Shown: positions 1-44,978 of the stretch, one piece after another
Layout of the letters: the number at the start of each line of letters is the position of its first letter
Numbering within the stretch: position 1 is the stretch's first letter
Origin: a virus
Length of the DNA stretch: 44,978 nucleotides
Reading direction: 5' to 3' (one strand)
Virus record (IMG/VR): IMGVR_UViG_3300006028_000016
Location: 1 to 44,978 of that record
The notes under the pieces: generated by a model
What the model was told of the DNA's origin: nothing
The model's input: the letters and a program-made list of their open reading frames with translations, nothing else
Databases searched by the model: none
Program-made: the position numbers and the translations under genes

Positions 1-1
1 G

Positions 2-271
2 ATTGCCGCCGAGGCCTCGGGCGTCACCGAGCAGACCTTCTACAACTGGGTTCGCCGCCACCGCGCCTTCCGCGAGCAGATCGAGCACGCGCACGCCGAG
101 GCCGAGGCAATCCTGATCGGCCGCGTCCAACAGGCCGCCGCCAAGGGGTCATGGCGCGCCGCCTGCTGGCTGCTGGAACGCGCCTGGCCGGAGCGCTGGG
201 CGCCCCTCGCCGATCGCGTGGCGCAGGACCGCGAGCTTGACCACGAACTGGACCAGCTGCTGGCCGAGTGA
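2..271 (+). CDS. Terminase small subunit, C-terminal part (gene split by window ends)
   Basis: This is the C-terminal 89 residues of a phage terminase small subunit, which binds the packaging site on phage DNA and recruits the large subunit. The first 24 codons lie at the other end of the window (TTG at 44864). Joining the ends at the 20-base overlap gives one uninterrupted 113-residue protein. Residues about 17-43 of the joined protein look like a helix-turn-helix (IAAEASGVTEQTFYNW), followed by an Ala/Glu/Arg-rich helical part. The stop overlaps the GTG of the large subunit by four bases. The family call rests on the HTH, the size and the position; I am fairly sure. Confidence 0.85.
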   Translation: MAAEASGVTEQTFYNWVRRHRAFREQIEHAHAEAEAILIGRVQQAAAKGSWRAACWLLERAWPERWAPLADRVAQDRELDHELDQLLAE

Positions 272-1638
272 ACGCGATCGACTTCATCCGCGACTACTGC
301 CGCCTGGACCTGCGCGCCTTCCAGACCGACTGGCTGGACGAGCTCTTCCGCGAGCAGGGCGGCGACCGCGTCTACAGCCAGGCCCTCTGGGGCGTCCCGC
401 GCGGCAACGGCAAGACCGAGCTAGCGGCGGCCGTCGCTCTCTACATGCTCGTCGCCGACACCAAGCGCGCCGAGGTCTACATCGCCGCCGGCAGCCGCGA
501 CCAGGCGACCCTGGCCTACAAGGCGGCGCGGCGCATGGTCGAGGGCGGGCGCCTGGAGAAGGTCGTCGACGTCAAGCCCGGCTACCGCCGCATGCGCGTC
601 CCGCGCACCGACTCGATGCTGCACGTCATCAGCGCCGAGGGCCCGCTGCAGCACGGCCTGCAGCCAACCTGCGTCATCTTCGACGAGTTGTGGGTGCAAA
701 AGAAGCGCGACCTCTTCGAGGCCCTGGCCGGAGGCCTCTTCAAGCGCGACCGGGCCCTGCTGGTCTGCATCTCGACCGCGGGCTACCAGTCAGACTCGCT
801 GCTTGCGGAGGAGTGCGACCGCGGCGAGAAAGGCGAGGACCCGCGTTTTTACTACCAGTGGAACGCCGCGCCGCCGGAGATGCCTTACGACAGCCCGGAG
901 ACATGGCGGCGCGCCAACCCGGCGCTCTCCTGCGAGCGGCCCTTCATGCGCCTGCAGGGGCTCGAGGATGACCTGCAGCGCATGCACGAATCCGAGTTCC
1001 GCCGCTGGCACCTGAACCAATGGACGGCGAGCGAGGATGCCTGGATCAACGCGGCGACCTGGGACGCCTGCGGCGGGGAGCCGCAGCTGCTCCCGGAGCG
1101 CGACACCATCCTCGGCGTCGACGCCTCGATCCGGCACGACTCGACCGTCGTGGCGACCGTGCAGCGCGACGCCGGGGGCGTCTACCACGCCGCCTTCAAG
1201 GTCTGGACGCCGACGCCCGGCCGCGAGATTGACCTGGGGCTGGTCATGGCCCATATCCGCGAGCAGGCGCGCCGCTATCACGTCACCGGCGTCGCGTTCG
1301 ACCCTCAATACCTGCACCATGCCGCGCAGCTGCTCGACGACGAGGGCATCCCCATGGTCGAGTGGCGCCAGGACAACGCCCGCATGGTCCCGGCGACGCG
1401 GACGCTGCACGAGGCCGTCGCGCACGGGCGTCTGCGCCATGGCGGCGACCGGATCGTCCGTTCGCACGCCCTGGCCGCCGGCGTCAAGGAGACCGAGCGC
1501 GGGCTGCGGCTGAAGAAGACGGAGGTGACCAGAGGACGGGTGATGGACGCCATCGTCGCCCTGGCCATGGCCGTCGACTGGGCCTCGCGCACGGCCGTTC
1601 CCGCCCGCTCCGTTTACGAGGACAGGTTCGCCGCGTGA
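268..1638 (+). CDS. terL: Terminase large subunit
   Basis: This 456-residue protein is the ATP-driven DNA packaging motor and headful/cos nuclease. The N-terminal ATPase has a Walker A GNGKT at 46-50, a Walker B VIFDE at 136-140 and a coupling motif CISTAG at about 167-172. The C-terminal RNase H-like nuclease has acidic residues at D285 (GVDAS), D345 (AFDPQY) and D427 (GRVMDAIVAL). Length and motif order fit HK97-type large terminases (Terminase_1 / COG4626). The GTG start overlaps the small-subunit stop (GTGA), and its own stop overlaps the portal GTG in the same way, so the three genes are probably translationally coupled. Confidence 0.95.
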   Translation: MNAIDFIRDYCRLDLRAFQTDWLDELFREQGGDRVYSQALWGVPRGNGKTELAAAVALYMLVADTKRAEVYIAAGSRDQATLAYKAARRMVEGGRLEKVVDVKPGYRRMRVPRTDSMLHVISAEGPLQHGLQPTCVIFDELWVQKKRDLFEALAGGLFKRDRALLVCISTAGYQSDSLLAEECDRGEKGEDPRFYYQWNAAPPEMPYDSPETWRRANPALSCERPFMRLQGLEDDLQRMHESEFRRWHLNQWTASEDAWINAATWDACGGEPQLLPERDTILGVDASIRHDSTVVATVQRDAGGVYHAAFKVWTPTPGREIDLGLVMAHIREQARRYHVTGVAFDPQYLHHAAQLLDDEGIPMVEWRQDNARMVPATRTLHEAVAHGRLRHGGDRIVRSHALAAGVKETERGLRLKKTEVTRGRVMDAIVALAMAVDWASRTAVPARSVYEDRFAA

Positions 1639-3731
1639 GGCTGTTCGGGCGCAAGGAGAAGGCGCTGACCGTCAACGCCGACGTCGGCGACCTCGTCCAG
1701 CAGGGCTGGTCAGCCTTCCCGCTGCTGGGCTCGGAGGCGCAGCAGCGCATCCAGACTGCCTACAACACCGCGCAGGGCGCGAACTACGCCGCTCTCTATC
1801 GCTCCAGCCCGGCGCTGCGGCAGGTCCTCGACGGCATCGTCCGCGACGTCGGCAGCCTGGAGCTCCGCCTCTACGAGGAGGTCGCGGCCGACAAGCTGGA
1901 GCCGCAGCCCGACCACCCGGCGGCGCTCTCGCTGCGCTACCCGTCTGAGACGCAGAACGCCGGGCAGTTCCTGCGCGGCCTGATCCTCGACAAGCTGATC
2001 TACGACAACGCCTACGCCTATCTCGCCCCGGCGCCCGAGCGCCAGCTGTCGCTCTCGCGCATCCCGGCCTACATGGTCGTCGTCCAGGGCGAGACGATCT
2101 TCCACGCCGAGAACTACCAGGTCTGGCCGCAGGGCGCCTACCAGGCCGTCGGCTCCTTCGGCGGCGGCGCCGGGCAGCCCGTCGACCTCGCGCCCTCGCA
2201 GGTCCTGCACTGGCATGGCGAGAACCCGCTGGACCCGCGCATAGGCCTGTCGCATGTCGACACGCTGCGCGGCGTCATCGCCGAGGACGCCGCCCTGCAG
2301 CAGGCCAACGTCGAGCTCGCGCAGGCCGGGCTGCAGGAGCCCTCCTGGGTCTTCCGCCCCGCGGACGCGCCGCCGTGGTCCAACACGGCGCGCCAGGGCT
2401 TCGAGGAGGACTTGACCAACCGCATGAGGCGCCGAACGCGCGTGCCCGTCGTGCTGGAGGAGGGAATGGAGATGCGCTCGTTCGGCGTCACGCCCAAGGA
2501 CGCCGAGATGCTCGCCATCCGCGAGTGGGCCGTCGCCCAGATTGCCAACGAGTTCGGTGTCCCCCGCGGCAAAGCGGGGCTCGCCGAGGCCTCGCAGGAG
2601 GACGAGGACGCCTACATGGCCGACGTGCTGGTGCCGATGTGCAAGGACCTGTGCGCCATGCTTAACCAGCGCATCCTCGTCCAGGTCTACAACGACACCG
2701 ACCTCTGCTTCAGCTTTAACCTCGACGAGCGCGTGCAGGGCAACGCCCGGCTGGTGTCGCTCGTCTCGGCGGCGGGCGCGCCCGTCATGCTGCGCAACGA
2801 GGCGCGGGCCAAGCTGAACCTCCCGCCCGTCGACGGCGGCGACGAGCTCGTCACTCCCCTCAACGTCGTGGTCGGCGAGAAGCCCTCCCCGCAGGTCATG
2901 CCGCCCCAGGATCCCAACCGGCCGGCGCAGGACGGCTCCTACCGCCGGGAGCAGGGCCCGACGCCTATTCCCTCGGAAAACGCCGCGAAGGCCTTCCAAC
3001 GTGGCTTCAACACCCTCTCGCACACACTGACCCTCCAGGGGCTGCCGAACGTGCCTCAGGCGCCGTCTGGGCTCTTCCTGCCCGTCCCGCTGGTCGCTGA
3101 GGGCGAGTCAGAGCGTCTGCCGCAATTTCACCCGCGGCGCGGGGCTGACATTGAGCGCCAGCACCACCACGTCGACGTCATGCAGGCCGTCGTGCAGCGC
3201 CACTACAACCGGCTGGGGCGGTCGCTGCGCGACAAGTCGCTGAAACGTAAGGCCGATCCCGTCGACTGGGAGCGGTGGGACCGCGAGTTCGCCGCTGACG
3301 TCAACCGCGAGGCCCGCAGGATCGTCCGGTCAGAAGGCGACGTCTACGCGATGAAGCTGGGCGCGCCGCACGCCTTCGACATGGCCTTCGTCCGCGACTA
3401 CCTGCGAGCGATGGCCGAGGGGTTCGCCGGCGCGCTCAACGACACCATCCGGGCCGAGATCAGCGACCTCGGCCTTGACAGCGCCATGGCCCGCGCACCC
3501 CAGCATGTCGCGAGCTCGAGCGCGAGCCTCGGCGTCAACGTCACTTCCTTCGCGCGCACCGAGGCGGCCAAACAGTCGCCCGGCTACGAGGGGCGCGTCA
3601 AGTCGTGGGTCTCTGACACCGACCGCCATGCCGAGTTCGATGGCGACACGGTGGGGATCGAAGAGGACTGGCCAGCCGGGTTTGCACCCGGGTCCGCGCC
3701 GGGCTGTAAGTGCTCAATGACAATATCTTGA
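1635..3731 (+). CDS. Portal protein fused to a MuF-like head morphogenesis domain
   Basis: This 698-residue protein would form the dodecameric portal at the packaging vertex. Residues about 1-400 resemble HK97-type portals (for example the FEEDLTNRMRR...VPVVLEEGMEM region and the EFGVPRGKAG segment). Residues about 480-698 form a second region that ends in RHAEFDG (664-670) and GCKC (690-693), the closing pattern of Mu gpF-like minor head proteins. I read it as a natural portal-MuF fusion. The GTG at 1635 was chosen because it overlaps the terminase stop and is followed by a typical short basic start (RLFGRKEK); the frame stays open further upstream inside the terminase gene but that part is a shadow. 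Confidence 0.88.
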   Translation: MRLFGRKEKALTVNADVGDLVQQGWSAFPLLGSEAQQRIQTAYNTAQGANYAALYRSSPALRQVLDGIVRDVGSLELRLYEEVAADKLEPQPDHPAALSLRYPSETQNAGQFLRGLILDKLIYDNAYAYLAPAPERQLSLSRIPAYMVVVQGETIFHAENYQVWPQGAYQAVGSFGGGAGQPVDLAPSQVLHWHGENPLDPRIGLSHVDTLRGVIAEDAALQQANVELAQAGLQEPSWVFRPADAPPWSNTARQGFEEDLTNRMRRRTRVPVVLEEGMEMRSFGVTPKDAEMLAIREWAVAQIANEFGVPRGKAGLAEASQEDEDAYMADVLVPMCKDLCAMLNQRILVQVYNDTDLCFSFNLDERVQGNARLVSLVSAAGAPVMLRNEARAKLNLPPVDGGDELVTPLNVVVGEKPSPQVMPPQDPNRPAQDGSYRREQGPTPIPSENAAKAFQRGFNTLSHTLTLQGLPNVPQAPSGLFLPVPLVAEGESERLPQFHPRRGADIERQHHHVDVMQAVVQRHYNRLGRSLRDKSLKRKADPVDWERWDREFAADVNREARRIVRSEGDVYAMKLGAPHAFDMAFVRDYLRAMAEGFAGALNDTIRAEISDLGLDSAMARAPQHVASSSASLGVNVTSFARTEAAKQSPGYEGRVKSWVSDTDRHAEFDGDTVGIEEDWPAGFAPGSAPGCKCSMTIS

Positions 3732-3744
3732 CTGATGGGTTCAG

Positions 3745-4158
3745 CTAAGGCGCCACATCGAAGCCGTCCCCGGCAGAGCCGCCGGAGCCGCCGGAGGTGT
3801 CGGAGCATTCAAAGCCCGTGCGAGACCCGATGATCCCCGGACGCAGCGCGTGGCGGCTCGGCCAGTAGGCGTCGACGTACTCCGAGCAGAAGGCGATGGT
3901 CGTGCCGTAGGAGTTGCCCACACTGAGAGTCAGTTCGCAGAACAGATCCTTGCCAGTGTTGTGCATGCCTATCGACAGTTGACACTTGTCTGCGGTGGCG
4001 AGGCCGTTCAGGTCGGCGTTTCGCAGGACCCGCTGGCCGTACTGCACGATGGCGCGCGCGCCGATCGAGCGCGACATGGTCAGCGAGTGCGCGCTCGCGA
4101 CCGCCGGCACGGCTGCAAGTGCTGCGATGGCGGCCAGTACGGCGAGAGGCTTCTTCAT
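3745..4158 (-). CDS. Secreted Cys-containing protein (antisense moron)
   Basis: This 137-residue protein begins with a clear Sec signal peptide (MKKPLAVLAAIAALAAVPAVASA, cleavage after ASAHS is likely around residue 23). The mature part has four cysteines, which could form two disulfides, and a Gly/Ser-rich tail. I do not recognise a family. It is encoded against the late genes, between portal and protease, and its ATG overlaps the stop of the upstream regulator gene (ATGA). A longer in-frame start at 4221 is unlikely because it would run through the regulator gene and bury the signal peptide. Lysogenic expression with an effect on the host surface is plausible but is inference. Confidence 0.75.
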   Translation of the reverse strand: MKKPLAVLAAIAALAAVPAVASAHSLTMSRSIGARAIVQYGQRVLRNADLNGLATADKCQLSIGMHNTGKDLFCELTLSVGNSYGTTIAFCSEYVDAYWPSRHALRPGIIGSRTGFECSDTSGGSGGSAGDGFDVAP

Positions 4159-4301
4159 GGAGTCTTCTTTCCTTCCTTGGATTGTTGGAGCAGCCTGGCT
4201 TCGATCGCTCGTCTGATCCACAAGGTGCGGGGCACGTCACCGCGCGCCTCGTCGACCTTCTCGAGCAGTTCGGCGGGGATCGGGAGACTGATCCTTTGCA
4301 T
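4155..4301 (-). CDS. Ribbon-helix-helix (CopG/Arc-like) regulator
   Basis: This 48-residue protein has the classic ribbon-helix-helix pattern: a short beta strand (QRISLPIP), helix A (AELLEKVDEARG) and helix B starting after the turn (PRTLWIRRAIEARLLQQ), with a Lys-rich tail. Such proteins bind DNA as dimers and usually control their own promoter. It is the first gene of a two-gene unit with the secreted protein, sharing an ATGA overlap. A 16-base palindrome lies 36 bases upstream of the ATG and is a good candidate operator. There is no strong ribosome binding site before the ATG, so translation may be weak or start near the transcript 5' end. Confidence 0.75.
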   Translation of the reverse strand: MQRISLPIPAELLEKVDEARGDVPRTLWIRRAIEARLLQQSKEGKKTP

Positions 4302-4352
4302 GAGCACACGTATATACCGGTAAGCAGGATGCGCAACTAGACGAACGTCTAG
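4302..4352 (-). promoter_or_regulatory. Promoter region with palindromic operator for the RHH gene
   Basis: Reading on the minus strand, a TTGCGC is followed 16 bases later by TATACG, within a locally AT-rich stretch just before the RHH start codon. Immediately upstream is CTAGACG-TT-CGTCTAG (4337-4352), two perfect 7-base arms around a 2-base centre. A palindrome of this type at this place fits an RHH dimer-pair operator; binding by the adjacent gene product is inferred. Confidence 0.5.
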
Positions 4353-4359
4353 GGCGGTG

Positions 4360-4386
4360 GCGCGGCACCCTTCCGGGATGCCGCGC
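4360..4386. terminator. Stem-loop, possible terminator
   Basis: GCGCGGCA (4360-4367) and TGCCGCGC (4379-4386) form a perfect 8-bp stem around an 11-base loop. It lies between the 29-codon minus-strand gene and the RHH promoter. There is no U-tract, so termination efficiency is uncertain. Confidence 0.4.
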
Positions 4387-4408
4387 GGGCTCGGGACAAG
4401 CGCGCCGG

Positions 4409-4498
4409 TCAGGCGACGGCGAGCAGCCGCAGCAGCAGCAGGACCAGAACGATGAACACGATCACGTATACGAGCAGGTACAGCGGGCCGGCGGGCAT
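4409..4498 (-). CDS. Possible 29-residue single-pass membrane microprotein
   Basis: An ATG on the minus strand opens a 29-residue frame: MPAGPLYLLVYVIVFIV, then LVLLLLRLLAVA. Almost the whole peptide is one hydrophobic helix with a single Arg near the end. A weak GAGGG lies just upstream and a stem-loop follows the stop. Composition strongly favours a real membrane peptide over chance, but the size makes the call tentative. Confidence 0.4.
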   Translation of the reverse strand: MPAGPLYLLVYVIVFIVLVLLLLRLLAVA

Positions 4499-4527
4499 CA
4501 CCCTCTGGCTACCCGGGAGGGGATGAG

Positions 4528-5808
4528 GTGCAACACCTACTGCTAAAGGCCGCCGCGACGGCGACCACAGACCAGGGAGTATTCGAGGCGGTCATCTCGA
4601 CCGCCTCGATCGACCGCGAGCGCGACGTCGTCGACCCCCACGGCATGGTGCGGGCGCTGAAGGCCTGGGAGCGCACCGGCAAGCAGGTCGTGCTGCGCTA
4701 CGAGCACTCTCGCGCCCCCGACATGCAGGTCGGCTATGTCGAGCCGCCCTCGGCGCGTGTCGTCGGCGATGAGGTCGTCATCAAGGGCTGGGTCGACCAG
4801 AGCATCCCGGCCGGAAAAGACGCCTGGCGGCTGGTGAAGATCGGCGTCATGGGCTTCAGCTTCGGCTACATGGCGACCAAGGCGACGCCGCGGCGCGGCG
4901 GCGGCCAGCACATCACCGAGATGGACGTCTTCGAGGTGACCATGTCGCCCACGCCGATGAACAACGACACCCGCGTGCTCGGCTGGAAGGCCGTCATGGA
5001 CGACAGCGGTGAGGGCGGCGCCGGCAGCCGGGACGACGACTCGACCGAGACGCCGCTGCAGGCCGTGCGCGACGCCGTCGAGGAGTTGCAGGAGTTCATC
5101 AGCGGCGAGCGCGCGGAGGGCGACGAGGCCGACGTCGCCCTCGCGCGGCGCCTGCTGGCCGGGCTGCAGGAACTCCTGCGCGCCGAAACCGCGCAGGGCG
5201 AGGACGGCAAGGCGCTGCGCGGCCTCGCTGACTCGGTCGCGCTCGAATACGCCACCGGCGCCGCCTGGCTCTTCCCGGCCGACGAGCTCGACGCTGCCCG
5301 TGCGGGCGACCTCAAGGCCGTCTGGTCGACCAGCTTCGTCAACGACCTGCCCGACTCGGCGTTCCTGTACGTCGCGCCGGGCGGCAGCAAGGACGCGGAG
5401 GGCAAGACCGTCCCCCGGTCTAACCGCATGTTCCCTTACAAAGACGCGGACGGCATGATCGACCTGCCGCACCTCCGCAACGCGCTCGCGCGCATCCCGC
5501 AATCCAACCTCTCCCCGGCGCTCAAGGAGCGGCTGACGGCGAAAGCTCAGCGCCTCCTCGACGCCCCCAAATCCATTCCCGCGGATAGGACCGGCCAGGA
5601 GGCAGCGCCTCGATCGGTGGACCCGCTGATGGAGAAGGCAGACGCCCTGGCGCTCGAATTTGCGAGCGATGGCGAGAGCCTGCGAAAGCCACCCCGCCAG
5701 GAGAAAGCGCCGCCACCCATGCCGCAACTCACCCCTGAGCAGCTGCGTGAGCGGATGCGTGACCTAACGCTAACTGCCCTCACGGGAGAAGACTATGAAC
5801 AGGTTTGA
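4528..5808 (+). CDS. Prohead maturation protease with extra C-terminal domain
   Basis: This 426-residue protein is a phage head maturation serine protease of the HK97 U35 type (PF04586), which cleaves scaffold and capsid during assembly. Candidate catalytic residues are H60 (RYEHS), S111 (GFSFGY) and E136 (VFEVTMSPTP). Residues about 155-370 are an additional domain containing PDSAFLYVAPGG, GKTVPRSNRMFP and DLPHLRNALARIPQ, a pattern I recognise from DUF6582-like regions found with phage and plasmid proteins; its role is unknown. The GTG start has a strong GGGAGGGG upstream. The 3' end overlaps the capsid gene by 14 bases. Confidence 0.88.
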   Translation: MQHLLLKAAATATTDQGVFEAVISTASIDRERDVVDPHGMVRALKAWERTGKQVVLRYEHSRAPDMQVGYVEPPSARVVGDEVVIKGWVDQSIPAGKDAWRLVKIGVMGFSFGYMATKATPRRGGGQHITEMDVFEVTMSPTPMNNDTRVLGWKAVMDDSGEGGAGSRDDDSTETPLQAVRDAVEELQEFISGERAEGDEADVALARRLLAGLQELLRAETAQGEDGKALRGLADSVALEYATGAAWLFPADELDAARAGDLKAVWSTSFVNDLPDSAFLYVAPGGSKDAEGKTVPRSNRMFPYKDADGMIDLPHLRNALARIPQSNLSPALKERLTAKAQRLLDAPKSIPADRTGQEAAPRSVDPLMEKADALALEFASDGESLRKPPRQEKAPPPMPQLTPEQLRERMRDLTLTALTGEDYEQV

Positions 5809-7141
5809 AATCAAGAAGAAGGCCATCGAGCAGGCGATGCGTGAGCACGTCGGGGCGGTGACCGCTCTGCGCCAGAAGGCCAAGGACGACGGCAACCGCG
5901 ACTTCGACAACGACGAGCGGATCGAGCTTGAAGGGCATGTCAAGGCGCTGGAAGACCTCAAGGAGGACAAGGCCAGCGTCGAGGAGTCCATCAAGACGCT
6001 GCAGCATGTCGACGACATCGGGCGCCAGCTGGGCCCGGCCATGTCGGTGATGTCCGAGCCCGAGGACCGGCTGTTTCAGCGGCTCAACGAGCATGTCTTC
6101 CCGCAGGCCCAGAAGTCGCTGGGCGAGCAGTTTGTCTCCTCGACGGGCTACAAGGCCGCGCTGGAGCACTTCCAGGCCGGGGGCCTGCCGCAGGGCTTCA
6201 CGACCGGCAAGGTCGACATGGACGTGAAGGGGACGCTGCTGGAGGGCGCGGGCTCGCCGGGCCTGGGCTCGGGCGGCGGTCTCCTGCCCGTCCCGCAGGT
6301 CGTGCCGGGCGTGGTGCCGACGCTGTTCCAGACGCTGCACGTCGCCGACCTGCTGCTCGAGGGCCAGACCTCCTCCAACACCATCCGCTATGTCGTGGAG
6401 GGCACGGCCACGTCGGGCGCCGCCGGCGTCCCCGAGGCCGGGACCAAGCCCGAGTCGACGCTGGGCATCGGGACGCGCGACGAGCCGGTCAAGAAGATCG
6501 CCACCTTCCTGCCCATCTCAGACGAGACGCTGGAGGACGCCCCGGCCGTCCAAAGCTATGTCAACGGGAGGTTGATGCTCTTCGTCCGCATCGAAGAGGA
6601 GCGGCAGCTGATCCGCGGCGTCGCGGGCGGCAACGAGGTTCAGGGCCTGCTCACCAGTCGCAACGTGCCCGTCTTTCAGGGCGGCACCGCGGACAACAAG
6701 GCTGTGCAGGTGTTCAAGGCGCTCAACAGCATGCGCGGCTCGGCGTTCATCGAGCCCGAGTGGATCGTCATGCACCCGACCGACTATCAGACCGTCCGCC
6801 TGCTGACGGACTCGGCCGGGCAGTTCTTCGGCGGCGGCCCGTTCCTGGGACCGTACGGCGGGCCGCAGGGCCCGATCGGCGCGTCGGGGCAGATCGGCGG
6901 TGGCACCGATCAGCTGTGGGGCAAGCCGCTCTACGTCACGGCCGCGGTCGGCGGCGCGGGCACCGCGCTGGTCGGCACGATGGCCAACGCGCAGGTCTGG
7001 CGGCGCGGCGGTGTCAGCGTCGAGGCCTCCAACAGCCACAGCAACTACTTCCAGGTCAACCTGGTCGCGTTGCGGGCTGAGGAGCGCCTGGGGCTGGCGG
7101 TGTATCGCCCATCCGGGTTCGTGGAGACGCGCCTGGTCTAG
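5795..7141 (+). CDS. Major capsid protein (HK97 fold)
   Basis: This 448-residue protein builds the icosahedral head. Residues about 1-75 are charged and coiled-coil-like (AMREHVGAVTALRQKAK...LEDLKEDK), matching the delta-domain scaffold that the protease removes in HK97-type phages. The rest has the PF05065 pattern: VPEAGTKPEST, KKIATFLPISDETLEDAP, RIEEERQLIRG, WIVMHPTDYQTVR and a C-terminal FQVNLVALRAEERLGLAV. The ATG lies inside the end of the protease gene with a GGGAGAAG site 5 bases ahead. It is followed by a strong stem-loop at 7152-7187. Confidence 0.95.
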   Translation: MNRFEIKKKAIEQAMREHVGAVTALRQKAKDDGNRDFDNDERIELEGHVKALEDLKEDKASVEESIKTLQHVDDIGRQLGPAMSVMSEPEDRLFQRLNEHVFPQAQKSLGEQFVSSTGYKAALEHFQAGGLPQGFTTGKVDMDVKGTLLEGAGSPGLGSGGGLLPVPQVVPGVVPTLFQTLHVADLLLEGQTSSNTIRYVVEGTATSGAAGVPEAGTKPESTLGIGTRDEPVKKIATFLPISDETLEDAPAVQSYVNGRLMLFVRIEEERQLIRGVAGGNEVQGLLTSRNVPVFQGGTADNKAVQVFKALNSMRGSAFIEPEWIVMHPTDYQTVRLLTDSAGQFFGGGPFLGPYGGPQGPIGASGQIGGGTDQLWGKPLYVTAAVGGAGTALVGTMANAQVWRRGGVSVEASNSHSNYFQVNLVALRAEERLGLAVYRPSGFVETRLV

Positions 7142-7151
7142 ACCGCCGAGA

Positions 7152-7187
7152 CGGGGGCGGCCGACCTCCCTTCCTGGGCCGCCCCCG
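7152..7187 (+). terminator. Strong stem-loop after the capsid gene
   Basis: CGGGGGCGGCC (7152-7162) and GGCCGCCCCCG (7177-7187) form a perfect 11-bp stem with a 14-base loop, 10 bases after the capsid stop. There is no U-tract; it may be a partial terminator or an mRNA-stabilising 3' end that raises capsid output relative to downstream genes. Confidence 0.55.
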
Positions 7188-7205
7188 CACCTCGGCCCCC
7201 TCGCC

Positions 7206-7763
7206 ATGAGCATTACCCCGTTCATCACCGTGCAGGACCTGTCTGACCGCCTCGGCCGCGACGTCACCGCCGACCCCGGCGCGACCTCGGCGGTCGACGC
7301 GGCCTGCCAGATATGCCGCACGCTGGCCGAGAACGATTTCACCGCCGGGACGGCCACCATCGCGCTCGACGGCACCGGCACCGACGCGCTGCTGCTGCCC
7401 GACGCGCCCGTGCAGGGCGTCACCGCCGTCACCATCAATGGCGGCACGGTCACCGACTGGGTGCTCAACGGTCAGGGCATCCTCTTCCGCGGGACCGCCG
7501 GGGCGCGCTACTCCTCCTCCTGCCCCGTCTGGCCGCGCGGACGCCAGAACATCGGCATCACCTACAGCCACGGCTACCAGACGCTCGTTCCCGCCGACGT
7601 GCGCGAGGTCGCGCTCAACCTCGCCATGCGCGCCGTCGCGCAGGGCATCGCCAGCGCCGAGACCGTCGGCGACGTCCAGGTCACCTACTCCGTCAACGCC
7701 GACGACCTGACCGCCAACGAGCAGCGCATCCTCGGCATCTACCGCAGCTACCGGAGCTTCTGA
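7206..7763 (+). CDS. Head-tail connector (gp6-like adaptor)
   Basis: This 185-residue protein follows the capsid gene and has the size and mixed alpha/beta pattern of phage head-tail connector/adaptor proteins: a helical N-terminus (ITVQDLSDRLGRDVT), a central beta region (GVTAVTINGG...DWVLNGQG) and a C-terminal helical segment (PADVREVALNLAMRAVAQG). It would attach to the portal after packaging. The ATG at 7206 was chosen because it starts the conserved helix and lies after the stem-loop; the frame extends upstream only as a shadow of the capsid gene. Function is assigned from order and fold pattern. Confidence 0.7.
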   Translation: MSITPFITVQDLSDRLGRDVTADPGATSAVDAACQICRTLAENDFTAGTATIALDGTGTDALLLPDAPVQGVTAVTINGGTVTDWVLNGQGILFRGTAGARYSSSCPVWPRGRQNIGITYSHGYQTLVPADVREVALNLAMRAVAQGIASAETVGDVQVTYSVNADDLTANEQRILGIYRSYRSF

Positions 7764-7765
7764 GC

Positions 7766-8158
7766 ATGCCGATCGCCACCTTCCTCACCGACCGCCTCCC
7801 CGAGCGGCTGCGCGGCCTGCAGTTCTTGGCGCTCAACGACACCGCCGACATTCAACGCCGCACCGCGGCCTCTGACGCCGGCGGCGGCGCGGCCTGGACC
7901 TGGGCGACGGTCGCCACCGTCCCCTGCCGCGTCTACCCGGTGTCCCTGCGCGGACGCGGCGGCCTCGTCGGCGACGTGCTCAGCGAGCGCACCACCCACT
8001 TCGTCATGACCCCGGCCGGGACCGACGTCACCACCGCCGACCGGCTGGTCATCGCCGGGCGCGGCACCTTCGAGGTCACGATGGTCCCCGACCGCACCGA
8101 CGAACTGGCTCGCACCATCGAAGTGATGGAACCCTCGCGCGCCGGGATGACGCCGTGA
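7766..8158 (+). CDS. Head closure / head-tail joining protein
   Basis: This 130-residue protein is predicted to be all-beta and carries the features of the Phage_H_T_join (gp7/gp16-like) group: a short helix, a TADIQRRT...WTWATVATVPCRVYP stretch and a later TTADRLVIAGRGTFEV segment, which plug the connector before tail joining. It starts two bases after the connector gene stop. Assignment rests on pattern and synteny. Confidence 0.65.
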   Translation: MPIATFLTDRLPERLRGLQFLALNDTADIQRRTAASDAGGGAAWTWATVATVPCRVYPVSLRGRGGLVGDVLSERTTHFVMTPAGTDVTTADRLVIAGRGTFEVTMVPDRTDELARTIEVMEPSRAGMTP

Positions 8159-8165
8159 AGAGAAC

Positions 8166-8201
8166 GTGGGGTCGGTCAGCCGGGGTGGCTGCCGACCCCA
8201 C
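8166..8201 (+). terminator. Long stem-loop between head and sugar genes
   Basis: GTGGGGTCGG (8166-8175) pairs with CCGACCCCAC (8192-8201), and after a one-base bulge CAGCC (8177-8181) pairs with GGCTG (8187-8191), leaving a 5-base loop: 15 bp in all. No U-tract follows. It separates the head genes from the glycosylation/fibre module and may lower read-through. Confidence 0.55.
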
Positions 8202-8224
8202 ACAACCCACAGGAGCCCAACCCC

Positions 8225-8392
8225 ATGGCTAGCTACACCGTCGCTGGACATCCCATCGGAGGCCTCGCCAACACCAACCTTCCCGAGGCGCTGCGCGACC
8301 TCCTGCAGAGCAACGGCGTCGGCGCCAATATCAGCATCGCCCTCTCCGGCCCCGACGACACCAAGGCCAAGGCGCACGGCCTCGTCAAGTGA
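8225..8392 (+). CDS. Small 55-residue protein of unknown function
   Basis: The ATG has a CAGGAG site upstream and the stop overlaps the next GTG (GTGA). The protein begins MASYTVAGHPIGGLA and has a central helix (EALRDLLQSNGVGANISIAL). I do not recognise a family. It is the first gene of the module with glycosyltransferases, epimerase and collagen-like fibre, so it may be a small virion or accessory protein of that module. Confidence 0.65.
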   Translation: MASYTVAGHPIGGLANTNLPEALRDLLQSNGVGANISIALSGPDDTKAKAHGLVK

Positions 8393-9597
8393 CCAAGACC
8401 CGGCTGCTCATCCACTCCAACGCGCCGTGGGCGCCGACCGGCTACGGCCAGCAGGTCGCGCTGTTCGCGCCGCTGCTGGTCGAGCACTACGACCTCGCCA
8501 TCAGCGCCTTCTACGGCCTCCAGGGCGGCGCGCAGTTTTGGCACGGCATCCCTGTGCTGCCCGGCGCCGGGAGTGACATGGGCAACCACACCATCGTCGA
8601 GCACGCCCGCCACTGGTTCGGCGGCGACAGTCACGCGGGGCTGGTGCTGACCATTTGCGACGTCTGGCCGTTTGACGCGCGGCTGCTGGGCGAGCACCTG
8701 AACCTGGCCTGCTGGACGCCCGTCGACCACCAGCCGGCGCCGCCCAAGGTCTTTGACTTCCTCGCCGATTCCGGCGCGGTGCCGATCGCCATGAGCCGGT
8801 TCGGGGAGCGGATGCTGGCGCTGCTTGACCCCCTCTACTGCCCGCACGGCGTCGACGCGAGCGTCTACCGCCCTATGGGCCGCCGCCGCGTCCGCCGCGG
8901 CCGCGTCCCCGACGACGCCTTCCTCATCGGCATGGTCGCCGCCAACAAGGGCCACCCGTCGCGCAAGGCCTTCCCCGAGGCGCTGGCCGCCGTTGCGCGC
9001 CTCATGCGAGCGCACGACAACGTCTACCTCTACCTCCACACGGTGCTTGATCCCGTGCACGGCCAGGGCGTCGACCTGCCCGCGCTGCTTATCTCCCTCG
9101 GCATCCCCGACGACCGCGTCCGCCAGGCCGACCAGTACGGGATGGTGCACATCCCCTATGGGCCCGAGCAGATGGCCTCCATCTTCAACGGCCTCGACGT
9201 GCTGCTGAACCCGTCGTTCGGGGAGGGGTTCGGCGTCACCGTGCTGGAGGCCGCCGCCTGCGGCGTCCCCGCCGTCGTCACCGACTTCACCGCCATGCCC
9301 GAGGTCGCCGGGGACGCGGGCTGGAAGGTCACGCACCGTCCCTACTGGAGCGGCCTGAACTCCTGGCAGGCCATCCCGGACATTGACGCCATCACCGAGG
9401 CGCTGGAGGAGTGCTATGGCCTGACCGTCGCGCAGCGCGCGCAGCGCGCCGACGAGGCGCGATGTCACGCCGAGGGCTATGACGCGCCGCGCGTGCTGGA
9501 GGAGCACTTCCTGCCGGCGCTGCGCCGCGCCGAGCAGCGCTTCGTCCTGCGCCAGCCGGTGACCATCCCCTCGCGGCGGCGGGCGGTGGCGGCATGA
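8389..9597 (+). CDS. Glycosyltransferase, GT4-like (GT-B fold)
   Basis: This 402-residue protein is a retaining GT-B glycosyltransferase by pattern. The C-terminal half holds the donor-binding E-x7-E motif at E279/E287 in NPSFGEGFGVTVLEAAACG, followed by GVPAVVTDFTAMPEV. The N-terminal half has HSNAPWAPTGYGQQV, typical of the acceptor domain. The donor sugar cannot be read from sequence. It is the first of three glycosyltransferases, coupled to neighbours by 4-base overlaps on both sides. A role in modifying a virion protein or the host envelope is inferred from its position inside the structural operon next to a collagen-like fibre gene. Confidence 0.88.
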   Translation: MTKTRLLIHSNAPWAPTGYGQQVALFAPLLVEHYDLAISAFYGLQGGAQFWHGIPVLPGAGSDMGNHTIVEHARHWFGGDSHAGLVLTICDVWPFDARLLGEHLNLACWTPVDHQPAPPKVFDFLADSGAVPIAMSRFGERMLALLDPLYCPHGVDASVYRPMGRRRVRRGRVPDDAFLIGMVAANKGHPSRKAFPEALAAVARLMRAHDNVYLYLHTVLDPVHGQGVDLPALLISLGIPDDRVRQADQYGMVHIPYGPEQMASIFNGLDVLLNPSFGEGFGVTVLEAAACGVPAVVTDFTAMPEVAGDAGWKVTHRPYWSGLNSWQAIPDIDAITEALEECYGLTVAQRAQRADEARCHAEGYDAPRVLEEHFLPALRRAEQRFVLRQPVTIPSRRRAVAA

Positions 9598-10346
9598 GGA
9601 TCGGGTGGCTGCACGACCAGCCCGGCTATGTCGGCGGCGCCGAGCTCACCGAGCGCGCGCTGCGCGCCGCCGCCCCCGACGGCGTCCAGATCGTCGACTG
9701 CTCGCCCGGGCGCGTCGCGCCCGGCCTGGACCGCTACGCCGTGCACAACTGCGTCACCTACAGCCTCGACGACCTGCGCGGCATCGAGGGCAGGCCCGCC
9801 GTCAAGCTCTGGAACGACGTCGGGGGCTGGTACGACGAGCCCGTCCGCGGCTGGCTGGACAGCCACGCCCAGGCGATCTGTCTCTCGCCGCTGCAGGCCG
9901 AGTACATGGGCCTCCCCGACGCGCTGCTCATCCCGCCCGCCATTGACCTCGACCCCTTCGAGGCCGCTGCGCTGCAGAGCAACGGCGACCGGCGGGGCGC
10001 CGTCTGCGTCGGCTCCTGGCGCAACCACGGCAAGGGCGCGCGCGTCGTCGAGCGCTGGGCAGCGGAGAACGGCGGCGTCGACTTCTACGGCGGCGGGCCC
10101 TTCGCCCCCCAGGCCTCGCAGCCGGTCGCGCACGCCGGGATGCCCGGCCTCCTCGCGCGCTACGAGACGTTCGTGTTCCTGCCCCAGGTCATCGAGCCGT
10201 TCGGGCGCTGCGCCGCCGAGGCCTGGGCCGCCGGGTGCACGCTCGTCGTCAACGGCCTCGTCGGCGCCGCCTGGTGGCTGCGCGAGCGCCCCGAGGCGCT
10301 CGTCAGCGCCGCCGAGGACTTCTGGGAGGCGGTGCTCGATGCCTGA
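9594..10346 (+). CDS. Short GT-B glycosyltransferase
   Basis: This 250-residue protein resembles a reduced GT4 enzyme. It begins with MRIGWLHDQPGYVGGAELT, the GG/E-type start seen in GT-B enzymes, and carries E-x7-E at E201/E209 (IEPFGRCAAEAWAAG). It is about 100-150 residues shorter than usual GT4 proteins; the acceptor domain is compact. It overlaps the GT upstream by 4 bases and the GT-A gene downstream by 8. Substrate is unknown. Confidence 0.75.
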   Translation: MRIGWLHDQPGYVGGAELTERALRAAAPDGVQIVDCSPGRVAPGLDRYAVHNCVTYSLDDLRGIEGRPAVKLWNDVGGWYDEPVRGWLDSHAQAICLSPLQAEYMGLPDALLIPPAIDLDPFEAAALQSNGDRRGAVCVGSWRNHGKGARVVERWAAENGGVDFYGGGPFAPQASQPVAHAGMPGLLARYETFVFLPQVIEPFGRCAAEAWAAGCTLVVNGLVGAAWWLRERPEALVSAAEDFWEAVLDA

Positions 10347-10932
10347 CGTCGTCGCCGTCATCCCCACCATCGAGGGCCGCGAGGCTGACCTGAAGCGCAC
10401 GCTCAGCGCCTACGAGGCCACGGCGCCCGAGGCGCGCGTCATGGTCGTCCACGACCGCCCCTCCTGCGGGCAGGCGTGGCTTGACGGCGCCGAGGAGGCA
10501 GGCGCCTTTGACTACCTGCATTTCGGCGCCGACGACCTCGAGCCCCACGCCGGCTGGCTGGAGGTCGCGGTCGAGACCGTCGACAGGGGCCACATCCCGG
10601 CGCCGCTGGTCTTTGAGCCCGACGGCGCCCTCGACAGCGCCGGTCTGCTCGGCTTCGGGCAATACCGCGGGCCCTATGTCGACTGGCAGCTGGTCGAGGG
10701 CACCACCGTCCCGTTTTTGACCTGCGAGATGTGGGAGGCCATCGGCATGATCCCCGTCCACTACTGCTCCGATCTCTGGGTTAGCGCCATGGGCCGCCGC
10801 CACGGCTGGGAGACGGCCGTTCGCACCGGCATGGCCTTCACCCACTGGACGGCCCCGGCCGGGCGCAACTATGGGCGCGCTGGGCCCGACACGCAGGCTT
10901 ACCTGCGCCTGCTGGAGGAGGCGTCATTGTGA
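10339..10932 (+). CDS. GT-A type glycosyltransferase (GT2-like)
   Basis: This 197-residue protein starts with MPDVVAVIPTIEGREADLKRTL, the usual beginning of GT-A nucleotide-sugar binding domains, and has a DxD-like metal site in FGADDLEPHAGW (D65, D66, E68). The C-terminal part contains CEMWEAIGMIP and an AFTHW segment. The ATG at 10339 overlaps the previous stop region; the frame stays open upstream only as a shadow. It is small for the family. It probably works with the two GT-B enzymes on one glycan, which is inference from linkage. Confidence 0.75.
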   Translation: MPDVVAVIPTIEGREADLKRTLSAYEATAPEARVMVVHDRPSCGQAWLDGAEEAGAFDYLHFGADDLEPHAGWLEVAVETVDRGHIPAPLVFEPDGALDSAGLLGFGQYRGPYVDWQLVEGTTVPFLTCEMWEAIGMIPVHYCSDLWVSAMGRRHGWETAVRTGMAFTHWTAPAGRNYGRAGPDTQAYLRLLEEASL

Positions 10933-11813
10933 GGATTCTGGTCACCGGCCACCGCGGCTTCATCGGCATGCACCTGTGCGCCGAGTTTGAGAGCGCCGGA
11001 TATGACGTCTGCGGCCATGACCGCGACGAGGGCGACCTGACGCACCCGGGCATCTTCGACGGCGTCGTCCGCGACGCCAAGCCTGATCGAGTCATCCACC
11101 TCGCCGCGCAGGTTGGGCGTCTGTTCGGGGAGGCCGACGTGCGCCACACCATTGCCGCCAACGCGACGATGACCGCGATCGTCGGGCGCTCCTGCGGCAG
11201 CCGCGGCATCCCCGTCCTCTATGCCTCCACCTCGGAGGTCTATGGCGACCAGGGCGACCGCGTCTGCCGCGAGAACGGCCCGCTGGCGCTGCCGCACAAC
11301 CTCTACGGGCTGAGCAAACGCTGGGGCGAGGAGGCGCTGCGCCTCTACGCGCCCGAGGGCTTACAGATCGTAAGGCTGTCGATGCCGTACGGTCCCGGGG
11401 CGCCACCCGGCCGCGGGCGCCGCGCGATGGACAACTTTCTCTGGTGGGCGCATCACGGCATGCGGATCACTGTCCACCGTGGCGCCGAGCGGTCCTGGTG
11501 CTGGGTTGGCGACACCGTGCGCGGCATCCGCCTGGTGCTGGAGGGCGGCGCGCATGAGGTCTACAACGTCGGCCGCGACGACCGCCCGCTCTCCATGCTC
11601 GCCCTTGCCCGCAAGGCCTGCGCCCTCGCCGACGCCGACCCGGCGCTGATCGAGGTCGTCGAGCCGCCGGCGGCGCAGACCGTCGTCAAGCGCCTGGCGA
11701 CGAGCCGTCTGCGCGGCCTTGGCTGGCGCCCGACGGTCGAGCTCGACGAGGGCATGCGCGAGGTTTACGAGTGGGTCAGGCAATTCCCCCGACCAGTCGC
11801 GGAGGCCGCATGA
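10929..11813 (+). CDS. NAD(P)-dependent sugar-nucleotide epimerase/dehydratase (extended SDR)
   Basis: This 294-residue protein is an extended short-chain dehydrogenase. The Rossmann motif is TGHRGFIG (G7, G10, G13), the acidic NAD-ribose contact lies near D31-D33, and the active site is S100/T101 (YASTSEVYG), Y126 and K130 (LYGLSK). Such enzymes epimerise or dehydrate nucleotide sugars such as UDP-glucose or dTDP-glucose. The GTG overlaps the GT-A gene by four bases. It probably supplies a modified donor to the three adjacent transferases; the exact reaction is not determinable here. Confidence 0.88.
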
Positions 11814-13144
11814 CGCCCGTCCAGTACCTCATCGTCGGCGAGCCGCTCGGCTCGGCCGTGACCGACCTGCTCGGCGAGGACACCCGCCGCATTATCTGGA
11901 ACGCCGGGGTCGGCTCCGTCGTCACCCTTGACCTCGACGTCGACGACGCCAACCAGATGATCGCGTGGGGCGCGCTGATGGTGTGGACCGGCGACCAGCC
12001 ACCCGCTGGCGGCGACGTCCTCCTCAGCGAGGACCAGCAGACGCATCTCGCCGCGCTGCTGGACTGGTCCAGGGTCAACGGGTTCGTGCCCGAGCCGCCG
12101 CCCGCGGATTGGCCGGGTGTCCCCGCCACCGGCCCCGGGCCGCAGGGCCCTCCGGGCGACAAGGGCCCGACGGGCGACCCCGGCTCGCAGGGGCCGCAGG
12201 GCCCGCAGGGCGACCCTGGCGTGCAGGGCCCTCCCGGCGCGCAGGGGCCGCAGGGCGCCATGGGGCCGGCCAACACGACTCCCGGGCCGCAGGGCCCGCA
12301 GGGCGACCCGGGGCCCGCCGGACCGGCCGGCGCCTCCGGGCCGCAGGGCGATGCTGGACCGGCCGGGCCCGCCGGGCCGCAGGGCACGCCCGGGCAGTCG
12401 TTCACCTACAAGGGCAACTGGAAGACCGGCGTCACCTACTCGACCCGCGACGTCGTCCTCGCCTCCGACCAGAACTCCTACATCGCCGTGTCGGGCTCGC
12501 AGAACGTCGACCCGACCACCGACACGGCCGGGGTCGACTGGGCGCTGTTCACCATCCACGGCGCGCAGGGCCCCGCTGGGCCCGCGGGCCCGCAGGGCGG
12601 CGCGGGCGACGTCGGGCCCGCTGGGGCCGCTGGGCCCGTCGGGCCGCAGGGCAACGTCGGGCAGACCGGCGCGCAGGGCCCGCAGGGCGCCGCCGGTCCC
12701 AAGGGCGACACCGGCGTCGCCGGGCCTGCGGGCGCGCAGGGCGCGCAGGGCGTCCAGGGCCCCGCCGGGCCCATCGGCCCGGCTGGCCTCACCGGGCCTC
12801 AGGGCGCGCAGGGGCCGCAGGGCCCGGCCGGGCTGACCGGCCCGACCGGCGCGACCGGCGCTACGGGCGCGACCGGCCCGCAGGGGCCGCAGGGCCCGAT
12901 GCCGACCGTGCAGCGCGGCTCGGGCAGCCTCACGTTCACCACCTCGTCCAACACCAGCAACACCGTCACCGTCAGCCACTCGTTCGGCTCCACGGCCTAC
13001 ACCGCGCTCCTGTCGGCGACAACCATGGCCGCCGGAACGGTCTCGCTCGTCGTCTCCAACAAGACCGCCACCAGCTTCCAGGTCACCGGCTATTACTCGG
13101 CCAAGCTGGCGCTCACTTTCAATTTCGACTGGACGATCCTCTAA
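11810..13144 (+). CDS. Collagen-like virion fibre with carbohydrate-binding-like insert
   Basis: This 444-residue protein has four parts. Residues 1-107 are a globular anchor. Residues about 108-195 and 251-363 are Gly-X-Y collagen repeats ([16 protein letters not shown] and similar), expected to form a triple helix. Residues about 196-250 interrupt them with an aromatic module ([17 protein letters not shown]...VDWALF) like small CBM5/12 chitin-binding folds. Residues 364-444 are a beta-rich head ending FNFDWTIL. It starts at the ATG that overlaps the epimerase stop. It is probably a head or neck fibre. Linkage to three glycosyltransferases suggests it could be the glycosylated substrate, which is inference; no lysyl or prolyl hydroxylase is present. 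Confidence 0.85.
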
Positions 13145-13153
13145 GGAGGCAGC

Positions 13154-13327
13154 ATGCCCAAGTACAAGGTCACCGGGCCCGTCCCCGAGCCCTACCGGCT
13201 CGACTACGAGGAGGGCGACACCTTCGACTACGACTTCCCCGAGGACGTCGAGCAGACGCTGCTCGACGCTGGCGCCATCGAGGAGGTCGAGGAGGAGAAG
13301 AAGACGACGAGGTCCAAGAAGACGTGA
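13154..13327 (+). CDS. Small acidic protein of the neck region
   Basis: This 57-residue protein (MPKYKVTGPVPEPYRLDYEEG start, Lys-rich end) follows a perfect AAGGAGG site and its stop overlaps the next GTG. Short proteins with a K-V-T-G-P start and a final acidic helix are common between connector and tail-terminator genes of actinophages. Function unknown. Confidence 0.7.
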   Translation: MPKYKVTGPVPEPYRLDYEEGDTFDYDFPEDVEQTLLDAGAIEEVEEEKKTTRSKKT

Positions 13328-13755
13328 GCACCGCGACGCGCCGCGCGCTCTACGGAAGCATGGCCGGGGACACCACCCTCGGCGGGCTGCTGGGCGCGCC
13401 CGCGCCCGGCTACAACCACGCCATCTACTACCAGTCTGCGCCTGACAGCGCCGCCTTCCCGCTGGTCATCTTCTCCAAGCAGGCCGGGACGCCGACGGAG
13501 GCGTTCGGGGACCCCGACGCCGTCGACGACGAAATCTGGCTCATCAAGGCCGTCGACCACGCCCCGGGCGCCGACGCCGCCGAGGCCGCCTCCGAGCGCG
13601 TGACCAGCCTGCTCGACGACCAGACGCTCTCCCTCGCCGGGGGCGCCGCCTGCCTCTACCTGCGCCGGCAGTCCGACATCGACTACCAGGAGCTCGCCGC
13701 GGGCGAGGTCTACTGTCATGCCGGGGCTCTCTACCGCCTCGTCTACGAGCCCTGA
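13324..13755 (+). CDS. Tail terminator-like protein (DUF3168-like)
   Basis: This 143-residue protein has the pattern of tail terminator/completion proteins: an N-terminal helix (TRRALYGSMAGDTTLGGLLG), a central strand region (PLVIFSKQAG...DEIWLIKAVDH), a long helix (GADAAEAASERVTSLLDD) and a C-terminal strand (QELAAGEVYCHAGALYRLVYE). Such proteins form the ring that stops tail-tube growth. GTG start overlaps the previous stop (GTGA). Assignment is from fold pattern and order. Confidence 0.68.
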   Translation: MSTATRRALYGSMAGDTTLGGLLGAPAPGYNHAIYYQSAPDSAAFPLVIFSKQAGTPTEAFGDPDAVDDEIWLIKAVDHAPGADAAEAASERVTSLLDDQTLSLAGGAACLYLRRQSDIDYQELAAGEVYCHAGALYRLVYEP

Positions 13756-14123
13756 TGGCCCTCCGCAGCCGCCTGCCCGAGATAGCCGCCCGCATCGACG
13801 CCGAGGTCGAGCAGGCCGTGCAGGAGGCCGCCGCGCTCATCGTCGAGTCCGCCAAGGCGCGCGTCCCCTACGAGACCGGGCGCCTGCAGCGCAGCATCCA
13901 CGCCGAGCCCGACCGCGCCGACCCCGAGTCCGTCACTGTCTTCGCGGGCGGCAAGGACCCCGATACCGGCGAGTTCATCTGGTACGGGCATCTCGTCGAG
14001 CACGGCCACGTGCAGGACGGCGTGACCGTCGCGCCCCACCCCTTCCTCATCCCCGCGCTCGAAGAGAACCGCGCGCAAGCCGTCGCGCTGATCCGCGACG
14101 CGGTCCACCGGGCCGCTAGCTAA
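13755..14123 (+). CDS. HK97 gp10-like neck/tail protein
   Basis: This 122-residue protein matches the HK97-gp10_like pattern: an N-terminal amphipathic helix (EIAARIDAEVEQAVQEAA), then KARVPYETGRLQRSIHAE, a beta hairpin with YGHLVEHGHVQ and the characteristic HPFLIPALEENRAQA. It acts at the head-tail interface. It overlaps the preceding stop by one base (TGATG). The usual order of gp10-like then terminator is reversed here. Confidence 0.78.
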   Translation: MALRSRLPEIAARIDAEVEQAVQEAAALIVESAKARVPYETGRLQRSIHAEPDRADPESVTVFAGGKDPDTGEFIWYGHLVEHGHVQDGVTVAPHPFLIPALEENRAQAVALIRDAVHRAAS

Positions 14124-14168
14124 AGCCACCCCACCGCGCCGCCCGCCGGGCGGTCAGCCCATCCACCA

Positions 14169-14193
14169 GTCCCGCACCCAGTGAGGGCGGGAC
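14169..14193 (+). terminator. Stem-loop before the major tail protein
   Basis: GTCCCGC (14169-14175) pairs with GCGGGAC (14187-14193) around an 11-base loop, 19 bases before the tail-protein start. It may terminate partly or protect the 5' end of a processed tail-protein mRNA. Confidence 0.4.
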
Positions 14194-14212
14194 GGACCCA
14201 GAGGAGTCCCCC

Positions 14213-14635
14213 ATGCCGAAGTTCGTCGCCCGCGACTACAAGATCACGGTCAACAGCGTCGACCTGACCGACCACTGCTCGGCGCTTGCCGTCACCGACA
14301 CCGCCGACCAGGTCGACGCCACCACGTTCGGCCCCAACGCCTACAAGCAGTACCTGCAGGGCTTCCACGACTGCCAGATCACCGCGACGTTCTTCTCAGA
14401 CTTCGCCGCCGCCAGCGTCCACGCCACCCTGCTGCCGCTCTACCAGTCCGGGAGCGTCTTCCCGGTCAAGATCACGCCGACCAGCCAGCCGCCCTCAGCG
14501 ACCAACCCCAGCGTCACGCTGCAGGCGACCATGTACGAGTACACCGGCATCCAGGGCAAGGTCGGAGAGATGTCGACGATGGACGTGACCTTCGCCAACG
14601 GCGGGACCGCCGGTCCTGTCTGGGGCACCACCTAA
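14213..14635 (+). CDS. Major tail protein
   Basis: This 140-residue, beta-rich protein is the probable tail-tube subunit. It contains DYKITVNSVDLTDHCSALAV near the start and ends with a strand-turn-strand rich in Gly/Thr. It has its own AGAGGAG site, stands free of neighbours and is flanked by stem-loops, as expected for an abundant product. It directly precedes the tail chaperones and tape measure. Assignment is by position, size and fold pattern. Confidence 0.72.
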   Translation: MPKFVARDYKITVNSVDLTDHCSALAVTDTADQVDATTFGPNAYKQYLQGFHDCQITATFFSDFAAASVHATLLPLYQSGSVFPVKITPTSQPPSATNPSVTLQATMYEYTGIQGKVGEMSTMDVTFANGGTAGPVWGTT

Positions 14636-14657
14636 AACCGCTCGTCGTCTCACCAGC

Positions 14658-14673
14658 GCCGCGCTCGCGCGGC
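14658..14673 (+). terminator. Stem-loop after the major tail protein
   Basis: GCCGCG (14658-14663) and CGCGGC (14668-14673) form a tight 6-bp stem with a CTCG loop, 22 bases after the tail-protein stop. Without a U-tract, this could be an mRNA stabiliser or weak terminator. Confidence 0.35.
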
Positions 14674-14730
14674 CAGCCCATTCCCTACCGGCGGTCAGCG
14701 GCCTCGTCCGTGCCGCCCCAGGAGACCCAC

Positions 14731-15192
14731 ATGACGATCCTGTCCCGCGAGGCGCTGCTCAGCGCCTCCGACCTCACCGAACGCGAGGTCGACCTGCCGT
14801 CGATCGGCGGCAGCGTTCGCGTTCGCTCCCTGCCGGCGGCCTACTCCAACCAGGCGCAGTCCGACGCGACGGAAATCAAGACCGGCACGCGCGGCGAGCA
14901 GACCATCACCGTCGACCACGTCAAGCTCGAGGCCCTGCAGGTGCTGCACGGCCTCGTCGACCCCAAGCTCGCGTCGCTGCAGGACGCCTACACGCTCAGC
15001 CAGCACCTCGGCCCCGCGTGGGACGACATTGTCCGCGCCATCGCGGAAATCTCCGGCATCAGCACGCAGGAGGTCGAGCGCGTTGAGGCGGCGTTTCAGC
15101 CTCGCGGACAGAGCGAGGCAGGGGTACTGGTGGGTGATGAGTCTCCCGCTGGGGGTGGTGGACCCGATCTTCCTGTGCCAGCTAGCGCTTGA
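14731..15192 (+). CDS. Tail assembly chaperone, first frame (gpG-like)
   Basis: This 153-residue protein lies immediately before the tape measure, where siphoviruses encode the gpG/gpGT chaperones that coat the tape measure during tail assembly. It begins TILSREALLSASDLTEREVDLP and has helical middle segments. The ATG at 14731 was preferred to a GTG at 14710 because a CAGGAG site lies just upstream. Its last 40 codons become Gly/Pro-rich while a second frame opens over them, as expected for a frameshift product. Confidence 0.72.
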   Translation: MTILSREALLSASDLTEREVDLPSIGGSVRVRSLPAAYSNQAQSDATEIKTGTRGEQTITVDHVKLEALQVLHGLVDPKLASLQDAYTLSQHLGPAWDDIVRAIAEISGISTQEVERVEAAFQPRGQSEAGVLVGDESPAGGGGPDLPVPASA

Positions 15193-15313
15193 CCTGCACA
15201 TGCCGATCGGAGAACTCGGGAACCGGATGAGCGCCTACGAACTCAATGTCGTGTGGCCCGCGTTCTACCGCTGGCGCGCGCAGGCCGCCGAGCGCGAGGA
15301 GCGCCGGAGGTAG
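15137..15313 (+). CDS. Tail assembly chaperone, second frame (gpT-like)
   Basis: The second frame encodes a chaperone tail ending LALDLHMPIGELGNRMSAYELNVV, WPAFYRWRAQAAERE, the pattern of gpT-type extensions. It overlaps the first frame by 56 bases and ends four bases before the tape measure start. An ATG at 15137 exists but has no good ribosome site, so the sequence is more likely reached by frameshifting. The needed shift is +1 or -2 relative to the first frame; a -1 shift would meet stops. Candidate sites are TCT-CCC-G (15142-15148), GGA-CCC-G (15160-15166) and the GGG-GGT-GGT-GGA run (15151-15162). Confidence 0.65.
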   Translation: MSLPLGVVDPIFLCQLALDLHMPIGELGNRMSAYELNVVWPAFYRWRAQAAEREERRR

Positions 15314-15316
15314 CCC

Positions 15317-18300
15317 GTGGCGTCCACCGCCGCCGTCCTCCAGGTCGTCGTCGACGCGGACACCACCGCGGCGACCGCCAAGCTGTCGAAATACGACCGG
15401 CAGCTGGCCGCGATCAACGAGACGTCGCGCAAGGGCATCCAGACGCGCCTCGGGGCCTCCTACAACCCCGAGGCGTTCGCGCGCTACGAGAAGGCGCTCT
15501 CCACGGCGGCATCGCGGGCCCGCGACCGCGCCGCCTTCAAGGCCGAGCTCGGCGCCAACTTCAACGCCTCCGCGTTCACGCAGTACCAGCGCGCCGTCGA
15601 GCGGGCCGGGCGTGAGACCGAGACCACCGCCCGCCACACCGAGCACCTCAACCGTTCCGTCGGGCACCTGGCGCGCACGTTCCTTGAGCTTGGCGGCGCC
15701 TACGAGGCGCTCCACCTCGGCAAGGAGGCCGTCGACCAGACGCTGGAACTCGGGCACGCCACCGAGCGGCTCTCGGCCATCACCGGCATGAACACCAAGC
15801 AGGCGTCGCTGTGGATCGAGGCGGCCAAGGCCCGCGGCGTCCAGGCGCGCGCGCTGGGCATGCAGTTCGTCACCCTGTCGCGCAACATCAAGGCGGCCGG
15901 CGACGGCGACACCAAGCATGCCGGGCAGATCAAGGCGCTGGTGGCGCGCCAGAAGGAGCAGACCGCCGCCGCCCAGCAGACGGGAACGGCGACGGCGCGC
16001 GTCACGCGCCTGCAGCAACGCCAGGCCCTCGCCGTCCAGCAACTCCAGCAGCGCCAGCAGGCGCAGATGAGCGCCGCCAGGGCCGCCGGGGAGTCACCCG
16101 AGAAGCTCGCGCGGCTCGCTGACCGTCAGGCGCTCGCCATGCAGCAACTCACCGCCCGGCAGCGCCTGCAACTCCAGCAGGCGCAGCAACTCGGCGGTTC
16201 CAGCGCCAAGCTGACGGACCTGCAGAAGAAGCAGGCGACCGCGCTGGACGCGCTCAAGGGCAAAACCGACAAGGCCAACGCCGCGTTCAAGCTGCTCGGC
16301 GTCAGCCAGGAGACGCTCAAGAGCGGCAATACGCAGGAGGTGCTGCTGGCGGTTGCGGACGGCCTGCAGAAGATCAAGGACCCCGCGACGCGCGCTGCGC
16401 TCGCGCAGCAGCTGTTCGGCCGCACCGCGCAGGGCCTCCTCCCGGTGCTCGCCCAGGGCCATAAGGGCGTCGAGGAGATGCTGGCGGCAGCCAACCGCTA
16501 CGGGGCGTACCTGCCCCAGAACATCCGGCAGCTGCACCAGGCCGTCGACGCGCAGCACAACCTCAACCTCGCCATGGACGGGCTGAAAATCTCGTTCACC
16601 ACGGCCGTGCTGCCCTACCTGGTGCAGGGCGCCGACAAGCTGCTCGCCTTCATCGCCCAGATGCGCTCCGGCAAGGGCGCCGGCGGGCAGTTCGCCGACG
16701 CGATCAAGACCGCGTTCGGGACGGCCAAGACGGCGGTCAAGTGGTTCGTCGACGAGGTCGGCGGGATCGGCCCGGCGCTGGAGATAGCCGCGGGAGCGTT
16801 CGCCACCAAGAAGGTCCTCCAGTTCGGGCGCTTCGCCAGCGAGGTCGCCGGGGCCGCCAAGGGGCTCGCAGGCATCCCCGGCAAGCTCGGGCGGGTCGCC
16901 GGGATCGGCAAGGCCGCCGAGAGGGCGGCGGGCATGCCCGAGATGACCGTCGACGTGATGATCGTCAAAAAAATGATCGGCGGCGGGGGCGGCCCCGGCG
17001 GCGCACCGACGACCACTGCCGAGAAGGACGCCGTCAAGGAGGCCGAGAAGGGCCGGTTCGGGCGGCTGTGGGACAAGATGGGGCCCGGCAAGTACCTGCT
17101 CCCGCTCGCCGCGGGCACGGCCGCGCCGTTCGTGACCGCGTGGGGCATCCGTAAGTTCGCGCAGGGCACCGTCGGCGGCGTCCCCGGCCAGATCCACGGG
17201 CAGTTCTGGGGCGGCAGGTTCTCCCCCAACTTCGGCGGCATCGGCCCGACCGCCGCCACCGGCCTCATCCCTCGCCCCGGCGCCGGTGGGACGAGGCTGC
17301 TGATGGGCGCGGCCGCGAACCTGAACCCAGCGCAGGTCACCAAGGACTTCCTGGCCATGAACGCTGCGCTGGCCAGGCTGGAGCAGCACCAGGCGGGCGT
17401 GCGCCGCACCGCCGATGCGCTCGACCGCCTCGCCGACCGCGCCAACCGCCTCGGCGAATACAAGTACGCCATCGCCGACCGGTTCGGCGCCGAACTCCTC
17501 CGCACCCGCAACGTCGCCAGCCGCGGCGTCACCGGCATCGTCAACAAGCTTCGCGACCTCCCGCCCAAGGCGCGCGCGCAGGCGGCGCTGGCGATGATCC
17601 AGATGTCGCAGACCCTGGAGCGCATGGGCGCCATCCCCAAGGGCACCACCGCGCGTCTCAGCAAGCAGATCGCCGCGCCCCTCGGCCAGATCGGCGTGCA
17701 CGCCAGGACGTCGGCCGGGCAGGTCAAGCAGCTGAGGACCGCGATCGACGAGCTCCCGAACTCCAAGGCGATCACCTTCAACGTCGACGCCCACTTCTCC
17801 AGCGCCGCCGAGCGGCTGTTCTACACGACCGGGGCGAACCCGCGAGGCGTGGCCATCCCGTTCACCGGCACCCGCGGCCGAGGGCACGCCGGGCCCAGCG
17901 GCCGCAGGCCCAGCGGTGGTGGCGGTGGCGGTGGCGGTGGCGGTGGCGGTGGCGGTGGCGGCGGTGGTGGTGGTGGTGGTGGCGGCGGTGGTGGTGGCGC
18001 TGCCGCCCGGGCAGCGGCAGTCGTCGCCCGCCAGGACGCCGCTTCGCGCCGGCAGGCCGCGGCCGCCGCCGGGCAGCAGGCCGCCGCCGACCGGCAGCAG
18101 GCCGCCGCCGACCGGCAGCAGAAGGCCGCCGAGGCCGCTCAGAAGGCCGAGGCCGTCTTCGAGGCCTACTGGGCGCGCATCCCCAGCCAAGGCGTCATAC
18201 AGCAAATCAAGATGCAGCAACTCACCAACCAGCAGACCCTCGCGCAGAACGCCAACAACGTCCCCGGGCAGGAGAAAGCGCTCAGGTCCGAGCAGAAGCT

Positions 18301-18733
18301 GCTCAAGCAATGGCTCGCGCTTGACCAGCGCAAGCTGCGCAAGCTCAACCGGCAGATTGCCAAGACCCGGGCGGGCGCGCGGCGCTGGGCGCTGCTCCAG
18401 GACAAGAACGCGCTCCTGCAGGAAATCGGGAACATCGAGGGCCAGCTGGGCACGACCGCCACCAGCCTCCAGGACCTCGCCTCCGGCGGCGCCGACACCG
18501 CGGGAGGCTTTGACCTCGCGCCCAGCGGCGCCAACACGCAGCTGCCGACCATGCGCGACGTCACCCGGGCCGTCAGAGGCGGCGACGGCGGCGTCGTGCA
18601 CCACCACCACGGCGACATCATCGTCAACGTCAACAACCGCGGCGACGAGCACAAGGTCGCGCAGGTCATCGAGAAGACCACCGGCACCAAGATTCACGCC
18701 CGCATGCGCGCCGCCGGGATGCGAGGGACATGA
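15317..18733 (+). CDS. Tape measure protein
   Basis: This 1138-residue protein sets tail length and exits during DNA delivery. It is largely alpha-helical with long Gln/Ala-rich coiled-coil stretches (about residues 215-330, QQRQALAVQQLQQRQQAQ), a hydrophobic segment around 430-450 and a central domain with AAGAFATKKVLQFG. Residues 867-894 are 28 consecutive glycines. After this come AADRQQAAADRQQ heptad-like repeats and a His cluster (HHHH) before a DIIVNVNN beta end. GTG start lies 4 bases after the chaperone stop. Longest gene in the window, as is usual for tape measures. Confidence 0.93.
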   Translation: MASTAAVLQVVVDADTTAATAKLSKYDRQLAAINETSRKGIQTRLGASYNPEAFARYEKALSTAASRARDRAAFKAELGANFNASAFTQYQRAVERAGRETETTARHTEHLNRSVGHLARTFLELGGAYEALHLGKEAVDQTLELGHATERLSAITGMNTKQASLWIEAAKARGVQARALGMQFVTLSRNIKAAGDGDTKHAGQIKALVARQKEQTAAAQQTGTATARVTRLQQRQALAVQQLQQRQQAQMSAARAAGESPEKLARLADRQALAMQQLTARQRLQLQQAQQLGGSSAKLTDLQKKQATALDALKGKTDKANAAFKLLGVSQETLKSGNTQEVLLAVADGLQKIKDPATRAALAQQLFGRTAQGLLPVLAQGHKGVEEMLAAANRYGAYLPQNIRQLHQAVDAQHNLNLAMDGLKISFTTAVLPYLVQGADKLLAFIAQMRSGKGAGGQFADAIKTAFGTAKTAVKWFVDEVGGIGPALEIAAGAFATKKVLQFGRFASEVAGAAKGLAGIPGKLGRVAGIGKAAERAAGMPEMTVDVMIVKKMIGGGGGPGGAPTTTAEKDAVKEAEKGRFGRLWDKMGPGKYLLPLAAGTAAPFVTAWGIRKFAQGTVGGVPGQIHGQFWGGRFSPNFGGIGPTAATGLIPRPGAGGTRLLMGAAANLNPAQVTKDFLAMNAALARLEQHQAGVRRTADALDRLADRANRLGEYKYAIADRFGAELLRTRNVASRGVTGIVNKLRDLPPKARAQAALAMIQMSQTLERMGAIPKGTTARLSKQIAAPLGQIGVHARTSAGQVKQLRTAIDELPNSKAITFNVDAHFSSAAERLFYTTGANPRGVAIPFTGTRGRGHAGPSGRRPSGGGGGGGGGGGGGGGGGGGGGGGGGGGGAAARAAAVVARQDAASRRQAAAAAGQQAAADRQQAAADRQQKAAEAAQKAEAVFEAYWARIPSQGVIQQIKMQQLTNQQTLAQNANNVPGQEKALRSEQKLLKQWLALDQRKLRKLNRQIAKTRAGARRWALLQDKNALLQEIGNIEGQLGTTATSLQDLASGGADTAGGFDLAPSGANTQLPTMRDVTRAVRGGDGGVVHHHHGDIIVNVNNRGDEHKVAQVIEKTTGTKIHARMRAAGMRGT
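17915..17998 (+). repeat. GGT/GGC simple repeat coding 28 glycines
   Basis: Twenty-eight consecutive Gly codons, mostly alternating GGT and GGC, lie in the tape measure gene. The period is 3-6 bases. It probably acts as a flexible linker between the helical body and the C-terminal part, and is a likely place for slippage or assembly length error. Confidence 0.9.
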
Positions 18734-19146
18734 GCCAGGTCACCTTCACCGACCCCCGCGTCGGAACCGTCTACACCTGGGCCGCCAACCCCACGACCGA
18801 GAACGCCGTCAACAAGAACCGGCAGATCGAGCGCACCTCCACGACCGGGAACGTCGGCGCCGTCAAACAGCAGGGCGACGACGAGCCCTACATCCTGGAC
18901 TGGGGGCTCAACGTGTTCGGCACAGCGCAGGAGGTCGCGCTGTGGCAGTGGTACATGCTCAGCCGCACCCAGACCATCTACCTCACCGACTGGCAGGGCG
19001 AGAAGTACGAGGGGCAGATCATCACCGTCACGCGCACCCGCATGGCCGCGCCCGCCAACGGGCAGCCCTGGAGCGTCTACCAGATCCAGTTCGAGGTCTA
19101 CAAGTTCCTGTCGGGCGTGCTCGCCACCGCCGGAGTCATCCCCTGA
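18730..19146 (+). CDS. Tail protein following the tape measure (distal-tail position)
   Basis: This 138-residue protein overlaps the tape measure stop by four bases (ATGA). It is beta-rich (PRVGTVYTWAANPTTE, QTIYLTDWQGEKYEGQIITV, YQIQFEVYKFLSG). The position is where distal tail or baseplate-adaptor proteins are encoded, but at this size it may only be a hub-interacting domain. No firm family. Confidence 0.6.
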   Translation: MSQVTFTDPRVGTVYTWAANPTTENAVNKNRQIERTSTTGNVGAVKQQGDDEPYILDWGLNVFGTAQEVALWQWYMLSRTQTIYLTDWQGEKYEGQIITVTRTRMAAPANGQPWSVYQIQFEVYKFLSGVLATAGVIP

Positions 19147-21299
19147 TGGGCTCGGTCCCGAACCTGCTCAAGCAGCGGTGGCGCTCCCGGCAACTCATCG
19201 GCGACGCCTCCCACTCCTGCCTGGTCAGGATCAGACAGGGGGTCGTCAACCACTTCTACGACAGCGTGCAGATGCTCGACACCAGCCCCGACCAGGACCC
19301 GCGGCTCCCGACCATCTGGAAGGGCCACAACGCCGTCCCCTGGCAGGGGCACTGGATGGTCGGAACCTTCGCCGACCCCGGGGCCGCCGACTGGATCGTG
19401 CTGCCCAACATCCAGTCGGCCAGCTTCACCCGCGACCTCACCAACAACGGCGGCTCGGTGCTCACCGTCACCCTGGACGACATCTCCTTCCAGCAGGCGA
19501 CCGGCGCCGCCGGCCTCTACCACACCATCGAGCGCGGCTGGTACTCCCCGACGCGCGGCGTCAAGGTCTCAAGCCGCCCCTCGCTGTGGGCCGAGAACGA
19601 GTGGGGCGACACGTTCAACGGCGGCTACCAGATCGAGCTCTGGGAGGGCTACGGCTCCGGCGCCGACGTCACGCCCGTGCGCAGCGGGGACCACTGGTCG
19701 GCGCCAGCCGCGAGCCGCACCTGGGTCGGCTGGCTTGACCAGGTCGACCTGGAGTCCCACCCCGACCACGTCATCCTCACTTGCCGCGACGGCAGCATCC
19801 TCCTCACCGACCAGCGGCTCATCGGCCAGAACAAGGCGCCCGAAATCAAGGCGCCCGTCACCTTCGCCTCCCGCGCGCGGACGCTCGGAGAGACCCGGGT
19901 GGGCGCGGCCGGGAACGCCAGCGACGGCAGCATCATCACCACCGACCCGACGCTCGGGATCGTCTGGGTCAGCGACGGCTACAGCGACCCCAACCACACC
20001 CCCTGGATCGACCTCAAGCTCCCCGCCGGGTTCTACGAGGACTTCTACGCCGCGTTCTCCTACAGCGGCGAGACGATGTACGCCTCCCTCTACGCCGAGG
20101 CGGGCAGCACCATGGACAACGGGACCGTGCGCCTCCCGACCGGGTGGGTTGACCTCGGCCTCGGCAGCGTCCCCGACTCGGGCATCCCCTGGATTCTCAA
20201 GCACGCCAACCTCATCGGCTCAGACCAGGCCACCGACGCCTACCACCCCTCGCGGCGCTGGAGCCTGGGCGGGCACACCTTCCAGCTGACCGACAACAGC
20301 GTCCTGCGCCTCAGCTTCGGCAACCTCGTCCGCGACCCCAACAGCGGGAAATACCAGGCAGGCACCGACGCCCTCTACGCCTTCCGCTACGGCACCAACC
20401 CCGCCAACGTCGCCACCAGCGGGACGACGACCGCCAACCACTGGGTCCTCGTCGACGACGCCGCGCAGGTCGTCCGCATGATCCTGCTGTGGGCCGGGTT
20501 CAAGGAGTGGCACGTCGAGGACTTCGGCTGGACGCTGGAGAAGCCGCTCCAATTCGGGATGGACTCGTTCTTCTCAGACGTGATAACCGAGATGCTCGCG
20601 CAGGGCAATTTCCTGTTCTTCATCGACGCGCCCACCGACCACGACATGAGCCTGGGCGTGCCCGTCTTCGTCTCCCAGACCGCGACCGACCTCGCGCCCC
20701 CGGGCGGCATGCTGCAGGTCCAGGACAAGGACATGGTCGAGGCGCTGACGGTCAAGTGGGACAAGTCCAACCTGCCCTACGTGATGCGCTACCGCGGCGC
20801 CGAGGACCCCAACGGCACCTTCGCGCTCGGCGACACCGTCCGCCGCTTCTGGGGCACCTACTGGCCGCCCTGGTCCGGGCACGACTACACCAACCTGCAG
20901 GGCCGCCACTTCAAGGGCGGCTACCCCCTGGAGCGCCTCGGCGGCGTCCGCCGGCACGTCACGCACACCAACACCAGCCTCAAGTCCGTCGCGGAATGCC
21001 TGTTCGCCTGCCTCCTCGACGCCATCCAGTACGCGCTGCAGGCCGTCACCGCCACCTTCCAGATCGCCGGGCTGCCCGGCGTCACGCTCAACCAGCAGAT
21101 CAGCGTCGTCGACCAGGGCACCGGCACCAACTCCCGCCTATGGGTGGCCAGCATCGACTCGCAGCACACCCTCGGGCCCGGCGGCGCCTGGCACATGGTC
21201 ATCGGCGGCGCGATGCTCGACACCGAGGACATGAACCTCATCGCGCAGGACTACAAATACACCTACCAGCGCTGGGTTATCGCCAAGGGGCCCGCGTGA
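19146..21299 (+). CDS. Large minor tail / tail-tip protein
   Basis: This 717-residue protein overlaps the previous stop by one base (TGATG) and the next GTG by four. It is Trp/Gly-rich with mixed beta segments (SASFTRDLTNNGGSVLTVTL, RTWVGWLDQVDLESHPDHVI) and a C-terminal region with QQISVVDQGTGTNSRLWVAS and LGPGGAWHMVIGG that resembles baseplate hub proteins. I expect a tail-tip hub that contacts the distal tail protein. A precise family cannot be assigned by eye. Confidence 0.7.
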   Translation: MGSVPNLLKQRWRSRQLIGDASHSCLVRIRQGVVNHFYDSVQMLDTSPDQDPRLPTIWKGHNAVPWQGHWMVGTFADPGAADWIVLPNIQSASFTRDLTNNGGSVLTVTLDDISFQQATGAAGLYHTIERGWYSPTRGVKVSSRPSLWAENEWGDTFNGGYQIELWEGYGSGADVTPVRSGDHWSAPAASRTWVGWLDQVDLESHPDHVILTCRDGSILLTDQRLIGQNKAPEIKAPVTFASRARTLGETRVGAAGNASDGSIITTDPTLGIVWVSDGYSDPNHTPWIDLKLPAGFYEDFYAAFSYSGETMYASLYAEAGSTMDNGTVRLPTGWVDLGLGSVPDSGIPWILKHANLIGSDQATDAYHPSRRWSLGGHTFQLTDNSVLRLSFGNLVRDPNSGKYQAGTDALYAFRYGTNPANVATSGTTTANHWVLVDDAAQVVRMILLWAGFKEWHVEDFGWTLEKPLQFGMDSFFSDVITEMLAQGNFLFFIDAPTDHDMSLGVPVFVSQTATDLAPPGGMLQVQDKDMVEALTVKWDKSNLPYVMRYRGAEDPNGTFALGDTVRRFWGTYWPPWSGHDYTNLQGRHFKGGYPLERLGGVRRHVTHTNTSLKSVAECLFACLLDAIQYALQAVTATFQIAGLPGVTLNQQISVVDQGTGTNSRLWVASIDSQHTLGPGGAWHMVIGGAMLDTEDMNLIAQDYKYTYQRWVIAKGPA

Positions 21300-21784
21300 G
21301 CGCGATCAACGGCGGCGGCCCGCCGCGCGGGCAACTCGAGCGGTCCCTCGCCGCGCTGACCATCGGCGTGCACCAGGGCGCGCGGCAGCGCCGCCGCGAC
21401 CTCTACGACACCCGCATCGGCGAATACGAACAGCAGGTCCACGTCCCGCTCTCCGGGGAGGCGACCGCCGACTGGGGCTACGCCGACCAGGCGGTCGCGT
21501 GGGAGATGCCCTTCCTCTATGCGCCGTTGCAGCGCCGCGTCCCGTTCCCCACGCCGCACTTCACCTACGGCATCGAGATGACCAGCGGGCAGAGCGCGCT
21601 CGTCCTCATCGCCGCGCACGTCATCGACTGGACCGTCACCGACCAGCAGTGGTACGTCGGCGCGACCGTCCGCTTCGCCGCCTGCGCGCCGCTCGCCACC
21701 GACCCGCAGCCCTACGCCGCCATCGCCCACCTCAGCTTCGAGGGCTACGCCACCTCGGCCGAAATAGACGAGTTCACCCAATGA
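21296..21784 (+). CDS. Tail protein with lectin-like beta fold (tentative)
   Basis: This 162-residue protein has an Arg-rich N-terminal helix (ARQRRRDLYDTRIGEY) and a beta-rich C-terminal half (DWTVTDQQWYVGATVRFAACAP...AIAHLSFEGYA) with the cadence of H-type lectin-like phage tail domains. GTG start overlaps the hub stop. A fibre-network or receptor-contact role is inferred from position only. Confidence 0.6.
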   Translation: MSAINGGGPPRGQLERSLAALTIGVHQGARQRRRDLYDTRIGEYEQQVHVPLSGEATADWGYADQAVAWEMPFLYAPLQRRVPFPTPHFTYGIEMTSGQSALVLIAAHVIDWTVTDQQWYVGATVRFAACAPLATDPQPYAAIAHLSFEGYATSAEIDEFTQ

Positions 21785-21794
21785 GGAGCCGCGC

Positions 21795-23177
21795 GTGACC
21801 CCCACCAAAACACCGTTCGCAGGCTTCGAGCGCCTGGAGCCCGGCGACCCGCTCTCCTCCGACGGCTACGCCTTCACCTACGAGAACCCCTACATCGCCG
21901 ACCGGCTGGCCAAGATCGGCGCCGTCACCCACCGCCACGACGCGCACGCGGCCATGCCCGACCCGACGACCAGCCCGACCGTGGTGCTGGCCGCCAGCGG
22001 CGGCTCCATCCCCTCCGGCACGCCCATCCACGTCGCCTACACGCTCTTTGACGCCGACGCCGGGGAGACGCTGCCCTCCCCGGTCGTCATCGCCACCACC
22101 GCGGCGGGCTACGCGCCGCCGGCGGGCGCGCCCGTAGCGACCGTCGACTACAGCGCCGGGACGCTGCTGGCCGGAAACCCGCTCTACGCCATCACCGTCA
22201 CCGACGGCGCAGGCGGCGAGACCGCGCTCAGCCCCGCCGCCTCAGTCATCATCGACCCCGGGCACGCCACCGCCCGCGTCATCCTCACTGGCCTCACCGC
22301 CCTCACCGACGGCGCCTCGGGCGCCTCCACGGCGGCAGGCTGGCGCATGTGGCGCAGCATGGACGGCGGCTCCTCCTGGGACCTGCTCGGCACCGGCCCG
22401 CGCGCCACCGACACCTTCACCGACTCAGGCGGCGGCGGCGACTGCACCGTCAACCCGCCCCTCTCCGGGACGACGCGCGGGACCAGCCAGCTGACCGTCA
22501 CCATCCCCGGCGGGCAGCCCGCCGCCGCCACCTTCTTCAGCATCTACGCCGACACCACCGGCCTGTTCACCGGCCCCTGCCTGCTCGGCACCTACCCCGC
22601 CTCAGACCTCGGCACGGTCAAGACGTACACGGCGCTCGCGCCATTGGACGGGCAGCCGCCCGCGGTCAGCCAGTCTTACCCCGGCGCCAACCAGATCGAC
22701 CCCGACACCGACCTGCTCGACTGGCACTGGAAGCGGCCCGTCGACACCGCCAACGACCTGCCGCAGACCGGCAACAGCGACGGCGACACGCGCGTCACGC
22801 TCGACACCGAGACCATCTGGATCTGGGACGACCCCGACCAGGTCTGGAACCAGTGGAACCCCGGCGGCGGGATCCTCGCGTCAACCCAGCAGTCCGGCAG
22901 CTACCAGCTCACCCTCGCCGACGCCGGGACCGTCGTCGAGTTCACCGGCGCCGGCGCGGCGACGCTCACCATCCCCGCCTACGTCGTCGCCGCGATCCCC
23001 GTCGGCGCCGTCGTCGAGGTGTTCCAGTACGGCGCCGGGCAGGTCACGGTCGCCGCCGGGTCCGGGGTGACGCTGCGCTCCCACGGCGGGCTGGTGCGCA
23101 CCGCGGCGCAGTACTCCACGGTCAGCCTGCGCAAGCGAGACCTCGACGAGTGGGTCCTCAGCGGGGACCTCGCCTAA
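21795..23177 (+). CDS. Tail fibre / receptor-binding protein
   Basis: This 460-residue protein has an N-terminal attachment part with THRHDAHAAM, Ig/FN3-like beta repeats (about 55-275: PIHVAYTLFDADAGETLPSP and following) and a C-terminal domain (about 370-460) with DAGTVVEFTGAGAATLTIP, VFQYGAGQVTVAAGSGVTL and YSTVSLRKRDLDEWVLSGD. That last domain is a very common phage fibre tip module. GAGGAG precedes the GTG start. Confidence 0.78.
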   Translation: MTPTKTPFAGFERLEPGDPLSSDGYAFTYENPYIADRLAKIGAVTHRHDAHAAMPDPTTSPTVVLAASGGSIPSGTPIHVAYTLFDADAGETLPSPVVIATTAAGYAPPAGAPVATVDYSAGTLLAGNPLYAITVTDGAGGETALSPAASVIIDPGHATARVILTGLTALTDGASGASTAAGWRMWRSMDGGSSWDLLGTGPRATDTFTDSGGGGDCTVNPPLSGTTRGTSQLTVTIPGGQPAAATFFSIYADTTGLFTGPCLLGTYPASDLGTVKTYTALAPLDGQPPAVSQSYPGANQIDPDTDLLDWHWKRPVDTANDLPQTGNSDGDTRVTLDTETIWIWDDPDQVWNQWNPGGGILASTQQSGSYQLTLADAGTVVEFTGAGAATLTIPAYVVAAIPVGAVVEVFQYGAGQVTVAAGSGVTLRSHGGLVRTAAQYSTVSLRKRDLDEWVLSGDLA

Positions 23178-23191
23178 ACCAGGAGGAAACG

Positions 23192-23596
23192 ATGGCTAAC
23201 GCCCTATACGACGGAGGCCGCGAGGGGATCCTCGACGGCACCATCTCCATGCCCAGCGGCACCATCAAAGCGCTACTGGCCACCGCCGGCTACACCCCCA
23301 ACACCGCGACGCACCGCAACGTCTCCGACGTCACCACCGGCAACATCGTCGCGCGCTCCAGCGCGTTCACGTCCAAGACCGAGACCGGCGGCGTGTTCGA
23401 CGCCGCCGACATCACCTTCCCCGCCGTCACCGGCTCGGTCGCGCCCTACATCATCCTCTACGCCGACACCGGCACCGACTCCACCAGCCGACTGGTCGGG
23501 ATCATCGACACCGCCACCGGCCTGCCCGTCACCCCCAACGGCGGCGACATCTCGGTGACCTGGGACAACGGCGCCAACAAGATCTTCAAGCTCTGA
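23192..23596 (+). CDS. Small tail-module structural protein
   Basis: This 134-residue protein has an AGGAGG site and starts MANALYDGGREGILDG. It contains IKALLATAGYTPNTATH and GVFDAADITFPAVTG, a pattern widespread just after fibre genes in phages, where the product is thought to be a virion protein. No enzymatic motif. Confidence 0.65.
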   Translation: MANALYDGGREGILDGTISMPSGTIKALLATAGYTPNTATHRNVSDVTTGNIVARSSAFTSKTETGGVFDAADITFPAVTGSVAPYIILYADTGTDSTSRLVGIIDTATGLPVTPNGGDISVTWDNGANKIFKL

Positions 23597-23943
23597 TGGC
23601 CGTCACCGCCGCCGGCACCGGGACGCAGACCGCCACCATCGGCGCCGAGCACACCCTGCTCGACGTCGCCGCCGCCGGCACCTACACCTTCCACGTCGAC
23701 ACGATCAACCTGGCCGCCGGGGACGTGCTGGAGCTGCGCATCTACCAGATCCTGCTCACCGGCGGCACCCGCCGCGTCGCCTACTTCCAGTCGTACGTGG
23801 ACGCGCAGGTCGCCGACGACCTCATCAAGATCTCGGTCCCGATCTCCAACGAGCTGACCGATGCCGGGGCGCTGCGGTTCACGCTCAAACAAACGCAGGG
23901 CACCGGCCGCGCCTACCCGTGGAAAGTCCTCAAATATGCCTGA
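23596..23943 (+). CDS. Small beta-rich structural protein
   Basis: This 115-residue protein starts in a TGATG overlap with the gene before. It has a jelly-roll-like beta pattern (TYTFHVDTINLAAGDVLELR, RRVAYFQSYVD). Similar proteins occur beside the preceding family in phage tail modules; precise role unknown. Confidence 0.6.
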   Translation: MAVTAAGTGTQTATIGAEHTLLDVAAAGTYTFHVDTINLAAGDVLELRIYQILLTGGTRRVAYFQSYVDAQVADDLIKISVPISNELTDAGALRFTLKQTQGTGRAYPWKVLKYA

Positions 23944-24493
23944 CTTCCCGGCTGACGCCGCCTCCATCGGGCCTGCCGGCGCCCTGTCGCCGTGGGCGGA
24001 AGGGTCCGTCTACAACGGCCTCTACGGCGGCGGCTGGGCCTCTCGCACCCTGGTCGCCAACCTGGCCGTTATCGCCGAGGTGTTCCTGCCGGTCATCGCA
24101 ACCCTGCGCGGCTTCTCATGGACGAACGGCAGCGCCGTGAGCGGAAACGTGGACTGTGGCCTTTACGACGCCCACCGCAATCAGATCGCCCACACCGGCT
24201 CGACCGCTCAGGCGGGGACGAACGCGAGCCAGGCGGTCGGTGCCACCGCGACGCAACTCAACCCCGGCAACTACTACGTCGCCGTCGCGATTGACAACGC
24301 TACGGGCACCTTCAACTCACAGGGCTCCAACCCCAACTCGGCGGGCACTTTCTATATCTACCCAGCGTTTGGGTTGTTCACGATGGCGAGCGCGTTCCCG
24401 CTGCCGTCCACCCTGACCCTGGCTGCACCGAGCGCGGCGGCCCAGGCGTACCTGCCGATGTTCGGCGCGCTCATCGATACGAGCGTGGTGTGA
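23936..24493 (+). CDS. Structural protein, paralogue A1
   Basis: This 185-residue protein overlaps the previous gene by eight bases. Its core (TLRGFSWTNGSAVSGNVDCGLYD, LNPGNYYVAVAID, ASAFPLP, AYLPMFGAL) aligns by eye with the next gene, so the two are tandem paralogues. Such core patterns occur in tail-fibre domains that bind sugars or other fibres. Its upstream and own sequence is less extreme in GC than the structural genes before it, hinting at later acquisition. Confidence 0.65.
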   Translation: MPDFPADAASIGPAGALSPWAEGSVYNGLYGGGWASRTLVANLAVIAEVFLPVIATLRGFSWTNGSAVSGNVDCGLYDAHRNQIAHTGSTAQAGTNASQAVGATATQLNPGNYYVAVAIDNATGTFNSQGSNPNSAGTFYIYPAFGLFTMASAFPLPSTLTLAAPSAAAQAYLPMFGALIDTSVV

Positions 24494-24496
24494 GCA

Positions 24497-25018
24497 ATGC
24501 CCGACTGGTCCAACACAGCCGTACCGGAGCGCGTCAACATCTGGACGCTCGCCGGTTCATCGTTGCAGAACGCCGCCAGCGCTCAACAGCCGTTGAGCAG
24601 CGGGTCGCAGAACAACGCGGCCAACCAGGCGGCCTACTTGCCGTTCGTGCTCCCGTGGCGCTACCCGGTGCAGCGTGTCATGTGGTGCAACGGTGGCCTG
24701 ACCTCGGGCAGCGTGGACGTGGGCATCTACACCATCGGGGGCGGGCGGCTCTGGTCGCTCGGCGGCGTCGCACAAAGCCCAACTAACGCGGTTCAGTACG
24801 CGAACGCGGGCATCGTGCTGTCGCCGGGGCGGTACTACCTCGGGTGGGCACAGAGCGCTAGCGGATGGTTCGCGGGCGTCGCGGCTCCGATGGGCCGCCC
24901 GTTAGGGCTTTACACGCAGGCGAGCGCATACCCGCTCCCCGCACAGGCGACCTTCGCTGCGTGGGGTTCGATGGCGCTCCCCATCGTGGCGTTCACCACT
25001 TCGCCGTCTGGTATCTGA
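24497..25018 (+). CDS. Structural protein, paralogue A2
   Basis: This 173-residue protein begins three bases after paralogue A1 and shares its core: QRVMWCNGGLTSGSVDVGIYT, LSPGRYYLGWAQS, ASAYPLP and MALPIVAF. The pair probably arose by duplication and then diverged, possibly for different receptors. No signal peptide or membrane segment. Confidence 0.65.
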   Translation: MPDWSNTAVPERVNIWTLAGSSLQNAASAQQPLSSGSQNNAANQAAYLPFVLPWRYPVQRVMWCNGGLTSGSVDVGIYTIGGGRLWSLGGVAQSPTNAVQYANAGIVLSPGRYYLGWAQSASGWFAGVAAPMGRPLGLYTQASAYPLPAQATFAAWGSMALPIVAFTTSPSGI

Positions 25019-25024
25019 CAGGTC

Positions 25025-25585
25025 GTGAGGGCCAGCACCCGCCACATCGAGCCGCTGCTCCCGGCGACAGCGCCGCCTTCGGGTATCGCGCCCAGCGGCA
25101 TCGGCTCCGGCCAAGCCTTCGGGACGCCCACCGTGGGTCGCGGCCCGGTCACGCTACAGCCGACTGGCGTCCCCAGTGGCGAAAGCTTCGGCGCAGCCGC
25201 GGTGGTTGCCCACGCGCCGCCCCAGACCATCGCGCCAACCGGAGTTCCGTCCGCGCAGGCGTTCGGCGCGCCCGTCGTCGCCATCAAGAAGGTCATCCAC
25301 CCGACCGGGATCCCCAGCGCAGAGGCGTGGGGCCGCAAGAAGTTCACCAAGGTCACGCGACTGCGGGTCACCACCGCCGTCATCACCCCGACGGGCATCA
25401 CCTCCGCGCAGGCCGTCGGGACCCCCACCATTCACGCCGGGCCCGTCGTCCTGCACCCCGTCGGGATCGAGGGCGCCGAGGCGTTCGGGTTCGGCGGGAT
25501 TGGGCACCCCGTCATCGTCCCCGCCCCCACCGGCGCCGGGCCGCTCCCGCTCATGCTGGTCCGCCGCGCCGGGATTCGCCATTAG
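25025..25585 (+). CDS. Protein with six PTGIPSAQAFG-type repeats
   Basis: This 186-residue protein is built from about six copies of a 22-28 residue repeat, each starting P-[TS]-G-[IV]-x-S-[AG]-[EQ]-[AS]-[FW]-G, at roughly residues 21, 46, 71, 93, 122 and 145. Related repeats occur in short structural proteins of many phages and plausibly form an elongated beta fibre. GTG start with no clear Shine-Dalgarno; the stop overlaps the next GTG by one base. Confidence 0.65.
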   Translation: MRASTRHIEPLLPATAPPSGIAPSGIGSGQAFGTPTVGRGPVTLQPTGVPSGESFGAAAVVAHAPPQTIAPTGVPSAQAFGAPVVAIKKVIHPTGIPSAEAWGRKKFTKVTRLRVTTAVITPTGITSAQAVGTPTIHAGPVVLHPVGIEGAEAFGFGGIGHPVIVPAPTGAGPLPLMLVRRAGIRH

Positions 25586-26277
25586 TGACCTGGAATCCCT
25601 CAACGCTCGCGGGGCTCACGTGGGTCAACGAGCCGTTCTACTCCTACCGCACCAACCAGATCGCGCTGTCGGGCGGCGGCGGCCTCGCCGACCCCGCCGT
25701 CAACGCGGCGTTCACCTACGACGACACCGCGTTCGGACAGGTCCCGCGCGGCCTCCTGGCCACGCTCGCTACATGCGCGGTCAACGGCGCCACTCCCGGC
25801 GAGCCCAGCGGCCAATACGTGCAGCTGCTGCTCAGCTTCGTCGACGAGCTGGGGCGCGACTACAGCACCACCGCCGCGCACCCCGGCACCAACGGCGGTC
25901 AGATCACCGCATTTCACGCCTTTATGACCGGCATCGGCGCGCTCACCGCCGTCAGCGACAGCGACGGCATCGACTTCACCACCCTCCTGCCGTGGGACAT
26001 GGTGGCGCTCGGGGCGCCGTCGGTGTACCTGCTGCGCCCCGCCGCGCTGTCATGGCCCGGCCAGGACCCCGGCAACACCGCCAACCGCACAGTCTGGCTC
26101 CAGCCCGAGGTCAAGCCCGTCGCCTTCGGGTTCACTGTCAACGCGCAGTCGGCGCAGATCCAGGTCGGGTTCGACGTGGCCGGCTGGACGTCCGGCGTCG
26201 CGGCCGACGTCCCGAAGATCCCCTCAACCGTCACGCCCGGCGAGCAGGCCGCCGGACTGCTGGCGCTCCCGCGATGA
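25585..26277 (+). CDS. Structural protein, paralogue B1
   Basis: This 230-residue protein starts inside the preceding stop codon (TAGTG). It has an N-terminal LTWVNEPFYSYRTNQIAL region and a C-terminal half with YLLRPAALSWPGQDPGNT, RTVWLQPEV and VTPGEQAAGLLAL that is shared with the next gene. Probably a virion accessory or fibre protein. Confidence 0.6.
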   Translation: MTWNPSTLAGLTWVNEPFYSYRTNQIALSGGGGLADPAVNAAFTYDDTAFGQVPRGLLATLATCAVNGATPGEPSGQYVQLLLSFVDELGRDYSTTAAHPGTNGGQITAFHAFMTGIGALTAVSDSDGIDFTTLLPWDMVALGAPSVYLLRPAALSWPGQDPGNTANRTVWLQPEVKPVAFGFTVNAQSAQIQVGFDVAGWTSGVAADVPKIPSTVTPGEQAAGLLALPR

Positions 26278-27131
26278 GCAGCCCGGTCGGGTTCGCGCCG
26301 CGCACCGGGCCGCCGCAGGGGCTCGCCTACTGCGGCGAGTCAATATCGGGCGGCGCGCCCAACTGGATCGGCGGCGCCAGCGACGACCCGGTGACCGAGA
26401 TCGGCGGCGGCTACTTCTACCTGCGCCCCGACCCGGCCGGCGTCATCCTCGTCGACGACGGCCCCGCCTGCTCTGACGTGCCGATGCAGGCCACCGACAA
26501 CCTCGGCGGCAAGTGGGACTACGGCCAGGTCGAAATGCCCCCGCAGACCGGCACGGCCACCGCGACGGGCTCGACCGCCACCGCGGCCGGGATCGCCGCC
26601 GGCGCCGCCTGCGAGTTCGTCACGGTCGAGTTCACCATCTCCATCGGCCTCACCCCTGGCAACGTCAAGTGCTCAGCCAGCGAGCAGGCCCCGTTCTCCA
26701 TCGAAGCGTTCCACCTCACCATGAGCGGCGCTGAGTACGACGCGCTTCAGGCGCCGCAGGACCAGGCGCCGGCGTGGCCCCAGGCGACCTACACGCCGAT
26801 CGACTGGACGGCCCTGCCGGTCGACAACAGCGGGTATCTGCTGCGCGCGAGCGCGCACACCTGGCCCGGCCAGGACCCCGACAACCAGTACAACCGCGCG
26901 CTTTGGCACCCCGCGGAGGTCGGCGCGGTCGCGTGGAGCCTCACCTACATCGCGTTCAGCGCCACGGTGTACTTCACCGCGGCGGTGTACGGCTACCAGA
27001 CCGAGACCGACTACCCGACGCCATGCCCGATCATCCCCGGCAGCGGGCCCGCCACCCCGTCGACCATTGCCGCGGGCAACCAGGCCACCGGGCTGCTCGC
27101 CGTCGAGAACATCCTCGGAGTCGCGCAGTGA
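26274..27131 (+). CDS. Structural protein, paralogue B2
   Basis: This 285-residue protein overlaps paralogue B1 by four bases (ATGA) and shares its C-terminal pattern: YLLRASAHTWPGQDPDNQ, RALWHPAEV and IAAGNQATGLLAVE. The N-terminal half differs (CGESISGGAPNW, GGYFYLRPDPAG). Duplication with replacement of the N-terminal part is the simplest reading. Confidence 0.6.
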   Translation: MSSPVGFAPRTGPPQGLAYCGESISGGAPNWIGGASDDPVTEIGGGYFYLRPDPAGVILVDDGPACSDVPMQATDNLGGKWDYGQVEMPPQTGTATATGSTATAAGIAAGAACEFVTVEFTISIGLTPGNVKCSASEQAPFSIEAFHLTMSGAEYDALQAPQDQAPAWPQATYTPIDWTALPVDNSGYLLRASAHTWPGQDPDNQYNRALWHPAEVGAVAWSLTYIAFSATVYFTAAVYGYQTETDYPTPCPIIPGSGPATPSTIAAGNQATGLLAVENILGVAQ

Positions 27132-27379
27132 GTAGCGTCCGCAGCGTCGACGAGCTTGCCCAGCGCGGCGGCGAAGGGTTCTACCGCTGGTTCAACCAGG
27201 CGCGCGTCGTGCTCATGTTCGCGCTCGGCTGCGGGCTCATCATCTACTCCGTCATCGACTCGGCGACCAACCTCGCCTACATCATCGTCGGCGCCGTGCT
27301 CATCGGCCTGGTGCCCGTCGACCAGTGGCTCGCGCGGCTCCCCCGCCAGCCCGACGACAGCGGCAACGGGGAGACGTGA
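27128..27379 (+). CDS. Holin-like membrane protein 1
   Basis: This 83-residue protein has two hydrophobic segments, about residues 26-42 (RVVLMFALGCGLIIYSVI) and 47-62 (LAYIIVGAVLIGLVPV), short charged ends and no signal cleavage site. Size, topology and position just ahead of two lysins fit a class II holin or an antiholin. GTG start, GTGA overlap. Confidence 0.65.
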   Translation: MSSVRSVDELAQRGGEGFYRWFNQARVVLMFALGCGLIIYSVIDSATNLAYIIVGAVLIGLVPVDQWLARLPRQPDDSGNGET

Positions 27380-27594
27380 GGGGTCATTCCATCGCCCTGT
27401 GGGCCGGGCTGACCGCCCTGTTTACCAACCTCGCCGCCGTCCTCGCGGTCAACGTCCTCGGATCCAGCACCGCCCACAAGCTCATCGGCGCAACGCTCTC
27501 GTCCGTGGTCATCGGCGCCGGCGTGTACTGCAAGCAGCGCTGGGACGACGCCAGGAGAACCAGTGGGAGCCAACGGCCTCCTGTCGCCGAGTGA
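27376..27594 (+). CDS. Holin-like membrane protein 2
   Basis: This 72-residue protein has two hydrophobic segments (about 7-28, ALWAGLTALFTNLAAVLAVNVL, and 36-50, LIGATLSSVVIGAGVY) and a basic tail. It overlaps the gene before by four bases and the M15 peptidase by 32. Two adjacent small membrane proteins suggest a holin/antiholin pair; which is which cannot be read. Confidence 0.65.
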   Translation: MRGHSIALWAGLTALFTNLAAVLAVNVLGSSTAHKLIGATLSSVVIGAGVYCKQRWDDARRTSGSQRPPVAE

Positions 27595-28189
27595 ACTAGC
27601 GCCCATCGCCGGCGGGCAGCTCGCCACCGACGCCGCCGCCGCCTTCAACGCCATGAACGTCCAGGCGCGCGCCCGCGGCGTCGAGCTGCGCCCCACCGGC
27701 TCCGCGTCCTCCTACCGCACCCTCGCGCAGCAGCGCGACCTCTACGCCGCCTACCTCGCCGGCACCGGCAACCTCGCCGCCCGGCCCGGCACCTCAAACC
27801 ACGGCCTCGGCTTAGCGGTCGACCTTGCCACCCCCCAGATGCGCGCCTTGGTCGATCACATCGGCCGCCAGTACGGGTGGAGCAAGTGGTGGTCAGACGC
27901 CCCCTCGGAGTGGTGGCACCTCACCTACCAGCCCGGCCACTACCAGGGCCCCGACCCCGGCCCCTACGGCCCACAACCACTACCAACCATCCCCGACACA
28001 CCGGAGGACACGATGGCTATCGCAGTAGCAACCATGCCGGACGGACGTTTCGAGGTGTTCATCGAGAAGGCGTCGGACGGCAGTGTCTGGCACGCCTGGC
28101 AGGCCAAGGAGGGCGGCTGGGCCGGCGCCGAGTCCGGCAAGCAGAACGCCAAGTGGTATCCGCTCGGCACACCCGGCAAGGCGCCGTGA
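27563..28189 (+). CDS. M15-type peptidase endolysin with C-terminal binding module
   Basis: This 208-residue protein has an N-terminal VanY/D-Ala-D-Ala carboxypeptidase-like domain that would cut stem or cross-link peptides of peptidoglycan. Zinc ligands H80 and D87 lie in SNHGLGLAVDL, H119 in EWWHLTY, with E116 as the likely catalytic base. A Pro-rich linker (130-150) leads to a 58-residue module (AIAVATMPDGRFEVF...DGSVWHAWQ...YPLGTPGK) that recurs at the end of the next lysin. GTG start is preceded by CAGGAG. A second start is present in frame at 28013. Confidence 0.85.
   Translation: MGANGLLSPSELAPIAGGQLATDAAAAFNAMNVQARARGVELRPTGSASSYRTLAQQRDLYAAYLAGTGNLAARPGTSNHGLGLAVDLATPQMRALVDHIGRQYGWSKWWSDAPSEWWHLTYQPGHYQGPDPGPYGPQPLPTIPDTPEDTMAIAVATMPDGRFEVFIEKASDGSVWHAWQAKEGGWAGAESGKQNAKWYPLGTPGKAP
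28003..28015 (+). promoter_or_regulatory. Internal ribosome site and start within the M15 lysin gene
   Basis: GGAGG (28003-28007) stands five bases before an in-frame ATG at 28013, exactly where the peptidase linker ends and the C-terminal module begins. Initiation here would make a free 58-residue binding module (28013-28189) in addition to the full-length lysin, as is known for some multimeric endolysins. Confidence 0.5.
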
Positions 28190-28974
28190 CCATCACCTTC
28201 GCCGACATCTCCGAATACCAGGAGCGCTTCGACGCGGACGCGTACCTGCGCGGCGGCTACCGCGTCATCATCGTCCGCGTCCACTCCGGCTATCGCCCCG
28301 ACCACAAGTGGCCCGAACGGCTCGCGTACGTGCGCTCCAAACCGTTCACCGCCGTCGGCTACTACCAGTACCTCGCCGCCACCCGAGACGCCGCCGCGCA
28401 GGCCCGCGAGTTCGTCGCCTGCGTCGGCGTGCTGCGCCCCAACGAGTTCCCGATCCTCGACCTCGAGTCCGGGCCCGGCGACCAATCGCCGCGCGCCCGC
28501 GCGTGGTTTGACGTCGTCGACGCGTGGGCCCGGTTCCCCGCCACCCTCTACTCCGGCAAGGCGTTCCTCGACGAGCACCTCGGCGGCCCCGCCCGCTGGC
28601 GCCGGCGCCCGCGGTGGATCGCCGCCTACCCCGGCGGCTCGACCCCGCAGCTCGCCGGGTACCCGGCCGGCGCGACGTGGTGGCAGTTCACCGACCACGC
28701 CCAGTTCCCCGGCCTCGCCGGCGGCGTCGACGGCAACGTATTCCCCGACAGCCTCGACGCGTTCCTCCCCGCGGCACGCCCAGGGTCATCCCCGGCGCCC
28801 GCGCCGCCGCCTCAGGCTCAAGGTGAGGTTGCGGTCGCGCGGATGCCCGGTGGGCGCCTGGAGGCGTTCTGCGAGCTCACGGACGGGTCGGTGTGGCACG
28901 CGTGGCAGCAGCCTGGCCGGCGGGACCGGTGGACCGGCTGGGCGCCCTTGGGGACCCCCGGTGGTGGCGGCTAG
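28186..28974 (+). CDS. GH25 muramidase endolysin with C-terminal binding module
   Basis: This 262-residue protein is a GH25-type lysozyme that would cleave the MurNAc-GlcNAc backbone. It starts TITFADISEYQ with D7, contains FPILDLES with D92 and E94 as catalytic acids, and WWQFTDH near 166-171. A Pro/Ala linker (about 196-211) joins it to a module (VAVARMPGGRLEAF...DGSVWHAWQ...APLGTPGG) homologous to the end of the M15 lysin. GTG start overlaps that gene by four bases, so both are likely made together for lysis. Confidence 0.85.
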   Translation: MTITFADISEYQERFDADAYLRGGYRVIIVRVHSGYRPDHKWPERLAYVRSKPFTAVGYYQYLAATRDAAAQAREFVACVGVLRPNEFPILDLESGPGDQSPRARAWFDVVDAWARFPATLYSGKAFLDEHLGGPARWRRRPRWIAAYPGGSTPQLAGYPAGATWWQFTDHAQFPGLAGGVDGNVFPDSLDAFLPAARPGSSPAPAPPPQAQGEVAVARMPGGRLEAFCELTDGSVWHAWQQPGRRDRWTGWAPLGTPGGGG

Positions 28975-29030
28975 GCGACCGCCGGTCCGCGACCCTGGCT
29001 GCGGCTCGTTCTGGCGCCGGTCATGAGGTC

Positions 29031-29285
29031 TCAAACGAGCTCGTCGAGTTCGCCCGGGCGGATAACAAGCAGCGCCAACCCCCGCGCCCAGTACAGAGCG
29101 CGCACGTGGCTGAGCAGTTGTTCGGCCGCGTCGCTGTCATCCTCGTACCCGTAGACGTGCAGCCCGCCGCCGTCGGGCGCGTCGAACAGGATCATGCACC
29201 GCTCGTCGCCGCGGTCAGGATGCTGCTCGAGCGCCGCGGTCATCGCGTCGCCCAGTTGCGCGAGCCGGTCCGGTGGCGGGCTCAT
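29031..29285 (-). CDS. Small protein downstream of the repressor
   Basis: This 84-residue protein starts three bases after the repressor stop, with GAGGG immediately ahead, and probably shares its transcript. It is acidic and looks alpha/beta (RLAQLGDAMTAALEQHPD; GGLHVYGYEDDSDAAEQLLSH). No recognised family. Convergent with the lysin genes; no clear terminator is visible in the 56-base gap. Confidence 0.6.
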   Translation of the reverse strand: MSPPPDRLAQLGDAMTAALEQHPDRGDERCMILFDAPDGGGLHVYGYEDDSDAAEQLLSHVRALYWARGLALLVIRPGELDELV

Positions 29286-29288
29286 CCC

Positions 29289-29555
29289 TCAGCCGGCCGC
29301 GGCTACCGGGAGACCGCGGTCGTCGTCCTCGTCCTCCTCGTCGTCGTCGAGCAGGAACGTCTCGGCGCGCACGCCGAGCGCGTTGGCGATCGCCTCGAGG
29401 TTGCGACGCTGCGGGACCACGCGACCGTTCTCCCACCGCGACACCTGGGCGTCCGCGACACCCATCGCCTGCGCCAGCGCCGTCTGCGTCATCCCCCGAT
29501 TCTCACGCGCGGATTTGATCCGGCGCCCGATGCGCTTTCCGTAGTCCTCGGGCAT
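29289..29555 (-). CDS. Cro/CI-type (XRE) repressor
   Basis: This 88-residue protein has a standard five-helix XRE DNA-binding domain: RIGRRIKSARENRGMTQTAL, AQAMGVADAQVSRWENG (recognition helix around 40-48), VVPQRRNLEAIANALGVRAET, then an acidic tail (DDDEEDEDDD). It is on the minus strand at the lysis/early boundary, the usual site for the lysogeny repressor. The start at 29555 begins the conserved domain; a longer frame to 29915 would have a low-complexity Arg-rich extension and is rejected. It lacks a peptidase or dimerisation domain, so control is unlike lambda CI. Confidence 0.82.
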   Translation of the reverse strand: MPEDYGKRIGRRIKSARENRGMTQTALAQAMGVADAQVSRWENGRVVPQRRNLEAIANALGVRAETFLLDDDEEDEDDDRGLPVAAAG

Positions 29556-29747
29556 CACGACAACTCTGCATGTCTGGACACGATCTGTCCATGCCGTTGC
29601 AACGCTATACACAAATTGGCAATATACCTGCTCAGCGGCAGTTCCGGGCGAGGGTTTACGGGGGCCGCGAGATGAGCGCCAGCCGCTCGGGGATGGCGCT
29701 CGTCTCCCAGTAGGGCCCCGAGCCGTCCAGGATAGGGAGGGATGGGC
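29556..29747. promoter_or_regulatory. Divergent regulatory region between the two XRE genes
   Basis: This 192-base gap is noticeably less GC-rich than its surroundings around 29600-29635. It holds TGGACA-CGATC-TGTCCA (29575-29591), an inverted repeat with 6-base arms, and the 10-base palindrome CGTTGCAACG (29595-29604). On the minus strand an extended -10-like TGTGTATAGC lies upstream of the repressor. Both palindromes fit operator sites for the adjacent XRE proteins. Confidence 0.5.
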
Positions 29748-30260
29748 ATGTCTGAGCAGGGTTCCGGATCTCGGCAGCCGCCGAGGCGCGCGTCGCTGCG
29801 GCGTCGCCACATCGCGTTCGAGCTCGACCGGGATGGGCTGCCGGTGGTCGTCGGCGTGTTCGACCCGACATTGCTCAACATCAATCGTCCGCAAATAGCG
29901 GACGGGATATCTCACCCGGTGAGAAGCCTCTCACCGGGTGAGGATCTACAGGACGGCGGTGGGCGTGCAGAGTGCAGCGCCATGGAAGCCGCAGGCAACC
30001 TCGACGCTCCGCCCATCGGGACCAACATCGTGCTGGCGCGATGGCTGGCCGGTCACATGGGACAGCGCAAGCTCGCCGCGCAGCTCGGGATCTCGCAGTC
30101 CCGGCTCAGCGAGTACGAGAATGGGCACCGCATCCCGAAGTGGCCCCAGCTCGTGCAGATTGCCCGTCACACCGGCATCGCCGACCCCGGCTGGTTCTAC
30201 CTAGACCACTCCGACCTGGTGGCCGACATGGTCGCCGAGAAGGCGAGCCTGGCGTCGTGA
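29748..30260 (+). CDS. XRE-family regulator
   Basis: This 170-residue frame starts at the ATG with a GGGAGG site 8 bases ahead. The C-terminal half (from about residue 85) is an XRE helix-turn-helix: VLARWLAGHMGQRKLAAQLG, ISQSRLSEYENGHRIPKW, PQLVQIARHTGI. The N-terminal half is basic with no known domain. An ATG at 29982 would give a 92-residue protein with just the HTH domain and would put the two palindromes at 29911-29942 into its promoter region. I cannot decide between the two starts. It is the divergent partner of the minus-strand repressor and opens the early operon. Confidence 0.72.
   Translation: MSEQGSGSRQPPRRASLRRRHIAFELDRDGLPVVVGVFDPTLLNINRPQIADGISHPVRSLSPGEDLQDGGGRAECSAMEAAGNLDAPPIGTNIVLARWLAGHMGQRKLAAQLGISQSRLSEYENGHRIPKWPQLVQIARHTGIADPGWFYLDHSDLVADMVAEKASLAS
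29911..29942. promoter_or_regulatory. Pair of 13-bp palindromic operator-like sites
   Basis: CTCACCCGGTGAG (29911-29923) and CTCACCGGGTGAG (29930-29942) are each perfect palindromes of two 6-base arms around one base, CTCACC-N-GGTGAG. Their centres are 19 bases apart, so both face nearly the same side of the helix. This is the geometry of cooperative repressor operators. Confidence 0.6.
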
Positions 30261-30502
30261 GCGACACCGTCTTCACCGTCATCACCATCGGGCTGGGCAT
30301 CATGCTCGGCCTGACACTGGTGGCGCTGTTGGTGCTCCTGGCGCTGGTGATCGAAGACCGGCAGCATCACCGCCGGCGTCGACGCGCCCGCGCGAACGGA
30401 GAGACCGAGCCGCCCGAGAGCCTGGAGGCCTTCGGCGTGGACATCTCGGTCTGGCCGTCTCGCGCGCCGCGCAACGGCGCCAGCGAGGAGGCGTCGGCAT
30501 GA
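30257..30502 (+). CDS. Small single-pass membrane protein
   Basis: This 81-residue protein has one strong transmembrane helix (about 6-32, TVITIGLGIMLGLTLVALLVLL) followed by a very basic RQHHRRRRRARAN stretch, predicting a cytoplasmic C-terminus. GTG start overlaps the regulator stop by four bases. Function unknown; co-expression with the regulator suggests an early role or lysogenic role. Confidence 0.65.
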   Translation: MSDTVFTVITIGLGIMLGLTLVALLVLLALVIEDRQHHRRRRRARANGETEPPESLEAFGVDISVWPSRAPRNGASEEASA

Positions 30503-30526
30503 GCGGCTTCGCAACCCGCGACCGTC

Positions 30527-31171
30527 ATGCCGAGCCCCACGATGATGACTGCTGACCTGGCCACCACCGCCACCGACCCGATCACCGGCGAGCTGCTCGA
30601 GCATCTCGACCAGCAGCCCGCCGAGAAGCTCGCCGAGACGCTGAGCAACATCCACTCCCGCCAGGCCGACCTCAAGGCCTGGCAGGGCGCGCTGGACGCC
30701 GAGCTGCGCCGCCGGCTGAAGCTGCGCCAGACCAAGATGGCGATCTTCGGCGACTGGGAGGTCGAGGCATCCGTCAGCCGCTCCCGCGCATGGGACGCCG
30801 ACAAGCTCGAGGCCGTGATGGCGCGCCTGGTCGACGAGGGCGTGATCCGCGCCGGTGACACCTCCGACGTCATCACCCGCCCGCCCGTCGTCGCCGGCAA
30901 GGCCGCGCTGGCATTGCGCTCCCGGCTCACCGGCGACGCGCTCACCCTCATCGACGAGACGTGGGCGTGGAAGGAACGGCCGGGCGCGGTGACCGTCACC
31001 CGCTCCGTCGACCTGCTCGACGCTCTCCCGGAGGCGACTGAACCGGCCCCGGTGATGGACCAGGCGCCGGGGCCGGTTGAGCCGCCCCCGGAGACGTGGG
31101 CCCCGGCCGCAGACCGGCCTGCGCCGGGGCCCGCCGCACTCGCACTCAACCCCGAGGAGCTGTTCGCATGA
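30527..31171 (+). CDS. Early protein of unknown function, coiled-coil-like
   Basis: This 214-residue protein is mostly helical (QQPAEKLAETLSNIHSRQAD, AWQGALDAELRRRLKLRQ) with a Pro-rich C-terminal tail. Starts at 30527, 30542 or 30545 are possible and none has a strong ribosome site. Its stop overlaps the next ATG. It heads a likely recombination block with the annealing candidate and the SSB-like gene, so it may be an accessory of that block; this is inference. Confidence 0.6.
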   Translation: MPSPTMMTADLATTATDPITGELLEHLDQQPAEKLAETLSNIHSRQADLKAWQGALDAELRRRLKLRQTKMAIFGDWEVEASVSRSRAWDADKLEAVMARLVDEGVIRAGDTSDVITRPPVVAGKAALALRSRLTGDALTLIDETWAWKERPGAVTVTRSVDLLDALPEATEPAPVMDQAPGPVEPPPETWAPAADRPAPGPAALALNPEELFA

Positions 31172-32199
31172 CCACCACCGCCATCGAACGCCACGCCGGC
31201 AACGGCTCCGGCGTCACCCTGTTCCCCGGCACCACCGCCGCCGAGATCATCGGTGTCGCCGCCGACGTCGCCGCCCAGTTCTCCGACGTCGTCAAACGCC
31301 AGAAGATGTTCCAGCGCATCGGCAGCAACGAGCACGTTCTCATCGAGGCGTGGCAGACCATCGGCGCGCTCACCGGCGTCGTCGCCGACGACGGCACCGT
31401 CACCGAGCTCGCCTGGCCCGCCATCGAGCCGCTCAGCGAGGACGAGCCACCGCTCCCACAGGGCAGCGAGCCGCGCGACCGCACCACCCCCGAGTGGCGC
31501 GCCTGGAACGAGGCCGACAAGACCCGCCGCGCCTGGGAGGGGCACCGCGACATGCTCCGCGCCCGCGCGCTCGGCCGGTCCTTCGGGTTCAAGGCCGAGT
31601 TCCGCGCCGCCAAGAACGGGCAGCCGGTCGGGTGGGGCGAGGGGCGCTGCACCCGCGGGGAGACGTCCAAGGTCAACCAGGACGACTACGCGCTGGCGTC
31701 GATGGCGCAGACCCGCGCGCAGTCCCGCGCGCTCGGCGCCCCCCTGAAGTTCGTGGTCAAGCTCGCCGGCTACGAGACCACCCCCGCCGAGGAGCTCGAC
31801 GGCAACACGCCGGCCGCCGCTGCCGGTGGCGAGGACCCGGCGCAGGCCCGGCGGATCGAGCAGCTCGAGGCCGAGCTCGCCGCCGCCAACGAGCAGCTCG
31901 CCAAGCAGGGCGCGCCCTGGGGGCCGGTCACCGACAACAACGAGGACCTCGAGCAGGCCGCCCAGATCGTCCAACGCCTCGTCCCCCAAGCCACCGGCGA
32001 GGATGCCGCCCGCTTCGTGACCGAGATGGGCAACCAGTTCGACGGGATCCCCCAGGCGTGCATGAAGATGCTGCGCGCGCTCCTGCGCCAAGACCTCTGG
32101 ATCGTCCCGCCCGAGAACGCGCCCGCGGCGCAGGGCAGCGGATACCGCCGTCAGCCCACGCCTGACCAGGTGTACCCGCCCGGCAGCCGCCGCGACTAA
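31168..32199 (+). CDS. Candidate single-strand annealing / recombination protein
   Basis: This 343-residue protein has a conserved-looking core: NEHVLIEAWQTIGALTGVV, GWGEGRCTRGE and DDYALASMAQTRAQSRALGAP, LKFVVKLAGYE. I know this core from a widespread actinophage family encoded beside SSB-like genes and often left unnamed; its order of strands and helices is reminiscent of Erf/Rad52-like annealing proteins. A coiled-coil (RIEQLEAELAAANEQLAKQ) and a small C-terminal helical domain follow. Function is inferred mainly from the neighbouring SSB-like gene. Confidence 0.5.
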   Translation: MTTTAIERHAGNGSGVTLFPGTTAAEIIGVAADVAAQFSDVVKRQKMFQRIGSNEHVLIEAWQTIGALTGVVADDGTVTELAWPAIEPLSEDEPPLPQGSEPRDRTTPEWRAWNEADKTRRAWEGHRDMLRARALGRSFGFKAEFRAAKNGQPVGWGEGRCTRGETSKVNQDDYALASMAQTRAQSRALGAPLKFVVKLAGYETTPAEELDGNTPAAAAGGEDPAQARRIEQLEAELAAANEQLAKQGAPWGPVTDNNEDLEQAAQIVQRLVPQATGEDAARFVTEMGNQFDGIPQACMKMLRALLRQDLWIVPPENAPAAQGSGYRRQPTPDQVYPPGSRRD

Positions 32200-32214
32200 C
32201 CAGGAGGCCAGGAA

Positions 32215-32727
32215 ATGCCGTTCAACCCCGACAAGACCCGGTCGGCTGGTGGTGACGCGCCCGGATGGGACGAGCCCCCGGCCCCCGGCACCTACCAGGT
32301 CGAGCTCGCCGACGGTGACGCGTTCACCAGTAAGCGCGGCGAGGACTGGGCCAAGCTCCGCTGGCGCGTCCGCGTCGGCCACCTCCAGGGTCACGAGTGG
32401 GATGTCCTGTGGCCGCTCGAGGAGGACTCCCCGCGCCTGGATCGCACCGCCAAGGAGCTGACCAAGCTCGGCGTCGACCTCGACGGGATCGCCGACCTCT
32501 CGGAACTGGCCGGTGCCATCGGCCAGCGCGTCGGGCGCCGCTACCGCGTTGCCGTCAGCCAGAACGGCAACTTCACCAACACCGACACGCAGGGCCAGGA
32601 CACCCAGCTTGACCTCCCCGTCGGCAACGGCGCCGCCGTCGAGCCTGACCTGCCCGTCGACGTCAGCGACTTCGAGACCCAGACGGTCAAGCCCGGCCTG
32701 TTCGACGACGACGACATCCCCTTTTAG
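32215..32727 (+). CDS. Single-stranded DNA-binding-like protein
   Basis: This 170-residue protein has an AGGAGG site, an OB-like beta-rich middle (APGTYQVELADGDAFTSKRG, WAKLRWRVRVGHLQGHEW) and ends in DDDDIPF, the acidic tip that SSB proteins use to bind partner proteins. The body resembles the DUF669-like phage proteins that precede replication genes. It probably protects ssDNA and recruits recombination or replication proteins. Confidence 0.75.
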   Translation: MPFNPDKTRSAGGDAPGWDEPPAPGTYQVELADGDAFTSKRGEDWAKLRWRVRVGHLQGHEWDVLWPLEEDSPRLDRTAKELTKLGVDLDGIADLSELAGAIGQRVGRRYRVAVSQNGNFTNTDTQGQDTQLDLPVGNGAAVEPDLPVDVSDFETQTVKPGLFDDDDIPF

Positions 32728-32731
32728 GCCA

Positions 32732-33220
32732 ATGCGCGCCCCCGTGGCGCCCCTGCCCCCAGCCAGCGACTCGGGGCAGGGGACAAGACCAGCACTTGTC
32801 AACCAACTCTGCCCGCGATGCCACCGACCGACCCTCGAACTGCACCACAGCCTTCAGCTGCACGGGACCTGCTGCCAGGACTGCTACGAGCGGGGTGCGC
32901 CGCCCAGCGACCAGGCGCGCCACTACAAGCCGCGCCGCGAGCGGCCGGTGCCGCGGCCCCGTCCGACGGAGTACGAGCAGCTCGTCACCGACGTTCACGC
33001 CGCGCTGGACGCCGCCAACGTCGCCGTGCACGGACGGACCGGGAGCGTGTTCGGGCTCGGCGACCCCCGGCTGCCGCTCATGGGCTACTGCCCCGCGTGC
33101 CGGACCGGCACGGTCGCGATCCGGCTGATCCGCGGCGCGCGCGCCTCGCACGCCCGGACCGAGGGGTGCAGCGATGGCTGCCCCGGCGAGCGGGTGCTGG
33201 AGGTGATATGGCCGAGATAA
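32732..33220 (+). CDS. Zinc-ribbon protein
   Basis: This 162-residue protein contains two potential zinc sites: CPRCH with CCQDC (about 27-50), and CPAC with a later C/C pair (about 119-152). It is Arg/Pro-rich in the middle. The start at 32732 lies four bases after the SSB-like stop. It overlaps the next gene by 13 bases. Probably binds nucleic acid; no enzyme motif. Confidence 0.6.
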   Translation: MRAPVAPLPPASDSGQGTRPALVNQLCPRCHRPTLELHHSLQLHGTCCQDCYERGAPPSDQARHYKPRRERPVPRPRPTEYEQLVTDVHAALDAANVAVHGRTGSVFGLGDPRLPLMGYCPACRTGTVAIRLIRGARASHARTEGCSDGCPGERVLEVIWPR

Positions 33221-34101
33221 GCACCGACGAGGTCGCGCGCCGGCGCCGCCAGCGCGACGGGCTCGGCAAGGCGCGCCCCCGGGGCGTGCTGCCCTACCTG
33301 CCCGACGACGACCTCGACCTGCTGCGCCAGTGGCTGACCCTCGCGTTTCATCCGATGCTGCCGGGCGTCGAGTTCGAGGTGTTTGACCGCTCCAGCGTGC
33401 GCAAGACCGACCCCTGCGTCGTCAGGTTCCGTAACGGCCGCGAGCGGCACACGTTCCGCTTTGACCGCCAGGCCGACCTCCAGGGCGCCGGGTTGCGCGC
33501 CGCCGTGGTCGGCGCGAGCAGCGGGTTTCTGAACATGCCGCACCTGACCGCGACCGAGATCGAGGACGTGTGGGTGGCGCTCTGCCGCCTGGCGCGCGTC
33601 ATGACCGAGCACGACGCGCTCGATGAGGCGACCAACTGGCTGCACAACCTCCTGGACGAGTCCCGGCCGCTGGCCGGGCATACGCTCGCGTCCGACGGGC
33701 GCCACAACGCGCTCATGGCGATGCGCGCGCAGGGGCAGTTCACCCGCCGCGATGCCGAACGGCTGGTCAAGGGCGAGGAGGGGTGGATGCGCCGCCCGAT
33801 CCGCTTCGTGGACGAGCAGTCGGGCGCGCAGTGGCTGCGGTCCAGCGAGACCTACGCGTTCGTGTGCTTCGTGTGCGGCGCGCGCGGCCTGGACCGCAAC
33901 GGGCTCAAGGCGCGGCTCTCCGAGATCGAGGTCGAGGCGCAGCGCTTCGAGGCCTACCAGCCGCCGCATCCGAAGCTGATGCTCTACCGGCTGACCGAGC
34001 CGCTCGTGGAGTACGCCGAGTCGGCCTCGCTGACCCCGCCGCCGGCCGCCTCGGTAGCCCCCGCGAAGCCCGCTCAGGGACGCCTGGAGGACCAAAAGTG
34101 A
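33208..34101 (+). CDS. Early protein of unknown function
   Basis: This 297-residue protein has a GGAGGTGAT site directly before its ATG. It is basic at the start (EVARRRRQRDGLGKARPRG), then helical with a single CxxC pair (CFVCGA, about 212-217) and a Pro/Ala-rich tail. I do not recognise a family. By position it belongs to DNA metabolism. Confidence 0.6.
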   Translation: MAEISTDEVARRRRQRDGLGKARPRGVLPYLPDDDLDLLRQWLTLAFHPMLPGVEFEVFDRSSVRKTDPCVVRFRNGRERHTFRFDRQADLQGAGLRAAVVGASSGFLNMPHLTATEIEDVWVALCRLARVMTEHDALDEATNWLHNLLDESRPLAGHTLASDGRHNALMAMRAQGQFTRRDAERLVKGEEGWMRRPIRFVDEQSGAQWLRSSETYAFVCFVCGARGLDRNGLKARLSEIEVEAQRFEAYQPPHPKLMLYRLTEPLVEYAESASLTPPPAASVAPAKPAQGRLEDQK

Positions 34102-34102
34102 C

Positions 34103-34200
34103 CTCCCGCCTTCCCGCGACCCCCGTTAACGCGGAAAGTCGATATGTCTTTCATCTTGTTTTTTCGCCCTACTCCGTAGGGTATCGCGGGAAAGCGGGAG
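34103..34200. repeat. Nested inverted repeats in a 117-base intergenic region
   Basis: CTCCCGCCTTCCCGCGA (34103-34119) and TCGCGGGAAAGCGGGAG (34184-34200) are inverted copies with one mismatch in 17. Between them lie the palindrome CGTTAACG (34124-34131), a T-rich stretch with TTGTTTTTTC and a small hairpin CCCTAC-TCC-GTAGGG (34167-34181). It is the least GC-rich spot of the early region. It could be a promoter with regulator sites, a terminator, or an origin. Confidence 0.6.
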
Positions 34201-34218
34201 AAGCTTGCGGGGGCAACC

Positions 34219-34464
34219 ATGCCTGATCTGTGCGCTTCCTGCAAGGCGCCGATCCGGTGGGCGCTGACCCCCAAGGGCAGCCTCATGCCCCTCGACCCCG
34301 AGCCCGACCGCGAGGGCGAATGGAAGGTCGTCGACGGGTGGCCCAGCGACCCGCCACGAATCGTCTACGTCCCTCCCCAGTCGCGCGTCGGGCTCGACGG
34401 GCAGCTCTGGCGCGTCCACTGGGCGAGCTGCCCCTACGCCGAGCAGCACCGCAGGCGCCGATGA
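34219..34464 (+). CDS. Small Cys-containing early protein
   Basis: This 81-residue protein starts MPDLCASCKAPIRWALTPKG with CxxC and ends near ASCPYAEQH, a pattern common to short early actinophage proteins that likely bind one zinc ion with a WHWASCP-like segment. GCGGGGGC lies ahead of the ATG. The stop overlaps the next ATG. Confidence 0.65.
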   Translation: MPDLCASCKAPIRWALTPKGSLMPLDPEPDREGEWKVVDGWPSDPPRIVYVPPQSRVGLDGQLWRVHWASCPYAEQHRRRR

Positions 34465-34697
34465 CCCCGACCGGGTACACCACCGCCCGCGAGCACGCGA
34501 TCCGCGCGTCGGAGCTGCTCAACGGCGTCGACGAGTACGACCAGCAGCTCCAGAGGCTCGACGAGGCCGAGCGGCTGCACATGATCGCCGCCGGCGCGAC
34601 CAGTGCCGCGAACGCGCAGATGGAGTTCTGGCGCGACCTGGCCGTCGCGCACGCGCAGACCGCGCTCGCGCTCGCCGCCACCGAGGAGGGGTCGTGA
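34461..34697 (+). CDS. Small helical protein
   Basis: This 78-residue protein is predicted to be two or three helices (AREHAIRASELLNGVDEYDQQ, EAERLHMIAAGATSAANAQM, DLAVAHAQTALALA). ATGA overlap before it and GTGA after it. Unknown function. Confidence 0.6.
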   Translation: MTPTGYTTAREHAIRASELLNGVDEYDQQLQRLDEAERLHMIAAGATSAANAQMEFWRDLAVAHAQTALALAATEEGS

Positions 34698-35338
34698 TCG
34701 AGCCCCTGCTGATCCTCGACTCCCGCGAGCAATGGTGGCCGGTCGCCGTCGAGACCATCCCGCAGGTCGGCGGCACCGTCGACGGGCAGCCCGCCGACCC
34801 GCACGACCTCCCGGCCGTCGGCGGCCGCATCGACCTCCCCAAGGACATGACGCAGCCGCAGGTCGGGACGCGCGGCTACCACCGCGTGCAGGACGGCGGG
34901 TCGCTGTGGTGGCACCAGTTCTGGCTGTTCTACCTCTACAACCCCAAGACCTACGCCGGCATCGGCGCGCACGAGGGCGACTGGGAGATGGTCCAGCTCG
35001 GGTGCCGCGACCCCGAGGGCAACGTCCCCATCCTCATGACCTGCTCGCAGCACGGCGGCGGGGAACGCCGCGAATACTGGCGCACCGAGCTACGCGACGG
35101 TCGCCCTGCCGTGTACGTGGCGCGCGACAGCCACGCCAACTACTTCGCGCCGCACCGCGACGTCACCGACCAGGCCGACGGGCAGGGCCTCGAGCTGACC
35201 GGCATCGAGTGGCTGGGGTTCGGCGCCTGGGCTGACTGGCCGGGGCGGTGGGGCAACTCGGAGAACTCGCCGGGGCCGCTGGCGCCGCGGCGGGAGTGGC
35301 AGGCACCGCACGCGTTCCACGGGCAGGCGCGCGGATGA
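34694..35338 (+). CDS. Vps62-like protein
   Basis: This 214-residue protein contains YLYNPKTYAGIGAHEGDWEM and RPAVYVARDSHANYFAPH, the H-x-GDWE and SHANYF signatures of the Vps62/DUF946 family (PF06101), which is found in plants, fungi and actinobacteria and has no firmly known biochemical role; some members are toxin-like. GTG start. Its stop at 35336-35338 lies in GCGCGGATGA, a 10-base sequence repeated exactly at the start of the resolvase gene at 38342-38351, which indicates that the two genes used to be adjacent. Confidence 0.7.
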   Translation: MIEPLLILDSREQWWPVAVETIPQVGGTVDGQPADPHDLPAVGGRIDLPKDMTQPQVGTRGYHRVQDGGSLWWHQFWLFYLYNPKTYAGIGAHEGDWEMVQLGCRDPEGNVPILMTCSQHGGGERREYWRTELRDGRPAVYVARDSHANYFAPHRDVTDQADGQGLELTGIEWLGFGAWADWPGRWGNSENSPGPLAPRREWQAPHAFHGQARG

Positions 35339-35364
35339 CGACCAACCTGGAGCAAAACGGGGGT

Positions 35365-36117
35365 TCATGCAGCGCTCTCGCGCAGCCGCTTGATGCGTCG
35401 TTCCGCTGTCCGTCGGGTGATGTTCCAGTGCTTGGCGAGCGCCGGTGCTTTCCAGTCCAGCAGTTCGGCGTCGGCGCGCCACCGCTCGAGTTCGGCATTG
35501 CTCGCTGCGGGCCGTCCGGCCGCTCCATTGCGAGCGAGGCGGTCGATGAGGTAGCGCCGCTCGGTGTCGTCCGCGATCTCACTGAGGGTTCGCTTAGCGA
35601 TCGCGTCGAGCTCTCGACGACGTGCTGTCGGGATGCGCCGCCGGCGACTCTCGCGGGCGTGCTCGTCGAATGTCATTCCGTGCTTGGCTTGCGCGCGCGC
35701 CCGCTCCGGGATCGGCGAGGCGCGCATCGCGCCGCTGTCCCGCAGCCACCCGAGATGCCTGGCGCGATCGAGCAGCGACTCACCGGTCGGCGAATGCCAC
35801 GCCGTTGCCGCTTCCGCCAACGGACGGCGATGTTCGTTGCTGGCGGATTTGTCCATCATCGGTGCCAATTCCTTGGCTCCTGCGTTGTAGGCCAGCACCC
35901 GCGAGACGTCCTCGTAGTGCATGCCGCAGGCGATCAGGAAATAGTCCAGCTCGGCTTCGCGCCATGCCTCGTGCCCGGTTGCCATGTGATAGTCGCGCCA
36001 CGCGCCCGACGTTGCGATGTCGACTACCGCGTCGGTGAGTTCGGCGACACGCCCGAGATTCTGAATGTGGCTCGTGAACGTCAGAACGCGCCGGCCATTG
36101 GGATCGACCAGGTTCAT
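35365..36117 (-). CDS. Partner protein of the HNH-helicase cassette, C-terminal HTH
   Basis: This 250-residue protein overlaps the helicase stop by four bases (ATGA) and so is coupled to it. I do not recognise a family. The N-terminal half is helical (RVAELTDAVVDIATSGAWRD, EAELDYFLIACGMHYEDV); the middle is Arg/Glu-rich (HARESRRRRIPTARRREL), and the end (DWKAPALAKHWNITRRTAER, then RIKRLRES) looks like a helix-turn-helix. No nuclease or NTPase motif is visible. It might regulate the cassette, recognise DNA for the helicase, or be an effector. Confidence 0.7.
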   Translation of the reverse strand: MNLVDPNGRRVLTFTSHIQNLGRVAELTDAVVDIATSGAWRDYHMATGHEAWREAELDYFLIACGMHYEDVSRVLAYNAGAKELAPMMDKSASNEHRRPLAEAATAWHSPTGESLLDRARHLGWLRDSGAMRASPIPERARAQAKHGMTFDEHARESRRRRIPTARRRELDAIAKRTLSEIADDTERRYLIDRLARNGAAGRPAASNAELERWRADAELLDWKAPALAKHWNITRRTAERRIKRLRESAA

Positions 36118-38177
36118 CCGACGCCTCGCATTCCGCGCGGATGCGCCTTGCCGGTCTGGCGGCAGTAGGCGGCGATATGGGCGACCTCGTGCTCGAGAAC
36201 CAGTTTCAGCCGTTCGGGCGGGGCGCTATCGCGACCACCGCCGCTCTTGATGCCCGCTGCGGTGTTGGCGCGACCCGCGAAAACGCCGATGGGAACGTCG
36301 CCGTTGACCGCCCACCACTTCTCGAGCTCGCGGATCTGCCCCATCGTGAGGCTGGAGCTTTCTTCGATCGACACGGGCCTGATGAAAGCGTCGTGCGTGG
36401 AGACGGCGCCGGCGTCGAATGGGCGTCGGCGCTCCTGCTCAGCGGCGATGTCACCCATTGCGGCCAGCACCCGAGCATGCAGGACCGTCGGCAGGTTGTA
36501 GCGCTCGAGAACCTCCGCGACCGCATGCAATTGCTCAGCGGTGAACGTGACATCACTGTCGCCCAGCGGCACCGTCACGCGTTCCGCGCCCGGTGTGACC
36601 GATTGGACGTGGTAGGCGACGTCGATCAGGCGCGGTTCGCGTTCAGTTGGAGCGTCGCGCTCTCGGAGGTCATCGGCACCGTCATCACCAATGGTGATCT
36701 CGTGACTGATTGGCGCGAGGTACTCCTTGAGCTTCTCGATCAGCACCGGGACGTCGGGCACGACGACCACTGCCGGGATGACCCGCCCGCGGTTGCGCTC
36801 GATCGCCGTGACGCGTTGAGCGCGGGCGACGACCTGGCGGACGTAGAGGTTCGTCAGCTTGTTGGTGGCGTAGCCGACGACGACGATGTCGGGACAGTCG
36901 TAGCCCTCGCCGGCCATGTCGACGGTGCACAGGACACCCACTCGGTCCGAGCGTCGGAACGCCTCGAGTGTGCGGGCGGCGTCGGGATCGTCGCTGACGG
37001 CGATCTCGGCCAGGGGCCGCAGACCGCGCGCATGCATCTGCTCGTTGACCTCGTTTTGAAAGAGCCGGGCGTCGGCCTGACGGGCGGCGACGATCAGCGC
37101 TTTGACGTGGTGGCCGCCGAGCGCGTCGTGCGCCTCCTGCAGTCGATCGAGGATGCTGCGGACGAACGCCTCCCGCCATGGGTGATGAGCGCCGAGTTCG
37201 CGCAACGTCGCACGCGCCGGCGCCTCATCCAGGTCGGCCATGTTGGAGTCGATCATCTCGAACTGAGCGGTGTCGAACAGCTCAACGCGCCCGTCGACGT
37301 GGCGGATGTCGATCGGCCGCAGCTCGCCCTCGCGGATGATCTGCTCGGCGGGGACGTTCCAGTCCTGCTCGGCCTCGAGGCGGTTGTCGCCGAGCGTGCG
37401 GTAGCGAACGGTGGAGATCCGCTCGTCGACGCGAGACCGCCACAGGGTGCCCGAGAGATTGAGGACTCCGGCGACGTTGAGGCCGACGTCGACCTCGCCC
37501 GCGAGCTCGGCGACATTGCGTGCCCACGCCGGGCGAGTACGACCCTCGCGCTCGCCGACGTGGTGGACCTCATCGAGTACCAGCAGCGTGCGCTTGGCGC
37601 GTGCAGCGTGACGATGCACGTTGAGGGTGTCGGCGTTCAGAGACTGGTAGGTCGTGACGACGCCGTCCTGCCCCGGGCGCTCGAGCTCGGCGCCGGGCTT
37701 GAGCTCAATGTGCCGGGCGCCGAACAGCGCGCCCGTCCACTGCTCCACGAGCGTGCGCCGCGGCGCGAGGACGACCATGCGGTCGATGACGTCGGCGTCG
37801 TGCAGCGCCTCGAACACGAGGCCGGTGAAGATCGTTTTGCCGGCGCCCGGGGCAGCGCTCAGGGTCGCGGCGCCATCGTTGATGATGCGCTTGACGATGG
37901 TGTCCAGTGCCGCGAGCTGCCACTCGCGCGGCGTGGTGCGCGTGTCCCGGACGTCCTGGGCGCCCTGTACGAGATTGCAGCGGGAGCACCACGCCTCAAG
38001 GTTGGACTCGACGAGCGCGCCGCCGTGGGTATGCGAGCGCAGATGCGCGACGTGGAAGGTGTCGAACTCGATCGACTTGCCGCAGCCGTCACGCTGGCAG
38101 ATGCCATTCGAGCGTTGATAGACGGACTCTCGCATCGCGCGAGAGGGCCGTTTGCGCGGCCGGTCTTGGGACTGCAT
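36114..38177 (-). CDS. HNH nuclease fused to SF2 helicase
   Basis: This 687-residue protein joins two domains. Residues about 15-75 are an HNH/zinc nuclease: C27 and C32, H45 (VAHLRSHTHGG), N59, C64-x2-C67-N68. Residues about 80-500 are a superfamily 2 helicase of the SSL2/restriction type: Walker A PGAGKT (110-115), DEVH box (202-205), SGT motif III (242-244), motif VI QVVARAQR (448-455). A C-terminal 180 residues is unknown and carries HEVAH (663-667). The ATG at 38177 was preferred over TTG at 38240 because the promoter and operator lie between them. Nuclease-helicase fusions of this kind are typical of phage defence; function here is inferred. Confidence 0.88.
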   Translation of the reverse strand: MQSQDRPRKRPSRAMRESVYQRSNGICQRDGCGKSIEFDTFHVAHLRSHTHGGALVESNLEAWCSRCNLVQGAQDVRDTRTTPREWQLAALDTIVKRIINDGAATLSAAPGAGKTIFTGLVFEALHDADVIDRMVVLAPRRTLVEQWTGALFGARHIELKPGAELERPGQDGVVTTYQSLNADTLNVHRHAARAKRTLLVLDEVHHVGEREGRTRPAWARNVAELAGEVDVGLNVAGVLNLSGTLWRSRVDERISTVRYRTLGDNRLEAEQDWNVPAEQIIREGELRPIDIRHVDGRVELFDTAQFEMIDSNMADLDEAPARATLRELGAHHPWREAFVRSILDRLQEAHDALGGHHVKALIVAARQADARLFQNEVNEQMHARGLRPLAEIAVSDDPDAARTLEAFRRSDRVGVLCTVDMAGEGYDCPDIVVVGYATNKLTNLYVRQVVARAQRVTAIERNRGRVIPAVVVVPDVPVLIEKLKEYLAPISHEITIGDDGADDLRERDAPTEREPRLIDVAYHVQSVTPGAERVTVPLGDSDVTFTAEQLHAVAEVLERYNLPTVLHARVLAAMGDIAAEQERRRPFDAGAVSTHDAFIRPVSIEESSSLTMGQIRELEKWWAVNGDVPIGVFAGRANTAAGIKSGGGRDSAPPERLKLVLEHEVAHIAAYCRQTGKAHPRGMRGVG

Positions 38178-38290
38178 GAGGGTTCCGTTCAGTTGAGGAT
38201 CGTGATGCCTGCGACAATAATACGCGAATTTTTGTCGCAAGTTACATTTGCCATATCGGCCCGGTGGCCTAGGAGCATGAGGGTTCCGTT
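38174..38290. repeat. 16-bp direct repeat flanking the cassette promoter
   Basis: GCATGAGGGTTCCGTT occurs at 38174-38189, covering the helicase start codon, and identically at 38275-38290. The copies are 101 bases apart and bracket the promoter. They may be leftover duplication from assembly of the cassette or a recombination site. Confidence 0.7.
38210..38239 (-). promoter_or_regulatory. Promoter and operator of the HNH-helicase cassette
   Basis: Within an AT-rich dip, TGCGACAA (38210-38217) and TTGTCGCA (38232-38239) form a perfect inverted repeat with centres 22 bases apart. On the minus strand a -10-like TATTAT falls between the arms, so binding there would block transcription. It lies 33 bases upstream of the helicase ATG. 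The binding protein is unknown; the HTH partner is a candidate. Confidence 0.5.
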
Positions 38291-38347
38291 TGAGGCGCCG
38301 GGTCGACTTACGTTTCGGGATGACTGCGACCCTCGGGGCGTGCGCGG

Positions 38348-38869
38348 ATGATCGGGTTCGTCGTCCTCGGCCGCCCCCAGCCCGCCGGCAGCAAACGTGC
38401 GTTCGCTGTCCGCAAAGGCGGCCGGCTCACCGGTGCCGTCGCCGTCGTCGAGACCGCGGAAAAGCGCGTCCGCCCCTGGCAGGCGCTAATCCGCGACGCC
38501 GCCCTCCAAGCCATGCAAAGCCAGGAGCTACTCGACGGCGCGCTGATCCTCGAAGTCGACTTCTACCTCGCGCGCCCCCGCTCGCACTACCGCACCGGCC
38601 GCCATAGCGAGCAGCTGCGCGACGCCGCGCCGTCCTACCCCACCACCCGCCCGGACGCGACCAAGCTCCTCCGGGGCCTGGAGGACGCGCTCACCGGGAT
38701 CGTGTGGCGCGACGACGCGCAGATCGTCACGCAAGTCGCGCGCAAACGCTACGGCACGCCGGAGCGCGCCGACGTGCTCGTCGACCACGCATACCCCAAC
38801 CTCAGCGACATCACCCCTGACCGGCAGTACCTCGGCCGGCTGTTCGCCAGCACAGAGGAGGAGGCATGA
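38348..38869 (+). CDS. rusA: RusA-type Holliday junction resolvase
   Basis: This 173-residue protein resolves branched DNA before packaging. It begins GFVVLGRPQPAGSKRAF, the RusA start, and contains RPDATKLLRGLEDAL followed by GIVWRDDAQIV, with metal-binding acids D103, D113 and D122/D123, and a basic RKRYG segment. Length is slightly above the usual 120-150 residues. It is the first plus-strand gene after the inserted cassette and overlaps the next gene by four bases. Confidence 0.88.
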   Translation: MIGFVVLGRPQPAGSKRAFAVRKGGRLTGAVAVVETAEKRVRPWQALIRDAALQAMQSQELLDGALILEVDFYLARPRSHYRTGRHSEQLRDAAPSYPTTRPDATKLLRGLEDALTGIVWRDDAQIVTQVARKRYGTPERADVLVDHAYPNLSDITPDRQYLGRLFASTEEEA

Positions 38870-39108
38870 CCATCAAAGCCCAAGAGTCCTACGACGCCGC
38901 GGTCGCCAGTCTCACCGCCACCATCGCGCACATCGACGCCGCCATCGCCGTGCTCAACGCCCCCGGGAAAGCCATCGGCTACGACGAGGGACTGCGCAGC
39001 GGGCAGATCGGGCAGGCCGTCGCCGTCCGCGTCCGCAACAGTCTCGCCGCCGCCCGGGAGGACCTTGCGCACCAGGCCGCGCAGATGATCCGCATGGAGC
39101 AGCCGTGA
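38866..39108 (+). CDS. Small helical protein
   Basis: This 80-residue protein is almost entirely helical (QESYDAAVASLTATIAHIDA, NSLAAAREDLAHQAAQMIRM). ATGA overlap with RusA and GTGA overlap with the next gene. No family recognised. Confidence 0.6.
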   Translation: MTIKAQESYDAAVASLTATIAHIDAAIAVLNAPGKAIGYDEGLRSGQIGQAVAVRVRNSLAAAREDLAHQAAQMIRMEQP

Positions 39109-39548
39109 CCGCCGACCGGCCCGAGGGCGCGTGCCCCGGGTACTGCTGCGCCGCGTTCACCTACCCGCGGACGCTCAGCCAGATTCGTCGCGACCCGCCC
39201 GCCTACGACGGGGAGATGATCGCCGACATGCTCATCCCGCTGACGCCGAAGCAGGCGCGGGAGCGCTATGAGCGGTTCGGCGGGCCCGCGGAGCGCTCCG
39301 GGTTCCGCTGGAAGTCCCGCGGGCACCACTTCACCTGTCGCCACTGGGATGAGGAGACGCGGCTGTGCACGGTCTACGAGGACCGGCCGGCGATGTGCCG
39401 CGACTACCCGTACGGGCAGGAGTGCCAGCACGGGTGCGGGCGCGTGGGCGGGCTGCCGTCGGAGGAGCGGATGCGGATTCGCGAGGAGCGGTGGGCGAAC
39501 CAGTGGAAGGCGTACGAGGCGCCCAAGCCCGCGGAGAGGCTTCCGTGA
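39105..39548 (+). CDS. Cys-cluster (YkgJ-like) protein 1
   Basis: This 147-residue protein has CPGYCC near the start (10-15) and FTCRHWDEETRLCTVYED, RPAMCRDYPYG at about 75-105, followed by CQHGC. This is the metal or Fe-S cluster-binding pattern of the YkgJ/CxxCxxCC family. A second copy of the same kind is encoded at 44368-44844. Function unknown. GTG start in a GTGA overlap. Confidence 0.72.
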   Translation: MTADRPEGACPGYCCAAFTYPRTLSQIRRDPPAYDGEMIADMLIPLTPKQARERYERFGGPAERSGFRWKSRGHHFTCRHWDEETRLCTVYEDRPAMCRDYPYGQECQHGCGRVGGLPSEERMRIREERWANQWKAYEAPKPAERLP

Positions 39549-39772
39549 GGCTCTCCGGGATCAGGTCCGGCGACATCATCCGCGCCGGCGGCATGCACGC
39601 CGTCGTCATCCGCAAAGACCGACGCGCGCTCGTCGTCAGCCTCCTCACCGGCGCCGGCACCCGCCGCATCCACGCCGACGAGATCGAGGCGCACTGGCGC
39701 CGCGCCGGAATCAGCGCCACCCGCTGGCGCATCCCGCCCTCGCCACGCCGTCCCGACCCCATCCAGGACTGA
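39545..39772 (+). CDS. Small SH3/KOW-like protein
   Basis: This 75-residue protein starts VRLSGIRSGDIIRAGGMHAV and continues with VIRKDRRALVVSLL, strands reminiscent of a small SH3-like barrel, then a basic tail. GTG start, GTGA overlap. No known function. Confidence 0.55.
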   Translation: MRLSGIRSGDIIRAGGMHAVVIRKDRRALVVSLLTGAGTRRIHADEIEAHWRRAGISATRWRIPPSPRRPDPIQD

Positions 39773-39776
39773 CGAC

Positions 39777-40187
39777 GTGCGCGCTCTCATCCTGCCGATC
39801 CTCGCGAGCCTCACCGGCTGCGCCCCCATCGTCGACGAGCTCGCCCCCACCGGCGCGCCGCGCCCCGAGAAACCCACCCACCACTGGCGGCCACGACGCC
39901 GGCGGCCCGACCCGCCGTTTCACACCGCGGTCGCGTCCTTCTACGGGTACGGCGGCGCGACCACCGGCGCCTGCGGTGCCCTGCAGAGCAACGGGGTCGC
40001 CAGCCGCACGCTGCCGTGCTGGACGCGGCTGACGATGTGCGCGGCCAGGTGCGCGGTCGCGGTCGTCGACGACCGCGGACCCTACGTGGGCGGCCGGGAT
40101 TTTGACCTGTCGGTCGGGCTGGCGGAGTCGATCCGGTTCCCGATGAGCGCCGGTGTCGCGCCGGTCCGGTGGCGTCTCGCGCCATGA
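39777..40187 (+). CDS. RlpA-like double-psi beta-barrel lipoprotein
   Basis: This 136-residue protein begins with a lipoprotein signal, MRALILPILASLTGC, with Cys15 in an LTGC lipobox. After a Pro/Arg-rich spacer it has a double-psi beta barrel: VASFYGYGGATTGACGA, SRTLPCWTRLTMC and DDRGPYVGGRDFDLS, GLAESIRFPMSAGVAPVRW. RlpA-like and barwin-like domains bind or cut peptidoglycan glycan strands. It lies directly before the excisionase, outside the lysis cassette, so expression in the lysogen to alter the wall or block superinfection is a reasonable guess. GTG start. Confidence 0.75.
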   Translation: MRALILPILASLTGCAPIVDELAPTGAPRPEKPTHHWRPRRRRPDPPFHTAVASFYGYGGATTGACGALQSNGVASRTLPCWTRLTMCAARCAVAVVDDRGPYVGGRDFDLSVGLAESIRFPMSAGVAPVRWRLAP

Positions 40188-40465
40188 CCGGCCGGCTGCT
40201 CACCGGCCGCGAGGTCGCCGACCGGCTCGGATTGAGCACCAAGACCGTGCTGCGCTGGGCGCAAACCGGGGAACTCCCAGCCATCCGCCTGTCAAACCGG
40301 GCGATCCGGTTCCGCGAGGACGAGCTCGACGAGTGGCTGAGAGCGCGGGCGACGCCGTACCGAGCAGCGCCAACCGTCGGTGGCGCCGCCCGCACCGGCA
40401 GGCTACATTCCCTCGTGCCAACCGTCGTTGATACCGAGGAGCAGCCATCATGGCCCGAGCACTGA
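40184..40465 (+). CDS. xis: Excisionase / MerR-like HTH protein
   Basis: This 93-residue protein has a winged helix of the HTH_17/excisionase type at about 6-55: LLTGREVADRLGLSTKTVLR, WAQTGELPAIRLSNRAIRF, REDELDEWL. It overlaps the integrase by 16 bases, which supports a recombination directionality factor. ATGA overlap with the lipoprotein gene. The start at 40184 begins the conserved domain. Confidence 0.78.
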   Translation: MTGRLLTGREVADRLGLSTKTVLRWAQTGELPAIRLSNRAIRFREDELDEWLRARATPYRAAPTVGGAARTGRLHSLVPTVVDTEEQPSWPEH

Positions 40466-41541
40466 CCGGGAGCGTCTACCGCGCCAAGGGCGGATACGGG
40501 ATCCGCTGGGAAGAGAACGGCAAACGCACCCAATACACCCCCCGGCCGTCATTCGCGACCAAGACCGCCGCGCGCGACTGGTTCGCCGAGACCGTCAAAC
40601 CCCGCCTGCGCGCCACCAGCCCCGCGCCACCCAACCCCGACCTGTCGTTCGGGGAGTTCTGCGACCGGTTCCTGGCGCGGCAGACCACCGCGCCCAGCAC
40701 CATCAACACGCTCCGCGACCGGCTCGCCCCGGCTCGAGGCACGTTCGGGGCATGGACACTCGCCGAGCTCGAGTACGCCGGCGCCGACATCGCCGCGTGG
40801 CGCGCCAGCCTCCCCGAAGGCTCCCGGTTCCGGCACACCGCCGCCTTGCGGCAGTGCCTCGCCGCCGCTGTCCGCTGGCGCTACCTCACCCGCAATCCCG
40901 CCGTCGACGCCGGATCCAACCCCAAGCCCCGGTCCAAGGAGATCGACCCGTTCACCCCCGGCGAGGTCGACGCGATTCTCGCCGAACTGGCCGCCCCGGA
41001 TCTGCAGCTGGTCACCTTCGCCGTCGAGACCGGGCTGCGGCCCGAGGAGTGGTGCGCGCTGGAGCGCCCCGATCATGACCGCCGGCACCGCCGGATCCTG
41101 GTGCAGCGCAAGTTCGCTAAGGGGCGTCTCACCCCCTACCCGAAGACGAGCCGCCGCAGCGTGCCGCTGACCGCCCGCGCGCACGCCGCCTTGGCTGAGT
41201 TGCCGCCGCGGATCGACACGCCCATCCTGTTTTCCGCCGCGCAGGGCGGCCGCCTCGCGCTGGATAATTGGCGGTCACGCGTCTGGTATCCCGCGCTCGG
41301 GCTCGCCGGCGTCCGCCAGCGCGGGCCCTACGCGCTACGCCACACGTTCGCCACCGAGGCGCTGGCCGCGGGCGTGTCGACGTTCGAGCTGGCGCGGGTG
41401 ATGGGCACGTCGCTGGAGATGATCGACCAGCACTACGGGCATCTGGCGCACGACTCCGAGGACTCGATCCGGGCTCGGCTGGATGCGCGTACCGCGCGAA
41501 ATGGCGTCCAATTGGCGTCCAGCGAGGACGGCGACCGGTGA
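40450..41541 (+). CDS. int: Tyrosine integrase
   Basis: This 363-residue enzyme recombines attP with attB. The N-terminal arm-binding domain (1-60) has SVYRAKGGYGIRWEENGKRT; the core-binding domain follows (about 65-165). Catalytic residues are R197 (GLRPEE), K232 (PKTSRRSV), R297 with H298 (YALRHTFA) and nucleophile Y329 (DQHYGHL). The usual H/W position two turns earlier is T320 (MGT). AGGAGC lies ahead of the ATG. Its last codons contain two of the 11-base arm repeats of the attP that follows. Confidence 0.95.
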   Translation: MARALTGSVYRAKGGYGIRWEENGKRTQYTPRPSFATKTAARDWFAETVKPRLRATSPAPPNPDLSFGEFCDRFLARQTTAPSTINTLRDRLAPARGTFGAWTLAELEYAGADIAAWRASLPEGSRFRHTAALRQCLAAAVRWRYLTRNPAVDAGSNPKPRSKEIDPFTPGEVDAILAELAAPDLQLVTFAVETGLRPEEWCALERPDHDRRHRRILVQRKFAKGRLTPYPKTSRRSVPLTARAHAALAELPPRIDTPILFSAAQGGRLALDNWRSRVWYPALGLAGVRQRGPYALRHTFATEALAAGVSTFELARVMGTSLEMIDQHYGHLAHDSEDSIRARLDARTARNGVQLASSEDGDR

Positions 41542-41764
41542 CCGGAAGCAGAAAAACCCGCTGTTTGCAGCGAGTTCATGGAGCGCGCCCGGAGAGATTC
41601 GAACTCCCGACCTTCGGTTCCGTAGACCAATTTCCGCGTGCACCCACGATTCTCACAAGCACCCAGAAGCGCCGGGTTTGCAGGACATTCCATGACCGCG
41701 CGACGTTGGCGCCTGTAGCTGCGGGGGCTCGCGGGCCGGCTCAATTGGCGTTCAATTGGCGTCG
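41499..41764. other. Phage attachment site attP with arm repeats
   Basis: The site has three parts. Tandem 11-base repeats AAATGGCGTCC-AATTGGCGTCC lie at 41499-41520, inside the integrase 3' end. The tRNA-like core is at 41584-41630. A second tandem pair AATTGGCGTTC-AATTGGCGTCG is at 41743-41764. All four repeats have the same orientation and spacing. This is the layout of arm-type integrase sites on both sides of a core. The 229-base gap between int and the next gene holds nothing else that I can see. Confidence 0.8.
41584..41630 (-). other. attP core: 3' half of a tRNA-Arg(ACG) gene
   Basis: Read on the minus strand, it gives the anticodon stem TTGGT, loop CTACGGA with anticodon ACG, stem ACCGA, variable bases AGGTC, T arm GGGAG-TTCGAAT-CTCTC and acceptor strand CGGGCGC plus G. 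The D arm and 5' acceptor strand are absent and CCA is not encoded. Integration at the host tRNA-Arg would be seamless because the phage restores the 3' half. Confidence 0.88.
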
Positions 41765-41770
41765 AGGGCG

Positions 41771-42130
41771 ATGAACCGCGCCGACGCTCAGCGGCTCGTC
41801 GACCGCCTCCGCGAGGTCCGCGAGGACCGCGGGGCCACCGCCAACGAGGCGGCCGTCGCCGCCCGCAAGGCCGCCAGCCTCGTCGACCGGTTCCAGCTCA
41901 ACCAGCCGCCCCCGCGGCACCGGCAGGCGCCCGCGGGTCCGCCGCCGCGCCGCCGCGCCCGACCGCGGCCCGTTCCCGTCGACGAGGTGCTGCGGATGAG
42001 CGACCTGGTGTTCGCCCGCGCGTTCGTGCCCGACTGGGAGTTTGACCCGCGGACCGGGAAGGGCTCAGACAACGTCCGCGTCGTCCGCTACCAGGACCAC
42101 GCCAACTGGAGGATCGAGGTCGACCCGTGA
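41771..42130 (+). CDS. Small basic early protein
   Basis: This 119-residue protein has an N-terminal helix (DAQRLVDRLREVREDRGATA), a Pro/Arg-rich middle and an aromatic C-terminus (WEFDPRTGKGSDNVRVVRY). A GAGGG site precedes the ATG, which lies just after the attP right arm. Unknown function. Confidence 0.6.
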   Translation: MNRADAQRLVDRLREVREDRGATANEAAVAARKAASLVDRFQLNQPPPRHRQAPAGPPPRRRARPRPVPVDEVLRMSDLVFARAFVPDWEFDPRTGKGSDNVRVVRYQDHANWRIEVDP

Positions 42131-42333
42131 CCGGACTGGGCGAGGTCCGCCCGCTGCCGTCACGGCAGAGCCTGCTCGACGCCCGGCAGGTCCGCGACTG
42201 CGTGCGCTCCCTAAAGGGCGTCGCCGGCCGGATGCCGGCCTGCGACTCGCGCAAGCTGCTCAACGCCACGGTCACCGATCTGATCTACATCGCCTTCGTC
42301 CTGCACGGCGAGTACGACGGGCGGTACCGCTGA
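42127..42333 (+). CDS. Small protein of unknown function
   Basis: This 68-residue protein has a helical stretch (RQSLLDARQVRDCVRSLKGV) and ends GEYDGRYR. It is joined to both neighbours by overlaps (GTGA and TGATG). No family. Confidence 0.55.
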   Translation: MTGLGEVRPLPSRQSLLDARQVRDCVRSLKGVAGRMPACDSRKLLNATVTDLIYIAFVLHGEYDGRYR

Positions 42334-42725
42334 TGGGCCAGAACGTCTGCCGAGGCTGTGGCGATCCGATCCCGTCATCTCGCGGTAACCGTCCGCGCCT
42401 CTGGTGCTCCGATCGTTGTCGCAAGCAGACTCTCTACGGCGGTCGCTGCGCTGATTGCGGCAAAGAGCTGAACGGCTCAGATGGGCACGGTCCAAACGCG
42501 CCGCAGCATTGTGCTCAATGTGCGCCCAAGCATGTCGAGCACCCACCGACGCAGAAGCGTCAGATGGCAGAAGCAATGTGGGCAGCCGGCGCAACATCTG
42601 CGCAAATCAGAGCAGCGACGGGATACCTGGTCCAGAATCTTCGGGCTCGTGGCGCTGATCTGCCGCATCGGCGTAGACCGGATCAGGTCGAACGGATACG
42701 CAGCGGACGATGGGGCCAGCCATGA
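42333..42725 (+). CDS. Zinc-finger protein with HTH-like tail
   Basis: This 130-residue protein has CRGCGDPI...LWCSDRCRKQ (6-30) and CADCGKEL...HCAQCAPKH (about 39-64), two likely zinc sites, and a C-terminal AEAMWAAGATSAQIRAATGY that resembles a resolvase-type helix-turn-helix. Probably a DNA-binding early protein. Confidence 0.6.
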   Translation: MGQNVCRGCGDPIPSSRGNRPRLWCSDRCRKQTLYGGRCADCGKELNGSDGHGPNAPQHCAQCAPKHVEHPPTQKRQMAEAMWAAGATSAQIRAATGYLVQNLRARGADLPHRRRPDQVERIRSGRWGQP

Positions 42726-43234
42726 CCGAGCATCTGGGCCAAGGTGACCGTTGGGCTGAGCGTCGCGTGGGCACGGGCGTGACCCGAGAGCAGCAAGCCG
42801 CCGAGGCGGCGAGGCCCGAGCATGGCGGGCAGCGCGACGCTCAGCCGAACGTGGGCCTTTCCGAAACGTGGGCCGACGAGGACGAGGACCTTTTCTGCGA
42901 GTGCGGCACAACGCTTCTCGATGGCGAGGGGCCGCTCTGCGCCACTTGTCGATGCGCGCCGCACGGCCGCGACTGCCCGTGTGACGAGTGCGAGGCGTAT
43001 TGGGAGCGCATCTGCCGAGAGTCCGAAGTTGCCGCTGAGAAGGCCAACCGGGCGCTCGTCTGCTCGTGCGGGTGGACCGGCGCGTTCATCGAGCACCACA
43101 ACTCGGAGGCATACGGCCCTGTCGCACGAGCTGGCTGCGAAATCGTGTACCGCTACCCGGCCGACGTGCGCCAGCAGCTCGTCCGAAAGGCGTGGAATGG
43201 CTCTGAGTGGCGACAGGTCGGAGAGCAGCTATGA
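42722..43234 (+). CDS. Cys-rich zinc-binding protein
   Basis: This 170-residue protein carries CECGTTLL...LCATC, CAPHGRDCPCDECEAY and a further CSCGWTG, giving three candidate metal sites in 70 residues. The rest is acidic with no enzyme motif. ATGA overlap with the preceding zinc-finger gene. Confidence 0.6.
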   Translation: MTEHLGQGDRWAERRVGTGVTREQQAAEAARPEHGGQRDAQPNVGLSETWADEDEDLFCECGTTLLDGEGPLCATCRCAPHGRDCPCDECEAYWERICRESEVAAEKANRALVCSCGWTGAFIEHHNSEAYGPVARAGCEIVYRYPADVRQQLVRKAWNGSEWRQVGEQL

Positions 43235-43650
43235 GCGACCAAGCCCGCGTGGGCCAATACGTATCTCCGACCCCGGCGGAACACAACGTTGCGGTCTGGC
43301 TCGCGCGTAACGCTGGCATGACCATCTCGTGGGAGCGCCTTGACGGCTACCAGCGAAACGCCTGGGTGGAGAAGGCGCGGGAGGTTATCCGCGTCGTGGA
43401 CGGCAGCCGAGCCGCGTCCGACCAGTTTGAGGCTCGCCACCGAGCGATCCAGGTGGTTGGGCGGGAGATTGGTATTCAGCTCGCGCTCGATCCTCTTGCT
43501 CATCGGCAGGGCCTGACGGCTGATGCTGTTGGTCGCATCATCGACGCTTACGAGGAAACCCGGAGCGGGGCGAGCGCCACTCAAGCCCCGCTCTCAGGTC
43601 CCGTTGGCGCGAAACCTGAGCCTACGCCTCGGGGGCAGAGCGATGGGTGA
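43231..43650 (+). CDS. Early protein of unknown function
   Basis: This 139-residue protein has an aromatic segment (GMTISWERLDGYQRNAWVEK) followed by helices (AIQVVGREIGIQLALDPLAH). ATGA overlap before, 8-base overlap after. Codon use around 43200-43600 is less G/C-biased than the structural genes. No family. Confidence 0.6.
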   Translation: MSDQARVGQYVSPTPAEHNVAVWLARNAGMTISWERLDGYQRNAWVEKAREVIRVVDGSRAASDQFEARHRAIQVVGREIGIQLALDPLAHRQGLTADAVGRIIDAYEETRSGASATQAPLSGPVGAKPEPTPRGQSDG

Positions 43651-43933
43651 GCACCTCGAGCGCCCCGAGCTGCTCGCCCGCCAATCCGAGTACGGGTACG
43701 TCACCATCAACCCCGACAACCCCGACACCAGCCGCGCGCTGCGCCACGAGCCCGAGCCCATCACCCCCGACCAGGCCGAGCAGCTCCACTACCGCCAAAG
43801 CCTCCGTCGCCGCCAGCAATACCAGGCCGTCAAAGGCAGCATCCTCGCCAGCCTCGACCAGCTGGCCCAGGACGCCGATCACCGCCAGCGCCGGCTCATT
43901 CGCAACGCCGAACGCGCCATCAAATCCCTGTAA
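43643..43933 (+). CDS. Small helical protein
   Basis: This 96-residue protein has a Tyr/Pro-rich start (GYVTINPDNPDTS) and a long charged helix (QLHYRQSLRRRQQYQAVKGS). GGGGGCAGAGCG precedes the ATG. A stem-loop follows the stop at once, so it is probably the last gene of this unit. Confidence 0.6.
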   Translation: MGEHLERPELLARQSEYGYVTINPDNPDTSRALRHEPEPITPDQAEQLHYRQSLRRRQQYQAVKGSILASLDQLAQDADHRQRRLIRNAERAIKSL

Positions 43934-43957
43934 ACACCGGGTCTCGGTGTAGTATTT
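43934..43957 (+). terminator. Rho-independent-like terminator
   Basis: ACACCG (43934-43939) and CGGTGT (43945-43950) form a 6-bp stem with a GGTCT loop, followed by AGTATTT. It begins immediately after the stop of the gene ending at 43933. The next 100 bases to the HNH gene carry no other gene. Confidence 0.5.
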
Positions 43958-44056
43958 CCCGGCGAGCGCGCGGGCCGGGCAGTCCGCAACCGACAAGCGG
44001 ACAGGCAGACACGCCCCACAGCAGGCCGTAGTCCCCGCTGCGCCCACACCCTCTCA

Positions 44057-44371
44057 ATGATCGCCCCATGCGCCGAGCCCGGCTGCCCGCAGCCAGCTGC
44101 CTACCGCGGCCGCTGCCGCGCCCACGCCCGCGTCTCTGAACGCGGCATTCTCCGCGCCGGATATCACCTCTACCGGACCAAACGCTGGCGGCTGACCCGC
44201 GAACGCCAGCTACGCGACCACCCATTGTGCGAGTGCGGCGCCATCGCCGAGCACGTCCACCACCGCACCGACCTGGCCGCCGGAGGCGCAGCCTTCGACC
44301 CCGCCAACCTGCAGTCGCTGTGCGCCTCCTGCCACAGCCGCGAGACACGGCAACGCCAGGTGAACGCATGA
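44057..44371 (+). CDS. HNH endonuclease (packaging-associated)
   Basis: This 104-residue protein has an N-terminal zinc pattern (CAEPGCPQPA...GRCRAH) and an HNH core: HPLCECGAIAEHVHHRTDL, then FDPANLQSLCASCHSRET. It lies just before the terminase small subunit, as in many HK97-type cos phages where a small HNH enzyme is needed with the terminase for end cleavage. Its stop overlaps the next ATG by four bases. Confidence 0.88.
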   Translation: MIAPCAEPGCPQPAAYRGRCRAHARVSERGILRAGYHLYRTKRWRLTRERQLRDHPLCECGAIAEHVHHRTDLAAGGAAFDPANLQSLCASCHSRETRQRQVNA

Positions 44372-44844
44372 CCGGATTCCGCAGCGGCGCGACGACCTGC
44401 CCCGGCCAGTGCTGCGCCGTCCTACAGCTATCCGGCACGCTCGACGAGCTACGGGAGGCCGCCCCCATCATGCTCGACGGACCCTCCGTCCTGGCCATGA
44501 TCGAACCGATCAGACGCGACGACGCGATCAAGCGCAGCCTCCAGCATGGCGCCGACCCGACCGCCATCAGCCAGGCCACGCCCGGGCGGCTGTTCACCTG
44601 CCGCCACTGGGACACCGAGACGCACCTGTGCCGCGTCTACGAGCAGCGGCCCACGATGTGCCGCGACTATCCCTACGGCGAGGCGTGCGCCCACTGCGGC
44701 CTCACCATGGGCGTCAGCCCCCTCGACCGCGCGCAGCAGCGCGCCAGGCGCGAGGGGGAGGGTCGCATGCGCGCGCATGACCCAGCAGGGGCCGCCTGGG
44801 GGCTGCCTGCGAAAAAAACCCCGCGCATGCGGGGGCAAGCCTAA
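44368..44844 (+). CDS. Cys-cluster (YkgJ-like) protein 2
   Basis: This 158-residue protein shares the pattern of the one at 39105-39548: CPGQCCAVLQLS at the start, then FTCRHWDTETHLCRVYEQ, RPTMCRDYPYG and ACAHCG. Between them lies a helical insert of similar length. A metal or Fe-S cluster is likely; function unknown. It sits between HNH nuclease and terminase small subunit. Confidence 0.72.
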   Translation: MTGFRSGATTCPGQCCAVLQLSGTLDELREAAPIMLDGPSVLAMIEPIRRDDAIKRSLQHGADPTAISQATPGRLFTCRHWDTETHLCRVYEQRPTMCRDYPYGEACAHCGLTMGVSPLDRAQQRARREGEGRMRAHDPAGAAWGLPAKKTPRMRGQA

Positions 44845-44863
44845 AACCGAGGAGGCCTCCGCT

Positions 44864-44954
44864 TTGGCCAGCAAATACACCCCGGAGACGCGCGAGGCGA
44901 TCTGTCGCCTCATCAAATTCGGCGCCAGCGCCAAGATTGCCGCCGAGGCCTCGG
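44864..44954 (+). CDS. terS: Terminase small subunit, N-terminal part (gene split by window ends)
   Basis: TTG at 44864, ten bases after GAGGAGG (44849-44855), opens ASKYTPETREAICRLIKFGA and then SAKIAAEAS. The codons continue in frame at position 21 of the window after the shared 20 bases. The N-terminal helix leads into the helix-turn-helix of the DNA-binding domain. Codons after 44954 in this window are a fold-back artefact and not part of the protein. Confidence 0.85.
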
Positions 44955-44978
44955 CGGCAATCTTGGCGCTGGCGCCGA
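44919..44978. repeat. 60-base perfect inverted repeat at window end (fold-back)
   Basis: Bases 44919-44948 are exactly reverse-complementary to 44949-44978, without a loop. The centre is a natural 12-base palindrome, CCGAGGCCTCGG, that is also present at 9-20. Outside it the true sequence continues as at position 21. The last 24 bases are therefore most simply an inverted chimera at a palindrome. Confidence 0.9.

Follow-up and report, generated by a model that had tools for sequence, protein, structure and literature searches.

A conserved HNH nuclease-SF2 helicase gene pair as possible defence cargo of temperate phages

The virus record IMGVR_UViG_3300006028_000016 (44,978 bases, called the window below) carries a two-gene cassette, which encodes an HNH nuclease domain fused to an SF2 helicase and a smaller partner protein. 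Comparison with other loci indicates that the cassette is a real and conserved unit, and probably a mobile one. We regard it as an evenly balanced possibility that the pair is movable cargo of temperate phages, which would be expressed from the prophage as a nuclease-translocase defence against phages or other mobile DNA. More tentatively, it may represent an undescribed family borne by mobile elements, in which an HNH-RadD-like translocase works with a partner whose new N-terminal domain would license or target the nuclease; such a family would be spread over diverse temperate phages, with a distant type on actinobacterial plasmids and prophages.

The original prediction had described a minus-strand gene pair interrupting a series of plus-strand genes, and the open reading frames confirm this arrangement. 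The larger gene (36114..38177, minus strand, ATG at 38177) encodes a protein of 687 residues with Pfam matches to HNH (3.4e-6) and to ResIII (7.3e-15) and DEAD, as expected for the proposed HNH-SF2 fusion. The partner gene (35365..36117, minus strand, 250 residues) overlaps the helicase gene by an ATGA and has homologues in 13 other loci. Outside the cassette a Vps62-like gene (34694..35338, plus strand; Pfam Vps62 2.7e-5) ends on the left side and a RusA-like resolvase gene (38348..38869, plus strand; Pfam RusA 1.8e-16) begins on the right side. The gene of a phage tyrosine integrase (40450..41541, plus strand; Pfam Phage_integrase 2.7e-10) lies 2.3 kb from the cassette.

Within the larger protein the HNH domain comprises residues 27-69 (37971..38099, minus strand; Pfam and a 13-row alignment), and the SF2 helicase core covers approximately residues 80-475 (36753..37940, minus strand; Pfam, fold comparison and alignment). 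His45, Asn59, Asn68 and Cys27, Cys64 and Cys67 of the HNH domain are invariant in all 13 aligned members, Cys32 in 12 of them, and the residues of the helicase motifs GxGKT, DExHH, SGT and QxxxRxxR are likewise invariant in 13/13. Since the catalytic residues of both parts are kept throughout the alignment, the nuclease and the helicase activities are probably both intact. The AlphaFold model of this protein (pLDDT 79.8) aligns best by Z score with RadD (Z 19.3-20.3, rmsd 3.7-6.7 A over 329-347 residues), followed by XPB and Swi2/Snf2 enzymes; ranked by Foldseek E-value, ALC1 and Chd1 come first and RadD fourth. A sequence-profile match to RadD was also obtained (6.5e-5). The similarity to RadD (YejH) is confined to the helicase core, however, as the alignments begin at model residue 79-81 and leave the HNH part unmatched, and we know of no co-transcribed partner of the cassette kind for RadD. 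The HNH part weakly resembles the HNH of Cas9/IscB-like proteins.

In Pfam and NCBIfam no match of the partner reaches the curated cut-off, and PHROGs and PADLOC give no match at all. Its model (pLDDT 87.7) consists largely of helices and contains a beta-hairpin, and no PDB or viral-model match with an E-value below 0.001 was obtained. It is chiefly the C-terminal helix-turn-helix (approximately residues 207-250; 35368..35499, minus strand) that aligns with solved structures, weakly so with HTH domains of the NtrX/resolvase type (Z ~4); this comparison used the model of the whole protein, so that the N-terminal domain may still have a known fold. The protein had been announced as HTH-like with 250 residues. 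The length holds, while all HTH_11 and HTH_23 matches at the C-terminus are below threshold, and the C-terminal HTH is missing from the partner in two other loci (L057 and L053). The partner gene has the most atypical codon usage of the 33 genes in the window that reach 450 nt, and the helicase gene ranks seventh. When the partner was used as a single-sequence query, neither viral contigs nor phage records gave a match; alignment queries did find relatives.

Altogether the partner lies directly downstream of the helicase in 14 loci, namely the window, 12 other viral contigs (L057-L062, L067, L070-L074) and one Chloroflexi MAG (L053). They came from searching viral contigs with the helicase and with a partner alignment, and genome contigs with a helicase alignment. 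The two genes mostly overlap. In the 13-row alignment the helicases are 60% to 41% identical to that of the window; identity is lower in L074, which is counted among the 14 although its helicase is split over two frames, and which was left out of the 13-row alignments. The conserved linkage, the lack of which elsewhere would have spoken against the original prediction, is thus found in 13 loci besides the window. A small third gene encoding an HTH protein follows the partner in L057, L058, L061 and L062; with 4 of 14 loci it was rejected as a regular third component.

Five further loci fall outside the 14. L063 and L064 match over about 54 residues. The partner was not found at the other three, which are distant or broken helicase loci: L054 and L055 from Saccharopolyspora, with a helicase identity of 36-37%, and L056, a broken relative in a Solirubrobacterales MAG. 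The partner was searched for at both Saccharopolyspora loci and the neighbours were inspected for L054, which lies near Cas4-Cas1 and RAMP genes; L056 adjoins AbiEi/AbiEii. With at most six candidates scored per genome, the partner was found in none of 399 genomes of the class of L056, in a search run without a positive control, and in two of 400 genomes of the phylum of L053, one being the genome of L053 itself and the other a weak match.

The claim that this combination matches no named system agrees with our searches, the partner being without a family match above cut-off in the libraries used. None of the titles and abstract openings listed from the PMC literature searched describes a two-gene HNH-SF2 helicase system. 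The nearest precedents are nuclease-helicase systems. Hachiman, which is reported to be a nuclease-helicase defence (PMC12278908), also combines a nuclease and an SF2 helicase in two genes. In contrast to the cassette, its HamA is a separate DUF1837 nuclease, whereas here the HNH domain is fused to the helicase and the partner reaches the cut-off of no Pfam family; DUF1837 gave no match up to an E-value of 0.1 in either cassette protein. With regard to HamB, the cassette contains an SF2 core that may still be related to it; no Hachiman model is among the PADLOC matches up to E 0.1, nor HamB among the fold matches listed. The second precedent is PbeA, a nuclease-SF2 fusion (PMC10853773) and the best PADLOC match of the cassette (5.8e-10, helicase part). 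PbeA carries an HKD instead of an HNH nuclease and works together with an ABC ATPase and DndE (PMC10853773), neither of which is encoded in the cassette. Genes for PbeB-D are absent from the cassette, which consists of two genes, and its partner has no PADLOC family up to E 0.1. All PADLOC matches, to PbeA and others, cover parts of the helicase protein, chiefly the motor, and none the partner. As for type I or III restriction-modification, no gene for a modification or specificity subunit is present within the cassette.

The genomic surroundings of the pair differ from locus to locus. For unannotated loci genes were called by a simple codon-usage script, and small genes and starts are therefore approximate. 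Six loci besides the window have an integrase gene no more than 2.6 kb from the cassette: 2.6 kb upstream in L053, upstream in L059 (with an HTH_3 gene about 250 nt upstream), directly downstream in L062, 1.8 kb upstream in L072 (with ArdC-like, HigB-like and HTH genes downstream), and about 25 and 340 nt upstream in L073 and L074, respectively. In L060 an HTH_31 gene is located upstream on the other strand, and a weak BrnT-like match (below cut-off) and an RHH gene downstream; the gene upstream of the pair in L058 reads as HTH by eye and has no Pfam match. Elsewhere the pair adjoins terminase genes (L061, L070), lies about 1.9 kb from a terminase-like gene (L071, by eye), runs antisense to early genes or is in line with neighbours on the same strand (L067, a pair of the window type). 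The position of the cassette thus varies and is often within the lysogeny region, neighbours being judged by inspection with no background rate for comparison. Genes of the integrase, repressor and toxin-antitoxin type are in any case common in phage genomes. Variable placement in temperate phages, as it would be expected of defence cargo, is what these loci display, and phages are reported to carry hot spots of antiviral systems (PMC9122126).

A comparison of related backbones points in the same direction. The nearest backbone relative (L011) contains homologues of the gene at 33208 and of the RusA, small zinc-type, excisionase-like and integrase genes, the integrase with 57% identity to that of the window, and neither the cassette nor a Vps62-like gene. 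The backbone order differs, as the zinc-type gene follows RusA in L011 and L057 and precedes it in the window. The window cassette is directly upstream of RusA, while in L057 it lies beyond the zinc-type gene that follows RusA and is antisense to that gene. Thirteen records of RusA-relative phages were searched as a whole, 12 of them picked from 49 RusA loci plus L057, and only L057 has either protein; virus records may be fragments. None of the 49 RusA loci showed the partner in the sequence examined around them, and one of them (L051) gave a helicase-only match (24% over 226 columns). Presence and absence together with varied placement fit cargo and not a fixed part of the replication machinery, and the cassette would be dispensable in temperate phages, as its absence from related phages suggests. 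The cargo reading of the original prediction is supported by these differences among RusA-relative phages and by the atypical codon usage of the partner.

Streptomyces plasmids (H2, H3, H11), phage PIS136 (H1) and three genomes (L088-L090) of the class to which Saccharopolyspora belongs carry a distant version of the pair. As in the cassette, a relative of the SF2 helicase is followed by a second gene, here for a protein of about 200 residues, which overlaps it or begins within 84 nt; the differences are the C-terminus of the partner and the low helicase identity (~28-29% over 64% of the query). Eight distant regions were examined, seven from plasmids, out of 56 plasmid records, and one from a phage. 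Plasmid SAP1 (H5) encodes a longer protein of 452 residues after the helicase relative, and the plasmids H13, H15 and H25 have no partner gene downstream of it. In 394 genomes of the Saccharopolyspora class (E 1e-40, two candidates scored per genome) 95 have a helicase match, four of which begin before the HNH part, including that of the genome of L054 itself; one more begins at position 45. An hhalign comparison of the two partner types with seven sequences gave an E-value of 3.6e-4 and a probability of 37% over 73 columns with 15% identity. Its score of 33.7 was reached by none of 100 column shuffles (highest 22.5), and a reversed control scored 11.6; an earlier comparison with three sequences was not significant. 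The N-terminal domain is therefore probably common to both partner types by descent.

The distant pairs support an old pair bound to mobile elements, and they also support the strongest rival explanation, a recombination, repair or replication accessory of phages and plasmids. Here a RadD-like motor and a nicking HNH domain would act on recombination intermediates, with the partner as loader. That the motor aligns best with RadD by Z score, that the window and L057 cassettes lie near RusA and that the L067 pair is in line with its neighbours would all suit such a role. So would L115, a prophage whose early operon contains a distant pair immediately after a gene that reads from its sequence as Sak4-like; another 3.4 kb on follows a gene that reads as SSB-like. 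This locus weakens a purely defensive reading, and it points towards the fixed replication component which had been named as evidence against the original prediction. By names read from sequence, further distant pairs are accompanied by ParA- and FtsK-like genes on one element (L113) and by a nearby TnpB-like gene (L114). However, the pair is antisense in the window and, relative to RusA, in L057; its position differs between related backbones, 12 of the 13 RusA-relative records are without it, and it is often accompanied by integrase or repressor genes instead. We consider the accessory role unlikely on balance.

How the cassette arrived at its site in the window is a separate question. The original prediction rested on a 10-base sequence, GCGCGGATGA, which is present at both borders (35329..35338 and 38342..38351, plus strand), 3,013 bases apart, and this observation is confirmed, including the register: the TGA of the left copy is the stop of the Vps62-like gene and the ATG of the right copy the start of RusA. 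Stop/start overlaps are indeed common in this genome: where adjacent plus-strand genes are less than 200 nt apart, 20 of the 45 pairs overlap by 4 nt. The register is notable because, when plus-strand gene starts were compared two by two, none of the 1,378 pairs agreed in all 6 bases before the start codon. On the other hand the repeat does not extend beyond 10 bases to either side, and a third copy occurs at 39576-39585 on the minus strand. When a narrow right border was shuffled, a 10-mer in common with the left border arose in 20 of 2,000 cases; with wider borders the number was 499 of 2,000. Given the GC-rich flanks the border 10-mer is only mildly unusual, which makes it weak as evidence of insertion. 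The flank pairs of the 13 cassettes have 7-10 bases in common, and 250-nt flanks of different cassettes, when cross-paired, share at least 10 bases in 26 of 156 combinations. As the 13 cassettes do not exceed these cross-locus flanks, the idea that direct repeats mark insertion in general was rejected. Terminal inverted repeats were not obvious by eye at the cassette.

An uninterrupted Vps62-like/RusA junction, which had been suggested as a check in related phages, was not found in the viral contigs scanned with both proteins: the RusA scan yielded 49 relatives with a best identity of 51%, the Vps62-like scan none. The ancestral junction is unseen because the best backbone relative, L011, is without both the cassette and the Vps62-like gene. 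With a repeat that is only mildly unusual and no empty site found, insertion by target duplication is no more than a possible mechanism; a precise insertion at the gene junction is consistent with the data. Of the proposed recent and precise cargo insertion the cargo part stands; the insertion itself may have been recent and precise.

Another rival explanation is a self-mobile homing-type element, the HNH enzyme cutting cassette-free junctions and repair copying the cassette in. The presence of an HNH domain speaks for it, as does the short in-register repeat at the gene junction where the cassette lies. No fixed insertion site is apparent, though, since the genes on either side change among the loci inspected and the search for an empty site gave none. 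Repeats in the flanks do not exceed in length those shared by unrelated flanks. Free-standing homing enzymes are also smaller than a 687-residue fusion with a partner, and we regard homing as very improbable.

The upstream region had been predicted to contain a promoter of the cassette's own. The 160 nt upstream of the helicase gene are AT-richer (56% GC) and contain an operator-like inverted repeat (38210..38239, 8-bp arms, 14-nt spacer), which is modestly above chance (equalled in 7 of 100 shuffles); a sigma-70 scan gave no match on the minus strand. A 29-codon leader reading frame (38189..38278, minus strand) ends 11 nt before the helicase ATG, and the 16 nt around its own ATG (38275..38290, minus strand) are identical to those around the helicase ATG (38174..38189, minus strand). 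Overlapping genes, an HTH in the partner and an upstream palindrome would also be seen in a toxin-antitoxin-like pair with the HNH-helicase as toxin and the partner as antitoxin and autorepressor, but toxins are not usually so large, the partners of L057 and L053 lack the C-terminal HTH and the palindrome exceeds shuffles only modestly, which leaves this explanation very improbable as well.

In favour of defence cargo we count the conserved pair, its invariant catalytic residues, the variable sites and the frequent placement in the lysogeny region, relatives beside AbiEi/AbiEii and near Cas4-Cas1/RAMP genes, and the precedents of Hachiman and PbeA. Against defence stand the partial PADLOC matches, the distant pair in an early operon, the in-line pair of L067 and the terminase neighbours of L061, L070 and L071, the small number of chromosomes with the partner, and neighbours judged without a background rate. 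As mobile defence cargo the cassette might work as follows. The RadD-like SF2 motor would load on aberrant or branched DNA, such as the intermediates that form when an incoming element replicates or recombines, and translocate, while the fused HNH domain would nick or cut the DNA. The co-translated partner, with its helical N-terminal domain and C-terminal HTH, would bind helicase and DNA and either set the specificity or keep the nuclease off resident DNA; it may also bind the palindrome at the promoter. Complex formation, the attack on DNA and defence itself are steps that we infer, and a weapon against competing phages is plausible.

If the cassette is a defence system, it would add a nuclease-helicase architecture outside the defence models searched. 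Temperate phages would be its main carriers, and the N-terminal fold of its partner has no confident match. How nuclease motors spare resident DNA would then become testable with two proteins. Should the pair serve recombination instead, phages and plasmids would be seen to have a new accessory for processing their DNA.

The start codon of the minus-strand HNH-SF2 helicase gene in the window lies within a 16-nt stretch that is repeated perfectly 101 nt upstream (38174-38290), and this upstream copy forms the start of a leader ORF of 29 codons which terminates 11 nt short of the helicase ATG. The remaining perfect 16-nt repeats spaced at most 300 nt apart in the window all fall within repetitive segments that span approximately 12134-12900 and 17918-18120. 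In the viral locus L059, which encodes a related helicase-partner pair, a perfect palindrome with 13-bp arms is located upstream of position 8015, about 90-115 nt 5' of the helicase start used. None of 100 shuffles contained a palindrome as good.

The left neighbour of the window cassette encodes a Vps62-like protein (34694-35338), for which the Pfam match is weak (2.7e-5) and no relative was found in the scan of viral contigs. The proteins encoded at 39105-39548 and 44368-44844 are apparently paralogues within one phage genome, as judged from the cysteine-rich motif FTCRHWD.ET.LC.VYE.RP.MCRDYPYG that was read from both sequences. Genes for putative glycosyltransferases and a putative NAD-dependent epimerase were noted by eye in the structural half of the genome (8389-11813).

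In L072, another viral locus with a related pair, an ArdC-like anti-restriction gene followed by HigB-like toxin and HTH genes is found 3' of the cassette (11319-13726).

The region 9236-11695 of the Saccharopolyspora locus L054 encodes a partnerless HNH-helicase, which is directly preceded by a DUF5343-like gene (match just below the Pfam cut-off), and Cas4-Cas1 and RAMP genes are located nearby. The DUF5343-like gene and the HNH-helicase are a candidate for a second two-gene system.

What the first reader, a model, noticed from the sequence alone, without database searches (positions are those of the whole stretch)
41499..41764. attP with direct 11-bp arm repeats on both sides of a tRNA-Arg(ACG) core
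Four copies of A-A-[AT]-T-G-G-C-G-T-[CT]-[CG] in two tandem pairs flank a 47-base tRNA 3' half. Two copies overlap the end of int, so coding sequence doubles as arm site. It identifies the likely attB and shows the genome is in the excised state.
Basis: seen in the sequence. Interest (0 to 1): 0.65.

Follow-up and report, generated by a model that had tools for sequence, protein, structure and literature searches.

The report
Phage attachment site targeting tRNA-Arg
This is the docking site a soil-bacterium phage uses to insert itself into its host's tRNA-Arg gene: an ordinary, complete example of a well-known design, with the probable host group and landing site now identified.

Summary
Four copies of AA[A/T]TGGCGT[C/T][C/G] sit at 41499, 41510, 41743 and 41754 and nowhere else in the window (about 0.07 expected). 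They form two tandem pairs around a tRNA-Arg(ACG) 3' half; the left pair lies inside the end of int. A phage with a 76% identical integrase keeps the core and the distances (pair to pair 244 bp) but has changed all four arm copies in concert to AATTGGCC. An integrated element with a 48% identical integrase has attL (whole tRNA) and attR (3' half) 58.5 kb apart, each with one pair of a third arm word. The contig ends join in frame within a small-terminase-like ORF, so the sequenced genome is unintegrated. Paired direct arm sites around a tRNA core are standard (CrimD, Giles, L5, Omega); P2 also has an arm pair inside the end of int. It is a new member of a known kind. Side result: an exact repeat at lag 11 bp recurs beside 35 of 73 related integrases (1.8 expected), with family-specific words.

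The parts
40169..40465 (+). HTH_17/AlpA-like protein, likely recombination directionality factor (excisionase)
   Evidence: PF12728 1.5e-15; phrog_66 excisionase and transcriptional regulator 3.8e-14; position just upstream of int
40450..41541 (+). tyrosine integrase, 363 aa, with N-terminal arm-binding domain
   Evidence: PF00589 2.7e-10; model with beta-beta-beta-alpha N-domain; fold matches Tn1549 Int, XerA, lambda Int
41499..41509 (+). arm site 1, AAATGGCGTCC, inside int
41510..41520 (+). arm site 2, AATTGGCGTCC, inside int
41555..41576 (+). imperfect hairpin, likely int terminator, between left arm pair and core
   Evidence: read directly; perfect inverted repeat AAAACCCGC...GCGGGTTTT at the same place in L002
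41582..41628 (-). attP common core: 3' half of tRNA-Arg(ACG); 45-47 bp identical to host tRNA genes
41619..41625 (-). anticodon loop CTACGGA, predicted crossover region
   Evidence: flanked by anticodon-stem inverted repeat; attR-type fragments of other elements match the tRNA only from about here onward
41743..41753 (+). arm site 3, AATTGGCGTTC
41754..41764 (+). arm site 4, AATTGGCGTCG, just before the next ORF (ATG at 41771)

Best explanation
41499-41764 is a complete attP of a temperate actinobacterial phage. The integrase's catalytic part binds the anticodon-stem inverted repeat of the core and exchanges strands in the anticodon loop with the matching host tRNA-Arg(ACG). Its small N-terminal domains hold two tandem pairs of arm sites, each pair one helical turn (11 bp) apart, centred about 112 bp on the int side and 132 bp on the far side of the crossover. 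Host-protein bending would bring arms and core together. Integration leaves a whole tRNA gene at attL (host 5' half plus phage 3' half) next to int, and a 3'-half remnant at attR. The HTH_17 protein encoded just before int is the likely directionality factor for excision. Shown by sequence: the sites, core identity, conserved geometry, concerted arm change, an integrated relative, the unintegrated state. Inferred: protein binding, crossover point, bending, RDF role, host.
For: Four unique 11-mer copies in the right places. A 41-base stretch of the core exactly matched in 21 loci from a collection of 84,980 species genomes, mostly named Solirubrobacterales; 16 carry the intact tRNA-Arg(ACG). 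L002 (76% int identity): same core, distances 113/131/244 bp against 112.5/131.5/244 bp here, all four arm copies changed together. G001 contig: attL (intact tRNA, arm pair TTTGGGTCGCTAGTGGGTCGC) and attR (3' half, TTTGGGTCGCTATTGGGTCGC) 58,475 bp apart, int 48% identical, far arm 132.5 bp from the crossover. Further family members have a lag-11 pair between int and one of several tRNAs. N-domain fold, RDF candidate, unintegrated genome.
Against: No binding or recombination experiment. No lysogen of this very phage was found: the closest integrated integrase in 232 genomes of the order is about 50% identical. attP has one mismatch to the host anticodon stem at 41629 (TTGGT against TCGGT), at the edge of the core.
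Confidence: 0.94

Rival explanations
1. The core is a true attP, but the repeats bind another protein (directionality factor or repressor), not the integrase N-domain.
For: RDF sites are also direct repeats about one helical turn apart (PMC7498355); no footprint exists here.
Against: The repeats are at the outer ends on both sides of the core, the place of integrase arm sites in P2, where the annotated Int arm sites have the same lag 11 and a TGTGG word; the P2 Cox site lies between core and arm instead.
Confidence: 0.05
2. The window is an integrated prophage end (attL or attR with host DNA on one side).
For: A tRNA half next to int is what attL/attR remnants look like.
Against: The tRNA lacks its 5' half and arm pairs are present on both sides; terminase, portal and capsid genes follow on through the in-frame join of the contig ends.
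Confidence: 0.02
3. The repeats are a chance or coding-derived duplication without function.
For: Half of them lie in coding sequence; a 6-mer version of the layout occurs in 2% of shuffled windows.
Against: L002 keeps position and spacing to within a base pair while the word changes in all four copies; same layout in other families.
Confidence: 0.01

Closest known systems
Coliphage P2 attP
   Same: Two arm sites, each a tandem pair at lag 11 with a TGTGG word (P' CTGTGGACACTGTGTGGACACTC; P TGTGGTCAATGTGTGGACG), flanking the core; the P' pair lies inside the 3' end of int
   Different: Core is not annotated as a tRNA; IHF and Cox sites are annotated there, none identified here; integrase similarity detected only in the catalytic part
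Mycobacteriophage attP sites (Cluster J Omega/BAKA; Cluster K CrimD and Pixie; Giles; L5)
   Same: Pairs of 10-11 bp arm-type repeats flank a tRNA or tmRNA 3' core; in Cluster J attP lies 3' of int, about 100 bp away, with a 44 bp tRNA-Leu core and HTH proteins upstream of int as candidate RDFs (PMC3203893, PMC3706429)
   Different: Different arm word, host and tRNA; CrimD pairs are inverted relative to each other; L5 has extra arm sites; best-listed integrases in the phage collection are about 26-32% identical
IMG/VR contig 3300047160_006224 (L002)
   Same: 76% identical integrase, same core, same geometry
   Different: Arm word AATTGGCC[GA] instead of AATTGGCGTCC

Membership tests
Lambda-type (heterobivalent) tyrosine integrase | Catalytic tyrosine-recombinase domain with R..K..R..Y | tested here: met
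   PF00589 2.7e-10; R197, K232, R297 invariant and Y329 nearly invariant in A1. The two active-site histidine positions read Y294 and T320.
Lambda-type (heterobivalent) tyrosine integrase | N-terminal arm-binding domain (three-stranded sheet plus helix) | tested here: met
   Model: strands 7-12, 15-22, 26-29, helix 38-55; whole model matches full-length lambda Int; PF14657 in 5 of 13 relatives but not in the window protein itself
Lambda-type attP | Arm sites on both sides of a core identical to attB | tested here: met
tRNA-targeting attP | Core equals a host tRNA 3' half so that integration restores the tRNA | tested here: met
   45-47 bp identity to host tRNA-Arg(ACG); an integrated relative has an intact tRNA at attL and a 3' half at attR
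P2/L5-type paired arms | Each arm a direct tandem pair, same word on both sides | tested here: met
   P2 yardstick; L5 from PMC3203893
Lambda-type attP | Directionality factor acting at att | not testable with these tools
   Candidate gene 40169-40465 only
Lambda-type attP | Host bending-protein sites between arms and core | not tested
   No motif model for actinobacterial IHF was used; GTTTGCAG between core and far arm is shared with L002 and L019 but unassigned
Lambda-type attP | Integrase binding and recombination in vitro or in vivo | not testable with these tools
   needs bench work

The most novel reading that the evidence does not exclude
Tyrosine integrases of this broad group read arm sites as tandem pairs at a fixed 11 bp lag, each word having a near-constant TGG part and a variable part set by a few residues of the third N-domain strand, so that arm sites could be predicted from sequence and attP found without knowing the host.
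Probability: 0.25. Interest if true: 0.45.

Novelty: new member of a known kind. Interest (0 to 1): 0.22.

Why it matters
It assigns an uncultivated phage to Solirubrobacterales-type soil actinobacteria and names its landing gene, in a group for which my paper search found only two papers, neither about integration by title. It supplies a natural series (same core, same geometry, changed arm word) for studying how an integrase and its four arm sites change together. The lag-11 regularity offers a cheap way to locate attP sites beside integrase genes.

Tried and rejected
attL/attR reading of the window rejected (arms on both sides; in-frame join of contig ends). Chance repeats rejected. Folding the tRNA half gave nothing useful (z 1.68). 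DNA search of the phage collection gave only short matches of 31-41 bp at the core. Pattern GGTTCCGTAGACCAAT in viral contigs gave 16 loci, none with the core 34-mer or a detectable integrase relative; not followed further. Accessions tried for Omega and L5 were not in the collection, so these rest on papers. Lambda shows no exact repeat of 6 or more bases at lags 8-13 around its arms, so the lag-11 rule is not universal. Pair-to-pair distances in intact attP sites (201-257 bp) showed no evident helical phase, judged by eye only.

Full report
WHAT IS THERE. The 11-mer AA[AT]TGGCGT[CT][CG] occurs four times in the window, at 41499, 41510, 41743 and 41754, all on the + strand, with about 0.07 expected by composition. 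Each pair has a start-to-start spacing of exactly 11 bp. Between the pairs, on the minus strand, is the 3' half of a tRNA with anticodon ACG (Rfam tRNA, 24.4 bits, 41584-41641); no complete tRNA is found. The left pair lies within the last 15 codons of int (40450-41541). The right pair ends a few bases before the ATG of the next ORF (41771).

HOST SITE. A 41-base stretch of the core was sought in a collection of 84,980 species genomes: 21 loci, mostly named Solirubrobacterales, the rest loosely named actinobacterial or unclassified MAGs. Sixteen carry a complete tRNA-Arg(ACG) whose 3' half equals the window; the others hold only the 3' half or are cut by the locus edge. Identity runs from 41582 or 41584 to 41628, 45-47 bp.

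RELATIVES. L002, an IMG/VR contig with a 76% identical integrase, has the same core and a perfect hairpin where the window has an imperfect one. Its arm pairs lie 113 and 131 bp from the anticodon-loop centre, 244 bp apart; the window has 112.5, 131.5 and 244. Yet all four copies read AATTGGCC[GA] instead of AATTGGCGTCC: the first half is kept, the second is changed in concert. In one Solirubrobacterales MAG contig (JAFAYP010000573.1) an element with a 48% identical integrase lies between an intact tRNA-Arg(ACG) and a second 3' half, 58,475 bp apart. The attL side carries TTTGGGTCGCTAGTGGGTCGC and the attR side TTTGGGTCGCTATTGGGTCGC, again lag 11, with the far pair 132.5 bp from the crossover. 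I did not check whether that element is a phage or another mobile element. Further relatives sit at other tRNAs, each with its own lag-11 word beside int.

UNINTEGRATED GENOME. The first 20 bases recur at 44935-44954. Joining there gives an open frame across the join containing an HTH (KIAAEASGVTEQTFYNWVRRH) that looks like a small terminase subunit (inference), followed by large terminase, portal and major capsid genes. Phage DNA therefore lies on both sides of attP. Virion DNA and excised DNA cannot be told apart from the sequence.

MECHANISM. The integrase model has a beta-beta-beta-alpha N-domain (residues 7-55) followed by core-binding and catalytic domains, matching Tn1549 Int, XerA and lambda Int structures. 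Overall pTM is modest (0.54), which I attribute to flexibly linked domains. By the established lambda-type mechanism, N-domains hold arm sites while the catalytic parts exchange strands in the core. The attR-type fragments in L006, L009, L019 and L024 match the host tRNA only from at or within a few bases of the anticodon loop onward, which points to crossover in that loop. The gene at 40169-40465 is the likely directionality factor.

COMPARISON. Papers describe pairs of arm-type repeats flanking tRNA or tmRNA cores in CrimD, Giles and L5 (PMC3203893), Cluster J phages (PMC3706429) and others (PMC10865867). In P2 the annotated Int arm sites show lag 11 and a TGTGG word, and the P' pair lies inside int. 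Every feature of the finding, including coding overlap, thus has a precedent. PMC3203893 also already proposed that N-domain residues change together with arm sequences.

WIDER REGULARITY. Among 73 non-redundant loci with integrases related to this one (down to about 24% identity), an exact repeat of 8 or more bases at lag 11 lies near the int 3' end in 35, against 1.8 in shuffles; other lags from 7 to 20 give 0-11, with 9, 10, 12 and 15 also raised (coding periodicity may explain 9, 12 and 15). The same 7-mer in two lag-11 pairs 120-330 bp apart occurs in 7 loci, against none in shuffles, none in upstream control regions, and one locus at any other lag from 8 to 20 (lag 12). Words vary, but most keep TGG. 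In five integrases with word GGGCCAC the residue four before the conserved F35 is R, and I saw no R there in the other readable cases (by eye; three of the five are close relatives): a lead only. Lambda does not show an exact repeat of this kind.

VERDICT. Observation confirmed, interpretation supported; an ordinary though well-preserved member of a known kind.

Noticed in passing
window 44919-44978 and 1-20: The last 60 bases are a perfect palindrome whose inner part holds the 20 bases of window 1-20; probably a fold-back assembly artefact at the join of a circular contig, since a small-terminase-like ORF reads through the join in frame.
   Followed up: partly
window 40450-41541 (integrase residues 294 and 320): The active-site histidine positions (HxxR and GH in P2 Int) read Y294xxR and GT320 here; Y294 is invariant and T320 nearly invariant in the 13-member family.
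   Followed up: no
window 36114-38240, minus strand: One 708-aa ORF joins an HNH nuclease domain to a ResIII/DEAD helicase and has an HEVAH (HExxH) motif near its C-terminus; it runs opposite to int and most neighbouring genes.
   Followed up: partly
window 39105-39548 and 44371-44844: Two CxxCxxCC (PF03692, putative zinc/iron-chelating) genes bracket the integration region.
   Followed up: no
L019 about 4444-4466; L010 and L016 about 100 bp from the tRNA: Other lag-11 pairs (GGGACA words) lie about 100 bp from the same tRNA-Arg, suggesting further elements integrated at this gene, in L019 next to the first element.
   Followed up: no
window about 41674-41681; L002 about 1164; L019 about 4616: GTTTGCAG between core and far arm is shared by three attP/attR sequences; possibly a bending-protein or RDF site.
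   Followed up: no
L017 6526-6900: In the integrated relative an extra stretch lies between int and the attL arm pair, so arm overlap with int is not a fixed feature.
   Followed up: no
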